Of a DNA stretch of 64,000 nt, positions 1-64,000 are shown piece after piece; position 1 is the first letter of the stretch, and each line of letters opens with the position of its first letter. Made by a program: the position numbers and the translations under genes. Location of the stretch: the NCBI RefSeq assembly GCF_008704655.1, contig NZ_CP023688.1, positions 496,001 through 560,000 on the forward strand, in the 5' to 3' direction. This DNA is from Streptomyces rimosus. Lineage in GTDB: Bacteria > Actinomycetota > Actinomycetes > Streptomycetales > Streptomycetaceae. The notes below the pieces were generated by a model. It ran no database searches. It was not told the origin of the DNA and saw only the letters and a program-made list of their open reading frames with translations.

Positions 1-690
1 CTCGGTGGCCGCGGCGGCGAACGCCTCGTCGCACGGGGTGCCGCAGATCCGCTCGGTCAAGGCGGCGACCGCGCGCGGGCTCAGGGGTTGAACGGTGAGG
101 CGGCGGAACAGCCGTGCGGAGGGGGTGGCGTCGGCCAGCCAGTCGGGGCCGTACGGGTACAGCCCGGTGCGTCCGACGATCAGGACGAGGGGGACGCCGT
201 TGGCCAGGCGGCGCACCAGGGCCTGCAGCCACTGTACGGAGGCCGGGTCCAGCCACTGCGCGTCCTCCACCGTCACCAGCGTGGGTGTGCGGCGGGCGGT
301 GTGCAGGAGTTCGGGCAGGCCCGGCAGACAGGCCGGCTCCTGCTCCCTCCGCAGATCCTGTAACGAGCGTTCGGCCACCTCGCCCAGCTGGCCGAGCAGC
401 TGGGTCACGGCTCCGTAGCGCAGATCGCGTTCGGCCAGCGAGCCGCTGACGCGCAGGACGCGTACCGAGCGCTCCTCCGCGAGGCGGCCGGCCCAGCGCA
501 GCAACGCGTTGTGGCCGAAGCCGGGGCGGCCGGTCACGGAGACGACGGCGGGACGGCCTTCGCCGAGCGCGACCACCGCACGGCCCAACTCGGCCTGCTG
601 TTCCTCACGTTCGAGCAGGGGCGGATCGGCGCGCAGCCGTCCCGCCCGTATGAACCCCGCGTATAGCTGCTCGTCGTTCAACCCGGTCAC
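1..690 (-). CDS. LAL-type LuxR regulator, N-terminal part (cut by window start)
   Basis: Leftward reading frame that runs off the window, so only about 230 N-terminal residues are seen. I start it at GTG 690, with a GGTGAGG ribosome site just upstream and only 19 bp after the stop of the previous LAL gene, so the two are probably co-transcribed. The visible part is an AAA/NTPase domain of the MalT/LAL family. The Walker A position reads GRPGFGHN (about residues 54-61), where the usual GKS/T lysine is replaced by His-Asn. The Walker B-like segment LVTVEDAQWLDPAS follows near residue 140. The C-terminal LuxR helix-turn-helix expected for this family lies outside the window. The context (second LAL regulator, thioesterase, GDP-mannose dehydratase) suggests a pathway regulator of a polyene-type cluster. 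Family assignment is firm; the target is inferred. Confidence 0.8.
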   Translation of the reverse strand, partial: MTGLNDEQLYAGFIRAGRLRADPPLLEREEQQAELGRAVVALGEGRPAVVSVTGRPGFGHNALLRWAGRLAEERSVRVLRVSGSLAERDLRYGAVTQLLGQLGEVAERSLQDLRREQEPACLPGLPELLHTARRTPTLVTVEDAQWLDPASVQWLQALVRRLANGVPLVLIVGRTGLYPYGPDWLADATPSARLFRRLTVQPLSPRAVAALTERICGTPCDEAFAAAATE

Positions 691-709
691 CGACCTCACC
701 CCGGCCGTC

Positions 710-3613
710 TCAGCGCTGACCGCGCGTCCGCGACGCCTGCCGTGGCACCCGCGCCCCGCGGACGCCCGGAGTGCGCAGGACCGCGGCGAGCTGGGCGCGC
801 TCGGTGATGGCCAGCTTGCGGTACACGTTCGTCAGGTGCATCTCGACCGTACGGACGCTGACGTGCAGCGACTGGGCGATCGAGCGGTTCCTCGCGCCTC
901 CGGCGGCGAGGCCGGCGACCTTGCGCTCCATGCTGGTGAGCAGGTCCAGGGGCGAGCCGGTCATCTTCCGCATGCGGCCGCCCGCCGCCAGCAGGGCGCC
1001 GCGGGCGTTCTGCCCCAGGGTGAGGGCTCCGCAGCGCTGGGCGAGGTCGGCCGCGGCACGCAGGTGCTCGCGCGCGCCGCGCCGGTCGTCGGCCGCCAAC
1101 AGGGTCTGCCCCAGGACGAGTTCGGCGCGGGCGTGCTCCACACGGGCCGGTGAGGCGGCCAGCGCCTGTACGGCCTCGCCCAGCAGGGCCACGCCCTTCT
1201 CGCCGGGGGTGGCCACACCGCGGGCCAGGGCGGCGAGGCCGAGGACGCGCGGGGTGCCCCAGCGCCGTGCGAGCCGGGTGCCGTGCGCCGCGAGGTCCCG
1301 GGCCTCCTCGGCGCGGCCGAGTTCCGCGAGCACACAGGCCGCCTCCGCCCACCAGGGCAGATACAGCGCGTTGCGCACTTCGGCCTCCTCCAGCGACCTG
1401 CCGCATTCGAGGAACAGTGCCAGCGCCCCTTCGGGGTCGCCCAGGGCATGTCGGGCACGACCGTGGACCAACAGGTACCGGTAGAAGGACCACACGTACT
1501 GGTCGCGCCATACGGGGTCGATGCCGGCCAGCAGCTTCTCGGCGCGCGCGGCCTCGCCCCGGTCCACCAGCACGCCGGCCAGGGCCAGGCGCGGCAGGGC
1601 CACCGTCTCGCCCCACTGTTCCGCTTCGCTGATCTGCACCGCCCTGCGGGCGTCCGCGAGCGCGTCCGGGAGGGAGCCCAGACCGTGCAGGACCAGGGCG
1701 CGGATGGACAGGGCCAGGGAGTAGGTCCAGACGGCGGAGTTCTCCCGGCCGTGGCGCAGGAGGCGGTCCAGCGCGCGCAGCGCGTCGTCGGTACGGTCGG
1801 CGAGGGCCAGGACGAAGCCGGAGTTGATCAGCGACCAGTTCTTCAGGGGCAGCTGGGGCGAGCGGACCGCGCGCAGGGCGCACTGCACCGCGGGTTCCGG
1901 GTCCGCCTCGTCGTCGAACACCCTCAGTACGGCCATCGCCCCCAGCTTCTGGCGCTGGGCGGGGGTGTCGCCCTCGGGCACGGCCATCCCCGCGGCCCGC
2001 TTCCGGGCCCCGGCGAACGTACTGCGGCTGTGGGCGCCGACGATCAGCAGCACCGACTCGACGAGCGTGCGCAGTTCCCGGTCGGCGGGCAGCGGGTCGG
2101 GGCCGAGTTCGGCGTCGAGGGCGTCCAGGACCTCTTCGAGCATGCCCAGGGCGGCGGAGCCCTCGCGGGCGGCCAGGCAGGTCGTACCGAACTGCGCGGC
2201 GATCCGCGCCCTGGTACGGATGTCCACGCTGGGCGCCAGCGCTCCGCGGAGCAGCCCCATGGCCGCGGGCGGATCGGTCTCGGCGAGCGCTCCGGCCAGC
2301 CGGGCGCGGACCTCCACGCTGCCGGGGTCCACCTCCAGGACCCGGTACAGGTAGCGGGCCGCGGCCTCCGGGGCGCCGCGCTTCCCGGCCCGTACGGCGG
2401 CCTCCCGCAGGACGCCGGGCATCCAGGGCTCGGATACCGAGGGCAGCTCCAGGATGTGGCCCGCGACCTCTTCGGCGGGCCGGCCCGCGTCGCTCAGAAG
2501 GAGGGCCGCCCGGGTACGCAGGCACACCAGGGTGTGGGTGTCCAGCGTCGCCAGCACCGCCGCGCGCACCGAGCCGTCCGTGAAGTGCCGGCCGCCGGGC
2601 AGCAGCAGCCCGGCCCCGCGCAGCACCGTCAGGGCGTCCTCGACGACATCGGCGGGTACGGCGGCCAGCGGGCCCACGAGGTCGGTGCCCTGCTCGCCGA
2701 GGACCGCCACCGCCCGCGCGACCTCGCCGACCCAGGCCGGCCGGCGGTCCAGGAACGTGCGGGTCCAGTGGGCCAGGACGCGCCCGCCGACCTCGGGAAT
2801 CCGGTCGGCGCCGACCACGCCCGAGCCGGCGCCCTCGGCCCGCAGTTCGCGCAGCAGGTGGTCCAGGAGGCGCGGGTTGCCGGCGGTCACGGCCCAGGCG
2901 CGGGAGACGAAGACGGGGGCGGCGGGCGCCGGGAAGGCCCGCCGTACGGCCTCGGCCACGTCCGTCTCGGTCAGCGGCAGCAGGCGCAGCATCGTGGTGC
3001 GGCGGTGGGCGGTGAGGTCGGCCAGGGCGCGGTGGGCCGGGGCGCCGCGCGAGAGGACGGTGCCCTCGGCCTGCCGGGTGAGGACGACGAGCAGGGGCAG
3101 GCCGTCCGCCCTGCGCAGCAGGAAGTCCAGCCAGCGCAGGGAGAGTTCGTCACAGTGGTGGACATCGTCCAGGGCCAGGACGAGGGGGTGGCGGCTCAGC
3201 TCGTCCGCCGCGAGGCGGTACAGGTCGTGGAACGCGCGCTGTACGGCGGGGGCGTGCGGCGGGTCGTCGGCCAGCGCCCCGGGGGTCAGGGCGAGGAGGG
3301 CGCGGCAGGCGGTGTCGTCGCGGGAGGCGTCCCGTACGGCCGGGCCGAGCAGCGCGCGCAAGGCGTATAAGGAGTCGCCCGCGGTGGTCTCCTCGCAGGT
3401 ACCGCGCAGCACCTTCGCGTGCCGGCAGGCGTCTCCGTCCAGGAAGGCATGCAGGAGGGCGGACTTGCCGACACCGGCCGGGCCGGTGACGACGACCGAT
3501 CCCGCCTTGCCCCACCGGGCCTCGCGGGCCAGCCGGTCGAGTGCCCCGATGTCGTCGGCCCGGCCGACCAAGGTGCTGTCCGCGCACGATGTGGTGCTCC
3601 GGTCTTGCACCAT
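710..3613 (-). CDS. LAL-family LuxR transcriptional regulator
   Basis: A 967-residue regulator with the full LAL layout. An N-terminal ATPase has Walker A GPAGVGKS at residues 44-51 and a Walker B region VLALDDVHHCDEL near 165. A long helical TPR-like middle follows, with a C-terminal LuxR HTH (ERKVAGLAAGGARNRSIAQS then VSVRTVEMHLTNVYRKL). The ATG at 3613 has GAGGAGC upstream. Unlike the downstream LAL gene, its P-loop is intact. Such ATP-binding regulators control polyene and other macrolide clusters in Streptomyces. Here it sits beside a type II thioesterase and gmd, so it probably activates that cluster. A perfect 8-2-8 inverted repeat lies 63 bp upstream of the start and may be its operator. 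Confidence 0.9.
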   Translation of the reverse strand: MVQDRSTTSCADSTLVGRADDIGALDRLAREARWGKAGSVVVTGPAGVGKSALLHAFLDGDACRHAKVLRGTCEETTAGDSLYALRALLGPAVRDASRDDTACRALLALTPGALADDPPHAPAVQRAFHDLYRLAADELSRHPLVLALDDVHHCDELSLRWLDFLLRRADGLPLLVVLTRQAEGTVLSRGAPAHRALADLTAHRRTTMLRLLPLTETDVAEAVRRAFPAPAAPVFVSRAWAVTAGNPRLLDHLLRELRAEGAGSGVVGADRIPEVGGRVLAHWTRTFLDRRPAWVGEVARAVAVLGEQGTDLVGPLAAVPADVVEDALTVLRGAGLLLPGGRHFTDGSVRAAVLATLDTHTLVCLRTRAALLLSDAGRPAEEVAGHILELPSVSEPWMPGVLREAAVRAGKRGAPEAAARYLYRVLEVDPGSVEVRARLAGALAETDPPAAMGLLRGALAPSVDIRTRARIAAQFGTTCLAAREGSAALGMLEEVLDALDAELGPDPLPADRELRTLVESVLLIVGAHSRSTFAGARKRAAGMAVPEGDTPAQRQKLGAMAVLRVFDDEADPEPAVQCALRAVRSPQLPLKNWSLINSGFVLALADRTDDALRALDRLLRHGRENSAVWTYSLALSIRALVLHGLGSLPDALADARRAVQISEAEQWGETVALPRLALAGVLVDRGEAARAEKLLAGIDPVWRDQYVWSFYRYLLVHGRARHALGDPEGALALFLECGRSLEEAEVRNALYLPWWAEAACVLAELGRAEEARDLAAHGTRLARRWGTPRVLGLAALARGVATPGEKGVALLGEAVQALAASPARVEHARAELVLGQTLLAADDRRGAREHLRAAADLAQRCGALTLGQNARGALLAAGGRMRKMTGSPLDLLTSMERKVAGLAAGGARNRSIAQSLHVSVRTVEMHLTNVYRKLAITERAQLAAVLRTPGVRGARVPRQASRTRGQR

Positions 3614-3675
3614 AGAGCTCCTCGCACCTCAGAGACACAACAGATGCGACGGGGCGTCACCACATCATGTTGTAA

Positions 3676-3693
3676 ATCACTCTAAAGAGTGAT
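3676..3693. promoter_or_regulatory. Inverted repeat upstream of LAL regulator
   Basis: Perfect palindrome ATCACTCT-AA-AGAGTGAT in an AT-rich patch between the LAL regulator (start 3613) and the thioesterase stop (3746). Position and symmetry fit an operator for the LAL gene. It is too short and has no T-run, so a terminator for the thioesterase gene is less likely. The binding protein is unknown. Confidence 0.4.
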
Positions 3694-3745
3694 GTCCGAC
3701 GTGCGCCACAGTACATGATCAGCAGACTTCGTGGCCAGGGTGCCC

Positions 3746-4513
3746 TTACTTGGCGAACTCCTCCCCATGCGTGAGGTGTTCACGCAGCAGCGCCAGAACG
3801 GCGGGGGCCTGCGAGCTGAGGAAGAAGTGGCCTCCCGGATACACCTTGAGGTCGAACGCGCCCGTGGTGTGCGCGCGCCAGTCCCCGGCCTCCTCCAGTG
3901 TGGTCTTGGGGTCGTCGTCCCCCGTCAGCGCGGTGATCGGCGCCTTGATCGCCGCCCCGGGATCGCAGCGGTAGGTCTCCACCGCGGTGTAGTCGCTGCG
4001 GATCGCCGGGAGGATCATGCGCAGCAGTTCCTCGTCGCCGAGCAGCGCGGCGTCCGTACCGGACAGCAGCTTCAGCTCGGCGACGATGCCCTCGTCGTCG
4101 CGCCGGTGGACGCTCTCCGCGCGGTAGCGCGACGGCGCCCGCCGGCCCGAGGCGAAGAGGTGCGTCAGTTCGCCGCCGTCGGCCTCCAGCCGCCGGGCCA
4201 CCTCGAACGCGACCATCGCGCCCATGCTGTGCCCGAAGAACGCCGTCGGCCGCGACCTGATCCGGTCCCGCAGGGCCGCGTACACCAGATCGGCCATCGT
4301 CCCGATGTCATCGGGACTGGTCTCGGTACGCCGGTCCTGGCGGCCCGGGTACTGCACCGACAGCACCTCCGCCACGGGCGCCAGCTGTGCCGACACGGGG
4401 AAGAAGAACGAGGCCGAACCGCCCGCGTGCGGAAAGCAGACCAGTTGGCGCGGGCGGTCCGGCGCCGGGTGGTAGCTCCGGGCCCAGAGGCCGTCCGCCG
4501 TGGTCGTCGTCAT
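3746..4513 (-). CDS. Type II thioesterase
   Basis: A 255-residue alpha/beta hydrolase of the editing thioesterase family that clears stalled acyl groups from PKS/NRPS carrier proteins. Visible signatures are the oxyanion-hole segment CFPHAGGSAS near residue 27, the nucleophile elbow GHSMGA (Ser near 90) and a C-terminal GGHFF carrying the catalytic His. ATG 4513 is chosen over an upstream in-frame start because AGGAGGAG lies nine bases before it. It is transcribed with gmd and the LAL regulators, the arrangement seen at the edge of polyene macrolide clusters. No PKS module is in the window, so the substrate carrier is inferred. Confidence 0.9.
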   Translation of the reverse strand: MTTTTADGLWARSYHPAPDRPRQLVCFPHAGGSASFFFPVSAQLAPVAEVLSVQYPGRQDRRTETSPDDIGTMADLVYAALRDRIRSRPTAFFGHSMGAMVAFEVARRLEADGGELTHLFASGRRAPSRYRAESVHRRDDEGIVAELKLLSGTDAALLGDEELLRMILPAIRSDYTAVETYRCDPGAAIKAPITALTGDDDPKTTLEEAGDWRAHTTGAFDLKVYPGGHFFLSSQAPAVLALLREHLTHGEEFAK

Positions 4514-4642
4514 GGTGCTGGCTCCTCCTCCTCGCGATGGCACCGGGCCGGCGCCGGTGTGCGGCGGCCGGCACCGGCCCGGTGGTCCTCACGTCCATTC
4601 CACAGGGAAGAACGCGGGAAATCACCTAGTGTTCGCGCCCGC

Positions 4643-5674
4643 CTACCAGCTGGCGGCCAGCAGCAGGTCGCCGTACTCCCGCTCGCGGGACGCCTGGCGC
4701 AGGTCGGCGTCGACCATCATGCGCATCAGCTCGGGGAAGTCGACGGTGGGCTCCCAGCCCAGCTGGGTACGGGCGCGCTCGGCGTCCGCGCACAGGATCT
4801 CCACCTCGGCCGGGCGCACCAGCGAGGGGTCGATGCTGACGTAGTCCTCCCAGTTCAGGCCGACGTGGTCGAAGGCGATACGCACGGCGTCGCGGACCGA
4901 GTGCATCTCGCCGGTGCCGATCACGTAGTCGCCGGGCTCGTCCTGCTGGAGCATCAGGTGCATGGCGCGGACGTAGTCCCCGGCGAAGCCCCAGTCGCGT
5001 ACCGCGTCGAGGTTGCCCAGGGACAGCTTGTCCTGGTAGCCGAGCTTGATGCGGGCCACCGCGAGGGAGATCTTCCGGGTCACGAACTCCGCGCCACGGC
5101 GCGGCGACTCGTGGTTGAACAGCATGCCGGAGACCGCGTACATGCCGAAGGACTCGCGGTAGTTGCGGGTGATGAAGTGCCCGTAGGTCTTGGCCACGCC
5201 GTAGGGGCTGCGCGGCCGGAAGATGGTGGTCTCGCACTGCGGGGTCTCGGCGACCTTGCCGAACATCTCCGAGGAGGACGCCTGGTAGAAGCGCATCTGG
5301 CTGCCGTCGGCGCTGCGCGAGCCGTTCAGGCCGCTCACCATGCGGATCGCCTCCAGCATGCGTAGCACGCCCATGCCGTTGATCTCGGTGACGAGTTCGG
5401 CCTGCTGCCAGGACATCGGCACGAACGAGATCGCGCCGAGGTTGTAGATCTCGTCGGGCTGCACCTTGTCGACGGCGGACACCAGGCTCGCCTGGTCCAT
5501 CAGGTCACCGTCGACGAAGTTCAGCTCGGAAACGAGCCGGCTCACCCGCGACTTGCGGGGATTCGCCTGCCCCCGCATCAGCCCCCACACCTGGTACCCC
5601 TGCGCAAGCAGATGCTCGGCCAGATAGGAGCCGTCCTGCCCGGTGATTCCGGTGATCAGCGCACGCTTGGACAT
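4643..5674 (-). CDS. gmd: GDP-mannose 4,6-dehydratase
   Basis: A 343-residue extended SDR that converts GDP-D-mannose to GDP-4-keto-6-deoxymannose. Seen: the NADP-binding start [15 protein letters not shown] at residues 8-22, SSSEMFG and [12 protein letters not shown] (Tyr-x3-Lys catalytic pair), and NHESPRRG, all typical of Gmd. ATG 5674 is selected, giving the usual family N terminus. In polyene producers this is the first committed step to GDP-mycosamine. The neighbouring thioesterase and LAL regulators and a PimM-type operator 182 bp upstream support that role. A function in other 6-deoxysugar pathways cannot be excluded from this gene alone. Confidence 0.9.
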
Positions 5675-6535
5675 CTCATTCCTCTCCTCCACATGGAACA
5701 CACCGCCCAAACGCAGAGCCGAATCGGCTGCTTGACCTCTTGGCTACCGGGACCCGAAAGGGCACCGGCTGACATCAGAATGCCGTGGTCCCGAACGCTG
5801 GGTAATCGGCACGCTGGCAAGCGGCCGGTCACGGTGTCAAGGAATTCCGGGCACTCTAGGGAATTCCCGAGTGCCCGTCACCGCGCGTTTGCGGCCCGTT
5901 GTCACCGGTGCCACCGGCCCCAACGCGGCCCGCGGCCCCCGCCCGGCGGCACACTAGGGATTTTCCGGTGGGCGGTGCGCTGCACTGTCCGGGTGTGCCC
6001 CCTCCAGGCCCGGCCGGCGCTCTCATCCCTGGCACCGGCCGGGCCTGCCCGTCTCCTGGAGCGTCGCCCGGTGCTGCTCACCCTCCTGCCCATTTTCTTG
6101 CGGCCGCACCGGCGCCCCGTCGCACTGCCGGGGCTGCCGCAACCGGCGCAGATCCTGGCGTCGATGGGCGCGGTGGCGCGCGGCGGGTTCCGCACCCCGT
6201 CGCTTTCGGGCACATTCCCGGCCGTACGAATCCGTTCTGCGTCCGTCGGCGGAAATGACCGGGCCCGGTGGGTGGTCCGCTGCGCGAACGCACCACCGGA
6301 GTCAGCTTCGTACGGGCTTTTGTGCGCGAAACCATGAAGGCGCGAGATTCGACCGCTCCCTTTGCGAATTGCATGACATCTCGCTGTGGTCCGGCCCGCT
6401 GCCGCGCGACCCGACCCGGCGTGGCGGCACCCGGGGCTCCCGAAAAATCTTGCGGGGAAGTGCCCCCAACGGCCCCCTCCGCACGCCCTCCTCCTTCGAC
6501 CGGCTCTCATCCCGAGCGTACGAAGGAGAAGGACC
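5675..6535. other. Intergenic region between gmd and the small membrane protein
   Basis: About 860 bp with no convincing gene. Reading frames here have arginine- and proline-rich compositions typical of non-coding high-GC DNA. It contains the PimM-type site at 5856-5871. The right half should hold the promoter of the small protein/sigma factor pair, but no clear -35/-10 could be assigned. Confidence 0.6.
5856..5871. promoter_or_regulatory. PimM-type (PAS-LuxR) operator
   Basis: The sequence CTAGGGAATTCCCGAG fits the PimM/PAS-LuxR consensus CTVGGGAWWTCCCBAG at all 16 positions, as I remember that consensus from pimaricin, amphotericin and related polyene clusters. It lies 182 bp upstream of the gmd start. 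A further pair of 9-base arms, CGGGCACTC (5848-5856) and GAGTGCCCG (5869-5877), nearly encloses it. No PAS-LuxR gene is in the window; it would be expected further left. Confidence 0.7.
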
Positions 6536-6811
6536 ATGAAACGGAAGCTGGTGCCGGGTGCGGTGCGGGTGGCGCTGCTGGGTCCGGTGATGGCTCTGGC
6601 GAACCTGTTGCTGCCTCCGGGCACACCCAGGGACCTGCTGGTGTTGTGCGCCGACGCCCTCGTCAGCGCCATCGCGCTCTGTCCGCGCCCCTTGCACCAC
6701 CGTGCGCCGTACGCGCCCGCCGGTGCGCCCCGCCCGCGGCGGTTCACCGTACGCGCCCGCGTGCGACGCTCGTGCCGCGGCCTGGAACAGACGAACGGGG
6801 TGGAGCAGTGA
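6536..6811 (+). CDS. Small hydrophobic protein coupled to ECF sigma factor
   Basis: A 91-residue protein starting at ATG 6536 after a GAAGGAG ribosome site. It has a basic N terminus (MKRKLVPG) and two hydrophobic stretches (about residues 8-27 and 33-49), followed by an Arg/Pro-rich tail. It may be a small membrane protein with two helices. Its TGA overlaps the GTG start of the sigma factor (GTGA at 6808-6811), so translation is coupled and a shared role in signalling or sigma control is plausible. I do not recognise a family; composition leaves some doubt that it is a folded protein. Confidence 0.55.
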   Translation: MKRKLVPGAVRVALLGPVMALANLLLPPGTPRDLLVLCADALVSAIALCPRPLHHRAPYAPAGAPRPRRFTVRARVRRSCRGLEQTNGVEQ

Positions 6812-8535
6812 CCGTACTATCCGGCATCGGCACAGCGATCACCGACGCGGACGACGCCACCCTGGTCCGGCGCTTCCGGTCCACCACCGACCCGCAGACC
6901 CGCGACGCCCTCTTCGAGAGGCTCTACGCGACCCACCGCCAACGCCTGTACGGCTTCTGCCTCAAACGTCTGCTTCCCGACCGGGACGCCGCGCGGGAAG
7001 CGTTACAGGAAACCTTCCTCACGGCCTGGACGAAGCTGGACACGCTGGAGCATCCGGAGGCCCTGGAATCCTGGCTCTACCAGATCGCCTGGCGGCGCTG
7101 CGCCCAGCAGCGGCGGAAGCGGGACCGGGCCACCGGGGTGCCGTTGGACGGCTGGGAGGAGTCCACCGGCCGGGAGACGGCCCGCCGTCAGCGGCAGATC
7201 GCGGCGGACGACGCCGACTTCGCGGTCCGGCGCCGCCGTGCCCTGGCGCTCGTCCGGAACATCGCGGCGGCACAGGGCCCCACCAGGCAGCGCTTCCTCG
7301 ATCTGTACGTCGGCGAGGAGCTGACCGGCGACACGCTGGCACGCCGGCTCGGGCGCGCCGGCGGAAGCACCAAGGAGGACAACGAGGCGCTGCGGACGGC
7401 GTTCAGGTCCAATGTGCTGGCCAAGGACCCGCACAACCGGAAGGCGTGCGGCCGGCTGGCGGGCCTTCTGGCGACCGCGGTGACGTACTGGACCGCGCAG
7501 GCCGCGAACGCACAGCGGGCAGGAGACCCTGCGGCGGCCGACCGCGCGCGGCGCACCAAGGAAGCCCTGGAACGCTTCCTCGCCGATCCGGACCCCGACA
7601 GCACCAAAGCCCTGCCGGACGCCGTGTGCCGTACCGTCACGCGGCACACCGGCCAGTGCCCCACGTGCCGGGGCAGCGCCCGGCGCAGCATCGCCCGCTG
7701 GTTCCCGGCGGTCGCACCCTTCGCGTTCACCGATGTGATCATGGACGCGGTCCGTGACCGGTTCGACCTGGTTTCCGCGAGTGTCCCGGCCGACGGCGGG
7801 ACGGGGACGGAGGTCAAGGGCAGGCGGAGCCGCCGGTCCAGCGGCAGGACCGGTGACCGGTGCGGAGGTTCGTCCGGCCGTCCGGGCAAGTCGCCGGGCA
7901 TCGGGCGCCGCATCACGGTGAACACCCTGGTGGCGCTCGCATTGAGCCTCGGTGTCGTGTACGGAAGCGGCGGCGCCGACCTTCCGATGGCGCAGCTCCC
8001 CTGGAGTTCTCCGGCCTCGTCGGGAGAACACCGCGGCACTCCCCCGGCGTCCGGTGGCGACCCGGCACGCCGTACGCCTGCCGGCCGTACATCTGGTGAC
8101 CGTACGGGTCCAGAGCGCGCCGCCCCCGCGCCGCCGCCGAAGAGCTCGGCCGCCGCGAGCCCGGCCACCCGACCCGCCTCGCAGGCGGATGAGGCGGCGC
8201 ACCGGTCCACCGGACCGGCGGACGGCTCCCCGCCCCCGGCGTCGACGCAAGCCGCCACCGAGGAGCAGGCGTCACACGAGGAGACCGCGGGCACCCAGCC
8301 GTCCGAACAACTCCCGACGGCCCCGGACCCTGACCCCGCCGCGGGTACCGGAAGCACGGATATGCAGGCGTCCATGTCCCAGTCAACCTCCCAGACGCCG
8401 TCCCAGTTGACCTCCCAGACGCCGTCCCAGTCGTCATCGTCCAGCTCGTCCGCCGTCGACCCCTCCGTCCAGCATCCCTCCGCCTTCCAGGAGTTCCTCG
8501 TCCATTCGAGCACCACCAGCGACGAGCCCGGGTAG
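6808..8535 (+). CDS. ECF sigma factor fused to zinc anti-sigma motif, TM helix and outer tail
   Basis: A 575-residue protein from GTG 6808 with GGTGGAG just upstream. Residues about 30-100 form sigma region 2 (LFERLYATHRQRLYGFCLKR, then ALQETFLTAWTKL); about 140-205 fit a divergent region 4. H280-x3-C284-x2-C287 (HTGQCPTC) matches the HX3CX2C motif of zinc-binding anti-sigma domains. One TM helix follows at about 370-387 (VNTLVALALSLGVVYG). The last ~185 residues are rich in Ser, Thr, Pro and Gln, with short SQTPSQ-type repeats near the end, as expected for a wall-spanning tail. This is a single-chain sigma/anti-sigma fusion tethered in the membrane. Signal and target promoters are unknown; release by proteolysis would be a guess. 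Confidence 0.75.
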   Translation: MTVLSGIGTAITDADDATLVRRFRSTTDPQTRDALFERLYATHRQRLYGFCLKRLLPDRDAAREALQETFLTAWTKLDTLEHPEALESWLYQIAWRRCAQQRRKRDRATGVPLDGWEESTGRETARRQRQIAADDADFAVRRRRALALVRNIAAAQGPTRQRFLDLYVGEELTGDTLARRLGRAGGSTKEDNEALRTAFRSNVLAKDPHNRKACGRLAGLLATAVTYWTAQAANAQRAGDPAAADRARRTKEALERFLADPDPDSTKALPDAVCRTVTRHTGQCPTCRGSARRSIARWFPAVAPFAFTDVIMDAVRDRFDLVSASVPADGGTGTEVKGRRSRRSSGRTGDRCGGSSGRPGKSPGIGRRITVNTLVALALSLGVVYGSGGADLPMAQLPWSSPASSGEHRGTPPASGGDPARRTPAGRTSGDRTGPERAAPAPPPKSSAAASPATRPASQADEAAHRSTGPADGSPPPASTQAATEEQASHEETAGTQPSEQLPTAPDPDPAAGTGSTDMQASMSQSTSQTPSQLTSQTPSQSSSSSSSAVDPSVQHPSAFQEFLVHSSTTSDEPG

Positions 8536-8724
8536 CGCTCCACCGGAGATCACCTTCCGGGGCCGGGCGGCAGCCGCACCGTCATGCTCAAATGGCAGAT
8601 TCCGCTGCCAGCGCCGCGGTAGGCGCGGGCGGCGTCGCCGTCGAAGGTGGCGGTCGGCCTCGGCACCGCGGCCGTCACCGTCAGCCTGCCGGCCCTGGCC
8701 TGAGCGGGCCCGCCGACGCGGATG

Positions 8725-8764
8725 CGGACGAGCCCGGCTCCGCCACCGGAGCCGGGCTCGTCCG
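8725..8764 (-). terminator. Terminator of the chitinase gene
   Basis: Hairpin with a perfect 17-bp GC-rich stem (8725-8741 with 8748-8764) and a six-base loop, 20 bp beyond the chitinase stop on the minus strand. Streptomyces terminators commonly lack a long U-run, as here. Confidence 0.75.
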
Positions 8765-8783
8765 TGAGCAGCCGGTACGTACG

Positions 8784-10307
8784 TCAGCAGGAGCCGAGGT
8801 CCTGCCAGACGCCCCATTCGCCGGTGCTGCCGGGCTCCTCGCCCGTCGTCCACCACTTGGCCTTCCAGGTGTGGCCCTTGTGCGACACCTGCTGGCCGGC
8901 CGTGTAGACCGTGCCTGCGGCCCAGGGGGCGGCCGTGCACTGGCCGCCGCTGCCGCCGGTGATGGTCAAGGCGTAGGTCGCCGAGTGGCTGCCGGAGGGG
9001 CCGGTGCCGGTGACGGTGATGCGGTGGGTGCCGGACGGCGCCGCGGCGGTCGTCGCGAGGGTCAGGGTGGCGGAGCCGCCCGCCTTGACGGAGTCCGCGC
9101 TGAGCGAGGCGGTGACGCCGGCGGGGACGCCGTTGACGGTCAGGTTCACCTTCTGGGCCGCGCCCGCGGTCACCGCGGTCTGCACCGTGGTGGTGGCCGT
9201 ACCGCCCGCGGTCACCGATCCGGTGGCGGGTGCCGCCGTCACCGAGAAGTCGTTCTGCGGGGTGCTGGAACCGCTGGTGAAGGGGGCGAAGATACGGGTG
9301 AAGTCCCAGGTCTGCTGCTCGATGCCGGAGCAGTTGTCGGAGGCCGGGCCGCCGGGGCAGCCGCCGTTGTCGCGCTGGAGCGCCCAGAACGACAGGGTGT
9401 TGATCTTTTTGGCGGTGGCCCAGCCGTAGACCTGGCGCGCGTTGGCCAGGGTGAAGGTCTCGGCCGGTCCGAAGTCGTCGACCCCGGGCATCTCGGTGAC
9501 GCCGATCATGCCCCAGAGCTGGGCGTCGCTCTTGTCCGGGTACAGGCGCGCGAGTTGATCGTGCAGGCCCTGGGCGGCGGTCTCGGTGTCGTTCGCCATG
9601 TTGTGGGTGGCGTTGTCGTAGTAGTCGAACGTCATCAGGTTGACCACGTCGACGCGGGCGCCGTTGCTCACCGCGTTCCGCAGCAGCGCCACCCCGTTGG
9701 CGGCCGGACCGCGCGTGGTCGTCGGCAGCGTGTAGGAGATCTCCAGCTTCCGGCCGTTGGCCGCCGCCCAGTCCTGGACGAGCTTGATGGCCTTGTTGCG
9801 CCGGTCGATGCCCGCGGTGTTGTCGAGCGCGTCGACCTCGATGTCCATGTCGAGCCGGCTGATGTCGTAGGTCGTGACGACCTTCTCGTACGCGGCGGCG
9901 ATCTGCTGGACATCGGTGCAGCTGTCGGCGATCTCGGTGCCGGTGGTGTCCGCGGTGTACCCGCCGAACGAGGGGATGACGTCGCCGCCCCGGCCCTGGA
10001 TGGTCCTGATGTCGGCGCCGAAGGTGGCCGGGGAGATCGGCATGCCGGTGTTGCCGTTCCACAGGGGCGTACAGGAGCCCTTACGGTCCGTCTGGATGAA
10101 CGCCATCGTCAGGTGCTTGGCACCCGACTCGGCGGCCATCGCGGCGGGGCTCTGGCCGGTCCACGCCTCGAAGTAGGGGGCGAAGACATGGGCGGGGAGG
10201 GGGGTCGCGGCCGACGCGCCGCCGGCACCGGTCACGGCGAGGCCGAGCGCCGCGACCGCGGTGACGGCGGCGGTGAACGCCGCGCGCAGGGAGGGGATGC
10301 GTCTCAT
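8784..10307 (-). CDS. Secreted GH18 chitinase with C-terminal chitin-binding domain
   Basis: A 507-residue secreted protein. ATG 10307 gives a signal peptide (MRRIPSLRAAFTAAV..., cleavage near ASA-AT at residue 34); a TTG five codons upstream is possible. The GH18 barrel shows SFGG (113-116) and the active-site strand LDMDIE with the acid/base Glu at residue 157. The barrel is followed by a Thr/Ser/Gly-rich Ig-like beta domain (about 350-445) and a C-terminal CBM5/12-type chitin-binding module (AAPWAAGTVYTAGQQVSHKG, then WKAKWWTTGEEP). It should hydrolyse chitin outside the cell. Regulation by chitin is supported by the 12-bp direct repeats about 100 bp upstream. Confidence 0.93.
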   Translation of the reverse strand: MRRIPSLRAAFTAAVTAVAALGLAVTGAGGASAATPLPAHVFAPYFEAWTGQSPAAMAAESGAKHLTMAFIQTDRKGSCTPLWNGNTGMPISPATFGADIRTIQGRGGDVIPSFGGYTADTTGTEIADSCTDVQQIAAAYEKVVTTYDISRLDMDIEVDALDNTAGIDRRNKAIKLVQDWAAANGRKLEISYTLPTTTRGPAANGVALLRNAVSNGARVDVVNLMTFDYYDNATHNMANDTETAAQGLHDQLARLYPDKSDAQLWGMIGVTEMPGVDDFGPAETFTLANARQVYGWATAKKINTLSFWALQRDNGGCPGGPASDNCSGIEQQTWDFTRIFAPFTSGSSTPQNDFSVTAAPATGSVTAGGTATTTVQTAVTAGAAQKVNLTVNGVPAGVTASLSADSVKAGGSATLTLATTAAAPSGTHRITVTGTGPSGSHSATYALTITGGSGGQCTAAPWAAGTVYTAGQQVSHKGHTWKAKWWTTGEEPGSTGEWGVWQDLGSC

Positions 10308-10401
10308 GGGTGTGGTGTCCAACCGACGAGGGGGATGACCGCTGGTCCCGTACGGAGGACGGGGCCGGGACGAAATTCCCGCACGGGCAGGGCCATGTCA
10401 A

Positions 10402-10429
10402 TGGTCTGGACCAAGATGGGACTAGACCA
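10402..10429 (-). promoter_or_regulatory. Chitinase promoter direct repeats
   Basis: On the minus strand there are two 12-bp direct repeats, TGGTCTAGTCCC (10429-10418) and TGGTCCAGACCA (10413-10402), separated by four bases. They match the direct-repeat operator known from Streptomyces chitinase promoters (consensus about TGGTCCAGACCT), which mediates chitin induction and glucose repression. They lie about 95 bp upstream of the chitinase start. Confidence 0.8.
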
Positions 10430-10664
10430 ATCGGGTCGTGGCTGCCGGACACCCGCCCGGGCGCGCCCGCGGTACGGGCTTCCCGTCTGCTCTGCGAGGT
10501 ACCGCTACGCCACATCCGTTGCCTGGACCACGCGTTCCGTGAACGGTCTCGTCCGCCCCGGGCCGTTACCCCCGGTGTAATCGACGGTGTGCGCCGCCCT
10601 GGGCGAAAGTTGCCACCACGCACCACCACCTCAGCGCCCAGGATCGCCCAGGAAGGAAATGCTC

Positions 10665-11492
10665 ATGCCGTACGTCGAAGGCTCCGGCGGAACAAGCCTG
10701 TTCTACACCGACTGGGGCCAGGGGAAGCCCGTGGTGTTCGTGGCCGGGGCCTGGCTCAGCAGCAGCTCATGGGAGTTCCAGATGCTGCCGCTGTCCGAAC
10801 AGGGCCTGCGCTGCATCGCCTTCGACAAGCGCGGCCACGGCCGTTCCGACTGGGCCGGCCACGGCTTCGACTACGACACCCTCGCCGACGATCTCGCGGC
10901 GCTGCTCGATCACCTCGGCCTCCGCGAGGTGACCCTGGTGGCGCACTCGATGGGCAGCGGGGAGGTGATCCGGTACCTGTCCCGGCACGGCCGGGACCGG
11001 GTGAGCCGGGTGGTGCTGATCGGGGCCACCGCGCCGCTGCTGATGCGGACGGAGGACAACCCGGAGGGCATCGACCGGGCCGCGTTCCAGGCCCTGCTGG
11101 CGGAACGGTCCCAGGACCGCCCCAGATGGATGGCCCAGAACGCCCAGGCGTTCTTCGCCACGCATCTGGGCAACCACATCTCCGCCGAACTCATGGAGTG
11201 GACGGTACGGCAGTGCCTCGACTGCTCGGCCAAGGCCGCCGTCGAGGTGGTCGGCACGGGCTACTCCACCGACCTCCGCAAGGAGGCCGCCGCACTCCAG
11301 GTGCCGGTCCTGATCATCCATGGCGACGCCGACGCCTCCGCGCCCATCACCCTGTGCGGGCGCCGCCTGGCCCAACTGGTGCCGGACAACCGCTACAAGG
11401 AATATCCCCGAGCCGGGCACGGCGTCTTCATCACACACGCCGAACGCCTCAATCAGGACCTGCTCGACTTCATCGCGGAAACGTCCTCCTGA
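10665..11492 (+). CDS. Alpha/beta hydrolase (haloperoxidase-like)
   Basis: A 275-residue alpha/beta hydrolase. Seen: RGHGRSD, the nucleophile elbow AHSMGSG (Ser near 98), the acid segment IIHGDADAS and the catalytic His in GHGVF. It resembles non-haem chloroperoxidase/esterase proteins, whose true substrates are usually unknown. ATG 10665 is favoured over ATG 10659 because GGAAGGAA lies at better spacing. It is a single gene ending in a strong hairpin (11504-11532). Confidence 0.85.
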   Translation: MPYVEGSGGTSLFYTDWGQGKPVVFVAGAWLSSSSWEFQMLPLSEQGLRCIAFDKRGHGRSDWAGHGFDYDTLADDLAALLDHLGLREVTLVAHSMGSGEVIRYLSRHGRDRVSRVVLIGATAPLLMRTEDNPEGIDRAAFQALLAERSQDRPRWMAQNAQAFFATHLGNHISAELMEWTVRQCLDCSAKAAVEVVGTGYSTDLRKEAAALQVPVLIIHGDADASAPITLCGRRLAQLVPDNRYKEYPRAGHGVFITHAERLNQDLLDFIAETSS

Positions 11493-11503
11493 AGCGGGCG
11501 GGT

Positions 11504-11532
11504 CCGGCCCGGATCGAACGCATCCGGGCCGG
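11504..11532 (+). terminator. Terminator between alpha/beta hydrolase and AhpD-like gene
   Basis: Perfect inverted repeat CCGGCCCGGAT / ATCCGGGCCGG with a seven-base loop, 12 bp after the hydrolase stop and 20 bp before the stop of the convergent AhpD-like gene. It may serve both strands. Confidence 0.7.
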
Positions 11533-11551
11533 GTCGGAGCGCGTACGCCGG

Positions 11552-12040
11552 TCAGTTCGACAGGTGGTTCGCGAACATACCGGGCTCGTAGGAGCCTCCC
11601 TTCTGGTGCACGATCACCGCGAGCCGGTTGGCCGCGTTGACCATGGCGACCGAGGTGACCAGCGCGGCGACCTGGTCGTCGTCGTAGTGCTTGCGCACCT
11701 GGTCCCATGTCTCGTCGGAGACGCCCTGGTGGGCGTCGGCGAGCCGGGTGCCCTCCTCGGCGAGGGCCAGCGCGGCCCGCTCGGCCTCGGTGAACACGGT
11801 GGCCTCGCGCCACACGGCGATCAGGCTGAGCCGTACCGCGGTCTCCCCGGCGGCCGCGGCCTCCTTGGCGTGCGCGTCCACGCACCAGCCGCAGCCGTTG
11901 ATCTGGCTGACGCGCAGCGCCACCAGTTCCTGCGTGGTCTTCGGCAGGGCCGACTGCGCGATCAGCAGGCCGGCATTGGCGAACCGCTTGGTGAACTTGG
12001 CGGCGAACTCGTTCTCGAACAGGTTGAACCGGGCGTCCAT
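11552..12040 (-). CDS. AhpD/carboxymuconolactone decarboxylase-family protein
   Basis: A 162-residue all-helical protein. The peroxidase-type CxxC is visible in INGCGWCVDAHAKEA (Cys near residues 50 and 53). This motif and size match the AhpD-like branch that reduces peroxides or acts as a thiol redox partner, not the decarboxylase itself. ATG 12040 is chosen because it gives the family N terminus (MDARFNLFEN). It is divergent from an ECF41 sigma gene, the standard neighbour of that sigma group, so it is probably the regulon member. A possible ECF41-like promoter (CGTCACA-N16-CATC) can be read on the minus strand upstream. Confidence 0.9.
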   Translation of the reverse strand: MDARFNLFENEFAAKFTKRFANAGLLIAQSALPKTTQELVALRVSQINGCGWCVDAHAKEAAAAGETAVRLSLIAVWREATVFTEAERAALALAEEGTRLADAHQGVSDETWDQVRKHYDDDQVAALVTSVAMVNAANRLAVIVHQKGGSYEPGMFANHLSN

Positions 12041-12142
12041 GACGTCGTCCCATCTCTTGGCAGCGAACCGAACGCCCACAAGATGCCGACGCGCCGCCCC
12101 TTGTGACGGGATGCCCGTGTGACGTACGCCACCGCGCACCGG

Positions 12143-12169
12143 TGTCACAGAACCGCGGGGACCGGCGTC
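12143..12169 (+). promoter_or_regulatory. ECF41-type promoter
   Basis: TGTCACA at 12143-12149 and CGTC at 12166-12169, 16 bp apart, fit the remembered ECF41 promoter consensus. It is 45 bp upstream of the chosen start of the ECF41 sigma gene and suggests autoregulation. Confidence 0.55.
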
Positions 12170-12213
12170 TTGTGCGCGTGACGGAGTCGGGAACGGACAG
12201 GCAGGAGCGAGCG

Positions 12214-13176
12214 GTGACGAGCGAGCACGGCGAAGGCACGGACGGACGCAGCGGAACCACGGCGGGCCCGGCCGGGCCGCCCGCCGGAGGCGGGAGCCTG
12301 GACCCCGCCACCGAGACCTTCGTCGCCCACCGCAATCTGCTGTTCACCGTCGCCTACGAGATGCTCGGTTCGGCCGCCGACGCGGAGGACGTCCTCCAGG
12401 AGACCTGGCTGCGGTGGACCGGGGTGGACCTCGACTCGGTACGGGAGCGGCGTGCGTACCTGGTCCGGATCACCACCCGCCAGGCGCTGAGCCGGCTGCG
12501 TACGCTCGGCCGCCGCAAGGAGTCCTACGTCGGTCCCTGGCTGCCCGAACCGCTGCTCACCACGCCCGACGTGGCCGAGGACGTCGAACTGGCCGACAGC
12601 GTCTCGACGGCGATGCTGCTCGTGCTGGAAACCCTCGCGCCGACCGAGCGGGCGGTGTTCGTGCTGCGCGAGGTGTTCGCCCTCGGGTACGACGAGATCG
12701 CCGAGGCCGTCGGCAAGAGCCCGGCCGCGGTCCGCCAGATCGCCCACCGGGCCCGGGCCCATGTCGCGGCCCGCCGGCCACGCGGCGCCGTGTCCGCCGC
12801 CGAGGCCGAAGGCGCGCTGGAGGCGTTCCGGCGGGCGGCCGAAACGGGCGATCTCCAGGGCCTGTGCGATCTGCTCGCGCCGGACGTCGTCTTCCTGGGC
12901 GACGGCGGCGGGGTCAAGCAGGCCGTCCTGCGGCCCGTCGTCGGGTCCGACAAGGTGGCCCGCCTGCTGGCCGCCGGCCTGGGCAACGTCGCCGCGCTGG
13001 GCTCCTTGCGCCCTGTTCGGGTCAACGGCCACCCCGCCCTGGTGCTCCGGCTGGACGACGCCATCGACACCGTCGTGACGGTACGCATCGACGACGGCCT
13101 GATCACCGGGCTCTACGCCGTACGCAACCCCGAAAAGCTCTCGCACATGCACCGGGAGACCGCCCTGCGCCGCTGA
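12214..13176 (+). CDS. ECF41-family RNA polymerase sigma factor
   Basis: A 320-residue sigma factor. Region 2 (LLFTVAYEMLGSAADAEDVL) lies near residue 50 and region 4 (RAVFVLREVFALGYDEIAEA) near 155. A C-terminal SnoaL-like domain follows, with the DGGGVK segment near residue 230 matching the DGGGK motif characteristic of ECF41. That extension is known to tune sigma activity in place of a separate anti-sigma factor. GTG 12214 has AGGAG upstream; a GTG at 12178 is possible. The neighbour is a CxxC AhpD-like gene, the classic ECF41 context. Confidence 0.9.
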   Translation: MTSEHGEGTDGRSGTTAGPAGPPAGGGSLDPATETFVAHRNLLFTVAYEMLGSAADAEDVLQETWLRWTGVDLDSVRERRAYLVRITTRQALSRLRTLGRRKESYVGPWLPEPLLTTPDVAEDVELADSVSTAMLLVLETLAPTERAVFVLREVFALGYDEIAEAVGKSPAAVRQIAHRARAHVAARRPRGAVSAAEAEGALEAFRRAAETGDLQGLCDLLAPDVVFLGDGGGVKQAVLRPVVGSDKVARLLAAGLGNVAALGSLRPVRVNGHPALVLRLDDAIDTVVTVRIDDGLITGLYAVRNPEKLSHMHRETALRR

Positions 13177-13181
13177 TCCGC

Positions 13182-14357
13182 CTAGATCACCCCTTCACTG
13201 AGTTCGAAGAAGAGGCGGCCCGCTGCCGGGGAAGTGAACTGCCGCTGCAATTCGGCGCGGGCGGCCTGCTTGCGGAACTCTCCTTCGTAGGAACCGTCAC
13301 CGGCGTTGTGCATCAGCTCGGTGATCCATGCCGCGAATGCCTGGTAATTCCAGACGTGGCGCAGGCAGGTCTCCGAGTAGCTGTCGAGCAGGCCGGAGTC
13401 GCCCGTGCGGAACCAGTGGATAACGGCGCGCGCGAACACCTCGGTGTCGTAAAGAGCGAGGTGTACGCCCTTCGCGCTCATCGGCGGGACGATATGCGCC
13501 GCGTCTCCGAGCAGGTACAGCCTGCCGTGGCTCATCGGGTCGTGGACCACGCACCGGAAGGGCACGAGCTGCTTGTCGACGATCGGGCCGGTCGGCACGG
13601 TGGCGCCGAAACGTGCTTCCAGTTCGCTCCATATGCGCTCGTCCGGCCACTGCTCCAACGGCTCGTCGGCCGGGCACTGCAGGTAGATACGGCTGGCGTG
13701 CGCCCCGCGGGGCATCATGCCGGCCAGGCCGCGGGAGTGGATGGCCATGCCGGACGGCTTGGCCGGGACCTCGGCCAGCACGCTGAGCCAGGAGTACCGA
13801 TATTCATGGGAGTAGCGGGTGAGGACGCCGGCCGGGATGGATGCCCTGCTGACGCCGCGGTAGCCGTCACAGCCGGCGACGAAGTCGCAACTCACGGCCT
13901 TTTCCGAACCGTCGGTGTCCCGGTAACGCACCGTGGGGCGTGCGCTCCGGAGATTTTCCAGGGTGACGTCCGCGGCCTCGAAGCGGAGATCTCCGCCGCC
14001 CTGGAGGAAGACATCGGTGAGGTTGCGGACGAGAACCTGCTGCGGGCAGAAAATGCTCTCCATTTCCTCGCCCTGCCCGAAATCCATCGGGTGGCGCACG
14101 CCGTCGATCCAGAACCCGCCCGTGAAGTCCGTGAAGGAGTCCGGCTCCACCACGGCCGCGAGTCCCCACTCGCGGAACATGCGCACCCCGCGGGCGTCGA
14201 CGGTGCCCGCCCGCTGCCGCTTCTCGACGTATGCGCGGCTGCGCCGTTCCAGGACGACGCAGTCGATGCCGTTGCGCAGCAAGAAGTTGCCGAGTGTGAG
14301 GCCGGCGACTCCGGCCCCGACGATCACGACGGCGGTGTTCTCCGGTGTTTCGGTCAT
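13182..14357 (-). CDS. pobA: 4-hydroxybenzoate 3-monooxygenase
   Basis: A 391-residue FAD-dependent class A hydroxylase that turns 4-hydroxybenzoate into protocatechuate using NADPH and oxygen. Seen: FAD site VIVGAGVAGLTLGNFLL near residues 11-27, RQRAG at the position of the PobA flavin/NADPH loop, the FVAGCDGYRGVSR fingerprint, and LLGDAAHIVPPMSAKGVHLAL, which closely follows PobA. An AraC-type regulator lies upstream in the same orientation, as in many pobA loci. Protocatechuate ring-cleavage genes are not in the window. Confidence 0.88.
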   Translation of the reverse strand: MTETPENTAVVIVGAGVAGLTLGNFLLRNGIDCVVLERRSRAYVEKRQRAGTVDARGVRMFREWGLAAVVEPDSFTDFTGGFWIDGVRHPMDFGQGEEMESIFCPQQVLVRNLTDVFLQGGGDLRFEAADVTLENLRSARPTVRYRDTDGSEKAVSCDFVAGCDGYRGVSRASIPAGVLTRYSHEYRYSWLSVLAEVPAKPSGMAIHSRGLAGMMPRGAHASRIYLQCPADEPLEQWPDERIWSELEARFGATVPTGPIVDKQLVPFRCVVHDPMSHGRLYLLGDAAHIVPPMSAKGVHLALYDTEVFARAVIHWFRTGDSGLLDSYSETCLRHVWNYQAFAAWITELMHNAGDGSYEGEFRKQAARAELQRQFTSPAAGRLFFELSEGVI

Positions 14358-14519
14358 GTGTGACGCGCCCTTTCTTGACGGGGGCGTGGGCCGGACACGT
14401 CAGGGCGTGTCGGCCTGCCGCTTCGGGGAGCGGCGCCCGGCCACCACTGTCGGCCGGACGGCACCACGTCGCCCACCGGTAAAGGGACGCGGAATACGGA
14501 AAAGCCGCCAACCTGGGCG

Positions 14520-15293
14520 CTACGGTCCGTCGCCCCGCAGATTCGCCTGATAGCGCCCGGGAGTCTGGCCGACGACTTCGCTGAAGGCGTCGATGAAGCT
14601 GGAGGGGTTGGACCAGCCGCACTCCACCGCGGTCCCGGTGACCGACCAGCCATTGGTGAGGTGGACCAGGGCATGGTGGACGCGCAACGTGGTGCGCCAG
14701 CGGTGGAAGCTCATCCCCAGCTCGGTGTGGAACAGCCGGCTCAGGGTGCGCTCGCTCGCGCCCACGGTCCGGCCCAGCTCGACCAGGGTGGCGGCCCGGC
14801 CGGGATCGGCGTGCAGCAGATCGGTGACGGCGCGCAGCCGGTCGTCGCGCGGTTCGGGCAGGTGCAGGGACTGTTCTGACGATTCGGCGAGCTCGTCGAT
14901 CACCACGGCGAGCAGCCGGTCATGGGCGCCGGGGCGGACCTCTTCCCGATCGGTCAGCACCAGCAGCACTTCCCGCAGCAGCGGGCTCACCGCGCATACG
15001 CAAGGGTGCGCCGCGAGTTCGCCGCACCGGTCGGCCGGTACGGCAACGAGGCGGGCGTCGGTCTTCCCGTAAATGCGGTGGGAATGGACGAACCCCGGGG
15101 GCGTCCACGTCACCCGGTTGAACGGCGCGACCCAGGTACCGCGCTCGGTCGTGGTGGCCAGGGCGCCGGCGGCCGCGTACACCAGCTGTCCCTGCGGGTG
15201 GGAGTGCGGGGCGAGGTGATAGCCGTGCGGAATCCAGCCACTGCCGTGGGGTGTCGTCGGCCATCGCGCCGACGAGGGGCGGGTTTTCAGCAT
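14520..15293 (-). CDS. AraC-family regulator, probably of pobA
   Basis: A 257-residue protein from ATG 15293. The N-terminal cupin-like sensor (HGYHLAPHSHPQGQLVYAA) is followed by a double HTH of AraC type (LVELGRTVGASERTLSRLFH and AVECGWSNPSSFIDAFSEVV). It lies 162 bp upstream of pobA in the same direction, so it probably senses an aromatic acid and controls pobA; the ligand is inferred from context only. Confidence 0.82.
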   Translation of the reverse strand: MLKTRPSSARWPTTPHGSGWIPHGYHLAPHSHPQGQLVYAAAGALATTTERGTWVAPFNRVTWTPPGFVHSHRIYGKTDARLVAVPADRCGELAAHPCVCAVSPLLREVLLVLTDREEVRPGAHDRLLAVVIDELAESSEQSLHLPEPRDDRLRAVTDLLHADPGRAATLVELGRTVGASERTLSRLFHTELGMSFHRWRTTLRVHHALVHLTNGWSVTGTAVECGWSNPSSFIDAFSEVVGQTPGRYQANLRGDGP

Positions 15294-15500
15294 CGGACGC
15301 CAGCCTACTGGCCGCAGGACACCTGCGAGGGCTCCGCCCAAGGTGCTCCGATGACCGGCCAACAGCACCAGAGTCAGTCGCAGAGCGTCGGGAACACCGT
15401 CGTCGCACCCGTCCCGACCCATATCGGTCCTCGTTCCGGGTTGCTGAATCTGGACCGCCGCGCCGCTTGCCGGCCGGGTCCGCGCGCCCGTTCCGATCCC

Positions 15501-18425
15501 TCACTTGCCGTGTGTGTCGGCTGTTTTGTAGATGCTCCGGTACGCATTGCCCAGGTCGGTTATTCCTTTGACGACTTCGTCGAGGGAGGCGTTGAAGAGC
15601 CGTTCGCGTTCCGCAGGTGTGCGGGGCGGATTGCCGTTGGGCGGGGTCGTGACCGCCTGGCAGTTGCGGGCTCCGTGGCGCAACCGGCTCAGCGCGTTCG
15701 ACCATGGCTTCTGCAGGTCTTGTACGGGTACGGGGAAGTAGTCCCCGGCCTCCGCGGCCCACTTGCCCAAGGCGCCGCACAGGCGGTTGAACGTCTTCTC
15801 GTCCACATTGACCTTGCCGTTCACATTCCGTTCCTGCGCGGCGGTCCTGAGGATTTCCTTTTTGAGGGACAACGCGGCGCGGGCCACCTGCCGTACGTGC
15901 ACGGCGCCGCCGTTGTTCAGCCAGGACCAGGTCTGCCAGGAACGCAATTTGGCTGTCTCTGCTTCGTTCTTGCCCGGAGGTTTGGTTGGCTGCTTGTCCG
16001 GCGGCTGTTTGACCTGCTCGGTCGATTCCTGCTGGAGCCGGGCCGACATGGCCGGGGAAGTCGGCGTTGTGGTCGCCACAACAGTCAGGAGCACGGCGGG
16101 GGCGCCGAGCGCCAGGACCGTACCCGCTCTGAGGAGCACCGCGGCCCTGCGTACCGGCGCGACCGCCGCCGGGGCCGGGGCGGGGACATGCGCCCGTACG
16201 GAACCGCCCGCAGCCGCCCGCCGCCTCCGCACCCACCGAACAGCTCCCGCCGCCCCCACCCCCGTCAAGGCAGCGCAAGCCGAGCCGAGAACGGTGCTGA
16301 CGAGGGTGAGGAGGACGACCGCGCGGCCGACGTTCAGGCCGTTGTCGGTGTGCCACTGGCAGCGGTCGAAGACCGTGTTCAGCGGCCCGAGGCAGCCGTC
16401 GGCCGCGTACAGGAGGAACACCCCTGCGTACGCTGCCAGCTGGGTGACCTGGGCGGCGATCAGTGCCCGTGGCAACTGGTGCCGCCGGGAGAAGGCCGCC
16501 ACGAGTGCGGCGGTCAGCAGGCAGGCCGCCATGACCGCCACGATCGTCCACCACTCGTGGACGACGAGGAACGGACCGGTCCGTTCCTTGGGCGTGCCGG
16601 GCCGCTGGAAGTGGAGCATGAACGACGCCAGGGCCACGCCCGCCCAGGCCACGAGCCCGCCCGCGAGACCGGCGACCAGTGTCCGGCGCATCCGTGGACG
16701 CGCACCCGGACGGTGCAGGAGCAGCAGGACCAGCGGTACGAGCCACATCAGGATCGTCGCGGCGCCCGCCAGTTGTTCCCGGTGCAACGGCGTGATCAGC
16801 GCCAATCCCCAGGAGAGGCCCGACAGGTCCATGGTGTACTCGCGCCAGAAGCCCGGCACGGTCCTGGCGTAGTACTTGGCCAGTCCCCCGCCGCCCATGT
16901 CGCCGCCGCCCAGCGCGATGCGCCGGCCGCCCAGCTCCCACCACCACAGGCCGCTCCACAGCACCGCCGCGGTCACGGCCGCGCAGAGCACCGCGGCCGC
17001 CCGGCGCTGCATCCGCCTGGGCAGACCGAGGCACAGGCGCAGGGTCTGCGACCACCACACCGTGGGGACGGCCGCGATGAACAGGAACGCCAGCAGATAC
17101 TGCGGCTGCGGCATGAACCAGTCGACCCGGTAGCGCCCGCTTTCGACCCACTCGCCGACGAGCAGCCCGCAGCCCAGCCAGAGACCGGCGACCGCGCCGG
17201 AGCCGGTGCGCCCGACCGGTGTGCGCCGCGCCCGTATGATCGGCGCTCCCAGGACGAGGCAGATCACCGGAGCCACCAGCGCGACCGCGAGCCACAGGGA
17301 CGTACTGCCCTCGCCCAGGAAGTTGAGCGTCCCGAGCGAGCTGGTCAGCAGCGCCGCCGAGGCGCCGGTCAGGAACATCTCCAGCGGGCTGATCCGGGAG
17401 AGGCGGCCGGTGTCGACGAGTACCCGCCGGCGTTCCGCCCAGCCCGGATGGGTGCGCAGCGGTGCGGTGAGGCGGTACAGCAGAGGTACCACGGACGCGT
17501 TGCCGGGCGGCTCCGGCCGGTCCCATTTCGCGGGGTCGGCGCCCCACTCCACTGCCTGGACGTCGGCGTGGAGTTCGCGCCGCCGCAGCAGGTCGGCCCG
17601 GGCCAGGTGGACCAGTCCGGCGAGCAGCAGCCCGGACCCGGCGGATGCGAAGATCACGGTCGCGGCGTCGGGCCACCACGGTGAGTCGGTGCCGGACAGG
17701 GCGAGGACGGTGATCCAGGCGTCCATGGCGAGCGTGGGCAGCAGGGCGAGCAGGACGAAGACCCGCCACAGGGCCGTACTGGCGTAGGCGTAGTCCACGT
17801 CGCGGTGGTGCACATGGGCGAGCTCGTGGAGGACGACGGCGCGGAAGCCCTCGGGGTCGGTGCCGCGCCGGGCCAGCAGGCCCGCGTGCAGGCAGACGGT
17901 GTAGCTGCCGGTACGGCCGTAGACGGCGGCCCCGGACGTCATCCGGGCCGGATCGACGCGGAAGCGCAGGGCCGAGCGGATTCCGGTGCGCTCGTGCAGC
18001 GCGGCCAGCTCGACGTCCAGCGTGCCGTCGGCGTCGACCTCGCCGACGGCCACGGTGCGGCGCCGCCGGTCGCGTACCGCCGGCAGGAACCAGTACACCA
18101 GCGCGGCCAGGACGAACAGCGCCAGGGTCGCGAGCAGCCCCGCGTAGGGCCGTTCGGCGTGTTCGGCGAAGCACTTCGTCAGGAGCCCGCCCCGCCGCAT
18201 GGTCGCCATGAGGTTGTCCAGGTCACTGCCTCTCGGGTCGAAACCCGCGGCGTACAGGCAGCCCATGGTGCCGCGCAGCTGGGAGACGCCCTTGTCGCCG
18301 CGGTCCCGGAGGATCGACAGAAGGATGTCGAACGTGGGGACGGCGGCCGCCGTGACCATCACCATCAGCAGCGCGAAGCGCGCCCCGGTTCCGGTGAGGC
18401 TCCTGGGCGCGGTGAAGGATTTCAT
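15501..18425 (-). CDS. Large membrane M48-family metallopeptidase
   Basis: A 974-residue integral membrane protein. The zinc motif HELAH is at residues 200-204, with a likely third ligand in RRRELHADVQ near 285, as in HtpX/Ste24-type M48 peptidases. TM helices lie near residues 15-36 and 96-114, and many more are seen between about 215 and 700. The final ~230 residues are soluble, Pro/Lys-rich and of unknown function. The family is usually 250-400 residues, so the long polytopic and C-terminal extension is unusual. It overlaps the upstream gene at its start (TGATG at 18425), so the two are translationally coupled. Confidence 0.82.
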   Translation of the reverse strand: MKSFTAPRSLTGTGARFALLMVMVTAAAVPTFDILLSILRDRGDKGVSQLRGTMGCLYAAGFDPRGSDLDNLMATMRRGGLLTKCFAEHAERPYAGLLATLALFVLAALVYWFLPAVRDRRRRTVAVGEVDADGTLDVELAALHERTGIRSALRFRVDPARMTSGAAVYGRTGSYTVCLHAGLLARRGTDPEGFRAVVLHELAHVHHRDVDYAYASTALWRVFVLLALLPTLAMDAWITVLALSGTDSPWWPDAATVIFASAGSGLLLAGLVHLARADLLRRRELHADVQAVEWGADPAKWDRPEPPGNASVVPLLYRLTAPLRTHPGWAERRRVLVDTGRLSRISPLEMFLTGASAALLTSSLGTLNFLGEGSTSLWLAVALVAPVICLVLGAPIIRARRTPVGRTGSGAVAGLWLGCGLLVGEWVESGRYRVDWFMPQPQYLLAFLFIAAVPTVWWSQTLRLCLGLPRRMQRRAAAVLCAAVTAAVLWSGLWWWELGGRRIALGGGDMGGGGLAKYYARTVPGFWREYTMDLSGLSWGLALITPLHREQLAGAATILMWLVPLVLLLLHRPGARPRMRRTLVAGLAGGLVAWAGVALASFMLHFQRPGTPKERTGPFLVVHEWWTIVAVMAACLLTAALVAAFSRRHQLPRALIAAQVTQLAAYAGVFLLYAADGCLGPLNTVFDRCQWHTDNGLNVGRAVVLLTLVSTVLGSACAALTGVGAAGAVRWVRRRRAAAGGSVRAHVPAPAPAAVAPVRRAAVLLRAGTVLALGAPAVLLTVVATTTPTSPAMSARLQQESTEQVKQPPDKQPTKPPGKNEAETAKLRSWQTWSWLNNGGAVHVRQVARAALSLKKEILRTAAQERNVNGKVNVDEKTFNRLCGALGKWAAEAGDYFPVPVQDLQKPWSNALSRLRHGARNCQAVTTPPNGNPPRTPAERERLFNASLDEVVKGITDLGNAYRSIYKTADTHGK

Positions 18426-19021
18426 CAGACGCCGGGCGGCCTGAGGGGGGCCGGAGCAGAGGGTGTGTCAGGGGCAGGGGGCTCGTCCCGGGCAGGAGGA
18501 GCGCCGGGGGCAGGGAGTGCATCCGGGGCAGGGGGCGCGTCGGGGCCGTCGGTGACCGCCGGCTGTTCCCCGCCGGCCGTGGCGATCCGCGCCACGACGC
18601 CGTCCGCGAGGGCCTCCGCCTCCCGGAGGTCGATGCCGCGCTCCGCCGCTCGCTCCAGGATGTGCCGCCGTACGAGCGCCAGCTCGGCGGGGTCCAGCCC
18701 GGTCAGTACCCGGTCGGGAGCGGCCGGAGTCCGTGTCCGGCGGAACAGTCTGCGCATCCCGGCCCGGCCGCGCGCCGTCACGCTCTCCATGGCCGCGTCG
18801 ACGGTACGGCGGGCCGCCTGGTCGAGAACCAGCCAGACCACGGGCGTGACCAGCGCGGTCAGTTCCGCGTACCCGAAGCCGAGCGGTTCCCGTCGCCGTC
18901 CCCGGCCGGTGAGGGTGCGGATCACCCGGTCGTCGTCCAGCCTCCGCAGGCTGTCGACGAGCGGCAGCTCGTGCGCCGCGTGCTCCGCCACCACTTCGCG
19001 CACCAGATCACGTACGTACAC
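18425..19021 (-). CDS. Conserved hypothetical protein coupled to the M48 peptidase
   Basis: A 198-residue protein from GTG 19021, with GGGGG about ten bases upstream. The first ~150 residues are charged and helical; one segment (AELTALVTPVVWLVLD) is hydrophobic. The C-terminal ~40 residues are an Ala/Pro-rich low-complexity tail with APPAPD-type repeats. No family recognised. Overlap with the peptidase start suggests a partner or regulator of the peptidase. Confidence 0.6.
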   Translation of the reverse strand: MYVRDLVREVVAEHAAHELPLVDSLRRLDDDRVIRTLTGRGRRREPLGFGYAELTALVTPVVWLVLDQAARRTVDAAMESVTARGRAGMRRLFRRTRTPAAPDRVLTGLDPAELALVRRHILERAAERGIDLREAEALADGVVARIATAGGEQPAVTDGPDAPPAPDALPAPGAPPARDEPPAPDTPSAPAPLRPPGV

Positions 19022-19201
19022 GGTGATCAACCCCCGATACCCAGCAGCCAGTTGAGACCATTGGAGCAGCACTTCGCCACAGGGGAAACAGTGGTGAAGG
19101 CATTCATGGGCCGGGGCGCTGCCAGGGGCGATGATGGACGCCCGGCCCGCACGATCGGGCACTCCCGGCACCGGATCAGCCTGTCAGCTAGGAGGCACGG
19201 C

Positions 19202-20542
19202 ATGGGTACGCACATTCCTGGACCCGAACCCCGGCCGGACGGCGGGGTGGATGCTGTCGCGGCGGCGGGTGGGCTGCACCGGTATCAGTTGTGGCTGCAT
19301 GCCGAGTACGGGCCCGTGGTGCGGTTCCAGCTGCCGGGGGCGGAGACGGCCGTTTCGGTGGCGGATCCGGTGCTGCTGGAGGCCACGGCGCACATCGACA
19401 AGCGGCCGGAGCGGTTGTTCGAGTTTCTGGCACCGCTGTGCGAGGCGGGCAATCTGCAGGTGTTGCCGGCCGAGGAGCACACCCCGTGGCGTCGGGTGCT
19501 GTTGTCGGTGCTGGCCGGGCGGCCGTCGCACGAACGGCACTTCGAGCGGTTCACCGAGCTGACGACGTCCCTCGCGGACCGGTGGGCCGGGCAGGGCGAA
19601 CAGGAACCGGTCGCGTTGCAGAAGGAACTGACCGCACTGTCGTTGCGGATGATCGGTGCGTACGCGCTGGGGGGCGACGCGGCGGATCCGGAGAAGGTCA
19701 TCGCGGCCTTCGAGGAGGTGCTCACCGAGTATCTGGGGCGGCTCTACCAGGTGCCCGTGCCGGGTACGGAGGAGGAGCGCGCCCGGCGGGCGGAGCAGGC
19801 CCTCGCGTATCTGCGGGCGACCGTCGACCGGGTGCTGACGGCGCACCGCCCTGACAGCCGTACGGACCGGAGCGATCTGATCGGGGCCCTCGTGGCGGCC
19901 GGTGAGGACCCGGCGCGGATCCGTGACACGGTGATGGTGGCGATGCTGGCCGCGCACCACACGACGGGCGTGGCCGTGTCGTGGACCCTGCACCTGCTGG
20001 GACGCCACCCCGAGGTGGCCGAACGCGTCGCCGGGGAGCTGGACCGCGTGCTCGGCGACCGTGCGGTGCCCGGGTACGCCGATCTGCGGCGCCTGACGTA
20101 TCTGGACATGGTCCTGAAGGAGTCGATGCGGCTGTTCCCGCCCGGTCCGTACGGTGCACGGGAGACGACCGAGGCGCTGGTCCTGGGCGCGTACGAGGTT
20201 CCGGCCGGGACGGTGATCTTCTATCCGTTCTGGGCCGTCCATCTGAACCCCGATCACTGGCCCGAGCCCGAGAGGTTCGTGCCCGAGCGGTTCCTTCCGG
20301 AAGAGGTGGCCAAGCGTCCGAGGCTGGCGTACATCCCGTTCGGCCTCGGGCCGCGCAGCTGTGAGGGCGCCGGTCTGGCCACGGTCGAGGCGCAACTGGT
20401 CCTGGCCGTACTGCTCAAGCGCTTCCGGTTCCGGCCTGTGCCAGGGCATGAGGTGACGCCGATCGAGCGGTTCGTGCTGTGGGCGGCCGATGACATCCGG
20501 ATGTTCGTGAGTCGGCGGGAGGTGGGGGCGGGGAGCCCGTGA
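19202..20542 (+). CDS. Cytochrome P450
   Basis: A 446-residue P450 from ATG 19202 with AGGAGG upstream. Seen: the I-helix AAHHTTGVAVSW (near residue 255), the ExxR pair in KESMRLFPP (near 308) and the haem loop PFGLGPRSCEGAG with ligand Cys near 390. Its length and the meander resemble the CYP4/CYP102-like bacterial group more than short CYP105 enzymes. It stands alone, next to the siderophore operon but converging on it. No ferredoxin gene is nearby. Substrate unknown; a role in siderophore tailoring is not supported by operon structure. Confidence 0.9.
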   Translation: MGTHIPGPEPRPDGGVDAVAAAGGLHRYQLWLHAEYGPVVRFQLPGAETAVSVADPVLLEATAHIDKRPERLFEFLAPLCEAGNLQVLPAEEHTPWRRVLLSVLAGRPSHERHFERFTELTTSLADRWAGQGEQEPVALQKELTALSLRMIGAYALGGDAADPEKVIAAFEEVLTEYLGRLYQVPVPGTEEERARRAEQALAYLRATVDRVLTAHRPDSRTDRSDLIGALVAAGEDPARIRDTVMVAMLAAHHTTGVAVSWTLHLLGRHPEVAERVAGELDRVLGDRAVPGYADLRRLTYLDMVLKESMRLFPPGPYGARETTEALVLGAYEVPAGTVIFYPFWAVHLNPDHWPEPERFVPERFLPEEVAKRPRLAYIPFGLGPRSCEGAGLATVEAQLVLAVLLKRFRFRPVPGHEVTPIERFVLWAADDIRMFVSRREVGAGSP

Positions 20543-20561
20543 GTCCGCGGTCCCCGCCCCC
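20524..20561. terminator. Bidirectional terminator between P450 and siderophore-binding protein
   Basis: Inverted repeat GGGGGCGGGGA (20524-20534) and TCCCCGCCCCC (20551-20561) with a 16-base loop. It overlaps the P450 stop and lies just before the stop of the convergent lipoprotein gene. Confidence 0.5.
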
Positions 20562-20568
20562 GCCCGGC

Positions 20569-21540
20569 TCAGCTCTTCTTCGTCAGCGCCTTCTCGACGT
20601 CCGTGAGAACCGCCTGCGCGGCGAGCGGGCCGCCCGAGCTGTTCCACGCGGAGCCGTCGATCACCACGACGTGATGCTTCTCGACGGCCTTGAGCTTGGT
20701 GAAGTTCGGTACGGCGGTGGCCTCCTCAAGAGCCTTGTCGCCCGCGGCACGGTCGCCGAGCGCGCCGATGAAGAGCCAGTCGCCGTCGATGGTGTCCAGG
20801 CGCTCCAGGCTCACCGGTTCGCTGTGGCCGGAGCTCTCGCCCTGCTGCCCCTGGGGCCGCTTGAGGCCGAGGGCGGCGAGGGTGTCGCCGACGTGTCCCT
20901 TGCCCTTGCCGACGATCGAGGGCGCGCCGTTCTGCCAGCGGATGACGCTGGTGACCGCTCCGGCGTTGGGCCCGAGGCCGTCCTTCACGGTCTTCAGGCG
21001 GCTGTCGAAGGAGGTGAGCCACTTCGCGCCGTCCGCCTTCCTGCCGAGGGCGTCGGCGGTCGCGGTGAAGGCGTCCCGCCAGGGGGCGTTCAGTTTGGCG
21101 GTGAGCACGGTGGGGGCGATGCGGCGGAGCTTGTCCTGTACGCGCTTGGCGCCCACCGTCTCGTCGAGCAGGATCAAATCCGGCCGCAGGGCGGCGAGCT
21201 TGTCCAGGTCGGGTTCGGCGGTGTTGGCGACGATCTCGGCGGACCCGGCCTTGGGGGCGAGGTAGCCGGAGACGCCGGACTGGCCGCGGCCGCTGGTGGC
21301 GCCGATCGGCCGGGTGCCGAGAGCGAGCGCGGCGTCGAGGGTGGGCTCGCTGAGCGTGACCACTTTCTGGGGGGCGGCGGGCACCTTCACCTTCTCGCCG
21401 TTGGCGTCGGTGACGGTACGGGTGCCGGAGCCGCCCGCCTTGCCGTCGGCGCCGTCCTTGCCGCCGTCCCCGCAGCCGGCGAGGGTCAGGGCGCCGGCGA
21501 GGGCGACGGCGAGCAGGGCGGCGGGTCGGCGGTAACGCAT
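20569..21540 (-). CDS. Siderophore-binding lipoprotein (FepB/FhuD-like)
   Basis: A 323-residue ABC substrate-binding protein. It has a lipoprotein signal with lipobox LAGC (Cys near residue 23), then a Gly/Lys-rich linker and the TroA/FepB-type fold (TVTDANGEKVKVPAAPQKVV, LRPDLILLDE). It should present a ferric siderophore to a FecCD permease. It is the last gene of the leftward glycosyltransferase-esterase-lipoprotein operon, 36 bp after the esterase stop, and so under the 24196 iron box. A paralogue lies at 47221-48198. Confidence 0.9.
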   Translation of the reverse strand: MRYRRPAALLAVALAGALTLAGCGDGGKDGADGKAGGSGTRTVTDANGEKVKVPAAPQKVVTLSEPTLDAALALGTRPIGATSGRGQSGVSGYLAPKAGSAEIVANTAEPDLDKLAALRPDLILLDETVGAKRVQDKLRRIAPTVLTAKLNAPWRDAFTATADALGRKADGAKWLTSFDSRLKTVKDGLGPNAGAVTSVIRWQNGAPSIVGKGKGHVGDTLAALGLKRPQGQQGESSGHSEPVSLERLDTIDGDWLFIGALGDRAAGDKALEEATAVPNFTKLKAVEKHHVVVIDGSAWNSSGGPLAAQAVLTDVEKALTKKS

Positions 21541-21576
21541 CGGTGGTGCTCCTTGGGGGTGCGGGAGGGGTGTGGG

Positions 21577-22914
21577 TCAGGAAGGTCTGACAGGAGAAGG
21601 GGGGTCGCTGGGTGGGGCTTCCGGTCCGAGCAGGGCGATCAGGCCCTGGGCCAGGGCGATGGTCCAGCAGGCATAGTCGTGCCCGCCGTTGAAGTCGGCG
21701 CCGGTGACGGTGTGGCCGCCGGCGCGGAGCGTGTGGCGCAGGTCACGGGTTTGTTCGAGCATGCCCCACTCGTGGAGCCCCACGTCCAGGTGCAGCCGTA
21801 GCGCACGCGGCGCCCCCTCGGCGTAGCGGCGGGTGATCCACGCCGTCTCCCCGGCCTGCTCGCCCGGCGGGTGCCACCACAGGGAGGCGGACTGGGCCAG
21901 GACGTTGCCGAAGCGGTGCGGCGCCGCGTACCCGGCGTACAGGGCGGTGAGCCCGCCGAGGCTCTGTCCCGCGACGACCGTGCGCGCCGGGTCCGTAGCG
22001 ACCGGCAGGTGCCCGGCGGCCCAGGGCAGCAGCTCCCCGGCGAGGAAGTCGACGTACGCGGGACGGCCGCCGAACTCCCGGGCGCGGGTGGCGTTGTCGA
22101 CCGCGTGCGGGGCGAGCACCGTCAGCGGCGGGACCGTGCCGTCGGACATCAGGCCGTCGAGGATGTCTTCCAGGTGCAGCTGGCCGAACCACATGTCGCC
22201 GTCGAGGAGGACGAGGGTGTGCCCGTCGGCGCGCCCCGTTCGCGGCGCGGCCGGCTCGTACGTCCACACCTCGCGGTCCCCGCCGAGCGCCGCGCTGGGC
22301 ACCTGATGGCGCCGGACCGTACCGCGCGGCATGCCGGGTCGCGGGGGGTCGGGCCAGGGGCGGGCGGGAGCGTGCGGGAGCTCGAAGACGGAGCCGGGCG
22401 GGCCGTGCCAGCGGGTGGCGATGGTGTGCGGGTTGAGGGGGTCGCGGACGCCGGTGGCGGCCAGCCGGTCGAGGCCGCCGGGTGGCCGCCCCCCGGTGTC
22501 GGGGGCGATGCGGTACGAGCCGCGGTGGTCGGTGCGCAGGCGGTAGGTCAGGTGCCACACGTCCGTACCGGGCAGGTGCCGCATCAGGCTCGTGGTGAGG
22601 TCCGTACGGTCCATCAGCCGGTTGACCAGCACAAGCACCTGGCGGGTCGCGGGGTCGCCGCGCCACAGGAAGGTGACGGCGCGGTGCTCGGGGTCGCCGT
22701 CGAGCGGTTCGACCAGCGGGGTGCCGGTGGCCGCCGTCTCGGCCCAGAACCGGGCCAGTTCGGCGGCGTGCGCGCGGGGCGAGCCGGCCTCGGCCAGCTC
22801 GGCGGCCAGACGGGTCAGGCGCGGGCTCTCCGCGGTCTCGGCCGGGTGGGGTCGGGGCGTGCGGGGCGGGGTGGCCGGGAGGGCGGTGGGGGCGCTGCTG
22901 TTCGTACGGGTCAT
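21577..22914 (-). CDS. Enterochelin esterase-like hydrolase (Fes/IroD type)
   Basis: A 445-residue cytoplasmic esterase of the Fes/IroD family, which opens the trilactone of ferric catecholate siderophores to free iron. The N-terminal domain (residues about 45-200) carries FLWRGDPATRQVLVLVNRL and MRHLPGTDVWHLTYRLR. The catalytic domain has VLLDGDMWFGQ, the nucleophile elbow GQSLGGLTA (Ser near 317) and a C-terminal GGHDYACW with the His. Its ATG overlaps the glycosyltransferase stop (TGATG), so translation is coupled. A second, separately controlled copy is at 38128-39405. Confidence 0.9.
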   Translation of the reverse strand: MTRTNSSAPTALPATPPRTPRPHPAETAESPRLTRLAAELAEAGSPRAHAAELARFWAETAATGTPLVEPLDGDPEHRAVTFLWRGDPATRQVLVLVNRLMDRTDLTTSLMRHLPGTDVWHLTYRLRTDHRGSYRIAPDTGGRPPGGLDRLAATGVRDPLNPHTIATRWHGPPGSVFELPHAPARPWPDPPRPGMPRGTVRRHQVPSAALGGDREVWTYEPAAPRTGRADGHTLVLLDGDMWFGQLHLEDILDGLMSDGTVPPLTVLAPHAVDNATRAREFGGRPAYVDFLAGELLPWAAGHLPVATDPARTVVAGQSLGGLTALYAGYAAPHRFGNVLAQSASLWWHPPGEQAGETAWITRRYAEGAPRALRLHLDVGLHEWGMLEQTRDLRHTLRAGGHTVTGADFNGGHDYACWTIALAQGLIALLGPEAPPSDPPSPVRPS

Positions 22915-24074
22915 CAGGTCGCTCCGTGCGCCGACGCCAGTTCCACCAGCCGGTGCACCATGTCCGCCGGGCTGGGCATGGCGGCCATCTCCTCGGCCGT
23001 CTCGCGGGCGGCCGTGGCCAGCGCCTCGTCCTCCAGGAGCCGCCGGACCAGCTCGCGTCCGGGACGGTCGGGGCCAGCGAGGGCGGACGGGTCCGGCGGG
23101 ACCAGGCCGCAGCCGCGTGCCCGGACCGCCGCCGCGTTGGCCGGCCGGTCGGCGCCCTCACCGAGGACGAGCTGCGGCAGGCCGGAGTCCAGGGCGGTGA
23201 GGGTGGTGCCGGCGCCGCCGTGGTGGATGGTGGCGTCGCTGCCGGCGAGCAGCGCGCCGAGCGGTGTCCACTCCACGGGGCGTACGTTCTCGGGCAGCGG
23301 GCCGAGCCCGGAAAGGTCGGCGCCGCCGAGCGCGAGCACGAATTCGGCGTCGGTGACACGCGCGGCGTCGATGACCCACTCGATGGGCGAGACACCGTCC
23401 ACGACCGGGCGGACGGTGCCGAGGGTGACCGCGATCCGGGGGCGTTCGCGCTTGCCGAAGAGCCAGTGGGGCAGGTCGCCGCCGCCGTTGTACGGCACGT
23501 AGCGCAGGTAGCGGCGGTGCGGCTCGCCGGTGACGCTCATGCCGGGCGGGGTCACGTCGAGCCAGGCGGCGATCGGCCCGGGCCCGGCCAGGCCGTGGCG
23601 GGCGTACCCGTCGGCGAGGGCGTCGTTCATCATCGCGACGTGCCGGCCGGTGTGGCCGAAGCCGACCGCGTGCAGGACCGAGGGGATGCCGAGCGCGGCG
23701 GCCACGAGCTGGCCGGCCACGCCGTTGGGGGTGTGCACGACGAGGTGGGGCCGCCAGCTGCGGGCGATGCCGGTCATGGTGTCGGCCATCTCGTCGCTGA
23801 AGAAGGAGAATCCCTTCCCCTTGGGCGGGGCGTTCTTCTCCCCCGGGGACGGCGGCTTGCCCTGCCGGCCCTTCTCCATGGCGGCGTACAGGGCGTCGGG
23901 GTCGATGCCGGGCGCGCAGTCGACGGCGGGGAGTCCGGCCGCGGCGGCGTGGCCGACGGCCCGTCCGCAGGTGGCGACGAGGACCTCGTGGCCCGCGGCG
24001 CGGAACGCCTGGGCCAGCGGCACCATCGGGTAGAGCAGCCCGAAGAAGGGCGGCCCGGCGAACAGGACACGCAT
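22914..24074 (-). CDS. IroB-like GT1 glycosyltransferase
   Basis: A 386-residue GT-B glycosyltransferase. ATG 24074 is preferred over TTG 24080 because it gives the family start MRVLFAGPPFFGLLYPMVPL. Further segments recall enterobactin C-glucosyltransferase IroB from memory: FSFFSDEMADTM, WLDVTPPGMS, RYVPYNGGG and the donor-site HHGGAGTTLTALDSGLPQLV. IroB-type enzymes attach a sugar to catechol carbons; other GT1 enzymes of this branch make C- or O-glycosides of polyketides. It is first in the iron-box operon with an esterase and a siderophore lipoprotein, and divergent from an IroC-like exporter with rmlABDC. I infer that it glycosylates a catecholate siderophore, probably with a deoxyhexose. 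Donor and acceptor are not proven. Confidence 0.85.
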   Translation of the reverse strand: MRVLFAGPPFFGLLYPMVPLAQAFRAAGHEVLVATCGRAVGHAAAAGLPAVDCAPGIDPDALYAAMEKGRQGKPPSPGEKNAPPKGKGFSFFSDEMADTMTGIARSWRPHLVVHTPNGVAGQLVAAALGIPSVLHAVGFGHTGRHVAMMNDALADGYARHGLAGPGPIAAWLDVTPPGMSVTGEPHRRYLRYVPYNGGGDLPHWLFGKRERPRIAVTLGTVRPVVDGVSPIEWVIDAARVTDAEFVLALGGADLSGLGPLPENVRPVEWTPLGALLAGSDATIHHGGAGTTLTALDSGLPQLVLGEGADRPANAAAVRARGCGLVPPDPSALAGPDRPGRELVRRLLEDEALATAARETAEEMAAMPSPADMVHRLVELASAHGAT

Positions 24075-24195
24075 CGACAACCTGCTTTCCTCCCCGACGG
24101 GCCGTCAGGCGGCGTACGGGGTACGGGTGGCGCGGCTAGGTGGCGCGGAGCGGCGGGTGTGGGCCAGGTCACACATCCGAGGTGGCAACCCGCAC

Positions 24196-24214
24196 TAAGG
24201 TGAGCCTAAGCTAA
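24196..24214. promoter_or_regulatory. Iron box (DmdR/IdeR type) between glycosyltransferase and ABC exporter
   Basis: TAAGGTGAGCCTAAGCTAA matches the DmdR1/IdeR 19-bp iron box (TTAGGTGAGCCTAACCTAA) at 17 positions. It lies 120 bp upstream of the glycosyltransferase and four bases before the exporter GTG. A -10-like TAAGCT (24207-24212) lies inside the box, exactly six bases before that GTG, with no ribosome site. This fits a leaderless promoter blocked directly by the iron repressor. Confidence 0.85.
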
Positions 24215-24218
24215 CCAC

Positions 24219-27200
24219 GTGCTCAGCAGATCAACAACGTCCCCCGGCTGGCTGCGCAGGCTCGGTGCCGCGTGCCGCCACCACCCGCGACTCCTCCTCG
24301 CCGTCGCCGTGAGCTCCGTGTGCGGCACGGGACTTGAGGCGGTCGGCCCCCTGCTGGCCCGGCTCGGCGTCGACGACGCCGTGGCCGGGCACACCGGCCG
24401 CATCGGCTGGCTGGCCGCCGCCATGGCGGGACTGGCCCTGGTCCAGTTCGGTGCCGAGTTCACCCGCCGGTACGCCGCCGGAAAGCTCGCCCTCGGCGTC
24501 CAGCACCGGCTGCGCACCGAGGTGTTCGACTCCCTCCAGCGCCTGGACGGCGTCAAACAGGACGCGCTGCGCACCGGCCAGGTGGTCTCCCGCGCCAACA
24601 GCGATCTGACGCAGGTGCAGATCATGCTCGGGATGCTGCCGATCCCGCTGGGCACCTCGGCCCTCTTCCTCGTCGCCGTCGGCGCGATGCTGTGGCTGTG
24701 CGCCCCGCTCGCCCTGGTCGCGCTGACTGTGGTGCCCGCCACCGCGTGGGCCGCCGCCCGCAGCCGGGCCCGGCTGGTCCCCGCCACCCGCGAGGCGCAG
24801 GCGGGTGCGGCGCGCCTCGCCGAGCAGGTCGAGGAGGCTGTCACCGGCGTCCGGGTGGTCAAGGGCTTCGGCCAGGAGGACCGCGAGGTCGGCAGGCTGG
24901 CCCGCGCGGCCCGCGGACTGTTCGGGCGGCGGATGCGGGTGGCCCGTATCCAGGCCGGCGCCACCGCCACACTCGCGGCGCTGCCCGCGCTCGGCCAGGT
25001 CGGTGTCCTCGCCTTCGGCGGCTGGCTGGCACTGCGCGGCACGATCGGCCCCGGCACCTTCCTCGCCTTCGCCGCCTACCTGGCGCTGCTGGCCGGACCG
25101 GCCCGGCTGTTCGCGAGCTTCCTGGTCACCGCCCAGCAGGCCCGTGCCGCCGCCGAGCGGGTATACGAACTCATCGACGCCCGGCCCGACATCACCGAAC
25201 CGGCCGCCCCGGTCGCCCTGCCCGCCGGACCGGTCGGTCTGGAACTGCGCGGCGTACGCTTCGGGTACGCGCCGAGCGACCCGGTGCTCGACGGCCTGTC
25301 CCTGGCCGTCCGGCCCGGCGAGACGCTGGCCCTGGTCGGCCCGTCGGGCTCCGGCAAGTCCACCGTCTCGCTGCTCCTCCCCCGCTTCTACGACCCGCAG
25401 GACGGCTCCGTGCGCGTCGGCCCGCCCGGAGCGGCCGTCGACGTGCGCGACCTGTCGCTCGCGGAACTCCGCTCCACCCTCGGCGTGGTCTTCGAAGAGC
25501 CCTTCCTGTTCTCCTGTTCGGTCCGCGACAACATCGCCTACGGACGGCCGGACGCCACCGACGCGCAGGTCAGGGCGGCTGCCGAGGCCGCCGAGGCGCA
25601 CGAGTTCATCGAGGCGCTGCCGGACGGCTACGCCACCGCGGTCGGCGAGCGCGGCCTGACCCTGTCCGGCGGGCAGCGGCAGCGCGTGGTGCTGGCCCGT
25701 GCCCTGCTGGCCGACCCGCGGGTGCTGGTCCTGGACGACGCGACCTCCGCCGTGGACGCCGGTACGGAGGCCGCCATCCACCGCACCCTGCGCGCCGTCA
25801 CCGGTGACCGTACGACCCTGCTGATCGCACACCGCCGCTCCACCCTCCAGCTCGCCGACCGCATCGCCGTCCTGGACGAGGGCCGCGTGGTGGACACCGG
25901 CACCCAGGAAGAGCTGACCGCGCGCTGCCCGCTGTTCCGCGAGCTGCTGGCCGGGCCCGGCGACTCCCTCGACGTACGGGTCACCGCCGCCCCGGACACC
26001 ACCGGCCGGGGCGTCACCCCGGAGCTGTGGCCGGAACCCCCGGCCGGTGCCGCCCCGGACGCCGCGGCGGACGAGACCGCCGAGGACCCGCGCCTGGACG
26101 AGGCCCGGCTGCGCGCCCCCGACCCCGACGCCCGCTTCCGGCGGCTGCTCGCCCCGGTCCGCGCCGCGCTGCTGCTGGGCCTGCTGCTCGTCGTCGCCGA
26201 CTCCCTCGCCTCCCTCGCGCTGCCGCTGCTCGTCCAGCACGGCCTGGACGCCGGGGTCGGTGCGGGCGACGGCGCCGTGCTCGCCGCCACCGTCCTGATC
26301 GCGCTGCTCGTCGTCGCGGCCGGCTGGGGCGTGCTCACCTTCCAGGCGCGCGTCACCCGGCGGGCCGGGGAACGGGTGCTGTACGGGCTGCGGGTGAAAA
26401 CCTTCGCCCATCTCCAGCGACTCGGGCTCGACTTCTACGAGCGGGAACGCGGCGGCCAGATCATGACCGCCATGGTCAACGACATCGACGCGCTCTCCGC
26501 CTTCCTCCAGACCCATCTGCTGACGTCCGTCGCCGCCCTGGCCACGCTGTGCGGCGCCGTCGTGGCGATGCTCGCCGTCGACCTGCCGCTGGCCCTGACC
26601 GCGCTCGCCCTGGTCCCGCTGATCGCCGTGGCCACCGCCGTCTTCTGGCGGCTGTCCTGCGCCGCGTACACCGACGCGCGCCGGCGCATCGGCGAGGTCA
26701 ACTCCAGCCTCCAGGAGAACGTCTCGGGGCTGCGCGTCGCCCAGGCACAGACCCGCGAGGGCGAGACGGCCGAGGCGTTCGGCAAGCTCTCCGAGAACTA
26801 CCGCACCGCCCGGCTGCGGGCCCAGCGCTACGCCGCCGTGTACTTCCCGTGCGTCAACCTCACCGCCGAACTCGCCAAGGCCGCGGTGCTGCTGGCCGGT
26901 GCCCACCGGGTCGCGGACGGCGGCCTCAGCCCCGGTGTCCTGGTCGCCTTCACGCTGTTCCTCGGCATGTTCTTCTCGCCCATCCAACAGCTGTCGCTCG
27001 CCTTCGACAGCTATCAGCAGGCGTCGGTCGGCCTGCGCCGCACCCTCGCCCTGCTGCGCATGACGCCTTCCGTACGGCCCGCCGCCGAGCCGGAGCCCGT
27101 ACCGGACCGGCTGCGCGGCGCGATCGAGCTGTGCGAGGTCACCCACCGCTACCCCGGCGCCGAGCGGCCCTCGCTGGACCGGGTGAGCCTGCGGGCCGAG

Positions 27201-27872
27201 CCCGGCGAGACGGTCGCGCTGGTCGGCGCGACCGGGGCCGGCAAGTCCACCGTCGTCAAGCTCCTCGCCCGCTTCTACGACGCCACCGAGGGCCGCGTCC
27301 TGGTCGACGGCACGGACGTGCGCGCCTACGACCCGCCCGCCTACCGGCAGCGGCTCGGCGTCGTCCCCCAAGAAGCCCACCTGTTCACCGGCGACATCGC
27401 CGACAACGTCCGCTACGGCCGCCCGGAGGCCACCGACCGGGAGGTCGAGGAGGCCGTACGGGCGGTGGGCGCGCTGCCCGCGGTGGCCGCCCAGCCGTAC
27501 GGCTTCCGCCAGCCCGTCGGCGAGCGCGGGCAGCACCTGTCGGCCGGACAGCGCCAGCTGATCGCGCTGGCCCGCGCCCACCTCGTGGACCCCGGGCTGC
27601 TGCTGCTCGACGAGGCCACCGCCGCCCTCGACCCGGCCACCGAACGCGCGGTGCTCGACGCCGGGGACCGCCTGGCCACCGGCCGCACCACCGTCCTGGT
27701 CGCGCACCGGCTGGCCACCGCGGCGCGGGCCGACCGGATCGTCGTCCTGGACGGCGGGCGGATCGCCGAGGAAGGCACCCACCAGCAGCTCCTCGCCGCC
27801 GACGGCCTGTACGCCCGGCTGTGGCAGCACCACTCGTCCGCCGAACCCGCGCCCCTCACCCCCCAAGGATGA
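24219..27872 (+). CDS. Double-length ABC exporter of IroC architecture
   Basis: A 1217-residue exporter with the order TMD-NBD-TMD-NBD in one chain, the length and layout of IroC, the salmochelin exporter. NBD1: Walker A GPSGSGKS near residue 375, signature LSGGQRQR near 482, Walker B VLVLDDATSAVD. NBD2: Walker A GATGAGKS near 1005, signature LSAGQRQL, Walker B LLLLDEATAALD. NBD1 has Asp where the catalytic Glu is expected while NBD2 keeps DE, so ATP hydrolysis is probably asymmetric. GTG 24219 directly follows the iron box and appears leaderless. It is the first gene of an operon with rmlABDC and two permeases. Likely role: secretion of the glycosylated siderophore. Confidence 0.88.
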   Translation: MLSRSTTSPGWLRRLGAACRHHPRLLLAVAVSSVCGTGLEAVGPLLARLGVDDAVAGHTGRIGWLAAAMAGLALVQFGAEFTRRYAAGKLALGVQHRLRTEVFDSLQRLDGVKQDALRTGQVVSRANSDLTQVQIMLGMLPIPLGTSALFLVAVGAMLWLCAPLALVALTVVPATAWAAARSRARLVPATREAQAGAARLAEQVEEAVTGVRVVKGFGQEDREVGRLARAARGLFGRRMRVARIQAGATATLAALPALGQVGVLAFGGWLALRGTIGPGTFLAFAAYLALLAGPARLFASFLVTAQQARAAAERVYELIDARPDITEPAAPVALPAGPVGLELRGVRFGYAPSDPVLDGLSLAVRPGETLALVGPSGSGKSTVSLLLPRFYDPQDGSVRVGPPGAAVDVRDLSLAELRSTLGVVFEEPFLFSCSVRDNIAYGRPDATDAQVRAAAEAAEAHEFIEALPDGYATAVGERGLTLSGGQRQRVVLARALLADPRVLVLDDATSAVDAGTEAAIHRTLRAVTGDRTTLLIAHRRSTLQLADRIAVLDEGRVVDTGTQEELTARCPLFRELLAGPGDSLDVRVTAAPDTTGRGVTPELWPEPPAGAAPDAAADETAEDPRLDEARLRAPDPDARFRRLLAPVRAALLLGLLLVVADSLASLALPLLVQHGLDAGVGAGDGAVLAATVLIALLVVAAGWGVLTFQARVTRRAGERVLYGLRVKTFAHLQRLGLDFYERERGGQIMTAMVNDIDALSAFLQTHLLTSVAALATLCGAVVAMLAVDLPLALTALALVPLIAVATAVFWRLSCAAYTDARRRIGEVNSSLQENVSGLRVAQAQTREGETAEAFGKLSENYRTARLRAQRYAAVYFPCVNLTAELAKAAVLLAGAHRVADGGLSPGVLVAFTLFLGMFFSPIQQLSLAFDSYQQASVGLRRTLALLRMTPSVRPAAEPEPVPDRLRGAIELCEVTHRYPGAERPSLDRVSLRAEPGETVALVGATGAGKSTVVKLLARFYDATEGRVLVDGTDVRAYDPPAYRQRLGVVPQEAHLFTGDIADNVRYGRPEATDREVEEAVRAVGALPAVAAQPYGFRQPVGERGQHLSAGQRQLIALARAHLVDPGLLLLDEATAALDPATERAVLDAGDRLATGRTTVLVAHRLATAARADRIVVLDGGRIAEEGTHQQLLAADGLYARLWQHHSSAEPAPLTPQG

Positions 27873-27879
27873 CCCGCTC

Positions 27880-28947
27880 ATGAAGGCACTTGTCCTCTCC
27901 GGAGGCACCGGCAGCAGACTGCGCCCCATCACCCACACCGCCGCGAAACAGCTCGTCCCCGTCGCCAACAAGCCGGTGCTCTTCTACGGCATCGAGTCCC
28001 TGGTCGCGGCCGGTGTCACCGACGTCGGCATCATCGTCGGGGACACCGCGGCGGAGATCCGCGCGGCCGTGGGCGACGGCTCCCGCTTCGGCGCGCGCGT
28101 CACCTACCTCCCCCAGGAACAGCCCCTCGGCCTCGCGCACGCCGTACTGATCGCCCGCGACTGGCTCGGCGACGACGACTTCGTGATGTACCTCGGCGAC
28201 AACTTCGTGGTCGGCGGCATCACCGAACTCGTCGAGGAATTCCGGCGCTCCCGCCCGGACGCGAGCATCCTGCTCACCAAGGTCGCCGATCCCAGCGCCT
28301 TCGGCGTCGCCGAACTCGGCCCCGAAGGAGGCGTGCTGCGCCTGGAGGAGAAGCCGCGCGAGCCGCGCAGCGACCTGGCCCTGGTCGGCGTCTACCTGTT
28401 CACGCCCGCCGTGCACGAGGCCGTACGGGCCATCAGGCCGTCAGCGCGCGGTGAACTGGAGATCACCGACGCCCTCCAGTGGCTGGTCGACGCCGGGCGC
28501 ACCGTGCGCTCCACCGTCATCTCCGGCTACTGGAAGGACACCGGCAACGTCACCGACATGCTGGAGGTCAACCGCACCGTGCTGGAGGCCCTGCCGCCGG
28601 CCGTCCTGGGCGAGGTGGACGGCGACAGCGAACTGGTCGGCCGGGTCCGTATCGAGGCCGGTGCCAGCGTCGTACGGTCCCGGATCGTCGGCCCCGCGGT
28701 GATCGGCGCGGGCAGCGTCGTGCGCGACTCCTACATCGGCCCCTCCACCTCCGTCGCCGACGGCTGTGTGATCAGCGGCAGCGAGGTGGAGTTCTCCATC
28801 GTCCTGGACGACTCGCGGATCGAGAACGCCGGCCGGATCGAGGGCTCGCTGATCGGCCGCATGGTCCGTATGAGCGGCGCCGCCCGCGCGCCCCGCGCGC
28901 ACCGCCTGGTGCTCGGCGACCACAGCCAGGTGCAGATAGCGCCCTGA
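27880..28947 (+). CDS. rmlA: Glucose-1-phosphate thymidylyltransferase (long, StrD type)
   Basis: A 355-residue nucleotidyltransferase that makes dTDP-glucose from dTTP and glucose-1-phosphate. Seen: GGTGSRLRPIT at residues 8-18, KQLVPVANKP, the metal-binding YLGDN near 106-110 and EEKPREPRSDLALVGVYLF. The C-terminal ~110 residues are a left-handed beta-helix (VIGAGSVVRDSYIGPSTSVA), typical of the long StrD-like form in antibiotic clusters and not of the ~290-residue housekeeping RmlA. It starts seven bases after the exporter stop with AAGGA in that gap, so it is co-transcribed with the exporter. Confidence 0.92.
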   Translation: MKALVLSGGTGSRLRPITHTAAKQLVPVANKPVLFYGIESLVAAGVTDVGIIVGDTAAEIRAAVGDGSRFGARVTYLPQEQPLGLAHAVLIARDWLGDDDFVMYLGDNFVVGGITELVEEFRRSRPDASILLTKVADPSAFGVAELGPEGGVLRLEEKPREPRSDLALVGVYLFTPAVHEAVRAIRPSARGELEITDALQWLVDAGRTVRSTVISGYWKDTGNVTDMLEVNRTVLEALPPAVLGEVDGDSELVGRVRIEAGASVVRSRIVGPAVIGAGSVVRDSYIGPSTSVADGCVISGSEVEFSIVLDDSRIENAGRIEGSLIGRMVRMSGAARAPRAHRLVLGDHSQVQIAP

Positions 28948-28999
28948 GGCCGCGTCCGCACCCCCCGCCCCCATTCGTTTCCCTTCTTGGACTGACGCC

Positions 29000-29998
29000 T
29001 TGAGAATTCTCGTCACCGGCGGAGCCGGCTTCATCGGCTCCCACTTCGTCCGCACCCTGCTCGGCCCCGACGCCTGCGAAGGCCCTGGCGGCGGGCCGTA
29101 CGTCACCGTCCTGGACGCGCTGACCTACGCGGGCAACCGCGCGAGCCTCGCCCCCGTGGAAGGCGACCCGCGGTTCTCCTTCGTCCACGGCGACATCCGC
29201 GACCGGCCGCTGGTGGACTCCCTGCTGGCCGGGCACGACGCGGTGGTTCACTTCGCCGCCGAGTCGCATGTGGACCGGTCCATCGCGGGCGGCACCGAGT
29301 TCGCCGCCACCAACGTCCTGGGCACGCAGGTCCTGCTGGAGTCCGCCGTACAGCACCGCATCGCCCGCTTCGTGCACGTCTCCACCGACGAGGTGTACGG
29401 CTCGATCGCGGAAGGCTCCTGGACCGAGGACGAGTCGCTGGCCCCCAACTCGCCGTACGCCGCCTCCAAGGCCGGATCCGACCTCCTCGCGCTGGCCCAT
29501 CACCGTACGCACGGCCTGGACCTGTCGGTGACCCGCTGCTCCAACAACTACGGCCCCTACCAGCACCCCGAGAAGGTCATCCCACTGTTCACCACCCGGC
29601 TGCTGACGGGCGGGCGCGTCCCGCTGTACGGCGACGGGCTGCACGTCCGCGACTGGCTGCACGTCGACGACCACTGCCGGGCGCTGCGCCTGGTCCTGGA
29701 AGGCGGCCGGCCGGGCGAGGTCTACAACATCGGCGGTGGCACCGAACTGAGCAACAGGGAACTCACCGAACGGCTGCTGGCCGCCTGCGGCGCCGGCTGG
29801 GACCGGGTCGAGCACGTCACCGACCGCAAGGGCCACGACCGGCGCTACTCGGTGGACTGGACGAAGATCCGTACCGAGCTGGGCTATGAGCCGCGGCACT
29901 CCTTCGAGGACGGGCTCGCCGAAACCGTCGCCTGGTACCGCGACCACGCCGACTGGTGGGCCACCGCGGCTCCCGCCCTGGGAGGTGCCGCCCGGTGA
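29000..29998 (+). CDS. rmlB: dTDP-glucose 4,6-dehydratase
   Basis: A 332-residue extended SDR, second step of the dTDP-sugar pathway. Seen: NAD site GGAGFIGS at residues 7-14, HFAAESHVDRSI, VSTDEVYGSI and the catalytic SPYAASKAGSD (Tyr-x3-Lys), then RCSNNYGPYQHPEKVIPLF, all standard for RmlB. The start is TTG 29000. Its TGA overlaps the next gene's GTG. Together with rmlA, rmlD and rmlC it completes a StrDELM-like set. Confidence 0.93.
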   Translation: MRILVTGGAGFIGSHFVRTLLGPDACEGPGGGPYVTVLDALTYAGNRASLAPVEGDPRFSFVHGDIRDRPLVDSLLAGHDAVVHFAAESHVDRSIAGGTEFAATNVLGTQVLLESAVQHRIARFVHVSTDEVYGSIAEGSWTEDESLAPNSPYAASKAGSDLLALAHHRTHGLDLSVTRCSNNYGPYQHPEKVIPLFTTRLLTGGRVPLYGDGLHVRDWLHVDDHCRALRLVLEGGRPGEVYNIGGGTELSNRELTERLLAACGAGWDRVEHVTDRKGHDRRYSVDWTKIRTELGYEPRHSFEDGLAETVAWYRDHADWWATAAPALGGAAR

Positions 29999-30882
29999 AC
30001 CGCTGGCTGATCACCGGCGCGAGCGGGATGCTCGGCCGCGAGGTGTGCCGTCTGCTGACCGCCGAGGGCGAGTGCGCGCTCCCGCTGGACCGCCGGTCCC
30101 TGGACCTGACCGACACCCGTGCCGTGGAGTTCACCCTGCGGCGGGCCCGGCCGACCGTCGTCGTCAACTGCGCCGCGTACACGGACGTGGACGCGGCCGA
30201 GACCCACGAGCAGCAGGCGTGGCGCGTCAACGCCGACGCGGTGCGCGGCCTGGCCCTGGCCTGCGCCCGCCGCGGCGTCCGGCTGCTGCACGTCTCCACC
30301 GACTACGTCTTCGCGGGCGACGCCACCACCCCGTACGCGGAGGACGCGCCGACCGGCCCGCGCACCGCGTACGGCCGCAGCAAGCTGGCCGGCGAGCGCG
30401 CCGTGCTGACCGCGCTGCCGCACACCGGGACCGTCGTGCGCACCGCCTGGCTGTACGGCGCGCACGGCCGCAACTTCGTACGGACCATGGCCGAGCGCGC
30501 GCTGCGGGACGCCACCGTGCAGGTCGTCAACGACCAGACGGGGCAGCCCACTCCGGCCCGTGACGTGGCCGAGCGGCTGCTCGCCCTGGGGCGCGGGCCC
30601 GCCCGCCCCGGCGTTTTCCACGCCACCGTCGGCGGGCTGACCACCTGGTACGACCTGGCGCGCGACGTGTACCGGCTGGCGGGCTCCGACCCGGACCGCG
30701 TCCACCCCACCGGCAGCGCCGCCCTGGACCGCCCCGCCCGCCGCCCCGCCTGGAGCGTGCTGGGCCACGACCGCTGGGCCGCCGCCGGGCTGCCCGCGCC
30801 CCGCCACTGGCGCGTCGCGCTCGCCGACGAGTTCGCCGCGGTGACCGCGACGCTGGAAGGAGCCATATCGTGCGCCCGCTGA
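29995..30882 (+). CDS. rmlD: dTDP-4-dehydrorhamnose reductase
   Basis: A 295-residue SDR performing the last, NAD(P)H-dependent step to dTDP-L-rhamnose. Seen: GASGMLGREVC near residues 8-18, NCAAYTDVDAAE, VSTDYVFAGD, and TAYGRSKLAGER with the catalytic Tyr-x3-Lys. The GTG start overlaps the rmlB stop (GTGA at 29995-29998), and the end overlaps rmlC by 13 bases, so the operon is tightly coupled. A reductase of other 4-ketohexoses is the alternative reading. Confidence 0.9.
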   Translation: MNRWLITGASGMLGREVCRLLTAEGECALPLDRRSLDLTDTRAVEFTLRRARPTVVVNCAAYTDVDAAETHEQQAWRVNADAVRGLALACARRGVRLLHVSTDYVFAGDATTPYAEDAPTGPRTAYGRSKLAGERAVLTALPHTGTVVRTAWLYGAHGRNFVRTMAERALRDATVQVVNDQTGQPTPARDVAERLLALGRGPARPGVFHATVGGLTTWYDLARDVYRLAGSDPDRVHPTGSAALDRPARRPAWSVLGHDRWAAAGLPAPRHWRVALADEFAAVTATLEGAISCAR

Positions 30883-31472
30883 GCATCGAGGGAGCCTGGG
30901 TCAGGGAAGCACTCGTCCACCGGGACGACCGGGGCTCCTTCCACGAGTGGTTCACGCGGCCGGAGTTCACCGGCGCGACCGGCCTCGCCCCGGTGCTGGC
31001 GCAGGCCAACTGTTCCGTGTCGCGCCGCGGTGTGCTGCGCGGCGTGCACTTCAGCGAGGTGCCGCCCGGTCAGGCCAAGTACGTCACCTGTGTACGCGGC
31101 GCCGTGCTGGACGTGGTGGTGGACCTGCGGACCGGCTCCCCCACCTACCGCGCGTGGGAGGCCGTACCGCTGGACGAGGACGGGTCGGGCGCTGTGTACC
31201 TCTCCGAAGGGCTCGGGCACGCCTTCATGGCCCTGACCGACGACGCCACCGTGGTCTACCTGTGCTCCACCGGCTACCAGCCGCACCGCGAGCACGGCAT
31301 CCACCCGCTGGACCCGGACCTGGGCATCGACTGGCCGGCCGGTGCCGACCCGGTGCTGTCCGCGAAGGACGCCGCCGCGCCCACCCTGGCGGAGGCCGAG
31401 CGGCTGGGGCTGCTGCCCTCGTACGAGGAGTGCGTGCGCCACCGGGCCGTCCGGGAAGGCAGCGCCGCGTGA
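30870..31472 (+). CDS. rmlC: dTDP-4-dehydrorhamnose 3,5-epimerase
   Basis: A 200-residue cupin epimerase. Seen: the catalytic His in RRGVLRGVHFSE (near residue 60), VLDVVVDLRTGSPTYRAWEA, and LSEGLGHAFMAL, all as in RmlC/StrM. GTG 30870 follows GAAGGAG. With RmlA, B and D it should yield dTDP-L-rhamnose. A mono-3- or 5-epimerase cannot be told apart by eye. The stop overlaps the start of the first permease (GTGA at 31469-31472), placing sugar and iron-transport genes in one transcript. Confidence 0.9.
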   Translation: MRPLSIEGAWVREALVHRDDRGSFHEWFTRPEFTGATGLAPVLAQANCSVSRRGVLRGVHFSEVPPGQAKYVTCVRGAVLDVVVDLRTGSPTYRAWEAVPLDEDGSGAVYLSEGLGHAFMALTDDATVVYLCSTGYQPHREHGIHPLDPDLGIDWPAGADPVLSAKDAAAPTLAEAERLGLLPSYEECVRHRAVREGSAA

Positions 31473-32521
31473 CGACGACCGTGACCGCGCCGCGCGCCGC
31501 CCCGCCCGTCCCGGCCGCGCCGCCCGCCGGGCGCCGGGCGGTGCGGGCCGGCGGGCTGCTGCTGGGCCTGGCGCTGCTGGCCGCCGTGGTGCTGGCGAGC
31601 ATCGCCGTGGGCGCCAGGGCCATCCCGCTCGACCAGGTGTGGCACGGCCTGTTCGGGTGGACCGGCACCGCCGACGACCGGATCGTGCGGGAGCTGCGGC
31701 TGCCGCGTACGGCGCTGGGCGTCGCGGCGGGCGCCGCGCTCGGGCTGGCCGGCGCCGTGATGCAGACCCTCACCCGCAACCCGCTGGCCGACCCCGGGCT
31801 CCTGGGCGTGAACGCGGGCGCCTCGGCCGCCGTGGTCACCGCGATCAGCGTGCTGGGCGTGACCTCGTTCACCGGCTATCTGTGGTTCGCGCTGGCGGGC
31901 GCCGGGGTGGCGGCCGTCCTGGTCAACGCGCTCGGCGGCAGCCGCGCTGCCACCCCCGTACGCCTGGCCCTGGCGGGCACCGCCGTCAACGCCGCCCTCT
32001 TCGGCTATGTCAACGGGCTGCAACTGACGGACCTGGGCGCGCTGGAGACCATGCGGCACTGGTCCGTCGGCACGCTCGCGGGCCGCCGCGGCGACCTGCT
32101 GCCGGCCGCGCTGCCGTTCCTGCTCGCGGGCGCCGTCCTGGCACTGGCGGTGGCCCGCCCGCTGAACGCCATGGCCCTGGGCGAGGACACCGCCCGCTCC
32201 CTCGGCGCGCGGCTGGGCCGGACCCGGGTGCTGTCCATCGTCGCCATCACCCTGCTGTCCGGTGCCGCCACCGCCGTCTGCGGACCGATCGGCTTCGTCG
32301 GCCTGATGATCCCGCACGCGGTCCGGGCCTTCTGCGGCCCGGACACCCGGTGGCTGTTCCCGTACTGCGCCGTCTTCGCCCCGGTCCTGCTGCTCGGGTC
32401 CGACATCGTGGGCCGGGTGCTGGCCCCGCCGACCGAGATCGAGGTCGGGGTGGTCACCGCGTTCTGCGGCGGCCTGGTGTTCATCCATCTCGTCCGGCGG
32501 CGCAAGGTGGCCCAGCTGTGA
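31469..32521 (+). CDS. FecCD-family siderophore ABC permease
   Basis: A 350-residue polytopic permease of the BtuC/FecCD family. Seen: LRLPRTALGVAAGAALGLAG, RNPLADPGLLGVNAGASAAV, the ALGEDTARSLGARLG loop that docks with the ATPase, and GPIGFVGLMIPHAVRAFCGP. The N terminus is Pro/Ala-rich before the first helix. Start and stop both overlap neighbours (GTGA), tying it to rmlC and the next permease. The pair should form one heterodimeric importer, probably served by the 20569 lipoprotein. Confidence 0.92.
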   Translation: MTTTVTAPRAAPPVPAAPPAGRRAVRAGGLLLGLALLAAVVLASIAVGARAIPLDQVWHGLFGWTGTADDRIVRELRLPRTALGVAAGAALGLAGAVMQTLTRNPLADPGLLGVNAGASAAVVTAISVLGVTSFTGYLWFALAGAGVAAVLVNALGGSRAATPVRLALAGTAVNAALFGYVNGLQLTDLGALETMRHWSVGTLAGRRGDLLPAALPFLLAGAVLALAVARPLNAMALGEDTARSLGARLGRTRVLSIVAITLLSGAATAVCGPIGFVGLMIPHAVRAFCGPDTRWLFPYCAVFAPVLLLGSDIVGRVLAPPTEIEVGVVTAFCGGLVFIHLVRRRKVAQL

Positions 32522-33591
32522 ACGTCGTCCGTACCCCTGCCGTACGCCGTACCGCGCCACGCCCGACGGTGCTGCGCACCCACGGCGGGCTGTCCCTGCG
32601 ACTGGGCCGCCGCGCCCTGCTGGTCTGCGGGCTGCTGGCGCTGACCGGCGCCGTCGTGGCCGTCCTGTCCCTCGGCACGGGCAGCTACCACCTCGCCCCC
32701 GCCGAAGTCCTCGCCACCCTCTTCGGGGACGGCCCGCCCGGCGCCGACTTCGTCGTCACGGACCTGCGGCTGCCCCGGGTGCTGGACGGCCTGCTGGCCG
32801 GTTTCGCCATGGGCATGAGCGGCGCGGTCTTCCAGTCACTCGCCCGCAATCCGCTCGGCAGCCCCGACGTCATCGGCTTCGGCAGCGGCGCCTCGGCCGG
32901 TGCCCTGGTTTCCGTCATCCTCCTGGAGGCCGGCACCGCGCAGATCGCCCTCGGCGCGGTGCTCGGCGGCCTGGCCACCGCCGCCACGGTCTACCTGTTG
33001 GCCTGGCGGCGCGGGGTGCACGGCTACCGGCTGGTGCTCGTCGGCATCGGCGGCTCGGCGGTCCTCGGCTCGCTGACCAGCTATCTGTACGTACGGGCCG
33101 ACCTCGGCAAGGCCGCCGAGGCCGCCACCTGGATGATCGGCAGCCTCAACGGACGCGGCTGGTCCGACGTGAGCGTGGCCGCGCTCGGCGTCGCCGCCCT
33201 GGCACCCGCCGTACTGGCCCTGGCCCGCCGTCTCACCCTGCTGGAGATGGGCGACGACACGGCGGCGGCACTCGGCGTGGCCCCCGAACGCAGCCGCTTG
33301 GCCCTCCTCGCCACCGGCACCGGCCTGACGGCCCTGGCCGTCGCCGCCGCCGGCCCCATCCCCTTCGTGGCCCTCGCCGCCCCCCAACTGGCCCGCCGCC
33401 TCACCCGTTCCCCCGGCCCCAACGTCCTGCCCGCGGCGTGGATGGGCGCCGTCCTGGTCACCCTCGCCGACTGGACGGCCCAGCGCGTCTCCGGCACCGG
33501 CATCCTGCCGGTGGGCGTGATCACCGGGGTGGGCGGAGGGGCGTATCTGGCCTGGCTGCTGTTCCTGGAGCGAAGGTCGGGGAAGGTGTAG
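32518..33591 (+). CDS. FecCD-family siderophore ABC permease
   Basis: A 357-residue second subunit of the same importer. Seen: DLRLPRVLDGLLAGFAMGMS, ARNPLGSPDVIGFGSGASAG, EMGDDTAAALGVAPERSRL (coupling helix) and GPIPFVALAAPQLARRLTRS. It is the last gene of the exporter-sugar-permease operon. No FepC-type ATPase follows, which is unusual for this family and implies a shared ATPase encoded elsewhere. Confidence 0.92.
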   Translation: MNVVRTPAVRRTAPRPTVLRTHGGLSLRLGRRALLVCGLLALTGAVVAVLSLGTGSYHLAPAEVLATLFGDGPPGADFVVTDLRLPRVLDGLLAGFAMGMSGAVFQSLARNPLGSPDVIGFGSGASAGALVSVILLEAGTAQIALGAVLGGLATAATVYLLAWRRGVHGYRLVLVGIGGSAVLGSLTSYLYVRADLGKAAEAATWMIGSLNGRGWSDVSVAALGVAALAPAVLALARRLTLLEMGDDTAAALGVAPERSRLALLATGTGLTALAVAAAGPIPFVALAAPQLARRLTRSPGPNVLPAAWMGAVLVTLADWTAQRVSGTGILPVGVITGVGGGAYLAWLLFLERRSGKV

Positions 33592-33696
33592 GGCGCGGGA
33601 TGGCCGGAAAGGAGTGCGGTGCCGCAGCGACTGCGGTGCGAGGGTGTTCCGGGGTACTCCGGTGCGGGGCCGGAGACCGGTCGCTCTGGGGGGATC

Positions 33697-34929
33697 ATGA
33701 GGGGCAGAGCCGCGCTGATTTCGGGACTGGCGGCGGTCGTGGTGGCGGTCGGCGGTGTGGCGGCTCCGGCAGCGGCGGCAGGCCCGCCCCGTACCGAGCG
33801 GATCAGCGTCACCGCGAACGGCACCCAGGGCGACGGCCGTTCGTATGCCCCCTCCCTCAGCGCCGACGGCCGTGTCGTCGCCTTCGCCTCCCAGGCCACC
33901 ACCTTCGCGCCGGACAGCGTGAAGTACCGGCCGCAGGTCTTCTGGAAGGATCTGCGCACCGGTGCCCTGGCCCGGGTCACCGCCCGGGACGTGGGCGCGC
34001 CCGCGGACGCGTGGACGGACGAGGCCGCACTGAGCGCCGACGGCCGTCACCTGGCGTTCGCGTCCGTCTCGCACACCGACGACGGGCGGCCCGGCCCGCC
34101 GGGCGAGATCGCGGACGTGTACGTACGGGATTTGCGTACCGGCCGTACCGTCAAGGCGAACGTCGGCCTGGACGACGGCTACGGCATCGTCTCCCGGAGC
34201 CCGTCCCTCAGCGCGGACGGCCGCTATGTCGCCTTCGTGGCGGACGACACGCCGTGGTACCCGCTCGGCGTGCGGGGCGAAGTGCGCATCTACGTAAGGG
34301 ACTTGACCGAGGGAGTCACTCAGCGGGTGAGCGCGCCGCCGGCCGACTGGGCCCGGGGCGCCGCCGACCCGAAGATCAGCGCGGACGGCCGCTTCGTCGC
34401 GTACGGGCTGTACGTGTCGAAGGTGTCCGGGCCGCCGGTGCAGGACGTGTACGTCACCGACCGGAAGACCGGGCGCACGCAGCAGGTCGATGTGCCGTAC
34501 GACGGAGCCGGACCCTCGGACCGGATGTCCACCCTGACCGGTATCGGCCCCGACGGCCGCCATGTCCTCTTCCGGACCCGCTCCGACAAGATCACGCCCG
34601 GTGACACCAACCAGGGGGACAACGTCTTCGTCCGCGACCTGCGCCGCGCCACGACCTGGCGGCTGGACGCCACCGAGCCCGGCGCGAGCACTTCGGCGGG
34701 CGCTTTCAGCGCCGACGGCCGGCACCTCGTCTTCCAGGACGGTACGGGGATCAGCGTGCGCGACCTCGAAACGGGCCGGACGCGACGGGTGCAGGCCCCG
34801 GGCACCGGACGGCACGGCCCGCCCGCGCCCGACGCGCAGGCCCGGCGCATCGCCTTCTCTTCCTGGGCGACGGACCTGGTGCCCGGTGACACCAACGACA
34901 CCGAGGACGTGTTCCTGCTGTGCCGGTGA
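33697..34929 (+). CDS. Secreted TolB-like beta-propeller protein
   Basis: A 410-residue protein with a signal peptide (MRGRAALISGLAAVVVAVGG..., cleavage near AAA at residue 28). Repeated TolB/WD40-like blades carry SADGRxVAF motifs at least six times (for example SLSADGRVVAFAS, ALSADGRHLAFAS, SLSADGRYVAFVA) and VRDLxTGRT strands between them. ATG 33697 follows GGGGGG. It lies 105 bp after the permease operon; no iron box is seen in front of it. Function unknown; probably an extracellular binding protein. Confidence 0.75.
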   Translation: MRGRAALISGLAAVVVAVGGVAAPAAAAGPPRTERISVTANGTQGDGRSYAPSLSADGRVVAFASQATTFAPDSVKYRPQVFWKDLRTGALARVTARDVGAPADAWTDEAALSADGRHLAFASVSHTDDGRPGPPGEIADVYVRDLRTGRTVKANVGLDDGYGIVSRSPSLSADGRYVAFVADDTPWYPLGVRGEVRIYVRDLTEGVTQRVSAPPADWARGAADPKISADGRFVAYGLYVSKVSGPPVQDVYVTDRKTGRTQQVDVPYDGAGPSDRMSTLTGIGPDGRHVLFRTRSDKITPGDTNQGDNVFVRDLRRATTWRLDATEPGASTSAGAFSADGRHLVFQDGTGISVRDLETGRTRRVQAPGTGRHGPPAPDAQARRIAFSSWATDLVPGDTNDTEDVFLLCR

Positions 34930-34962
34930 CGCTCGCCTCCCCCGCGGGCGAGCGGTCCCGGG

Positions 34963-35538
34963 TCACCTGCCCCGTACGGCGCGGAAGCGGAACCTTCCCT
35001 TCGTGACGGTGATGTCGACCTGCCCGAACCCGGCGGCGCGCAGCCGCCGCGGCAGCGTGTCCGGCGGTACGGGCACGTAGGTGTCGCCCAGGTGCAGCAG
35101 ACGGAACGTCACACTCGCGCAGCCGTCGCAGCCCGCGAAGACGCCGCCGGGGCGCAGTACCCGCCCGGCCTCCGCGAACAGGCGGTCCTGCTGTTCCGGG
35201 GACGGCACATGGTGCAGCATGGTGAAGCAGACGACGGTGTCGAAGCCGCCGTCGGGGAACGGCATCGACGTCCCGTCGCCGTGCACGACTTCGACCCGTT
35301 CCCCGTACGTCTCCTGAAGGTCCTTCGCGAAGTCCGCGTCGACTTCCAGGACGCTGAGGCGGCCGGGCACGCGCCGTTCCAGAACGCGGGTGGTGGCGCC
35401 GTAGCCGGGGCCGATCTCCAGGGTGGCGGCGCCGGGTTCCACTCCGTCCAGGGCCCACGGGAGCAGGCTCCGTTCGACCCCGCGGGCCCACTTGTCGGAG
35501 CTGCAGATCCACTGGTGTAACCGATTCATGGAGGTCAT
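34963..35538 (-). CDS. Class I SAM-dependent methyltransferase
   Basis: A 191-residue methyltransferase. Motif I EIGPGYGATTRVLE is near residues 41-54, and VLEVDADFAKDL, HGDGTSMPFPDGGFDTVVC and LRPGGVFAGCDGC follow. It resembles the UbiE/Methyltransf_11 group; substrate unknown. Its start lies only six bases from the ATG of the divergent AraC gene, so one of the two starts may be annotated slightly too far upstream (M4 of this protein is an alternative). Confidence 0.82.
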   Translation of the reverse strand: MTSMNRLHQWICSSDKWARGVERSLLPWALDGVEPGAATLEIGPGYGATTRVLERRVPGRLSVLEVDADFAKDLQETYGERVEVVHGDGTSMPFPDGGFDTVVCFTMLHHVPSPEQQDRLFAEAGRVLRPGGVFAGCDGCASVTFRLLHLGDTYVPVPPDTLPRRLRAAGFGQVDITVTKGRFRFRAVRGR

Positions 35539-35544
35539 GCGGCG

Positions 35545-36357
35545 ATGCTAGGAACCGCGGAGGATGTCCACCACGAGGTGGGGGGACACACCTTGTCGCG
35601 ATACGGACAGCTGGCGCCGCGCGGCGGATATCCGCAGGCCGCCGTCGTCGTCGGCAGCTTCGCGGTGGGCGACGGCCAGTGGTACGGGCGGCACTGGCAC
35701 ACGACCCACCAACTGGCCTGGGCCGAGCGCGGGGTCATCGCCGTACGCGCCCTGGGCAACACCTGGGTGCTGCCGCCGACCATGGCGCTGTGGATACCGG
35801 CCGGCACCGAGCACGCGACCGGCGCGTCCGGCCCGGTCCTGGGCCGGAGCCTGTGGTGCCGGCCCGACCGCTGTCCGGTGGACTGGTCGGTGCCCACCGT
35901 CGTGGGCGTCCCGCCCCTGCTGCGCGAGCTGATCGTGTACCTGGCCGACGACGGTCTGAGCGCGGACGCCAGGCAGCGGGCCGAAGCGGTCGCACTCGAC
36001 CAGCTGGTGCCGCTGTCGGTGGCGACCGTACTGGCGCCGCTGCCGCGGGACCCGCGGGCGCGCCACGTCGCCCGCGCCCTGCGCGCGCACCCGGCGGACG
36101 ACCGGACGCTGGCGCAGTGGGGCGCCGAAGTGGGCGCGAGCGCCCGGACGCTGGCCCGCGCGTTCGCCGCGGAGACGGGCCTGCCGTTCGGTCAGTGGCG
36201 TACCCGGGTCCGCCTCCAGGCCGCGATGCCACTGCTGGCGGGCGGCGCGACGGTGGCGGCCACGGCCGCACGGGTCGGCTACGCGTCACCGAGCGCGTTC
36301 GTGGCGGCGTTCCGGCGGGTGGTGGGGGTGCCGCCCGGGGTCTACTTCTCGCCTTGA
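35545..36357 (+). CDS. AraC-family transcriptional regulator
   Basis: A 270-residue regulator with an N-terminal cupin (WHTTHQLAWAERGVIAVRA, then LPPTMALWIPAGTEH) and C-terminal AraC HTH (LAQWGAEVGASARTLARAFA and AARVGYASPSAFVAAFRRVV). This arrangement is common in Streptomyces regulators of neighbouring efflux or methyltransferase genes. Divergent from the methyltransferase with six bases between starts. Ligand unknown. Confidence 0.85.
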   Translation: MLGTAEDVHHEVGGHTLSRYGQLAPRGGYPQAAVVVGSFAVGDGQWYGRHWHTTHQLAWAERGVIAVRALGNTWVLPPTMALWIPAGTEHATGASGPVLGRSLWCRPDRCPVDWSVPTVVGVPPLLRELIVYLADDGLSADARQRAEAVALDQLVPLSVATVLAPLPRDPRARHVARALRAHPADDRTLAQWGAEVGASARTLARAFAAETGLPFGQWRTRVRLQAAMPLLAGGATVAATAARVGYASPSAFVAAFRRVVGVPPGVYFSP

Positions 36358-36403
36358 CGGTCCTCTCATCGTGGCGGTCTTCTCGCCCTGACGACTCGAC
36401 CGG

Positions 36404-37282
36404 TCAGGACATCAGGTGCTGGATCGCGTCGGCGGTGGCCCGCGGCGCCTCACGGGGCGGGAAGTGCCCGATGCCGGGCAGCAGGACGCGTTCGTAAGGG
36501 CCTGCGAACAGGCCCTCCTGCCCCTCGGTGGTGCCGGCGCGATTGTCCCCGTCCTGCTCGCCGTGGAGTACGAGCGTGGGGACGCGGACGGGCGGCGGGT
36601 CGGCGAGGCGGTCCTCGATGTCCTGGTAGGCCGGATCGCCGGGCGCCTCGCCCCAGCGGTGCAGGTAGGCGTGGACGGTGATGTCGGCCCAGTCGGGGTT
36701 GTCCCAGGCTTCGGCCGCCTGCTCGAAGTCGGCGTCGGCGAAGCTCCACCCGGGTGACCAGGTGCTCCACAGATAGCGGCAGAAGCCGCGGCGGTCCTCG
36801 GTCATCGCCCGGCGCCCCCGGGCGGTGGCCATGTACCACTCGTACCAGTAGGCGTGGGCCAGCGGATACGGCACCGCGCTGTCGGGCCGGTTGGTCGAGT
36901 AGCCCGCCGAGATCGCGACGAGCGCGCTGATCCGGTCGGGGAACAGCGCGCCGACGACGTATCCGGCGCGGGCTCCCCAGTCGTGCCCCGCCACCACCAC
37001 GTCATGCAGGTCCAGCGCCTCGACGAAGTCGGCCAGGTCGCGGCCGAGCGCGCCGATCTGCCCGCTGCGCCGCCGGTCGGCGGAGCGGAAGCGGGTGGGC
37101 CCGAAGCCGCGCAGATACGGCCGGTGGACCCGGCAGCCGGCCCGGTGCAGGTACGGCAGCACCCCGTCCCAGCAGTGGATGTCGTCCGGCCAGCCGTGCA
37201 CCGCCACCACCGGCCGCCCGTCCGGCGGGCCACTGACGTCGTAGGCGATCCGCAGGGCGGCGGTGTCCACGTAATCGTTCAT
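36404..37282 (-). CDS. Alpha/beta hydrolase of epoxide hydrolase/dehalogenase type
   Basis: A 292-residue hydrolase with HGWPDDIHCWDGVLPYL and the nucleophile elbow AGHDWGARAG, where Asp replaces Ser as in epoxide hydrolases and haloalkane dehalogenases. A Trp-rich cap region and the C-terminal GIGHFPPREAP with the catalytic His follow. Single gene; substrate unknown. Confidence 0.83.
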   Translation of the reverse strand: MNDYVDTAALRIAYDVSGPPDGRPVVAVHGWPDDIHCWDGVLPYLHRAGCRVHRPYLRGFGPTRFRSADRRRSGQIGALGRDLADFVEALDLHDVVVAGHDWGARAGYVVGALFPDRISALVAISAGYSTNRPDSAVPYPLAHAYWYEWYMATARGRRAMTEDRRGFCRYLWSTWSPGWSFADADFEQAAEAWDNPDWADITVHAYLHRWGEAPGDPAYQDIEDRLADPPPVRVPTLVLHGEQDGDNRAGTTEGQEGLFAGPYERVLLPGIGHFPPREAPRATADAIQHLMS

Positions 37283-37453
37283 CCCGGGTGGGTAGCCGGA
37301 GCGGTCGGCCCTGAACGGCGGGCGGTGGCGGTCCCGGCGCGCTCACCCGCCCGGGCGCAGGGCGCGGAGTTCCCAACTGGCGTCGCCCCGCCGCCGCGTG
37401 GGCTCCGGGAGGAACCCGACCCCGCCCGCCACCCAAGATCACCGGGGTGCAGA

Positions 37454-38056
37454 ATGACCCGTATGTCGATACCGAACACGCCGACGACGGCGACGCTCGA
37501 CGATGCCACGATGATCGGCCGCACCCTGGCCCGCGCCTTCGACGACGATCCGATGATGCACTGGTTCCTGCCCGGCGAGGACGCCCGCGAGGAGCGGCTG
37601 GGCCGCTACTTCACCACGATCTTCACCCGGCAGTACGCCCATCACGGTGTGTGCGAGCGCACCGGAGCGGCGGCCGCCTTCTGGGTGCCCCCGGAGGCGC
37701 GGGACAAGGCCGTTCCCGACGAGGAGACACTGCGGGAGCTCGATGGCCTCCTCGGCGGCCGCGGGCCCATGTTCCGGAAGACCGTCGGGGCGGCCGCCGA
37801 GCACGCGCCCCAGGAGCCGCACTGGTACCTGGCCGTGATCGGCGCCGACCCGGCCGGCCAGGGGCAGGGGCACGGGGCCGCCCTGCTGCGCTCGGGGCTG
37901 GCGAAGGCCGACGCGGCGGGCCTGCCGGTGTACCTGGAGTCCTCCAAGTCGGCCAACCTGCCCTTCTACGAGCACTTCGGCTTCACCGTGCTGCAGGAGG
38001 TGCAGCTGCCGGAGAACGGGCCGACGCTGTGGATGATGCGACGCCCGGAACGCTGA
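37454..38056 (+). CDS. GNAT-family N-acetyltransferase
   Basis: A 200-residue acetyltransferase. The acetyl-CoA site is GADPAGQGQGHGAALLRSGL near residues 133-152, and NLPFYEHFGFTVLQE follows. The substrate is not apparent. The iron-box palindrome starts one base after its stop and may also end its transcript. It may read into the downstream esterase, but the box suggests separate control. Confidence 0.82.
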   Translation: MTRMSIPNTPTTATLDDATMIGRTLARAFDDDPMMHWFLPGEDAREERLGRYFTTIFTRQYAHHGVCERTGAAAAFWVPPEARDKAVPDEETLRELDGLLGGRGPMFRKTVGAAAEHAPQEPHWYLAVIGADPAGQGQGHGAALLRSGLAKADAAGLPVYLESSKSANLPFYEHFGFTVLQEVQLPENGPTLWMMRRPER

Positions 38057-38057
38057 C

Positions 38058-38085
38058 GATAAGGTAAGGCTCGCCTTACCTTATC
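38058..38085. promoter_or_regulatory. Iron box palindrome before second siderophore esterase
   Basis: Perfect 13-bp inverted repeat GATAAGGTAAGGC / GCCTTACCTTATC with a 2-bp centre. Its core (38060-38078) matches the DmdR/IdeR box TTAGGTTAGGCTCACCTAA at 15 of 19 positions. It lies 42 bp upstream of the esterase ATG. Confidence 0.75.
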
Positions 38086-38127
38086 GACCGCCCGGCCACC
38101 CGCGCCCCGGACACGGAGACCGTCCCG

Positions 38128-39405
38128 ATGACCGCAGCCGCCCCGCCCGCCGACACGCCGCGCCATCCTCCCCGGGTACCGCGGCCCTCCCCCGTGCCGC
38201 GTGTCACGGACGAGCGGGTGGTCCGCCGGGCGGGCGGGGCGGACTTCTGGCGGGCGGTGGAGCAGGAGGGCACGCCGCTGGTCGGGCCGGATCCGTGGGG
38301 CGCGGCGGACCACGCGCTGGTCACGTTTCTGTGGCGTGGCTCCGGAACCACCCGCGCGGTCCTGGTGTCGCCGAACAAGCTCGCCGATCCGCGCGATCCG
38401 GCGGGCAATCTCATGGACCGCGTTCCCGGCACGGACGTGTGGCACTGGTCCGTACGGATGCGCCGGGACTGGCACGCCACATACACGCTGTGTGTGGACG
38501 AGGGCGACGGTCCCGGCGCCGACGACGAGGCGTACTGGCCGTGGCTGCGTGCGCAGCGGCGCCTGGACCCGCTCAATCCGCATACCCTCGCGAGCCGTTG
38601 GGGCGGACCCCCGGCCTCCTGCGTCGCGCTGTCCGACGCGCCGCGCGGCGAGGAGTGGCGCGAGCGGCCGGGCGTCCCCCGCGGCAGCATCTCCGTGCAT
38701 ACAGTGCACAGCGCCCGGCTGGGCAACGCGCGCCGGGTGTGGCGATACGCGCCGCCGCGCGGTGCCGAACCGGGCGCCGAACTGCCCGTCCTCGTCCTCC
38801 TGGACGGAGAGATGTGGCAGCCGGGGCTCGGGGTGGCCACCCTGCTGGACAACCTCATCGCGGACGGCAGGATTGCGCCGCTGGTCGCGCTGCTGCCGGA
38901 GTCCCTGGGCGCGGACGCCCGCTGGGCCGAGATGACCTGCGATCCGCGGTTCGCCGGGTTCCTCGCGGACGAGCTGCTGCCGTGGGCCGCCGCGGACCTT
39001 CCGCTGGCCGCCGACCCGGCCCGTACCGTCGTGGCGGGCCAGAGCCTGGGCGGTCTGACCGCCGCGTACACCGCGGTGACCGCGCCCGGCCGGTTCGGCT
39101 GTGTCCTGGCGCAGTCCGGCTCCTTCTGGTGGCCGAACGGGCCCGGCGCCCAGTGGCTGACCGAGCGGATCGCCGCGTCCCCGCGGCTGCCGGTACGGTT
39201 CCGGCTCTCGGCGGGTGAGCAGGAGTGGGTCGCCCTGCCCGCGAACCGCCGGCTGCGCGACACCCTGGCGGCCAAGGGCTACGAGGACGCGGTCTACCGC
39301 GAGTACAACGGCGGCCACGACTACCTGTGCTGGCGTACGGAACTGGCCGACGGGCTGTGCGCGCTGCTCGGCCCGGGGGCGGCGGCGGGATCCGCCGACG
39401 GCTGA
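38128..39405 (+). CDS. Second enterochelin esterase-like hydrolase
   Basis: A 425-residue Fes/IroD-family esterase, paralogous to 21577-22914 and sharing its blocks: VTFLWRGSGTTRAVLV, MDRVPGTDVWHWSVRMR, VLLDGEMWQPG, the nucleophile GQSLGGLTA and GGHDYLCW. ATG 38128 has CGGAG upstream. It is controlled by its own iron box. Two such enzymes are expected when native and glycosylated, or cyclic and linear, siderophores need different hydrolysis. The last 85 bp overlap the 3' end of the convergent MFS gene. Confidence 0.9.
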   Translation: MTAAAPPADTPRHPPRVPRPSPVPRVTDERVVRRAGGADFWRAVEQEGTPLVGPDPWGAADHALVTFLWRGSGTTRAVLVSPNKLADPRDPAGNLMDRVPGTDVWHWSVRMRRDWHATYTLCVDEGDGPGADDEAYWPWLRAQRRLDPLNPHTLASRWGGPPASCVALSDAPRGEEWRERPGVPRGSISVHTVHSARLGNARRVWRYAPPRGAEPGAELPVLVLLDGEMWQPGLGVATLLDNLIADGRIAPLVALLPESLGADARWAEMTCDPRFAGFLADELLPWAAADLPLAADPARTVVAGQSLGGLTAAYTAVTAPGRFGCVLAQSGSFWWPNGPGAQWLTERIAASPRLPVRFRLSAGEQEWVALPANRRLRDTLAAKGYEDAVYREYNGGHDYLCWRTELADGLCALLGPGAAAGSADG

Positions 39406-40625
39406 CGGCGGCAGGACGGGGCCGCGTACAGCGCCCGTAGGTGGCGGACCAGAGCGACCGCGGCGAGTCCCGCCGCAAGCGCGCATACGCCCCACCACCC
39501 GGCCCCGCTCCAGACGCGCGCCCCGAACCAGGAACCCGCACTGCCGCCCAGGTAAGCGCAGGTCATATAGGCGGTGTTGAGCCTGCTGCGGGCGTCGGGG
39601 CGCAGGGCGTAGACCCGGGCCTGGTTGGCGACCATGCCGGATTGCATCGCGACGTCGAGGAGCAGCGTGCCGAGGACCAGCGCGGCCAGGCCCGGCGCGC
39701 CGCCGCGAGCGCCCGCGGCGAGGATCGCGGCCGAGACGGGGACGGCGGCCAGGCACACGGTGTTCACCGGATCGGGCCCGAAGCGGTCCACCAGGCGGCC
39801 CACGAGCGGAGTGCAGAACATGGTCGCCGCACCGACCAGGGCGAGCATGCCGACGGCCGGAGCGCCCAGCCGGTAGGCCGGACCGTCGAGGAGGAGCGCC
39901 AGACAGGTCCAGACGGCGGAGAATCCGGCGAAGACGGTCGCCTGGTACAGGCAGGAGCGGCGCAGCTGCGGCTCGGTGCGCAGCAGGCGCAGCGGTTCGG
40001 CCAGGAGCGCGGGGTAGGACTGCCGGGAGCCGGGAGCCGTCGCGGGCACCGCGAACGCCAGCACGGTGGCGAGGAGCAGGGCCACGGCCGCGGCCACCAG
40101 GTACGGGGCCCGCCAGCCCAGCCATTCGCCGAGCGTGCCGCTGAACGTACGGGCCAGCAGCATGCCGCCGGTGGATCCGCTCAGCAGGGTGCCGATCACC
40201 GCGCCCCGGCGGTCGGGGGCCACGAGACCGGCCGCCAGTGGGCCGACGACCTGAGCGGCCACCGTGGTCAGGCCGACCACGGCGCTGAGCGCGACAAGGG
40301 GTTGCAGGGCGGACGCGCAGCCCGCGGCCAGCAGGGCCAGTCCGGTGAGGGCGAGCAGGACGACGAGGAACGAGCGGTGCGCGAACCGGTCACCGAGGGG
40401 GACCAGCAGGACGATGCCGGCCGTGTATCCGATCTGTGTGGCGGTCACGGCCAGCGCGGCCGTGTCGGACGGCACGTGCAGCCCGTCCGCGAGGAGCGGG
40501 GTGACGGCCTGCGGGAAGTAGATGTTGCCCACGGCCACGGCGCAGGTGACGGCCAGGAGCAGGACCAGCCGGCGGCTCATCGGCGGGCCGCGGGGGTGCG
40601 GGGCTGCGTCATGGTTGTAGTTCAC
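39321..40625 (-). CDS. MFS transporter
   Basis: A 434-residue 12-helix major facilitator. Seen: PLGDRFAHRSFLVVLLALTG (A-motif region), GTLLSGSTGGMLLARTFSG (C-motif-like) and the second-half GRLVDRFGPD. The family is drug/arabinose-efflux-like. GTG 40625 is the longest start; ATG 40580 (MSRRLVLLL) is equally good. The last ~28 residues are a Ser/Pro-rich tail encoded antisense to the end of the esterase. Divergent from an ArsR-type regulator, which probably controls it. Siderophore export, as by EntS, is possible, but no iron box is seen here. Confidence 0.85.
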   Translation of the reverse strand: MNYNHDAAPHPRGPPMSRRLVLLLAVTCAVAVGNIYFPQAVTPLLADGLHVPSDTAALAVTATQIGYTAGIVLLVPLGDRFAHRSFLVVLLALTGLALLAAGCASALQPLVALSAVVGLTTVAAQVVGPLAAGLVAPDRRGAVIGTLLSGSTGGMLLARTFSGTLGEWLGWRAPYLVAAAVALLLATVLAFAVPATAPGSRQSYPALLAEPLRLLRTEPQLRRSCLYQATVFAGFSAVWTCLALLLDGPAYRLGAPAVGMLALVGAATMFCTPLVGRLVDRFGPDPVNTVCLAAVPVSAAILAAGARGGAPGLAALVLGTLLLDVAMQSGMVANQARVYALRPDARSRLNTAYMTCAYLGGSAGSWFGARVWSGAGWWGVCALAAGLAAVALVRHLRALYAAPSCRRQPSADPAAAPGPSSAHSPSASSVRQHR

Positions 40626-40667
40626 GGCACCGGCGGACCGGAGCCCATCGATGTAGCGTAGGGCTTA

Positions 40668-41657
40668 ATGATCAGCTTCGCGCTCGATGTCGAGGACCTC
40701 GCGGACACCCGGTTCGCCGTCTCGCCGTTGCAGGAAACCGTGTTCAGCCTGCGGGTCCTGCACAGTCCGGGGCTCTTCGCGCTGCATCTCCCGTGGCGCC
40801 GGTCCGTGCTCGGCAGGCTCGGCGCGCTGGACACCGGCCTGCTGATGTCCCTGGTGGCGCGCAGACTGACGCTGCCGGACTTCCTGACGCCCAGGCCGGC
40901 GGGCTTCGCCCCGGCCTTCGAAGAAGAGTTGGCCCAGGTCCGCGGCACTCCCCCGGACCTGGTACGCCGTGACCTGCTCGCCACCCATGCGCCGGACCCG
41001 CTCCCCGAAGCGCTGCGCGACGCGGCCGCGCAGGACGACGCGTCGGCCGTACGGCTCCGGGACACCGTCTGTGAGCTGCTGCGGGGCTACTGGGAGATCG
41101 CCGTGCGGCCGTGGTGGCCGCAGATACGGCTCGTGGTGGAAGCCGACATGACGTACCGCGCGCGGCAGCTGGCCATGGGCGGCACCCGGCTGCTCTTCGC
41201 CGACATGCATCCCAACCTGCGGTGGCACGACGGCGTGCTGTACATCGACAAGATGATCAGCAGGCACCACGCGGCGGCCTCGGGCCGGGGACTGCTCCTG
41301 CTGCCCTCGGTGTTCGCCCACAAGCCCGCGCCGCCGGTCAGCCCGCAGGCGCCCCCGTCCCTGGTCTATCCCAGCCGTGGGGTCGGGACGCTCTGGGCGT
41401 CGGCGCCGACCACCGGCACGCGTGACCTCGTGTCGCTGATCGGCGCCCCTCGCACGAAACTGCTCACCCTCCTCGAGGAGCCGCTGCCCACGGTCGAACT
41501 GGCCCGCCGCCTGCGGGTGACGCCCAGCGCCGTGTCCCAGCACCTGCGTGTCCTGCACGCCACCGGGCTGGTCACGCGCGCCCGCCACGGGCGGCAGGTC
41601 CTGTACCGGCGCAGCCCCCTCGGCGATCAGCTGACGGGGGACGCCCCGCAGCGGTGA
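40668..41657 (+). CDS. ArsR-type regulator with DUF5937-like N-terminal domain
   Basis: A 329-residue protein. The first ~240 residues (VEDLADTRFAVSPLQETVFS...) match the DUF5937-like domain of large Streptomyces ArsR regulators. The C-terminal winged helix is KLLTLLEEPLPTVELARRLR followed by TPSAVSQHLRVLHATGLVTR. No metal-binding ELCVC motif is visible, so it is not a typical metal sensor. Divergent from the MFS gene (42 bp apart) and likely its repressor. Confidence 0.82.
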   Translation: MISFALDVEDLADTRFAVSPLQETVFSLRVLHSPGLFALHLPWRRSVLGRLGALDTGLLMSLVARRLTLPDFLTPRPAGFAPAFEEELAQVRGTPPDLVRRDLLATHAPDPLPEALRDAAAQDDASAVRLRDTVCELLRGYWEIAVRPWWPQIRLVVEADMTYRARQLAMGGTRLLFADMHPNLRWHDGVLYIDKMISRHHAAASGRGLLLLPSVFAHKPAPPVSPQAPPSLVYPSRGVGTLWASAPTTGTRDLVSLIGAPRTKLLTLLEEPLPTVELARRLRVTPSAVSQHLRVLHATGLVTRARHGRQVLYRRSPLGDQLTGDAPQR

Positions 41658-41676
41658 CCGCCGTACGTCCGTGCCC

Positions 41677-42765
41677 TCAGCGCGAGCGCGTGAGGCTGAT
41701 GCGGTGCACCGAGTCGACGCGGTCCGCGCCCGCCGCGGACTTGTCCACGACGTAGGCCGTGCCGCGGCGGACCGTGACGTGGTTGGGGTTGGGGCCGGTG
41801 GCCAGGTCGGCCAGGACGGTGCCCTTCTCCGGGTCCACGACGGTCGTGGTGCCGCTGCCCCGGTTGGCGACGAAGACCCGGCCGGAGCGGTGGTCGGCGG
41901 CGACGGAGATGGCGCCGGCGCCGGTGGTGACGGTCCGGGTGACGGTGCCCTTGCGCAGGTCGACGACGGAGAGGGTGCCCGCGGCCTGGTTGGCCGTGTA
42001 GGCGGTGCGGCCGTCGGCGGACAGCTCGATGCCGATGGGGGCGTCACCGGTGGGGATGAAGCGCGGCTCGGACTTGTACGGGCTGACCGCGATGATCCGG
42101 TCGTTGGTCAGGTCGGTGGCGTAGGCGGTGCCGGTGTGGGTGTCGACGGCGAGCCCGGCGGCGCCCGCGCCCTCGACCTTGACCCGCTTCTTCTCCTTGA
42201 ACGTACGGGTGTCGAAGGCGACCACGGAGCCGTCGCCGAAGCCGCTGGCCCAGGCGAGGTCGTGGCGCTTGTCGACAACGATCTCGCGGGCGTGGGCGAC
42301 GCCCGGGAGGGTGGCGAGGTGCTTGCCGGTGCGCTGGCTGTAGACGGCCACCGAGTTGTTGCGGGTGTTGGTGGTCCACACGGTGTCGTGCTCGTCGTCC
42401 ACGGCCACGCCGTAGACCGCCTCGACCGCGCCGGTCGCCTGGTCGGTGACCGGCGGCGTGTAGGCGGCCTTGGTCTTGAGCGTCTTCGGGTCGACCTTCA
42501 GCAGTCCGGACCGGGTGACCGGCGGGCGGCCGACGGCTGTCGTGGCCCACAGGACGTGGTGGCGCTCGGAGTAGGCCGACTGGTAGAGCCCGGTGGCCAG
42601 TTGGGCGGTGTCCACGCGGTACGACGGCTGGTGCGCGGGCCGGTCGTGCGCGACGGCGGTGCCGCTCACCGCGAGGACGCTGCCCGCGGCGACGGCGAGG
42701 GCGGTGGTGTGGCGGACGAGGCGGCGGGCGGCAGGGCGGGACTTCGGCGTCCTGGGGGCGCTCAT
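41677..42765 (-). CDS. Secreted YncE-like beta-propeller protein
   Basis: A 362-residue exported protein with an N-terminal signal (LVRHTTALAVAAGSVLAVSG, cleavage near AVA-HD). Seven-blade YVTN/YncE-type repeats follow (LSADGRTAYTANQAAGTLSV, DHRSGRVFVANRGSGTTTVV, DDEHDTVWTTNTRNNSVAVY). E. coli YncE is, as I recall, also iron-regulated. An iron box lies 72 bp upstream, so the gene belongs to the low-iron response. A role in siderophore or haem handling at the surface is inferred. Confidence 0.85.
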   Translation of the reverse strand: MSAPRTPKSRPAARRLVRHTTALAVAAGSVLAVSGTAVAHDRPAHQPSYRVDTAQLATGLYQSAYSERHHVLWATTAVGRPPVTRSGLLKVDPKTLKTKAAYTPPVTDQATGAVEAVYGVAVDDEHDTVWTTNTRNNSVAVYSQRTGKHLATLPGVAHAREIVVDKRHDLAWASGFGDGSVVAFDTRTFKEKKRVKVEGAGAAGLAVDTHTGTAYATDLTNDRIIAVSPYKSEPRFIPTGDAPIGIELSADGRTAYTANQAAGTLSVVDLRKGTVTRTVTTGAGAISVAADHRSGRVFVANRGSGTTTVVDPEKGTVLADLATGPNPNHVTVRRGTAYVVDKSAAGADRVDSVHRISLTRSR

Positions 42766-42836
42766 GGTCTGGACTCCTCCTGAAGAGGCAGGCGGGAGAG
42801 GGAAGTCGGAGGAGGATCCCCCGACGCGATCACAGG

Positions 42837-42855
42837 TTAGCTTAGCCTTACCTAA
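42837..42855. promoter_or_regulatory. Iron box before YncE-like gene
   Basis: TTAGCTTAGCCTTACCTAA fits the DmdR/IdeR box TTAGGTTAGGCTAACCTAA at 16 of 19 positions. It lies between the synthetase stop (42908) and the YncE-like start (42765), both leftward, so it gives the propeller gene its own iron-controlled promoter. Confidence 0.75.
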
Positions 42856-42866
42856 GTTGCACTTCT

Positions 42867-42926
42867 TTCAGACGTCCAGCGCGGCCTTCAGGCGTCCAGC
42901 GCGGCCTTCAGACGTCCAGCGCGGCC
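42867..42926 (-). repeat. Three tandem 20-bp copies at the synthetase stop codon
   Basis: The 20-bp unit TTCAGACGTCCAGCGCGGCC (plus strand) is present three times head to tail (42867, 42887, 42907); the middle copy has one G for A. The copy at 42907-42926 encodes the last residues and the TGA of the synthetase; the other two are beyond the stop. It looks like a recent slippage duplication of the gene end. Confidence 0.95.
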
Positions 42927-45900
42927 AGACGCTCCGCGACCACCGCCGCGATCCCGTCCATCCAGCGCGGCTGCGTCATCTGCGGATGCAGGCACTCCAC
43001 ATCGTGGTTGGCCATCTCGCCCTGCACGTACGGCGTCCACGCCTCCCGGGTCAGCCAGGTCTCGGCGCGCGGGGCGGCTGCGGTGAAGAACAGCACGTCG
43101 CCGGTGAACACCCGGTGCCGGTGCTCCCGCATGAGGCGGGCGTTGTTGACGACGATGTCCACGACGGCCGAAAGCGTCCGGTCGGACAGCCCGGCCAGCG
43201 CGCTGCCCTCGCGGCGCAGCGTCTCCAGGACGTCCTCCCGCGTCAGCTCGTCCGTCCGCTCGAAGCCCGCCATCCGCAGCAGGGCGGTCAGCGCGTCGGT
43301 CTCCTTGGGTACGGCCTGGTCGCGCCACTGGTCGGACGGGTACGCGTCCAGCAGGGCCAGGAAGTCGACCTCCTCCCCCGCCTCCTGGAGCCGCACCGCC
43401 ACGGTGTGGGCGAGGACGCCGCCCACGGACCAGCCGAGCAGCCGGTACGGGCCGTGCGGCCGGACGGCGCGCAACTGCCGTATGTAGTCGGCGGCCATCT
43501 CCTCCATCGTCGCCGGGAGGGGTTCGTCGCGGGCCAGGCCGCGGGCCTGGAGGCCGTACACCGGCTGCGCCGGGTCGAGCCGGGACAGCAGGCCCGAATA
43601 GCACCAGCTGATGCCGCCCGCCGGATGCAGCACGAACAGCGGTACGCGGTCGCCGGTCCGGCGCAGCGGCAGCAGCACGTCCAGCGCGTCGCCGCCGGAC
43701 CCGTCGCCGTCCAGGCGGGCGGCGAGCGCGGCCGGTGTGCGGTCCTGGAAGAGCGCGCCGATGGCCAGTCGCGCGCCGAGCGTGTCGCGTACGCGCGCCA
43801 TCAGGCGGGCGGCCAGCAGCGAGGTGCCGCCCAGGTCGAAGAACGCGTCGTCCACGCCGACCCGGGGCAGGCCCAGCACCTCGGCGAACAGCCGGGTGAG
43901 GGTCTCCTCCCGGTGGGTGCGCGGGGCGCGGCCGGGCCCCGAGGTGAAGGCGGGGGCGGGAAGCTGCTTGCGGTCCAGCTTGCCGTTGGGGCTGAGCGGG
44001 AACGCGTCCAGCACGAGCACGCTGTTGGGCACCATGTGCTCCGGCAGCGTGCGGGCGAGCGCGTCGCGTAGTTCCTCCGGATCGGGCGGGGCCGCGCCGT
44101 CGCCGCTCTCGGGCGTGACATAGCCGGTCAGCCGCTGGTCGCCGGGCCGGTCCTCGCGCACCACCGCGCAGGCCGCGCCGACGGCGGGCAGGGCGGCCAG
44201 CGCCTCCTCGATCTCGCCGAGCTCGACGCGCTGGCCGCGCAGTTTGACCTGGTGGTCGGTGCGGCCGAGGTAGAGCAGTTCGCCGCGGTCGGTCCAGCGG
44301 GCCAGGTCGCCGGTGCGGTACATACGGCTTCCCGCGGGTCCGTACGGGTCGGTGACGAAGCGGGTCGCGGTCAGCTCGGGCCGCCCCAGGTAGCCGTCGG
44401 CGAGCTGGGTTCCGGCGAGATACAGCTCGCCGGGGACGCCGGGCGGGCAGGGGCGCAGGGCCGCGTCCAGGACGTACAGCCGGGTGTTCCAGACGGGCGC
44501 CCCGATGGGCACCGGCCCCTCACCGTCGGGTGCGCAGGCGTGGTACGTGACGTCGACGGCCGCCTCGGTGGGGCCGTACAGGTTGTGCAGTTCCACACCG
44601 GGCAGAGCCCGCGCGAATTCGCGGGCGGTCTCGCGCGGCAGCGCCTCGCCGCTGCAGAACACCCGGCGCAGCCCCGTACAAGCCGCCGCGTCCGGTTCAG
44701 CGAGGAACACCTGGAGCATGGAGGGGACGAAGTGACACGTGGTGACGGCCTGTTCGCGGATGACGCGGGCCAGGTAGGCGGGGTCGCGGTGACCGCCGGC
44801 GTCGGCCACCACCAGCGTGGCGCCCTGACGCAGCGGCCAGAAGAACTCCCATACGGACACGTCGAAGCCGGAGGGCGTCTTCTGGAGCACCCGGTCGCCC
44901 GGTTCCAGGCCGTACTGCCCCTGCATCCAGCGCAGCCGGTTGTCGATGGCCCGGTGGCCGACCAGGACGCCCTTGGGACGGCCGGTGGAGCCGGAGGTGT
45001 AGATGACGTACGCGGGGTGGTCCGGCGTGAGCGGGCGCGGCGGGACGGTGCCGGGGTACGCGGTCAGGTCGAGGCCGTCCAGGACGACCAGCGGCACCTG
45101 TCCGTCGCCGGGTACCCGGCCCTCCCGGTCGGTGATCACGCACACCGGCCGGGCGTCGTCGAGCATGTACGCGAGCCGGTCGGCGGGGTAGTCGGGGTCC
45201 AGCGGCAGGTAGGCGCCGCCCGCCTTGAGGACGGCGAGCAGGGCGAGGACGAGGTCGGCGGAGCGCGGTACGGCGACGGCGGCCAACGTACCGGGGCGCA
45301 CGCCCAGGGATGCCAGGTGGCGGGCCAGCCGGTTGGCGCGGGCGTCGAGTTCGGCGTAGGTCCACGCGCTGTCCCCGTGGACCAGCGCGGTGGCGCCGGG
45401 GGTGCGGGCGGCCTGGGCCTCGATGGGGCCGATGAGGGTGGTGGGCGGCAGCGGCCGGGAGGTGGCGTTGAACGTCTCCAGTACGAGGGCCCGTTCGGCC
45501 GCCGTGGCGATGCCGTGCGTGCCCAGGGGCTCGTGCGGGTCGGCGTGCGCCAGCCGGGAGAGCAGGTCGAGGAACCGTTCCTGGTGGCGGCCGAGTTCCG
45601 CCTCCTCGTACAGCGCGGGGTTGGCGTCGTGGTCGAGGCGCAGGCCGCGGCCGTCGGCGCGGTCGTAGACGTTGACGGTCAGTTCGTCCACCGGGCCGGT
45701 GGACAGGTTGTGCGCGGTGGCCGGGGCGCCCGCGAAGTCCAGGCCGTAGTCGAACGGCATCACGTTGACCAGCGGCCCGACCAGCGCCCGGTCCGCGCCG
45801 AGCAGTCCGAGGTCGCGGCGGATGTCCTCGTACCGGTAGCGCTGGTGGCGACGGGCCGACCGGATGCCGAGGACGACCTGGCGGGTCAGTTCGGCGAAGG

Positions 45901-46870
45901 TGGCGGCCGGGCTCGCGGTCAGCCGCAGCGGCAGTACGTTCATGACCATGCCGGGGACGCGCAGCGCCACCGAGCCCATCCGGCCCATCATCGGCAGCCC
46001 GAGGACGACTTCCTCGGCGCCGGTGGCCCGGGACAGGTACAGCGCCTGGGCGGCGAGCAGCACGTCGGGCCAGGTGGCACGGACCGAGGAGGCCAGTTCC
46101 TTGAGCCGGTCGGTGGCCTCGGGGTCCAGGTGCACGGTGCGGCGCAGGTGGGTGCGGGAGGGCAGGGCGGTGCGCCCGGCCAGGCTGACGGCCTCGGGCC
46201 GGTCCGCGAACGCCTCGTTCCAGTGCCGCCGGTCGGCTTCGTACGTCTCCCCCGCCCGGTACGCGGCGTCCTCGGCGACCAGGTCGGTCAGCCGCCCGAA
46301 GGGGCTGGGGCCGACGGGTTCGCCGGCCGCGAGCGCCGTGTAGACCTCGGCGGTGCGGCGGGCCAGCAGCGAGTAGCCGAAGCCGTCCATGACGACGTGG
46401 TGGACGCGCTGGTACCACAGCCAGCGGCTCTCGCCGACGCGGAACAGCGCGTGCGCGAACAGCGGCCCTGCGGCCAGGTCGAACGGCTCGGACAGGTCGG
46501 CCCGCATCCAGGCGCGCGCCGCGCCGTCGGGGTCGTCCTCCGCGCGCAGGTCCGCCAGATGCAGCGGCAGCGGCGCAGGACAGGTGCTCAGCGGAAGCTG
46601 GCGCGGCCCGCCGTCGGTCTCGACGATGCGGACCCGCAGCGCGTCGGCCTCGGCGACGACCTGGTGCAGTGCGTCGGAGAACAGCGCCGGGTCCACCGGC
46701 CCGTGGATCTCCAGGTATTCGGCGGTGTTCTGCGCGGGGCTCGCCGGGTCCAGGGCCTGCGCGTACCACAGGCCGGTCTGCGCGGCCGTCAGCGGCAGGC
46801 CCTCGGCGGTGTCGCGGCCGTCCGTACCGGTGTCGCGGACGCGCGCTCCGGTGTCGACCGGCGCCGTCAC
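42908..46870 (-). CDS. EntF-like NRPS (C-A-T-TE), serine-specific
   Basis: A 1320-residue synthetase close to EntF in size and order. Condensation domain about 20-440 (HHVVMDG at 157-163); adenylation about 470-965 (YTSGSTGRPKG, NLYGPTEAAVD, YRTGDLARW); thiolation LGGTSLLAARL; thioesterase with GWSVGG nucleophile and a C-terminal His. The specificity residues read by eye are D-V-W-H-F-S-L-V-D-(K), the serine code of EntF. The enzyme should join aryl groups to serine and cyclise a trilactone, as in enterobactin. GTG 46870 overlaps the carrier-protein stop. No MbtH-like gene is beside it. Confidence 0.93.
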   Translation of the reverse strand: MTAPVDTGARVRDTGTDGRDTAEGLPLTAAQTGLWYAQALDPASPAQNTAEYLEIHGPVDPALFSDALHQVVAEADALRVRIVETDGGPRQLPLSTCPAPLPLHLADLRAEDDPDGAARAWMRADLSEPFDLAAGPLFAHALFRVGESRWLWYQRVHHVVMDGFGYSLLARRTAEVYTALAAGEPVGPSPFGRLTDLVAEDAAYRAGETYEADRRHWNEAFADRPEAVSLAGRTALPSRTHLRRTVHLDPEATDRLKELASSVRATWPDVLLAAQALYLSRATGAEEVVLGLPMMGRMGSVALRVPGMVMNVLPLRLTASPAATFAELTRQVVLGIRSARRHQRYRYEDIRRDLGLLGADRALVGPLVNVMPFDYGLDFAGAPATAHNLSTGPVDELTVNVYDRADGRGLRLDHDANPALYEEAELGRHQERFLDLLSRLAHADPHEPLGTHGIATAAERALVLETFNATSRPLPPTTLIGPIEAQAARTPGATALVHGDSAWTYAELDARANRLARHLASLGVRPGTLAAVAVPRSADLVLALLAVLKAGGAYLPLDPDYPADRLAYMLDDARPVCVITDREGRVPGDGQVPLVVLDGLDLTAYPGTVPPRPLTPDHPAYVIYTSGSTGRPKGVLVGHRAIDNRLRWMQGQYGLEPGDRVLQKTPSGFDVSVWEFFWPLRQGATLVVADAGGHRDPAYLARVIREQAVTTCHFVPSMLQVFLAEPDAAACTGLRRVFCSGEALPRETAREFARALPGVELHNLYGPTEAAVDVTYHACAPDGEGPVPIGAPVWNTRLYVLDAALRPCPPGVPGELYLAGTQLADGYLGRPELTATRFVTDPYGPAGSRMYRTGDLARWTDRGELLYLGRTDHQVKLRGQRVELGEIEEALAALPAVGAACAVVREDRPGDQRLTGYVTPESGDGAAPPDPEELRDALARTLPEHMVPNSVLVLDAFPLSPNGKLDRKQLPAPAFTSGPGRAPRTHREETLTRLFAEVLGLPRVGVDDAFFDLGGTSLLAARLMARVRDTLGARLAIGALFQDRTPAALAARLDGDGSGGDALDVLLPLRRTGDRVPLFVLHPAGGISWCYSGLLSRLDPAQPVYGLQARGLARDEPLPATMEEMAADYIRQLRAVRPHGPYRLLGWSVGGVLAHTVAVRLQEAGEEVDFLALLDAYPSDQWRDQAVPKETDALTALLRMAGFERTDELTREDVLETLRREGSALAGLSDRTLSAVVDIVVNNARLMREHRHRVFTGDVLFFTAAAPRAETWLTREAWTPYVQGEMANHDVECLHPQMTQPRWMDGIAAVVAERLAALDV

Positions 46871-47097
46871 GAGGCGACGCCCAGGATGCGGGCCCACGCC
46901 TCGATGGCGGGCTGCTCGGCGAGGTCCACGAAGCCGGCCCGGGTGCCGTGATCGCGCCGCCAGCGTTCCAGGAGCGCCATGATGCGGACCGAGTCCATGC
47001 CGTAGTCCACGAGGTTCTCGTCCACCGGGATGTCGGCCGGGTCCTCGCCGAGCACGTCGGCGACGTCCGCGCGCAGGTGATCGATGGTCAGTGCCAT
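46867..47097 (-). CDS. Free-standing aryl carrier protein (EntB C-terminal type)
   Basis: A 76-residue carrier protein with the phosphopantetheine site DYGMDSVRIM (Ser36) and ALLERWRRDHG, VDLAEQPAIEAWARIL. This matches the ArCP domain of EntB, where GxDSxR is typical of aryl carriers; the isochorismatase half of EntB is missing. ATG 47097 follows AAGGAG. It should present an aryl acid, probably 2,3-dihydroxybenzoate, to the downstream condensation domain. The ligase that loads it is not in the window. Confidence 0.9.
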   Translation of the reverse strand: MALTIDHLRADVADVLGEDPADIPVDENLVDYGMDSVRIMALLERWRRDHGTRAGFVDLAEQPAIEAWARILGVAS

Positions 47098-47220
47098 GGC
47101 GTGTCGTTCTCCTTGAGCGTGTGGCCGGCGGGGCCGGCCGGGAGGGGGCCGTACGTCGGCGGACGGCCGCGGGGCGGGCGCCCGGCCGGGGCGCTGCCCG
47201 GCCGGTGGCGGCGCGGTCCG

Positions 47221-48198
47221 TTACGTGGTCATGGCCTTGTCAATGTCCTCCAGGACGGACATGGCCGCCAGACCGCCACCGAGGCTGGTCCACTTGGAAC
47301 CGTCGATCTCGGTGGCGTGGCCGTCGCGGACGGCGCCGAGCTGCCGGTAGGCGGGCTTGTTCTTCAGCTCGGCGAACAGGTCCGCGTCCTTGCCCTTGGC
47401 GGCGAGGGTGCCGATGAACAGCCAGTCGCCGTCGATCTGCTTGATGTCCTCGTCGCTGATCGGGGTGGAGTGGCCCTGGCCGCGCTCGTTCTGGATGCCG
47501 GGCCGCTTGAAGCCGAGGTCCTTCAGGACATCGCTGATGAAGACGCCCTGCTGCATCACGGCGGTGCCCTTGGCGGAGTAGCGGGCGACGGAGACGGTGG
47601 CGCCGGCGTGCGAGCCCAGCTTCTTCTTCAGCTCGGCGACCTTGGCGTCGTAGCCCGCGACGAAGGCCTTGGCCTCGTTCTGCTTGCCGAGGGCCCGGCC
47701 GGTGAGGTCGAGAGCCTTCTTCCAGTCCTTGTCCTGGCCGATGGTGACGACGGTCGGCGCGATGGCCTTCAGCTGCTGGAGCACCTTCTGGTCGGCGAGC
47801 TGCCCGGCCAGGATGACGTCGGGCTTGGCGCGCAGCACCTTTTCGATGTCGGGGCCGGTGACGGCGCCGACGACCGGTATGCCGCCCGCGCGCCCGGCGA
47901 GGTATTCGGGGGCGCCCTTCTGGCCGCGGCCCGCGGTCAGCCCGATCGGCTTGACGCCGAGTGCCAGCGCGGAGTCGAGGTCCATCTCGCTGAGCGCGAC
48001 CACCTTGGCAGGTCTGGCGGGCACCTCGACCTCGGTACCGGTGGCGTCGGTGACGGTGACCTTGCCGGCGCCGCCGCTCTTCGCCTTCTCCGAGCCGCCG
48101 GCCCCGTCCCCTCCGCAGGCGGTGAGGGCCAGCGCCAGGGCGGTGGTGACGGCGGCCGCCGCGGTCGGGCGGACGCGCGGCGAGGGGTGCGTGGACAT
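47221..48198 (-). CDS. Siderophore-binding lipoprotein (FepB-like)
   Basis: A 325-residue substrate-binding protein from ATG 48198. It has a lipobox TAC (ALALTAC, Cys near 28), then VTVTDATGTEVEVPARPAKV and a FepB-type fold. It is clearly paralogous to the lipoprotein at 20569-21540 (shared KVxVPAxPxKVVxLSE, IDGDWLFIG). First gene of the operon with the aryl carrier and synthetase. It is divergent from two permeases across an iron box and is probably their partner. Confidence 0.92.
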   Translation of the reverse strand: MSTHPSPRVRPTAAAAVTTALALALTACGGDGAGGSEKAKSGGAGKVTVTDATGTEVEVPARPAKVVALSEMDLDSALALGVKPIGLTAGRGQKGAPEYLAGRAGGIPVVGAVTGPDIEKVLRAKPDVILAGQLADQKVLQQLKAIAPTVVTIGQDKDWKKALDLTGRALGKQNEAKAFVAGYDAKVAELKKKLGSHAGATVSVARYSAKGTAVMQQGVFISDVLKDLGFKRPGIQNERGQGHSTPISDEDIKQIDGDWLFIGTLAAKGKDADLFAELKNKPAYRQLGAVRDGHATEIDGSKWTSLGGGLAAMSVLEDIDKAMTT

Positions 48199-48322
48199 GT
48201 CTGTAGTCTCCGAGTGGTGAAGTCCGGCGCCGGAGCGGCGTTTGACGGAACGGTTGTTACGGGGCATGCCGGAAATACCAAGGTGTTCGGTCCTGTCGGA
48301 CGACAGAAGCCCCGATCGAGCC

Positions 48323-48341
48323 TTAGGTTAGGCTAACCTTA
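48323..48341. promoter_or_regulatory. Iron box between lipoprotein operon and permease operon
   Basis: TTAGGTTAGGCTAACCTTA agrees with the DmdR/IdeR palindrome at 18 of 19 positions, the best of the four boxes. A -10-like TAGGCT (48329-48334) inside it is six bases before the permease ATG (48341), with no ribosome site, so the permease mRNA is probably leaderless. The box also lies 125 bp upstream of the lipoprotein operon. Confidence 0.9.
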
Positions 48342-49429
48342 TGTTGGTTGCGCAAGAGACCGGGGCCCCCGTCGGCGGCACCGAGCCCCCTCCGCCCCGG
48401 CCGCCCGGACCCCGCCGGCGCATCCTGTCCGCCGCCGTCGCCCTGACCGCGCTGCTGGCCACCCTGACGGTGCTGTCCCTGCTCGTCGGCACCGGCTCCA
48501 GCCCCGTCGCGCGCGCCTGGGACTTCCTCATGGGCGATCCGTCCGCCCGCGCCGACGCCCAACTCCGGCTCGCCGTCCTCGATGTACGGCTGCCGCGTAC
48601 TCTCGCGGCCGTCCTCGTCGGCGTCTCCCTCGGCGCCGCCGGCTGCCTCCTCCAGGCCGTCACCCGCAACCCTTTGGCCGAAACCGGGCTGCTCGGCGTG
48701 AACTCGGGCGCCGCGCTCGGCGTCGTCATCGGCCTCACGTACTTCGGGGTGCGGTCGTCGTACGCCCTGCTGGGCTGGGCGCTCGCCGGAGGGATGGCCG
48801 CCAGCGCCGTGGTCCTGCTCCTCGCCGCCTCGGGCCGGGGCGCGGCGTCACCACTGCGACTGGTGCTGGCCGGCTCCGCGCTCGGCGCCACCTTCCACGG
48901 CATGACCTCCTACGTCCTGCTCAGCACCCAGTCGACCTTCGACACCTTCCGCTACTGGACCATCGGCTCCCTGGCCGGCCTCAAGACCTCCGACACCTAC
49001 CCGCTGATCCCGCTCATCGTCATCGGCCTGCTGGTCGCCTTCGGCTCTGCCCGTCCGCTGGCCGCCCTGGCGCTCGGCGACGACGGCGCGCGGGCGCTGG
49101 GGCACCGCCCCGGCCTGATCCGGGTGGTCGTCGCCGGGGCGGTGACGCTGCTGGCCGGGTCGGCGGTGGCGATCGCCGGGCCGATCGCCTTCCTCGGCCT
49201 GCTGGCCCCGCACGCCGCCCGCGCCGTCACCGGCCCGCGCATGGCGGCGCAGCTGGCCCTGTCGGCCTTGATCGCCGCCGATGTGATGATCGCGGCCGAT
49301 ATCTTCGCCCGGGTCGCCATCCGCCCCTGGGAGACCCCCGTGAGCGTCCTTCTCGCCTTCGTCGGCGGACCGTTGCTGATCTGGATCGCCCGCTCCCGGC
49401 GGCTGTCCACGGCGGGAGGCACAGCATGA
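48341..49429 (+). CDS. FecCD-family siderophore ABC permease
   Basis: A 362-residue permease. Seen: LDVRLPRTLAAVLVGVSLGA, TRNPLAETGLLGVNSGAALG, ALGDDGARALGHRPGLIRV and AGPIAFLGLLAPHAARAVTG. The ATG itself lies in the iron box. It overlaps the next permease by four bases (ATGA at 49426). This FepD-like subunit should import the ferric siderophore with its partner. Confidence 0.92.
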   Translation: MLVAQETGAPVGGTEPPPPRPPGPRRRILSAAVALTALLATLTVLSLLVGTGSSPVARAWDFLMGDPSARADAQLRLAVLDVRLPRTLAAVLVGVSLGAAGCLLQAVTRNPLAETGLLGVNSGAALGVVIGLTYFGVRSSYALLGWALAGGMAASAVVLLLAASGRGAASPLRLVLAGSALGATFHGMTSYVLLSTQSTFDTFRYWTIGSLAGLKTSDTYPLIPLIVIGLLVAFGSARPLAALALGDDGARALGHRPGLIRVVVAGAVTLLAGSAVAIAGPIAFLGLLAPHAARAVTGPRMAAQLALSALIAADVMIAADIFARVAIRPWETPVSVLLAFVGGPLLIWIARSRRLSTAGGTA

Positions 49430-50583
49430 CGGACCCGACGGCGAAGGACCGGGCGGCCCGTATCCCCTCCCCCAGGCCGCCCGCCGATGCCGGGCCCTGT
49501 ACGGACCCGGCCCCCACCACGGCTTCCGCACCTCCCCCGGACGTCACCCCGCCCGACAGCCTCGTCCTGCGGACCGGCGCCCTCTCCTGGCTGTTCCCCC
49601 GCCGCGGCGCGCTGGTCGCCGTGGCGCTGGGGCTGCTGATCCTGGTACTGGTCGCGCTGGGCACCTTCGCCAGCTCCACCGGCATGGGCTTCGCCGAAAC
49701 GCTCTCCGGCCTGTTCGGTACGGGTGATCCGGCCACCGTGATGCTGGTCCAGGACTTCCGGCTGCCGCGGATCGCCGTCGGCGTCATGGTCGGCGCGGCG
49801 CTGGGCATCGCCGGCTGCCTCACCCAGACGCTGGCCGGCAACCGGCTCGCCACCCCCGACATCATCGGCGTGAACGAGGGCGCCACCGCGGCCGTCGTCG
49901 CCTCCGTCGTCGGATCGTCCACCGGCATGATCGGCGAATGGTGGCTCGGGCCGGTCGGCGCGGTGCTGGCCGCCGCGCTGGTCGTGCTGTGCGCGGGCGG
50001 CGCCGGACACCGGGGCCACCGCGTCCTCGTCGTCGGCATCGGCGTCTCGACCGTCGTCGGGGCCGTCACCGACCTCGTGATGTCCCGCCAGAACGACAAC
50101 ACCGCGGGCGGCGTCTTCCTGTGGACGGTCGGCAGCCTCAGCGGCCGCGACTGGTCGGTCGGCACGCCGCTGCTGCTGGTCCTGCTCTTCCTGCTCCCGT
50201 TCGCCCTCGCCGCCGGAAACCGGCTGCAACTGCTGCGCTTCGACGACGACACGGCCGCCGGACTCGGCGTGCCCGTCCGCCGGATCCGCGCCCTGGCGCT
50301 GGCCCTCGCGGTGCTGCTCTCCGGCGCGGCAGCGGGCGTCGGCGGCCCCATCGCCTTCGTCGCACTGGCCGCACCCGTCCTCGCGGACCGCCTGGGCGGC
50401 CGGTCGCGGGTACCCGTACTGGCCTCCGGGCTGGTGGGCGGCGCCCTGATCGCCGGGGCCGACGCGCTGGGCCGGGTGATCGCCCCCGTCGAGATCCCCG
50501 TCGGCGTGGTCACCAGCGTGCTCGGCGGACCCTTCCTGCTGTGGGTGCTCTTCCGCCCGGAGCGGGGGACGGGGCGGCGGTGA
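49426..50583 (+). CDS. FecCD-family siderophore ABC permease
   Basis: A 385-residue permease with a ~60-residue Pro-rich N-terminal extension before the first helix (GALVAVALGLLILVLVALGT). Then QDFRLPRIAVGVMVGAALGI, AGNRLATPDIIGVNEGATAA, the FDDDTAAGLGVPVRRIRALA coupling loop and GGPIAFVALAAPVLADRLGG. It is the FepG-like partner of the preceding gene. As in the other importer, no ATPase gene follows. Confidence 0.92.
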   Translation: MTDPTAKDRAARIPSPRPPADAGPCTDPAPTTASAPPPDVTPPDSLVLRTGALSWLFPRRGALVAVALGLLILVLVALGTFASSTGMGFAETLSGLFGTGDPATVMLVQDFRLPRIAVGVMVGAALGIAGCLTQTLAGNRLATPDIIGVNEGATAAVVASVVGSSTGMIGEWWLGPVGAVLAAALVVLCAGGAGHRGHRVLVVGIGVSTVVGAVTDLVMSRQNDNTAGGVFLWTVGSLSGRDWSVGTPLLLVLLFLLPFALAAGNRLQLLRFDDDTAAGLGVPVRRIRALALALAVLLSGAAAGVGGPIAFVALAAPVLADRLGGRSRVPVLASGLVGGALIAGADALGRVIAPVEIPVGVVTSVLGGPFLLWVLFRPERGTGRR

Positions 50584-50622
50584 CCCGGCGGGTGGCGGGC
50601 ACTGCCGTACGGGCAGGCCGGC

Positions 50623-51621
50623 TCAGAACCCGCGATCGTCCCCCAACCAAGCAACCCCGGCAGGCCGCCACTCCGGCCCCCCGGCCTCGGCACCAATGAC
50701 CTCCACATCATCGAAACCGTACGCGGCAAGCCGGTCCAAAGCCTCGGCAACCAGAATCTCCGGCACCGAAGCGCCGCTGGTCAGGCCCACGGTGGACATG
50801 CCCCGCAGCCAGGCCGGGTCGATCTCCTCCGCGCAGTCGACCAGGTGGGCCGCGGGCACTCCGGCCAGGACCGCCGTCTCGGCCAGCCGGGCCGCGGCGG
50901 CGGACTTCCGCGAGCCGATCACGAGTACCAGGTCGCAGATGCCGGCCAGCCGTCGCACCGTCGCCTGCCGGTTGCGTGTCGCGTAGCAGATGTCGTCGCC
51001 GGGCGGGCCGAGCACCGCGGGGAACCGCGCCTTGAGCGCGTGGACGGTCACCGCCGTCTCGTCCACCGACAGCGTCGTCTGCGACAGCCAGACCACCCGC
51101 CCCTCGTCCGCGACCCGGAGGTACGGGACATCGTCGGGACCGCCCACCAGGTGGACGCGGTCCGGCGCCTCGCCCAACGCGCCGACCACCTCCTCGTGCC
51201 CCTCACGGCCGATCAGGAGGATGTCGTAGCCCTCGCGGGCGAACCGCCGGGCCTCCAGGTGGACCTTGGTGACCCGCGGGCAGCTCGCGTCTACGGTGGT
51301 GAGCCCGCGCCGCGCCGCCTCGGCGTGGACCTCGAAGGCGGTCCCGTGCTCCGGGCAGACCACCACCGCGCCCTCGGGCACTTCGTCGGTCGCCCCGACG
51401 AAGACCGCGCCCCTGCGCTCCAGGGCGCGGACCACATGCGCGTTGCGGACGGTCTGCTGACGGACGTACACCGGCGGCCCGTACCGGTCCAGGGCCTTCT
51501 CCACGGTGACGACGGCACGGTCCGCCCCCGCGCAGTAGCCGCGGGGCGAGGCGAGCAGGACCCGCCCCGGGCCCGCGGTCGCGGCGGCGGAACGGGCAGC
51601 GGACGATACGAAGTACGGCAT
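50623..51621 (-). CDS. Divergent IspH paralogue (HMBPP reductase-like Fe-S protein)
   Basis: A 332-residue protein of the IspH/LytB family. All three cluster cysteines remain: [25 protein letters not shown] and [21 protein letters not shown] and [11 protein letters not shown] also fit. Compared with E. coli IspH from memory, the substrate-site region RHEVVHN reads RQQTVRN (a conserved His becomes Arg), FSAHG reads CPEHG, and the NSSNSNRL loop reads KSAAAARL, losing the Ser-x-Asn ligands. It is thus a second, altered copy, possibly with a changed substrate. ATG 51621 has GAGGA upstream. It stands alone. Confidence 0.82.
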
Positions 51622-52026
51622 GGGGTCCTCACGGTGGCGATGGTGGCGAGCTGGTACGGCGCGGCCCGTACGGCCGACGGGAACGGAGCCTTCGAGGGAG
51701 CCGCACGTTCCGGGCGCGCCGTATTCCGGCCTCCGGCCGCGTCCCGTGGGGCGGATGACGCGGCCGGAGAGTTTGTGCGCGTGGGGTGCCCGGCACGGAC
51801 GGCTCCGGCCGCTCCCCACTTTTCCCGCCTTTCCCTGTGCGGCGACTCCCTTTTCAGCGACGACCGGACGTCCGCATGGGCGAACCTCTCCGGCCCGTCG
51901 GCGGAAAATGCGGTGTCACTCCATGGGTTCACCCATCGAAAGGCCCTCATTCCGGTTCGGCGACCGCAGCGTGTTGAACGTGTTGTGCGGCAATGGCCCA
52001 TCAACGCGCCTTCGCACGCGCGGCAT
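51622..52026. other. Intergenic region upstream of the IspH paralogue
   Basis: About 400 bp without a credible gene, between the ispH-like start and the stop of an HTH regulator. It should hold the ispH-like promoter. A small perfect inverted repeat ATGGGT-TC-ACCCAT lies at 51923-51936; its meaning is unknown. Confidence 0.5.
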
Positions 52027-53424
52027 TCACTCCGGATTACGTACGAACGCGTCCACCCGGCGCAACAGGGACCGGACCGGTTGGCGCGTGGCGTGCACCC
52101 GCAGTTCCCCGCGCAGACCGGCGAGAATGCGGTCGGCGCGGCCGGAGCGCAGATGCAGGTAGTCGTCGAGGAACCGGTGCCAGGTCGCACACGCCTCCTC
52201 CAGCCAGCCGTCGCCGAGGAGCAGCCGGGCGATCTCCGCGCGGGTGAGCGCGCAGGGGAGGTACGCGGTCGCCGAGCGTTGCTCCAGGGACGCGCGCAGG
52301 GCGGCGATCGCCGCCGTACGGTCCCCCAGGAGCGCCAGCGTCCGCCCCTTCCGGCAGGCGAGCGCGGCCCCGGAAGAACCGGGTACGCAGCGCCCTGACG
52401 TGGGCCGACCGGACATCTCGTACTGCAGCCGCGCCACTTCCGACAGCGATGCCAGCGCGCGGCGGCGGTCCCCGACGGCGGCCTGGGCGAGGGCGAGTTG
52501 GGCCAGCAGCGGCGCCCGCACGTCGGGGGGCGCGTCGGCCGTGGCGATGCCGAGGGCCGCCACGGCCAGGCGCAGGGCCGTACGGCGGTGGCCGAGGTCG
52601 AGGGCATGGCCGCTCATGCTCCGCAGCACGACGGCGTACGTCGTACGGTCACCGGCCTCGGCGGCCAGGAGGCGAGCGGCGCGGTGATAGTGCTGGGCCG
52701 CACCGTTGCGCACGTCGTCGACATACATGCCGGCGAGCACATGGACCAGCCGCGCCGCCTCGGCCAGCAGCGGGAGGTACGTGCTCTCGGGGCCTCCCGC
52801 GTGCAGCCGGGGCACGACATCGTCGTGGAGATAGGACACCAGGGCCGAACGGGCGTGGCGGCCGCCGAAGTCACCGGCCCGGCGGAAGAAATCCGTGGCG
52901 CTGCGCAGTCCCGCGGCGCCTCCCGGGCGGCCGATGTCTTTCCGCGGCAACGGCCGCTCCGGAACGGAGCTTTCGGCCCTCCTTCCCGGCCACACCGGCG
53001 CATCGATTTCCACGGCGTTGTAGACGGACTGCTGCACCAGACGCCGCCGCGCGGGGTCGGCGTCCATTCCGCACAGCATGGCCAGCAGCGGCACCGCGCG
53101 CCTTTCCCCGTCGGCGCCCTTCCGCACGTACGCGTCGAGGCTGCCGAGGACATCAGGGGCGGCGGATTTCCCCATGCCCAATGCCCCGAGGGGAACGGGG
53201 CGGCGGAGTTTGCGGGTGAACGCCTCGGCGATCAATTCCCTGGTACGCGGGCGGGGAACCGAACCGGCCAGCCAGTGCGCCACCGAGGTGCGGTCGTAGC
53301 GCAGCCGTATACCGTTCTCGGCACCGAGCGCGTTGACGTTCCTTGCCAGGGCTTCATAGGTCCAGCCGGCTGCCGAGAGCAGTGCCCGCAGGGCATCGTT
53401 GGCTGCGCGACGGTCGGCGGCCAT
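52027..53424 (-). CDS. HTH regulator with helical repeat C terminus
   Basis: A 465-residue protein from ATG 53424, with GGAGGAG immediately upstream. The N terminus (ALRALLSAAGWTYEALARNV, then YDRTSVAHWLAGSVPRPRTR) is an XRE-like HTH found in a Streptomyces family of developmental or metabolic regulators with TPR-like C-terminal halves. The rest (about 170-465) is Ala/Arg/Leu-rich helical repeats (DRRRALASLSEVARLQYE). Ligand and targets unknown. Confidence 0.72.
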   Translation of the reverse strand: MAADRRAANDALRALLSAAGWTYEALARNVNALGAENGIRLRYDRTSVAHWLAGSVPRPRTRELIAEAFTRKLRRPVPLGALGMGKSAAPDVLGSLDAYVRKGADGERRAVPLLAMLCGMDADPARRRLVQQSVYNAVEIDAPVWPGRRAESSVPERPLPRKDIGRPGGAAGLRSATDFFRRAGDFGGRHARSALVSYLHDDVVPRLHAGGPESTYLPLLAEAARLVHVLAGMYVDDVRNGAAQHYHRAARLLAAEAGDRTTYAVVLRSMSGHALDLGHRRTALRLAVAALGIATADAPPDVRAPLLAQLALAQAAVGDRRRALASLSEVARLQYEMSGRPTSGRCVPGSSGAALACRKGRTLALLGDRTAAIAALRASLEQRSATAYLPCALTRAEIARLLLGDGWLEEACATWHRFLDDYLHLRSGRADRILAGLRGELRVHATRQPVRSLLRRVDAFVRNPE

Positions 53425-53810
53425 CCCCCTCCTCCAACGCGTGGAACACACCAGGATTTCGCCGCGACCCGGGCAGCGTCACACCGCTGAACGCCCGTCG
53501 TCTTGGCAGGTGTCCCGCACCTCCGTGTCCGGCCGGGAGGGCTTCGAAAGCCGTCCCGCCGGTGCGTATGCACCGGTCAGCGGGGACTCGGCGGCGGCAC
53601 GCGTGGCATTCGTGCGACGCCTTCTGACCAGGCGGATGCAGGGAGCACTCTTCGTCTGGCGCGATGCCCACGCACGGTGAGCGATATCCCTACATTCGCT
53701 CTATCGGGCAATTACTAATATGAGATGAGACCACTGGGTTTCCCGCGTACGGAGAAGGCGCCCGCTCCGGGATTCCGCCCGTCGGGCGCCGTACCCCCGC
53801 GTCCGCCCCC
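53425..53810. other. Intergenic region upstream of the HTH regulator
   Basis: About 390 bp with no credible gene. Reading frames are Arg/Pro-rich shadows. A locally AT-rich stretch near 53700-53725 could mark a promoter, but no consensus element can be assigned. Confidence 0.5.
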
Positions 53811-54587
53811 TCAGAAGATACGGGGCTGGCCGGACGACGCGCTCAGGCCGCCGTCGACCGGGATGTGCACGCCGTTGACGAACCGGGCGTCGTCGCTCGC
53901 CAGGAACGCGATGACATCGGCGACCTCCTCGGGCTCGGCGGGGCGCCGCATCGGGATGCGCTGCCGGAACGCGGCCACCAGGGACTCGTCGGCGAGCAGG
54001 GGCCCGGCCATCTCCGTGACGGTGATGCTCGGGTGTACGGCGTTGACCCGTATGCCCTCGGCCCCGTGGTCGAGCGCCATGGCGTTGGTGAGGTTGACCA
54101 CCGCGCCCTTCGCCGCGTTGTAGGCGGCCAGGCCCCAGTCCCCGCCGAGGCCGGAGACCGAGCCGACGTTGACGATGCTGCCGCCGACGGCACGCAGATG
54201 CGGTACGGCGGCCCTGGACAGGTAGAAGGTGCCGTCCACGTCGACGCTCATGATCTGGCGCCAACTGGCCGTGTCGGTGTGCTCGACGGTGCCGCCGGTG
54301 GCGACCGCCGCGTTGTTGACCAGCACGTCCAGCCGGCCGTGGTCGCCGGTCACCGCTTCGACGAGGGCGGTGACCGCCGCCTCGTCGGAGATGTCCGCCA
54401 CGTGGGCGACGACGGTCGAACCGTCGGGCGCCCCGGCGACCGTCCGGCGCAGCTTCTCCTCCGTACGCCCGACCGCGACGACGGTGGCGCCCTCACGTGC
54501 GAAACGGTGCGCCGTGGCGGCACCGATCCCGGACCCGGCGCCGGTGACGATCACGACCTTGCCGGCGAAGCGGCCCTCGCTGCTCAT
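53811..54587 (-). CDS. Short-chain dehydrogenase/reductase
   Basis: A 258-residue classical SDR. Seen: cofactor motif TGAGSGIG near residues 14-21, NNAA (NAG-like), VNVGSVSGLGG with the catalytic Ser, and YNAAKGAVV with Tyr-x3-Lys. ATG 54587 follows GAGGGG and gives the family N terminus. Substrate unknown; possibly a 3-ketoacyl or sugar/steroid-type reductase. Confidence 0.88.
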   Translation of the reverse strand: MSSEGRFAGKVVIVTGAGSGIGAATAHRFAREGATVVAVGRTEEKLRRTVAGAPDGSTVVAHVADISDEAAVTALVEAVTGDHGRLDVLVNNAAVATGGTVEHTDTASWRQIMSVDVDGTFYLSRAAVPHLRAVGGSIVNVGSVSGLGGDWGLAAYNAAKGAVVNLTNAMALDHGAEGIRVNAVHPSITVTEMAGPLLADESLVAAFRQRIPMRRPAEPEEVADVIAFLASDDARFVNGVHIPVDGGLSASSGQPRIF

Positions 54588-54770
54588 GATCAGTGTCCCC
54601 TCAAGTGGTGCAGACCTGAAAGCTGTTGCCCAGGGAACTGACGGGCCCGACTTTCTGTTCCCGTCCGCACCGAGCACTGCGGTCCACACCGAGCACTGCG
54701 GTCCGCACCGCACACCGCAGGACGCCGGCGCCAAGGGCTGACGCCGGCGTCCCGGAACCGGGAAACCCTC

Positions 54771-55079
54771 TCAGCCGAGGCCGGTCATGATGCGCCCGAC
54801 GAGCTCCCGGTTGCCCGCGGGAATCGCGGCCATGCCCAGGTCGGGAGTGTTGGTGTTCGTATCGGCGGCCGCCGTGTCCTTCTTGGTACCGGTGGCTTCC
54901 GGGTCTTTCTTGGTACCGGCCTGGCCGTTTGTCTTACCGGCCTGGCCGTTCGTCTTGCCGGCCTGGCCGTTCGTCTTCGGCGGTACCCCGGGGTCGTCGG
55001 TCGCTCCCGCGACGGGGGCTCCGGCGACGACGGTGACCGCGGCCAGCGCCGCGCCGGCCAGGGTGAGACGTATACGCAT
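54771..55079 (-). CDS. Small secreted low-complexity protein with KTNGQAG repeats
   Basis: A 102-residue exported protein. The signal peptide MRIRLTLAGAALAAVTVVAG ends near AGA-TDD. The mature part has three tandem KTNGQAG repeats (21-bp DNA units near 54925-54985), then Lys/Asp/Thr-rich TKKD segments and a conserved-looking C terminus (MAAIPAGNRELVGRIMTGLG). ATG 55079. No family recognised; a small surface or wall-associated protein is likely. Confidence 0.65.
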   Translation of the reverse strand: MRIRLTLAGAALAAVTVVAGAPVAGATDDPGVPPKTNGQAGKTNGQAGKTNGQAGTKKDPEATGTKKDTAAADTNTNTPDLGMAAIPAGNRELVGRIMTGLG

Positions 55080-55367
55080 GCAGATCGCTCCTAAGTCGTG
55101 AACCAGCTACGTACGTCTTCAGCACACCCGCTCCCGCCGGCCGCCGCATGCCGGCGGAGGCAGCTGGGTGCCCCGGGGGTGTTCCGCCGTATGGCGGTGT
55201 CCGAGGACGGCCGGACGGTGCTCAGCCGCAGGTCAGCGACCCAATCGCGCCACCAGCCGCCCCTTTGCGGGCCCTCAAGTAAGGTAACCCTTCCCAACCG
55301 ACTCCTGCCGCCCCTGCCACCCCTGCTGTCCTGCCGCCCCTGCCGCCCCTGCCGCCCCGGAGAGACC

Positions 55368-55952
55368 TTGCCGACCACCGCCCCCTCCCCCGCCACCCCC
55401 GCCGGCGACATACTGTCCCGCGGCCCCGCCGACCGCGCCGGACACGTCGAACTGCGCTCCGCCGAGGAACTGCGCGAGCTGCTCGGCCCGCCGCATCAGC
55501 TGGTCATCGACAAGGTCCGGCAGCGCCTGACGCCGGACGACCTCGACCTGCTCGGCCGGTCGCCGTTCTGCCTGGTCTCCACGTCCGACGCGCAGGGCAA
55601 CTGCGATGTCTCCCCGCGCGGCGACCTGCCCGGTTTCACCCACGTCCTGGACGCCACCACGCTGGCCCTGCCGGACCGGCCGGGAAAGCGGCGGGCCGAC
55701 ACCTTCCACAACGTCTTGGAGAACCCGCACGCCGGGTTGCTCTATCTGATACCGGGCAGCAAGGACGTGCTCCGTATCAACGGCAGGGCGCGCGTCCTCA
55801 CCGACGCGCCGTTCTTCGACGCCATGACGGTCCGGGGACAGCGGCCGACGCTCGCCCTGCTCCTCGACATCGACGAGATCTACCTGCACTGCCCCGCGTC
55901 GCTGCGGCGCTCCGGCGTGTGGGAGCCGCAGACCTGGAGCGCCTCCGGCTGA
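55368..55952 (+). CDS. Pyridoxamine 5'-phosphate oxidase-like flavoprotein
   Basis: A 194-residue protein of the MSMEG_1061-like FMN-dependent PPOX group. Seen: LLGRSPFCLVSTSDAQGNCD, DVSPRGDLPGF, LPDRPGKRRADTFHNVLENP, GLLYLIPGSKDVLRINGRAR and DIDEIYLHCP. TTG 55368 with GGAGAG upstream is chosen. An in-frame extension upstream to 55098 reads through Cys/Pro-rich repeats of CTGCCGCCC (55304-55357) and is probably not coding. A flavin or deazaflavin oxidoreductase role is expected; substrate unknown. Confidence 0.82.
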   Translation: MPTTAPSPATPAGDILSRGPADRAGHVELRSAEELRELLGPPHQLVIDKVRQRLTPDDLDLLGRSPFCLVSTSDAQGNCDVSPRGDLPGFTHVLDATTLALPDRPGKRRADTFHNVLENPHAGLLYLIPGSKDVLRINGRARVLTDAPFFDAMTVRGQRPTLALLLDIDEIYLHCPASLRRSGVWEPQTWSASG

Positions 55953-56034
55953 CCGGCGCGAGGGCCGGTGCGGGGCCGGAGGCGCGGACGCCCCGAGGGG
56001 GCCTACGAGCCGTACGGGCTACGGAACATACGCG

Positions 56035-56847
56035 TCAGGCGGTCTTGCGGGCGACCGCCCCGTACATGGCGATGTCCCGGTCGTCGACCTCCTCCTGGTC
56101 GGCGTCCGGTCGCCAGTGATGCACCTGCGTCAGCCCGGGAGCGACCAGGTCCATTCCCGCGAAGAACGCTTCGGCCTCGGCCCGCGTCCGCAGCTTCATC
56201 GGCATGCCCCGGCTCGCGTACTCGTCGGCGACCCGGTTGACCTCACGCGGCGCGAAGTCGGCGGTCCCGATCGTCATGGCCACGAAACTGCCCGCGGGCA
56301 GCGGCTCCAGAAGGCGCCGCACCAGGCTGTGGTCCTCGGGCGGAAGCATGAAGTGCAGAATGCCGATGATCATCAGGCCGACCGGCTTCCGCAGGTCCAG
56401 CAGCTCCTGGAACTCCGCGGAGCCGATGATGGCCTCGGGGTCGCGCATGTCCGCGTCGACGTACGCGGTCCGGCCCTCTGCGGAGCCGGTCAGCAGCGTC
56501 CGTGCGTGGGTCAGCACGATCGGGTCGTTGTCGACGTACACCGCCCGCGCGTCGGGCCGTATCCCCTGCACCACCTCGTGCAGGTTGGGCGAGGTGGGCA
56601 GCCCGGTGCCGATGTCCAGGAACTGCCCGATGCCCTCCTCCTGGGCGAGGTAACGGGCCGCACGGTGCATGAACTTGCGGTTGGCCCGCATGTGTACGGG
56701 CAGCGCGGGCCACTCCCGGCACATCGCGTCACCGGCCTCGCGGTCCACGGCGTAATGGTCCTTGCCGCCGAGGATGTAGTCGTACACACGCGCCGAGTGC
56801 GCCGTACCGGTGTCGATACGGTCCGCCGGGTATCCCTGGTCCAACAC
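56035..56847 (-). CDS. DUF574-type SAM-dependent methyltransferase
   Basis: A 270-residue protein of the actinobacterial DUF574/Methyltransf_19 family. Seen: the N-terminal signature DTGTAHSARVYDYILGGKDH (residues 11-30), ANRKFMHRAARYLAQEEGI, motif I FLDIGTGLPTSPNLHE and VYVDNDPIVLTHARTLL. This large Streptomyces family has no known substrate in most cases. It has no evident operon partner; the two small hypothetical genes lie 105 bp upstream in the same direction. Confidence 0.88.
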   Translation of the reverse strand: MLDQGYPADRIDTGTAHSARVYDYILGGKDHYAVDREAGDAMCREWPALPVHMRANRKFMHRAARYLAQEEGIGQFLDIGTGLPTSPNLHEVVQGIRPDARAVYVDNDPIVLTHARTLLTGSAEGRTAYVDADMRDPEAIIGSAEFQELLDLRKPVGLMIIGILHFMLPPEDHSLVRRLLEPLPAGSFVAMTIGTADFAPREVNRVADEYASRGMPMKLRTRAEAEAFFAGMDLVAPGLTQVHHWRPDADQEEVDDRDIAMYGAVARKTA

Positions 56848-56952
56848 CCTTGCTCCTTACGGTCATACGGCACCACGACGGTCCGGTGCCAGGGGGAGTC
56901 TAGGCTGCGGCCGATCAGTGCCCCTCCAGTGGCCTGCTGTTTTACCGGCTGC

Positions 56953-57360
56953 CTACCAGTCGGTGAGGTCGACCACACGCGCACAGTGCGGATCGTCGGC
57001 GTCGGTCGTCGTGAGCCGCTGTTCGTCGAGCAGCGACGGCAGGGCCGCCAGCAGGGCCGTCGGAGCGCCGCCGGGACGTACGTCGGCGGCCGTCATTCCG
57101 GAGGGGGCCTCCTCGGTGTCGAGGTAGAGACGGAGCCGGTCCGGGGCCAGGAACAGGAAGCCGCACAGACGCGCCTCCGGGAGCTTGTCGCGGGGGTAGA
57201 TGTGGGTGCCCGTGTGGACGGTGCGCAGGATGGCGGCGATGTCGTGCGGTGTGCGCAGTGCGTCGCCTGTACGCAGGGGAATCTCATATGCGGTGAGCCG
57301 GTCCGGGGCGTACTCCGGGTCCGGTCGCCGGGCCATATCGCCAGGTCCGCTGCCCGTCAC
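56953..57360 (-). CDS. Hypothetical protein
   Basis: A 135-residue soluble protein with no signal or membrane segment. Recognisable only as coding by codon use and a globular-looking sequence (LCGFLFLAPDRLRLYLDTEE, ALLAALPSLLDEQRL). It starts 15 bp after the stop of the upstream small gene and is probably co-transcribed with it. No function assigned. Confidence 0.55.
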   Translation of the reverse strand: MTGSGPGDMARRPDPEYAPDRLTAYEIPLRTGDALRTPHDIAAILRTVHTGTHIYPRDKLPEARLCGFLFLAPDRLRLYLDTEEAPSGMTAADVRPGGAPTALLAALPSLLDEQRLTTTDADDPHCARVVDLTDW

Positions 57361-57375
57361 GCCTGGGGGGCGGTG

Positions 57376-57597
57376 TCAGTGCTGCCCTGCATCCCACCCG
57401 CGGTCGCCGGACCAGTCCACCCACGTCGGGTCATCGAGCAGCGACACCCCTTCCGGCAGCCCGGCCCGCCGCAGGAACTCCTCCACATCGGCGTCCGAGT
57501 ACGCCACGCCCAGGTCGGTGTCGAGCCCGGCCGTACGCACGGAAACACGCCGGCCGCCGCTCGCGGACGGCCGGTGCACGGTGATCGGCGCAGTCAT
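57376..57597 (-). CDS. Small hypothetical protein
   Basis: A 73-residue acidic protein from ATG 57597 (MTAPITVHRPSASGGRRVSV). It contains DLGVAYSDADVEEFLRRAGL and WVDWSG, a pattern I recall from small Streptomyces hypotheticals paired with a larger partner. GGTGGGGG precedes the start. First gene of a two-gene unit with 56953-57360. Confidence 0.6.
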   Translation of the reverse strand: MTAPITVHRPSASGGRRVSVRTAGLDTDLGVAYSDADVEEFLRRAGLPEGVSLLDDPTWVDWSGDRGWDAGQH

Positions 57598-57712
57598 ACC
57601 CCCACCCTGGTCCCGCTCCCCGGCTACCGCGACCCGGCATCGTCCCGGATTCGGCCAACCGGCGGCCGCCGCCGCGGAATGGGGACGGGTGGGCGTGCGG
57701 GAAACTATCACC

Positions 57713-58351
57713 ATGATCGAGCGCGAATTCGCCATGCGCACGGTCCAGGAAATCCTGGACCACGAAAACCCGGGCCGGCTGCTGGTGACCGGCGCCGAGG
57801 AACACGAACTGGTGTGGATCGTCAGCTTCCAGTCCGCGGAATTCGTCCGCTCCGGCGACTACCGGGACTTCTTCGTGGGCCACGGCCCCTATGTGGTCGA
57901 CCGCGTCGACGGCAGCGTGCATGCCGTCGGATCGGCAGCCGCGTTGAACAGGGAATGGGAGCATGACTACCGCACCCGCATCCGCAGGCTGCCGGTGCGA
58001 ACAGCGGTCGACGCATTGCACGAGGAACTGTGCGCAACCCTGGCGGTACACGGCCGCATCCCCGCCATACGCCTGCTACGCACCCGAGTCCCCGCCCTCA
58101 GCCCCACCCAAGCGGCCACCTACACAACCGCCCTCCATTCCGGCCCTCCCCCCGCCCCTCTCGCAGCCATCGCCACCAAAGCACTCGTCCCGGAACCGAA
58201 TCCCGTCCATCGCGTACGGACAGTCCGCGCGGCGCGCCCGGAGGCCGGGGCGACACAGCCCACCCACCACTCTCCTCAGCCCGGGCAGCTCCGATCCGTC
58301 GCGGTTCACCTGCCCTGGAGGCCGCCCACCGCCGGGCCCGCCACTCCATAA
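57713..58351 (+). CDS. YrhB/Imm35-like protein
   Basis: A 212-residue protein. The first ~90 residues (LVWIVSFQSAEFVRSGDYRD, FFVGHGPYVVDRVDGSVHAV) resemble the YrhB/Imm35-type domain, which includes immunity proteins and peptidoglycan- or toxin-associated partners. The rest is helical (TAVDALHEELCATLAVHGRI) and ends in a Pro-rich tail. ATG 57713. No toxin gene is seen beside it, so the immunity role is only a family possibility. Confidence 0.6.
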   Translation: MIEREFAMRTVQEILDHENPGRLLVTGAEEHELVWIVSFQSAEFVRSGDYRDFFVGHGPYVVDRVDGSVHAVGSAAALNREWEHDYRTRIRRLPVRTAVDALHEELCATLAVHGRIPAIRLLRTRVPALSPTQAATYTTALHSGPPPAPLAAIATKALVPEPNPVHRVRTVRAARPEAGATQPTHHSPQPGQLRSVAVHLPWRPPTAGPATP

Positions 58352-58391
58352 CCGATTGCCGCACGCGCACCCCTGGTGGTCTCATTCGCGC

Positions 58392-59180
58392 ATGGATCAC
58401 GACACGATGCTTGCGGTGTTCGACGACCGGATGAGGAAGAACGCACCGCCGGACGCCCCCGGCGCGTACGTCGAACGGGTAGGGGACGTGGTGCGCCAGA
58501 CGGGCCCGGACGCCGCCTGGAACGGAGTGTTGTGGTCCGCGCTGGACCGGTCCCGCGTGGACGAGGCCATCGCGGAGCAGGTGGACCACTACACGGCGCT
58601 CGGGCGGGAATTCGAGTGGAAGCTGTACGGTCACGACCAGCCGGACGACCTCGCCGATCGGCTGGAGGCCGCCGGGTTCGTCCCCGAGGAGCCGGAAACG
58701 CTCATGGTCGCGCGGATCGCCGACCTCCCCACCAGCAGCGCGCCCCCCACTGGCATCGAACTGCGCCCGGTGACGGACGCCGCCGGGGTGGAGCTGATGG
58801 CGCAGGCCCAGGAGGAGGCATTCGGCAGGGACGGCACCCGGCACCGGCAGCAACTCCTGGCTCAGCTCACCGAGCGGCCGGACACGGTCGTCGCCGTTGT
58901 CGCCATGGCCGGTGACGTGCCGGTGAGCGCGGCCCGGATGGAACTGGTGCCGGGCACCGGCTTCGCCGGGCTCTGGGGCGGCGGAACGGTGCCCGCCTGG
59001 CGCGGCCGCGGCATCTACCGCGCACTGATCGACTTCCGCGCCCACATCGCCGCCGAGCGCGGCTACCAGTACCTCCAGGTCGACGCGTCCGACCAGAGCC
59101 GCCCCATCCTGGAACGATTGGGCTTCACCGCCCTGACCACCACGACTCCGTACGTGTACCGCCCCCGCCTCGCGGCGTAA
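58392..59180 (+). CDS. GNAT-family N-acetyltransferase
   Basis: A 262-residue protein. The C-terminal half is a GNAT domain (GIELRPVTDAAGVELMAQAQ, GGGTVPAWRGRGIYRALIDF, ILERLGFTALTTTTPYVY); the acetyl-CoA loop is PAWRGRGIY. The N-terminal ~110 residues are a divergent second domain (VDHYTALGREFEWKLYGHDQ). ATG 58392. Substrate unknown. Confidence 0.83.
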   Translation: MDHDTMLAVFDDRMRKNAPPDAPGAYVERVGDVVRQTGPDAAWNGVLWSALDRSRVDEAIAEQVDHYTALGREFEWKLYGHDQPDDLADRLEAAGFVPEEPETLMVARIADLPTSSAPPTGIELRPVTDAAGVELMAQAQEEAFGRDGTRHRQQLLAQLTERPDTVVAVVAMAGDVPVSAARMELVPGTGFAGLWGGGTVPAWRGRGIYRALIDFRAHIAAERGYQYLQVDASDQSRPILERLGFTALTTTTPYVYRPRLAA

Positions 59181-59247
59181 TCCTGACGCAGTCCCCGTTC
59201 CGTCCCGGCCGGGGCGGTTCGAGTCCGCGACGCCTGAAGCCGCGCCA

Positions 59248-59790
59248 TCAGAGAGGCGCGAGGATCATGAGGATCTCGTCGCGGTCGTCCCCGGGAGCCA
59301 GACGCAGGGCGTCGGGCCAGCGGCCTATTTCCTTCCAGCCGAGCCGTCCGTAGAAGCGTTCCAGCCCCACTCCGCCGCGTGCGGCGAGGTGCAGGTGTTC
59401 CAAGCCCATCTCGTCCCGGGCGACCTGCTGGGCCAGTTCCATCAGCGCGACACCGATGCCGCGGCCGCGGAGGCGGGGGTGGGTCTGGACGTGGTGCAGG
59501 GTTCCCCAGTGTGCGATGAGGGCGAAGGGGTCGCGGCGTAGGTTCAGCCAGCCCGCCACCTCCCCCTCGGTCAGGGCCACGAGCAGGCGGCAGGTGTCCG
59601 GGGCGAGGCTGCTGAGAATGGCGTCGAGGGCGGGTGCCGCCTGCCAGTCGTCGATGGGCGGGAGCGGAAAGCCGGCCGCCCCGCCGGCGTTGGTGACATC
59701 GACCCAGCAGTCGATCAGGGCCTGACGGAGCCGGTCGTCGACCGTATGGGACGACACGAACTGGCGCAGCTCAAGAGAGTCGTTGTGCAT
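59248..59790 (-). CDS. GNAT-family N-acetyltransferase
   Basis: A 180-residue acetyltransferase. Acetyl-CoA motif VQTHPRLRGRGIGVALMELA near residues 101-120, then GLERFYGRLGWKEIGRWPDA. Starts at ATG 59790. Convergent with the preceding acetyltransferase gene but not closely similar to it. Substrate unknown. Confidence 0.83.
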   Translation of the reverse strand: MHNDSLELRQFVSSHTVDDRLRQALIDCWVDVTNAGGAAGFPLPPIDDWQAAPALDAILSSLAPDTCRLLVALTEGEVAGWLNLRRDPFALIAHWGTLHHVQTHPRLRGRGIGVALMELAQQVARDEMGLEHLHLAARGGVGLERFYGRLGWKEIGRWPDALRLAPGDDRDEILMILAPL

Positions 59791-59997
59791 CCCGGGAGTG
59801 TGGCACCAGCCACTGACAACAGCGGTGGCCGATCAGCGTATGCACCACGCGGTCGGGCGGCTGATCGGCAAAGTGGACGCCAAAGCCGAGGACTTCGTCC
59901 CTCATGAGGTGAGCAACAAAGCAGCGGCGTGAGCGTTCGGCTTCCTGCGGGTCGTGATCGAGGAGGCGCGGTACCCCCACGGTCCCCGCCCGCCCCC

Positions 59998-62655
59998 TCA
60001 CCCCCGCGGCACCGGCCGAAGCGCCAGCAACGCGATGTCATCGGCGCTGTCGGCGCTCAGCCCGATGAGGAGTTCGTCGCAGAAGACGTCGAGGGGTTCG
60101 CGGGCCAGGGCGGCGGTGTGGCGGCGGAGCCGGTCCATGGCGTGGTCGAGGGATTCGTCGCGGCGTTCGATGAGGCCGTCCGTGTACAGCAGGACGGTCG
60201 AGTGGGCCGGGAGGGCATCGGTGGCGCCGGGGCGGGGCATGTCCGGTTCCATGCCGAGCAGCAGGCCCGAGCCTCCGTCGAGATAGCGCGTGTCGCCTTC
60301 GCGGGTGGTCAGCAGCGGCGGCAGGTGCCCGGCGGAGGAGTGTTTGAGCTCCCACGGGCCGCTCGCGGGGCCCGTGACGAGGGCGTAGATGCAGGTGGCG
60401 GTGGCCTCTTGGGAGAGGGTGTGGTTCGCGATGTCCAGTCGGCGCAGCACCTCGTCGGGCGGCTCCTCCCGGTCGATGGCGATGCCGCGCAGCATGCTGC
60501 GCAGCTGGCTCATGGCGACGGCCGCCTCCAGGTCGTGCCCGGCGACGTCACCGATGACCACGGCGGTCTTCCCGCCGGGGACCACGAAGCTGTCGTACCA
60601 GTCGCCGCCGATCTGCGCGGTCGTGGAGGACGGCGCGTAACGGGCGGCCATCTGAAGGTGCTCGATCTCGGGCAGTACGGGCAGCAGGGAGCGCTGGAGG
60701 CGCTCGGCGATGTGCCGGGTCTCCTGGTAGAGGCGCGCGTGTTCCACCCCGAGGGCGAGACTGCGGACCAGATCGCCGATCAGGGGCAGCGAGTCCTCGG
60801 TGAAGGGCCGGTTGCGGCCGGTACGGACGAGGGTCAGGGCGCCGAAGACCGCTCCGCGGGTCCGCAGCGGCGCGACGACGGCACTGTTCGCGCCCACCCG
60901 CTCGAACAGCTCGACGTAGTGCGCGTCGAGCGGGCTCCTGGCGTCGCTCGGCTCCGGCGGCTCGGTGAGCAGCAGCGGACCGGCGCCGCGCAGCACCCGG
61001 GCCAGCGGCCCCCGCGCGGCCCCCGTCACCGGCGGGAGCCGGCCCGCGTACGCCTCGGCCGGCAGGGGCGTGGGGCTGTGGTGCGAGACGCAGAACCGCT
61101 CCAGCTGGTCGCTGTCGTTGAGCAGGTCCACCACGCACCAGTCGGCCAGCCGCCGTGTGAGGATCCGGCAGACCCGTTGCAGTCCCTCGTCCAGGTTCGG
61201 GGTGCTGCTCAGCGACTCCCCGATGTCGGCCAGCAGTCTGCGCTCCAGTGCCGCTCCGCCGGCCGCGTCGCCTGCCGCACTCGTCGCGATGCGCTCCGGG
61301 CTCTGCGTCAGGTCCGGCCCGCCGGGCTGCTCCGGCGACGCGGCCCGGCTCTCCCCCGGTGACAACGGTGCGGGGACGGGCGGGGCCGTTCTGGGGGCGA
61401 GTTGCGCGACGAAGACCGTACGGCCGTCCGCGGTGCCCTGGGCCTGGATGAACAGCCGTACGGGAACCAGCCGGCCGTCCCGGTGCAGCGCCGGAAGCGG
61501 CACGGACCGGCCCAGGATGTGCGGCTGCCCACTGCGCAGGAGCCGGGTGAACGCCGCCATGTGGCGCTCCCTCAGGTGCTCCGGGATGAGCACGGTCAGC
61601 CGCTGCCCCACCAGCTCGCCCGTCTGCCAGCCGAGCATGTCCGCTGCGGGCCCGTTCGCCACGATGATGCGGTTCTCGTCGTCGGCGGCGATGGTGGGGA
61701 CCCGGCTGGCCCAGGCGTGGCTGGCGTCCCAGGGCACCAGGTCCGAGGGGCTGGCGCTCGGCTCGCGGGGGATGACGGTCCACGCGGTGGGCGGCCCGCC
61801 CGCGAACTGTCCGGTGATCTGGTCGAACAGCCACTGCCGGAAGACGCGGTTCTGGGGCAGCGACGGCCAGACCAGCAGGCGTTCGTTCCGGGCCAGTCTC
61901 TCGGCGGCGTCGAGGACTTGACGGAGCGTCGGCAGGGCCCGCGCGACGTCCGCCGGAAGGGATACGTTCAGGGAGTGCCCCTGGGTGTCCGACGGCTGTT
62001 CCCCCAGCGCGGCCGTCATACCGGCGACGAGTACGTTGTTCATGTCGTGGGCGATGGCGAGGTCTTCCGGGCGTACGCCGGTGTCCGTCCCGGCGAAGGC
62101 GGCGAGGGTCAGCTCCCGCAGCAGTGCGTGCTGGTGCCCCTGGGCCGCCAGGTAGAGCGCGCCCGGCAGGTCGACGAGGGACACCGTACGGGTGGGACCG
62201 CAGGCCGGCTCGGCGGTCTGCCATCCGGACGGCGGGGGCGGCCGCCCGTCACTCCGCAGCGCGAACCACACCGCCTTGCGCTCGTCGTCGGTGTCGACCC
62301 CGTAGGCGGACGCCAGTTCCTCGACCATCGCCAGCCCCTGCCCGGGGCCGGCATGCGCAAGGGATCGTTGCGGCACCAGCGCGCGGCACGGCCGCCGGTC
62401 GGCGACCCGTACCCGGACCTCGCCGTCGAGGGCCCGGGCCGACACGTCGATCTCTGTACGCGCGTGCAGCACCGCGTTGGTCACCAGCTCGCTGACCAGC
62501 AACTCGGCGGTCTCCACCGCGTCCGGGTCAGCCCCGGCGAGCGCGGCCCGCACGAAGTGCCGGGCCGACGCCACGCTCTCCGGCCGTGGCGGAAAACTCC
62601 GCGAGGACGCCTCCTCCGGCTGACTGATGTGGTCCATGCCGCCAGTGTGCTGCAC
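59998..62655 (-). CDS. Multidomain SpoIIE-type phosphatase with ATPase, PAS and GAF domains
   Basis: An 885-residue signalling protein. Residues about 25-140 form an RsbW-like HATPase (LLVSELVTNAVLHA, GPGQGLAMVEEL); a helical region follows. A PAS domain is at about 305-420 (IIVANGPAADMLGWQTGELV), GAF at about 470-640, and a C-terminal PP2C/SpoIIE phosphatase from about 660 (VIGDVAGHDLEAAVAMSQL, LLYTDGLIERRDESLD). It should control an anti-sigma/anti-anti-sigma switch in response to a sensed ligand. GTG 62655 and ATG 62637 are both possible starts. Partner genes are not adjacent. Confidence 0.9.
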   Translation of the reverse strand: MQHTGGMDHISQPEEASSRSFPPRPESVASARHFVRAALAGADPDAVETAELLVSELVTNAVLHARTEIDVSARALDGEVRVRVADRRPCRALVPQRSLAHAGPGQGLAMVEELASAYGVDTDDERKAVWFALRSDGRPPPPSGWQTAEPACGPTRTVSLVDLPGALYLAAQGHQHALLRELTLAAFAGTDTGVRPEDLAIAHDMNNVLVAGMTAALGEQPSDTQGHSLNVSLPADVARALPTLRQVLDAAERLARNERLLVWPSLPQNRVFRQWLFDQITGQFAGGPPTAWTVIPREPSASPSDLVPWDASHAWASRVPTIAADDENRIIVANGPAADMLGWQTGELVGQRLTVLIPEHLRERHMAAFTRLLRSGQPHILGRSVPLPALHRDGRLVPVRLFIQAQGTADGRTVFVAQLAPRTAPPVPAPLSPGESRAASPEQPGGPDLTQSPERIATSAAGDAAGGAALERRLLADIGESLSSTPNLDEGLQRVCRILTRRLADWCVVDLLNDSDQLERFCVSHHSPTPLPAEAYAGRLPPVTGAARGPLARVLRGAGPLLLTEPPEPSDARSPLDAHYVELFERVGANSAVVAPLRTRGAVFGALTLVRTGRNRPFTEDSLPLIGDLVRSLALGVEHARLYQETRHIAERLQRSLLPVLPEIEHLQMAARYAPSSTTAQIGGDWYDSFVVPGGKTAVVIGDVAGHDLEAAVAMSQLRSMLRGIAIDREEPPDEVLRRLDIANHTLSQEATATCIYALVTGPASGPWELKHSSAGHLPPLLTTREGDTRYLDGGSGLLLGMEPDMPRPGATDALPAHSTVLLYTDGLIERRDESLDHAMDRLRRHTAALAREPLDVFCDELLIGLSADSADDIALLALRPVPRG

Positions 62656-62747
62656 ACGGCTTCCCGGGGCTCTGCGCCGCGGAGCGAGTTCCGCCGACCC
62701 GCTCGCGGGAATCCGCCGACCGGGTGAGCGGGGCCGGTACCCGGCCG

Positions 62748-62817
62748 CCCGGGAGGCTCTCCGGCAGCCACCCTGCGTTACACCCGGGAGGCTCCCCGGC
62801 GGCCACCCTGCGTTACC
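62748..62817. repeat. 35-bp tandem duplication
   Basis: Two head-to-tail copies (62748-62782 and 62783-62817) beginning CCCGGGAGGCTC and containing CCACCCTGCGTTAC, with about three mismatches. It lies between the phosphatase start and the TetR stop, in non-coding DNA. Confidence 0.85.
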
Positions 62818-62832
62818 CCAGGAAGCCCACGC

Positions 62833-63423
62833 CTACTCCCGCACAACCCCGCCCATCACCGCGGCCACCACCCTGCGCACCGCCTCACCCTCCGGCCGCT
62901 CCCCCATCCGGTCGGCGAAGAGCAGATGCCCGCTCCCGATCAGCGTGGGGGCGAGGCTGTCGATGTCGGCGTCCGGCGCGATGCGGCCCAGTTCGCGTTC
63001 GGCGGCGAGGTAGGAGGCCAGGGCGGCGGCGGCTTCGGTGAGCAGGGGGATGCCGGCCGGCGTGGTACGGCGCAGCCGTGCGCGCAGTTCGTCCCGCGAG
63101 GTGACGAGACCGACGATCGCCACCGCGACCGGCCCGAACAGCTCCGTCAGCGCCTCGGTCAGGTGACCGACGACGGTGCCGGTCCCGGCGGCATCACGCA
63201 GCTCGGCGGCGCGTCCGTCCGTCCGGGCGATGCGGTCCCGTACGAGTTCGGCGAGGAAGGCGTCGAAGTCGTCGAAGTGCCGGTGCAGCACGCCTTTGGC
63301 GCAGCCCGCCTCCGTGGTGACCGCGCGGCTGCTGAGCGCGCTGGGCCCGTCGCGGAGCAGGACGCGTTCGGCGGCGTCGAAGAGCTGCTCGCGTGCGTCG
63401 CGGATGGCCACCCCTGTCGGCAC
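62833..63423 (-). CDS. TetR-family transcriptional repressor
   Basis: A 196-residue repressor from GTG 63423, with GAGGAG nine bases upstream. The TetR HTH (ALSSRAVTTEAGCAKGVLHR HFDDFDAFLAELV) is at about residues 25-62; a helical ligand domain follows. Two operator-like palindromes lie 80-120 bp upstream, and the divergent methyltransferase starts inside the second one, so it probably represses both itself and that gene. Ligand unknown. Confidence 0.88.
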   Translation of the reverse strand: MPTGVAIRDAREQLFDAAERVLLRDGPSALSSRAVTTEAGCAKGVLHRHFDDFDAFLAELVRDRIARTDGRAAELRDAAGTGTVVGHLTEALTELFGPVAVAIVGLVTSRDELRARLRRTTPAGIPLLTEAAAALASYLAAERELGRIAPDADIDSLAPTLIGSGHLLFADRMGERPEGEAVRRVVAAVMGGVVRE

Positions 63424-63502
63424 CGTATGTCTCCTCTTCCGCGCGTCGGGGCGTACCCCGCGCACCTCGTGCATCCCCGCGTATCCCGCATGCCCCGTTG
63501 AC

Positions 63503-63544
63503 GAGTGGGCGCTCGCCCACTCATAGTGGGCACATGCCCACTAT
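63503..63544. promoter_or_regulatory. Twin TetR operators
   Basis: Two related palindromes, GAGTGGGCG-CT-CGCCCACTC (63503-63522) and ATAGTGGGCA-CA-TGCCCACTAT (63523-63544). They share AGTGGGC-N4-GCCCACT and their centres are 21 bp apart (two helical turns), as expected for paired repressor dimers. The methyltransferase ATG (63534) lies in the second; a -10-like CATAGT is six bases before it. Confidence 0.85.
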
Positions 63545-64000
63545 ACCGTCGGAGGGCTCGCTCCCTCCTGCCCGGGAACCGTTCCGCAGCCCCGCTCCGG
63601 AGCCTTACCGGCACCGCGAAGTGGCCGAATCGTTCGGCTCGGACGCCGAACGCTACGACCGGGCCCGCCCCCGCTACCCCCGGGCCCTGATCGACCGGAT
63701 TCTCACCGCCGCGCCCGGCACCGGCGTGCTCGACGTCGGCTGCGGCACGGGCATCGTGGCCCGGCAGTTCGCGGCGGCCGGGTGCCGGGTGCTCGGAGTC
63801 GACGTGGATGCGCGGATGGCCGGACTGGCACGGCAGTACGGGCTCGAAGCCGAGGTCGCGGCGTTCGAGGCGTGGGACCCGGCCGGCCGGATCTTCGACG
63901 CCGTCGTCTCCGGGCAGACCTGGCACTGGGTGGACCCGGCGGCCGGGCCCGCCAAGGCGGCACAGGCGCTGCGGCCCGGCGGACTGCTGGCCGTGTTCTG
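63534..64000 (+). CDS. Class I SAM-dependent methyltransferase (cut by window end)
   Basis: Frame open from ATG 63534 to the window end, 155 residues visible. Motifs: EVAESFGSDAERYDRARPRY typical of Methyltransf_11/25 proteins, motif I VLDVGCGTGIVARQFAAAGC near residues 65-84, VDVDARMAGLARQYGLEAEV, and SGQTWHWVDP. No ribosome site; the ATG sits in the TetR operator, so it is probably a leaderless gene under that repressor. Substrate unknown. Confidence 0.85.
   Translation, partial: MPTIPSEGSLPPAREPFRSPAPEPYRHREVAESFGSDAERYDRARPRYPRALIDRILTAAPGTGVLDVGCGTGIVARQFAAAGCRVLGVDVDARMAGLARQYGLEAEVAAFEAWDPAGRIFDAVVSGQTWHWVDPAAGPAKAAQALRPGGLLAVF

Follow-up and report, generated by a model that had tools for sequence, protein, structure and literature searches.

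The sugar on an enterobactin-type siderophore has, to our knowledge, been described only as glucose, in the salmochelins. Their glycosyltransferase IroB takes UDP-glucose as donor and C-links the glucose to the catechol. The question raised by the locus analyzed here is whether a related system in Streptomyces rimosus has adopted another sugar. Positions 496,001 to 560,000 of the forward strand of S. rimosus NZ_CP023688.1 (64,000 nt, called the window, in whose numbering all positions are given) contain two divergent operons with a single iron box between them, and in one of these, rmlABDC is flanked by an exporter of IroC architecture and two permeases. The original prediction had proposed a catecholate decorated with L-rhamnose or a related 6-deoxyhexose, which is supported at the gene level by the present analysis.

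All of the genes named in that proposal (glycosyltransferase, esterase, binding protein, exporter, rmlA-B-D-C, and two FecCD permeases) are there, in frame and in the order given (Table 1). They overlap or nearly abut, as had been observed, with gaps of 7, 52, -4, -13, 68, and -4 bases from the exporter to the second permease, values for which the starts of rmlD and permease 1 follow an S. rimosus plasmid record as annotated by NCBI. Due to an ATG at residue 3, the glycosyltransferase probably spans 22914-24074. The divergent iron box was recovered as well, but its distance to the GTG start of the exporter has to be corrected to 4 bases. Boxes were scored against the DmdR/IdeR consensus, and 20 mononucleotide shuffles of the window yielded none with four or fewer mismatches. 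The siderophore region had been drawn too narrowly: its named genes do lie in 20569-33591, but the region runs on to about 50583, which adds a second esterase, an MFS transporter, an EntF-type NRPS, a free-standing carrier protein, and a second uptake set.

Table 1. Features of the siderophore region of S. rimosus in window numbering
Feature	Position	Strand	Evidence or remark
Siderophore-binding protein, Peripla_BP_2	20569..21540	-	1.9e-21
Fes/IroD-type trilactone esterase (enterochelin esterase)	21577..22914	-	NCBIfam PRK10439 247.8 bits, cut-off 222
IroB-sister glycosyltransferase, predicted enterobactin rhamnosyltransferase	22914..24080	-	EryCIII-like N domain 6.6e-31, C domain 7.3e-38
Divergent DmdR/IdeR-type iron box	24196..24214		3 mismatches to consensus
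IroC-architecture ABC exporter, TM-NBD-TM-NBD	24219..27872	+	one chain, two ABC_membrane and two ABC_tran
rmlA, glucose-1-phosphate thymidylyltransferase	27880..28947	+	TIGR01208 450 bits, cut-off 320
rmlB, dTDP-glucose 4,6-dehydratase	29000..29998	+	TIGR01181 426 bits, cut-off 365
rmlD, dTDP-4-dehydrorhamnose reductase	29995..30882	+	TIGR01214 285 bits, cut-off 224; annotated start (plasmid record)
rmlC, dTDP-4-dehydrorhamnose 3,5-epimerase	30870..31472	+	Pfam PF00908 197 bits, cut-off 27
FecCD permease 1	31541..32521	+	start from NCBI annotation of S. rimosus plasmid record
FecCD permease 2	32518..33591	+	profile match
Weaker iron box upstream of second esterase	38060..38083		5 mismatches
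Second enterochelin esterase	38128..39405	+	PRK10439 289 bits, cut-off 222
MFS transporter, candidate exporter	39321..40625	-	family match
YncE-type beta-propeller protein	41677..42765	-	homologue (72%) adjoins EntF in L079
Iron box upstream of YncE-type gene	42832..42855		2 mismatches
EntF-type NRPS, C-A-PCP-TE	42908..46897	-	EntF 6e-268; EntF's serine-code motifs
Free-standing carrier protein, predicted aryl carrier for DHB	46867..47097	-	68% to carrier in 2.27 Mb DHB cluster
Second siderophore-binding protein	47221..48267	-	family match
Divergent iron box, NRPS operon and permeases 3/4	48323..48341		1 mismatch
FecCD permeases 3 and 4	48341..50583	+	family match

With the salmochelin system of enterobacteria (iroA, iroBCDEN) the locus shares an IroB-sister glycosyltransferase with an IroC-type exporter and a Fes/IroD-type esterase beside it, iron control, and an enterobactin-type scaffold. 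The resemblance to IroB, IroC, and IroD that had been proposed from the sequence was borne out: the exporter is 37-38% identical to IroC across 86-87% of its length (among the best 25 of 3584 matches), and the esterase is 32% identical to IroD across 83% (among the best 12 of 905 matches). Unlike iroA with its outer-membrane receptor, the Gram-positive S. rimosus has an ABC import set, and the C half of its glycosyltransferase is not IroB-like. Salmochelin loci have no sugar-nucleotide genes, whereas a complete and intact set for dTDP-L-rhamnose, RmlA, B, C, and D, is encoded here in the exporter operon. This contrast, which the original prediction had drawn with enterobacteria, is repeated inside Streptomyces, where two cassettes of the IroB clade (L056 and L057) were found, both without rml genes.

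In a midpoint-rooted tree, the clade of the S. rimosus glycosyltransferase and its cassettes (R clade, R-type) is the sister of IroB (fork 100/98), and the enzyme is not a member of the IroB clade proper, itself supported by a separate fork (100/100). It is 47-51% identical to IroB, a value that the long IroB branch (0.96) by itself lowers, and 70-89% identical to its 24 nearest relatives in the database. Two proteins named enterobactin C-glucosyltransferase at their source (P0033 and P0070) were placed outside both clades. In the GT-B fold the N half is the acceptor side and the C half the donor side. The N half of the S. rimosus enzyme is closer to IroB (48.9%, versus 41.2% to other glycosyltransferases), whereas the C half is closer to the others (53.9%, versus 45.5% to IroB), a comparison made irrespective of the donors of these other enzymes. 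Positions common to IroB and rare elsewhere number 23, with 16 in the N half and 7 in the C half, and the stretch GEGADRP is common to both enzymes. Ten fixed differences from IroB were found in the C half, eight of which match the majority of other glycosyltransferases, and none is reversed. This signature tracks the rml genes: the two rml-less Streptomyces cassettes have the IroB letters at 6 of these positions, at which such letters occur in none of the 8 R-type rows compared. A domain swap was ruled out because half-wise trees, calculated without rows P0033, P0088, and P0113, give the same split of R plus IroB versus the rest in both halves (91/95 and 99/92). The nearest relatives with a solved structure are two proteins whose depositors named them rhamnosyltransferases; no paper behind PDB 9ke1/9ke2 was found in the openly licensed literature.

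Fifteen further Streptomyces genomes contain the cassette, and its gene order is conserved, which rules out chance proximity of its genes. With L016 set aside because a contig end truncates it, 14 relatives can be judged, and 12 of them have the rmlABDC genes within the cassette; the other two carry rmlABDC elsewhere, and their operons keep rmlA (L018) or none of the four genes (L021). An iron box with three or fewer mismatches is present in 15/15 R-type relatives, and the Peripla_BP_2 protein adjoins the esterase in 14 of 15 but was not found in L018. Among 394 genomes of the class, no R-type glycosyltransferase was detected in other genera, and apart from S. rimosus, matches came from G206 (51%) and from two genomes belonging to other families (43-44%). 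The IroB-clade cassettes of Streptomyces G152 and G206 (L056, L057, and L079) resemble S. rimosus in having homologues of the glycosyltransferase, exporter, two permeases, binding protein, and esterase as well as an EntF orthologue, but they differ in the absence of rml genes and in the IroB letters of the C half; the G206 genome has no rmlC at all. In L057 the glycosyltransferase match starts only at residue 108 and the exporter match is in two pieces, and its N half was given no weight. The interval scanned in L056 contained no iron box (best, 9 mismatches); it is not divergent, since exporter and glycosyltransferase have the same direction there.

The assembly line for the catecholate, which the original prediction left unnamed, lies 19 kb off in S. 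rimosus and adjoins the cassette in some relatives. The window NRPS has the domain order of EntF with a serine code, and its motifs were compared directly with those of EntF itself. The motif strings are identical in 16/17 orthologues and altered by two letters in L096. Within the cassette genomes, an EntF orthologue (66-95%) is present in 17/17, and in 8 of them it is no more than 20 kb away on the same contig. The rml-type cassette adjoins entE and entC in L013 and L017, and the R-type cassette of L021 adjoins entA. The S. rimosus line would comprise the window NRPS and carrier together with entA, B, C, and E at 2.27 Mb.

Overall, the probable function of these genes (roughly 70%) is, in our view, a salmochelin-like pathway that is repressed by iron and uses a different sugar, with dTDP-L-rhamnose as donor. 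Upon iron starvation, the EntF-type NRPS would make enterobactin with DHB activated in trans, DHB and DHB-AMP being supplied by genes elsewhere in the genome. RmlABDC would provide dTDP-L-rhamnose, and the glycosyltransferase would move rhamnose onto at least one catechol ring, probably C-linked like the glucose of IroB. The glycoside would be exported by the IroC-type pump, its ferric form returned by the binding protein and permeases, and the trilactone opened by the esterase with release of the iron. Starting from enterobactin (670.15), [M+H]+ values of 816.21, 962.27, and 1108.33 would be expected for one, two, and three rhamnoses, and values higher by 18.01 for linearized forms.

The rml genes might instead serve envelope glycans or another product and be mere passengers in the operon, in which case the glycosyltransferase would use UDP-glucose to make ordinary salmochelin. 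The wide distribution of rmlC (249/295 Streptomyces genomes), which makes its presence in a genome weak evidence and rules it out as a diagnostic, fits this explanation, as do the two R-type operons without rmlABDC and the shared GEGADRP. The operon copy is the sole PF00908 match in the S. rimosus genome, and a housekeeping function could thus have come to reside in the operon. However, five of the 12 genomes with rmlABDC in the operon carry a second rmlC elsewhere, which argues against the operon copy being simply the housekeeping gene. The position of rmlABDC between siderophore exporter and permeases in most relatives, and a C half that differs from IroB at conserved positions at which rml-less cassettes retain the IroB letters, also make this explanation unlikely. 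A sugar for a polyene or other antibiotic was rejected, as no such genes are among those annotated round the operon; rmlB is one of two genome copies, with a second rmlA/rmlB pair at 2.67 Mb.

It is quite improbable that the rhamnose is destined for another catecholate, e.g., one made by the dimodular NRPS cluster at 2.27 Mb. This cluster has the complete DHB set, including the genome's only entA above the family cut-off, and a second adenylation domain with a threonine-type code, but EntF orthologues accompany the cassette throughout, the IroB-clade cassette of G206 is contiguous with enterobactin-type genes, and the N half of the glycosyltransferase is IroB-like. Least probable is a different 6-deoxyhexose derived from an Rml intermediate. 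Following a 3,5-epimerase, the next matches of RmlC are deposited as a putative 3-epimerase of a D-allose pathway, but its motifs (GRAF, REHSVNPLDPDLGI) are unlike those of RmlC (GHAF, REHGIHPLDPDLGI), which resemble the best-matching 3,5-epimerase (GHSF, REHGVHPLDPDLGI); moreover, RmlA, B, and D score above their equivalog cut-offs, and no further operon gene matched a sugar-tailoring family.

The rhamnose pathway also has points against it, namely the RmlC NCBIfam score of 148 bits (just below the cut-off of 156), the commonness of rmlC, the long IroB branch, the 7 of 23 IroB-shared positions in the C half, the two operons without rmlABDC, and the products of Streptomyces varsoviensis. The main text on this species describes enterobactin and linear methyl esters from ethyl-acetate extracts of rich medium, reports no glycoside, and names no glycosyltransferase or rml genes for the ens cluster (PMC10188961). 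S. varsoviensis (L012, matched at the species level; the strain may differ from the published one) has the same glycosyltransferase/rml operon as S. rimosus and an EntF-type NRPS orthologue (74%). Forms with 146-Da units may have escaped detection until now, perhaps through retention of the polar forms in the water phase. Among the titles and abstract openings listed in searches of the openly licensed literature, which mostly excludes subscription journals, no glycosylated or rhamnose-bearing siderophore of this kind was found.

A complete dTDP-rhamnose pathway that is controlled by an iron box and contains the only rmlC of the genome is in itself unusual. The prediction is that S. rimosus and S. 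varsoviensis secrete enterobactin with 146-Da units. With somewhat better than even odds, Streptomyces has both an IroB/glucose system without sugar genes and a sister dTDP-L-rhamnose system making a deoxysugar catecholate siderophore, and IroB descends from a glycosyltransferase for deoxysugars in an actinomycete, with a donor half later adapted to UDP-glucose. Such natural sister enzymes with different predicted donors would reveal the basis of sugar choice and the origin of IroB.

Overall, the genes and their order, their conservation, the iron boxes, and the family placement of the glycosyltransferase (GT) described below suggest, with a probability of about 0.7, an iron-linked pathway to a rhamnosylated enterobactin. 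The region occupies positions 496001-560000 of a 9.36-Mb Streptomyces chromosome assembled as a single contig. The two siderophore/rml operons have the gene content and order of the original prediction, and the dTDP-L-rhamnose pathway proposed there is complete, all four Rml proteins being recognized. RmlA, RmlB, and RmlD pass the equivalog cut-offs of NCBI, and RmlD is matched by solved dTDP-4-dehydrorhamnose reductases. RmlC scores 148.2 against an NCBI cut-off of 155.75 and reaches 197 bits in Pfam; its top match among solved structures is deposited as a 3,5-epimerase and the second as a putative 3-epimerase, and at GHAF and REHGIHPLDPDLGI it agrees with the former, not the latter. A second GT of the family (L061; 42-43% to the window GT) is accompanied by homologues of rmlA and rmlB; rmlC was not found at that locus.

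Positions of features in the window and elsewhere in the genome
Feature	Position	Strand	Frame of reference
IroB-like GT	22914-24080	-	window
IroC-architecture exporter	24219-27872	+	window
Small protein between both siderophore gene groups	34963-35529		window
EntF-type synthetase	42908-46897		window
Iron boxes adjoining siderophore genes	24196; 38060; 42832-42837; 48323		window
DHB genes (within the second catecholate cluster)	2.27 Mb		genome
Second catecholate cluster (L022, L075)	2.26-2.29 Mb		genome
Second GT of the family (L061)	2.66-2.68 Mb		genome

In a midpoint-rooted tree of 68 GT rows, the window GT belongs to a clade of 28 rows, for the most part from Streptomyces (R clade; 95/94), with the long row P0029 in a basal position (88/50). 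A separate clade of 21 rows (100/100) holds enterobacterial IroB, Rothia, Brevibacterium, unnamed rows, and two Streptomyces loci. Both are united by a 100/98 fork and are thus sisters if the root lies among the other GTs, which fall outside together with three Flindersiella-type rows; trees of the two protein halves gave the identical split (91/95 and 99/92). The closest solved relatives, 9ke1 and 9ke2 (242 and 239 bits), are deposited as rhamnosyltransferases. A contig scan that reached close relatives only yielded 12 loci, and a search of 295 Streptomyces genomes found six, including that of the window, with at least 74% GT identity (next, 51%). Since two of these were already among the 12 loci, 15 further R-type genomes resulted, every one with the iron box between GT and exporter; no R-type GT was found beyond Streptomyces among 394 genomes of the class. 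Alignment flagged four stops, each located where an aligned gene ends.

A nearly identical copy (GT, 99.7%; exporter, 99.9%) resides on pSRP1.2 of S. rimosus R6-500 (NZ_CP138631.1), a linear plasmid of 197,878 bp with a MobF relaxase. This plasmid carries the GT, exporter, rml genes, and permeases, and its enterochelin esterase corresponds in place to the second esterase of the window. Immediately beyond the GT, at the place that the first esterase and the binding protein occupy in the window, the annotation has only a 128-aa hypothetical protein.

A candidate synthetase for the scaffold, left unnamed in the original prediction, is encoded nearby. The C-A-PCP-TE synthetase of the window aligns over its full length with Escherichia coli EntF (6e-268), is identical to it at FDVSVW, HFVPS, VFCSGE, and NLYGPTEAAVD, retains GWSVGG in the thioesterase, and is preceded by a free-standing carrier protein gene. 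The DHB genes entA, entC, entB, and entE and a second carrier are located in the 2.27-Mb cluster; entA is the sole genome match above the family cut-off, and for entB the isochorismatase domain alone was found. The synthetase there is a 2571-aa frame with two matches to the window NRPS, whose second code we take to be of the threonine type. Because this cluster, presumably griseobactin-like, has its own NRPS with such a code, one DHB supply probably serves two catecholates. It also contains a FecCD pair in one frame and an esterase.

All 17 cassette genomes examined (15 R-type and two IroB-clade) have an EntF-type orthologue (66 to 95%; next best, at most 52%), the match being partial in G297, G301, and G304. 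In eight of them (G036, G048, G298, G299, G300, G302, G304, and G206), it lies within 20 kb of the GT on the same contig. In G206, the order is esterase, GT, exporter, permeases, binding protein, entA, entC, entE, entB, carrier, EntF, second esterase, and YncE-type protein; entE and entC adjoin the rml-type cassettes of L013 and L017, and entA adjoins the cassette of L021. Across the 295 Streptomyces genomes, entA was detected in 113, including six of six R-type genomes; of the two IroB-clade genomes, it was detected in G206 and not in G152 (1,040 contigs).

Were the rml genes bystanders, the product would be of the ordinary glucose type, which we consider unlikely. rmlABDC is complete inside the operon at 12 of 14 judgeable loci (L010-L015, L017, L019, L020, and L058-L060), L016 being omitted because a contig end cuts it. 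The L018 operon retains rmlA as its sole rml gene and that of L021 has none; in both genomes rmlA, B, D, and C are grouped elsewhere (L073 and L074). The L018 operon (S. fulvoviolaceus) appears eroded: it keeps GT, exporter, esterase, and rmlA, and the locus yielded no rmlB, D, or C, no permeases, and no binding protein. The two Streptomyces IroB-clade cassettes, L056 (G152) and L057 (G206), have homologues of binding protein, permeases, exporter, GT, and esterase, and no rml genes. One rmlC lies away from the cassette in the genome of L056; none was found in that of L057, rated 100% complete. In the L057 assembly, GT and exporter look frame-shifted, by sequencing error or decay.

Another acceptor or another sugar, taken together, takes the remaining probability and is likewise improbable.

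The GTs were compared in two halves divided at residue 205 (13 R, 12 IroB-clade, and 12 other, mainly actinomycete rows of a 40-row alignment; Flindersiella-type rows counted apart). Identities for the N and C halves, respectively, are 48.9% and 45.5% between R and IroB, 41.2% and 53.9% between R and the other GTs, 36.4% and 38.0% between IroB and the other GTs, and 53.6% and 60.5% between R and the three Flindersiella-type rows. Of 23 positions common to R and IroB and rare elsewhere, 16, including residues of FSFFS.DE and GFxHTxxH, are in the N half and seven in the C half. R and IroB show 31 fixed differences. The N half accounts for 21, with the others' majority letter in R at eight and in IroB at three, and the C half for 10 (eight and zero), e.g., T292 in HHGGAGT, which is N in IroB. 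At positions 207, 219, 232, 274, 292, and 306, both rml-less Streptomyces cassettes have the IroB letters, which occur in none of the eight R rows shown, L018 and L021 included; S219 is also present in one other GT, P0083. This pattern is consistent with a common acceptor and distinct donors, but the long IroB branch could reduce identity without a donor change.

The genome of S. varsoviensis combines an rml-type operon (L012) with an EntF orthologue (74%), and the species is reported to produce enterobactin and linear methyl esters, isolated from ethyl-acetate extracts of rich medium (PMC10188961). The main text of that report includes methyltransferases and genes of unknown function in its list, from which GT and rml genes are absent, and names glycosylation only for salmochelin and microcin. 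These products support the enterobactin scaffold and count against abundant glycosylation under the conditions used; polar glycosides may have been left behind in the water phase. Beside the methyl esters of linear enterobactin, the small window protein (table) corresponds to a SAM-dependent methyltransferase in the R6-500 plasmid annotation. No rhamnose-bearing siderophore is described among the literature matches listed.

In E. coli, salmochelin requires iroB, and the mass shift corresponds to two glucoses plus hydrolysis (PMC2637984). Rhamnosylation of enterobactin would follow a salmochelin-like route, with dTDP-L-rhamnose produced by the exporter-operon genes as the putative donor; donor use, C-linkage, sugar number, and export and uptake of the glycoside are predicted. 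The proposed way of working is that of the salmochelin system, one defining feature of which is a locus devoid of sugar genes, whereas the window locus contains rmlABDC; because of these sugar genes, the S. rimosus system is set apart from salmochelin proper.
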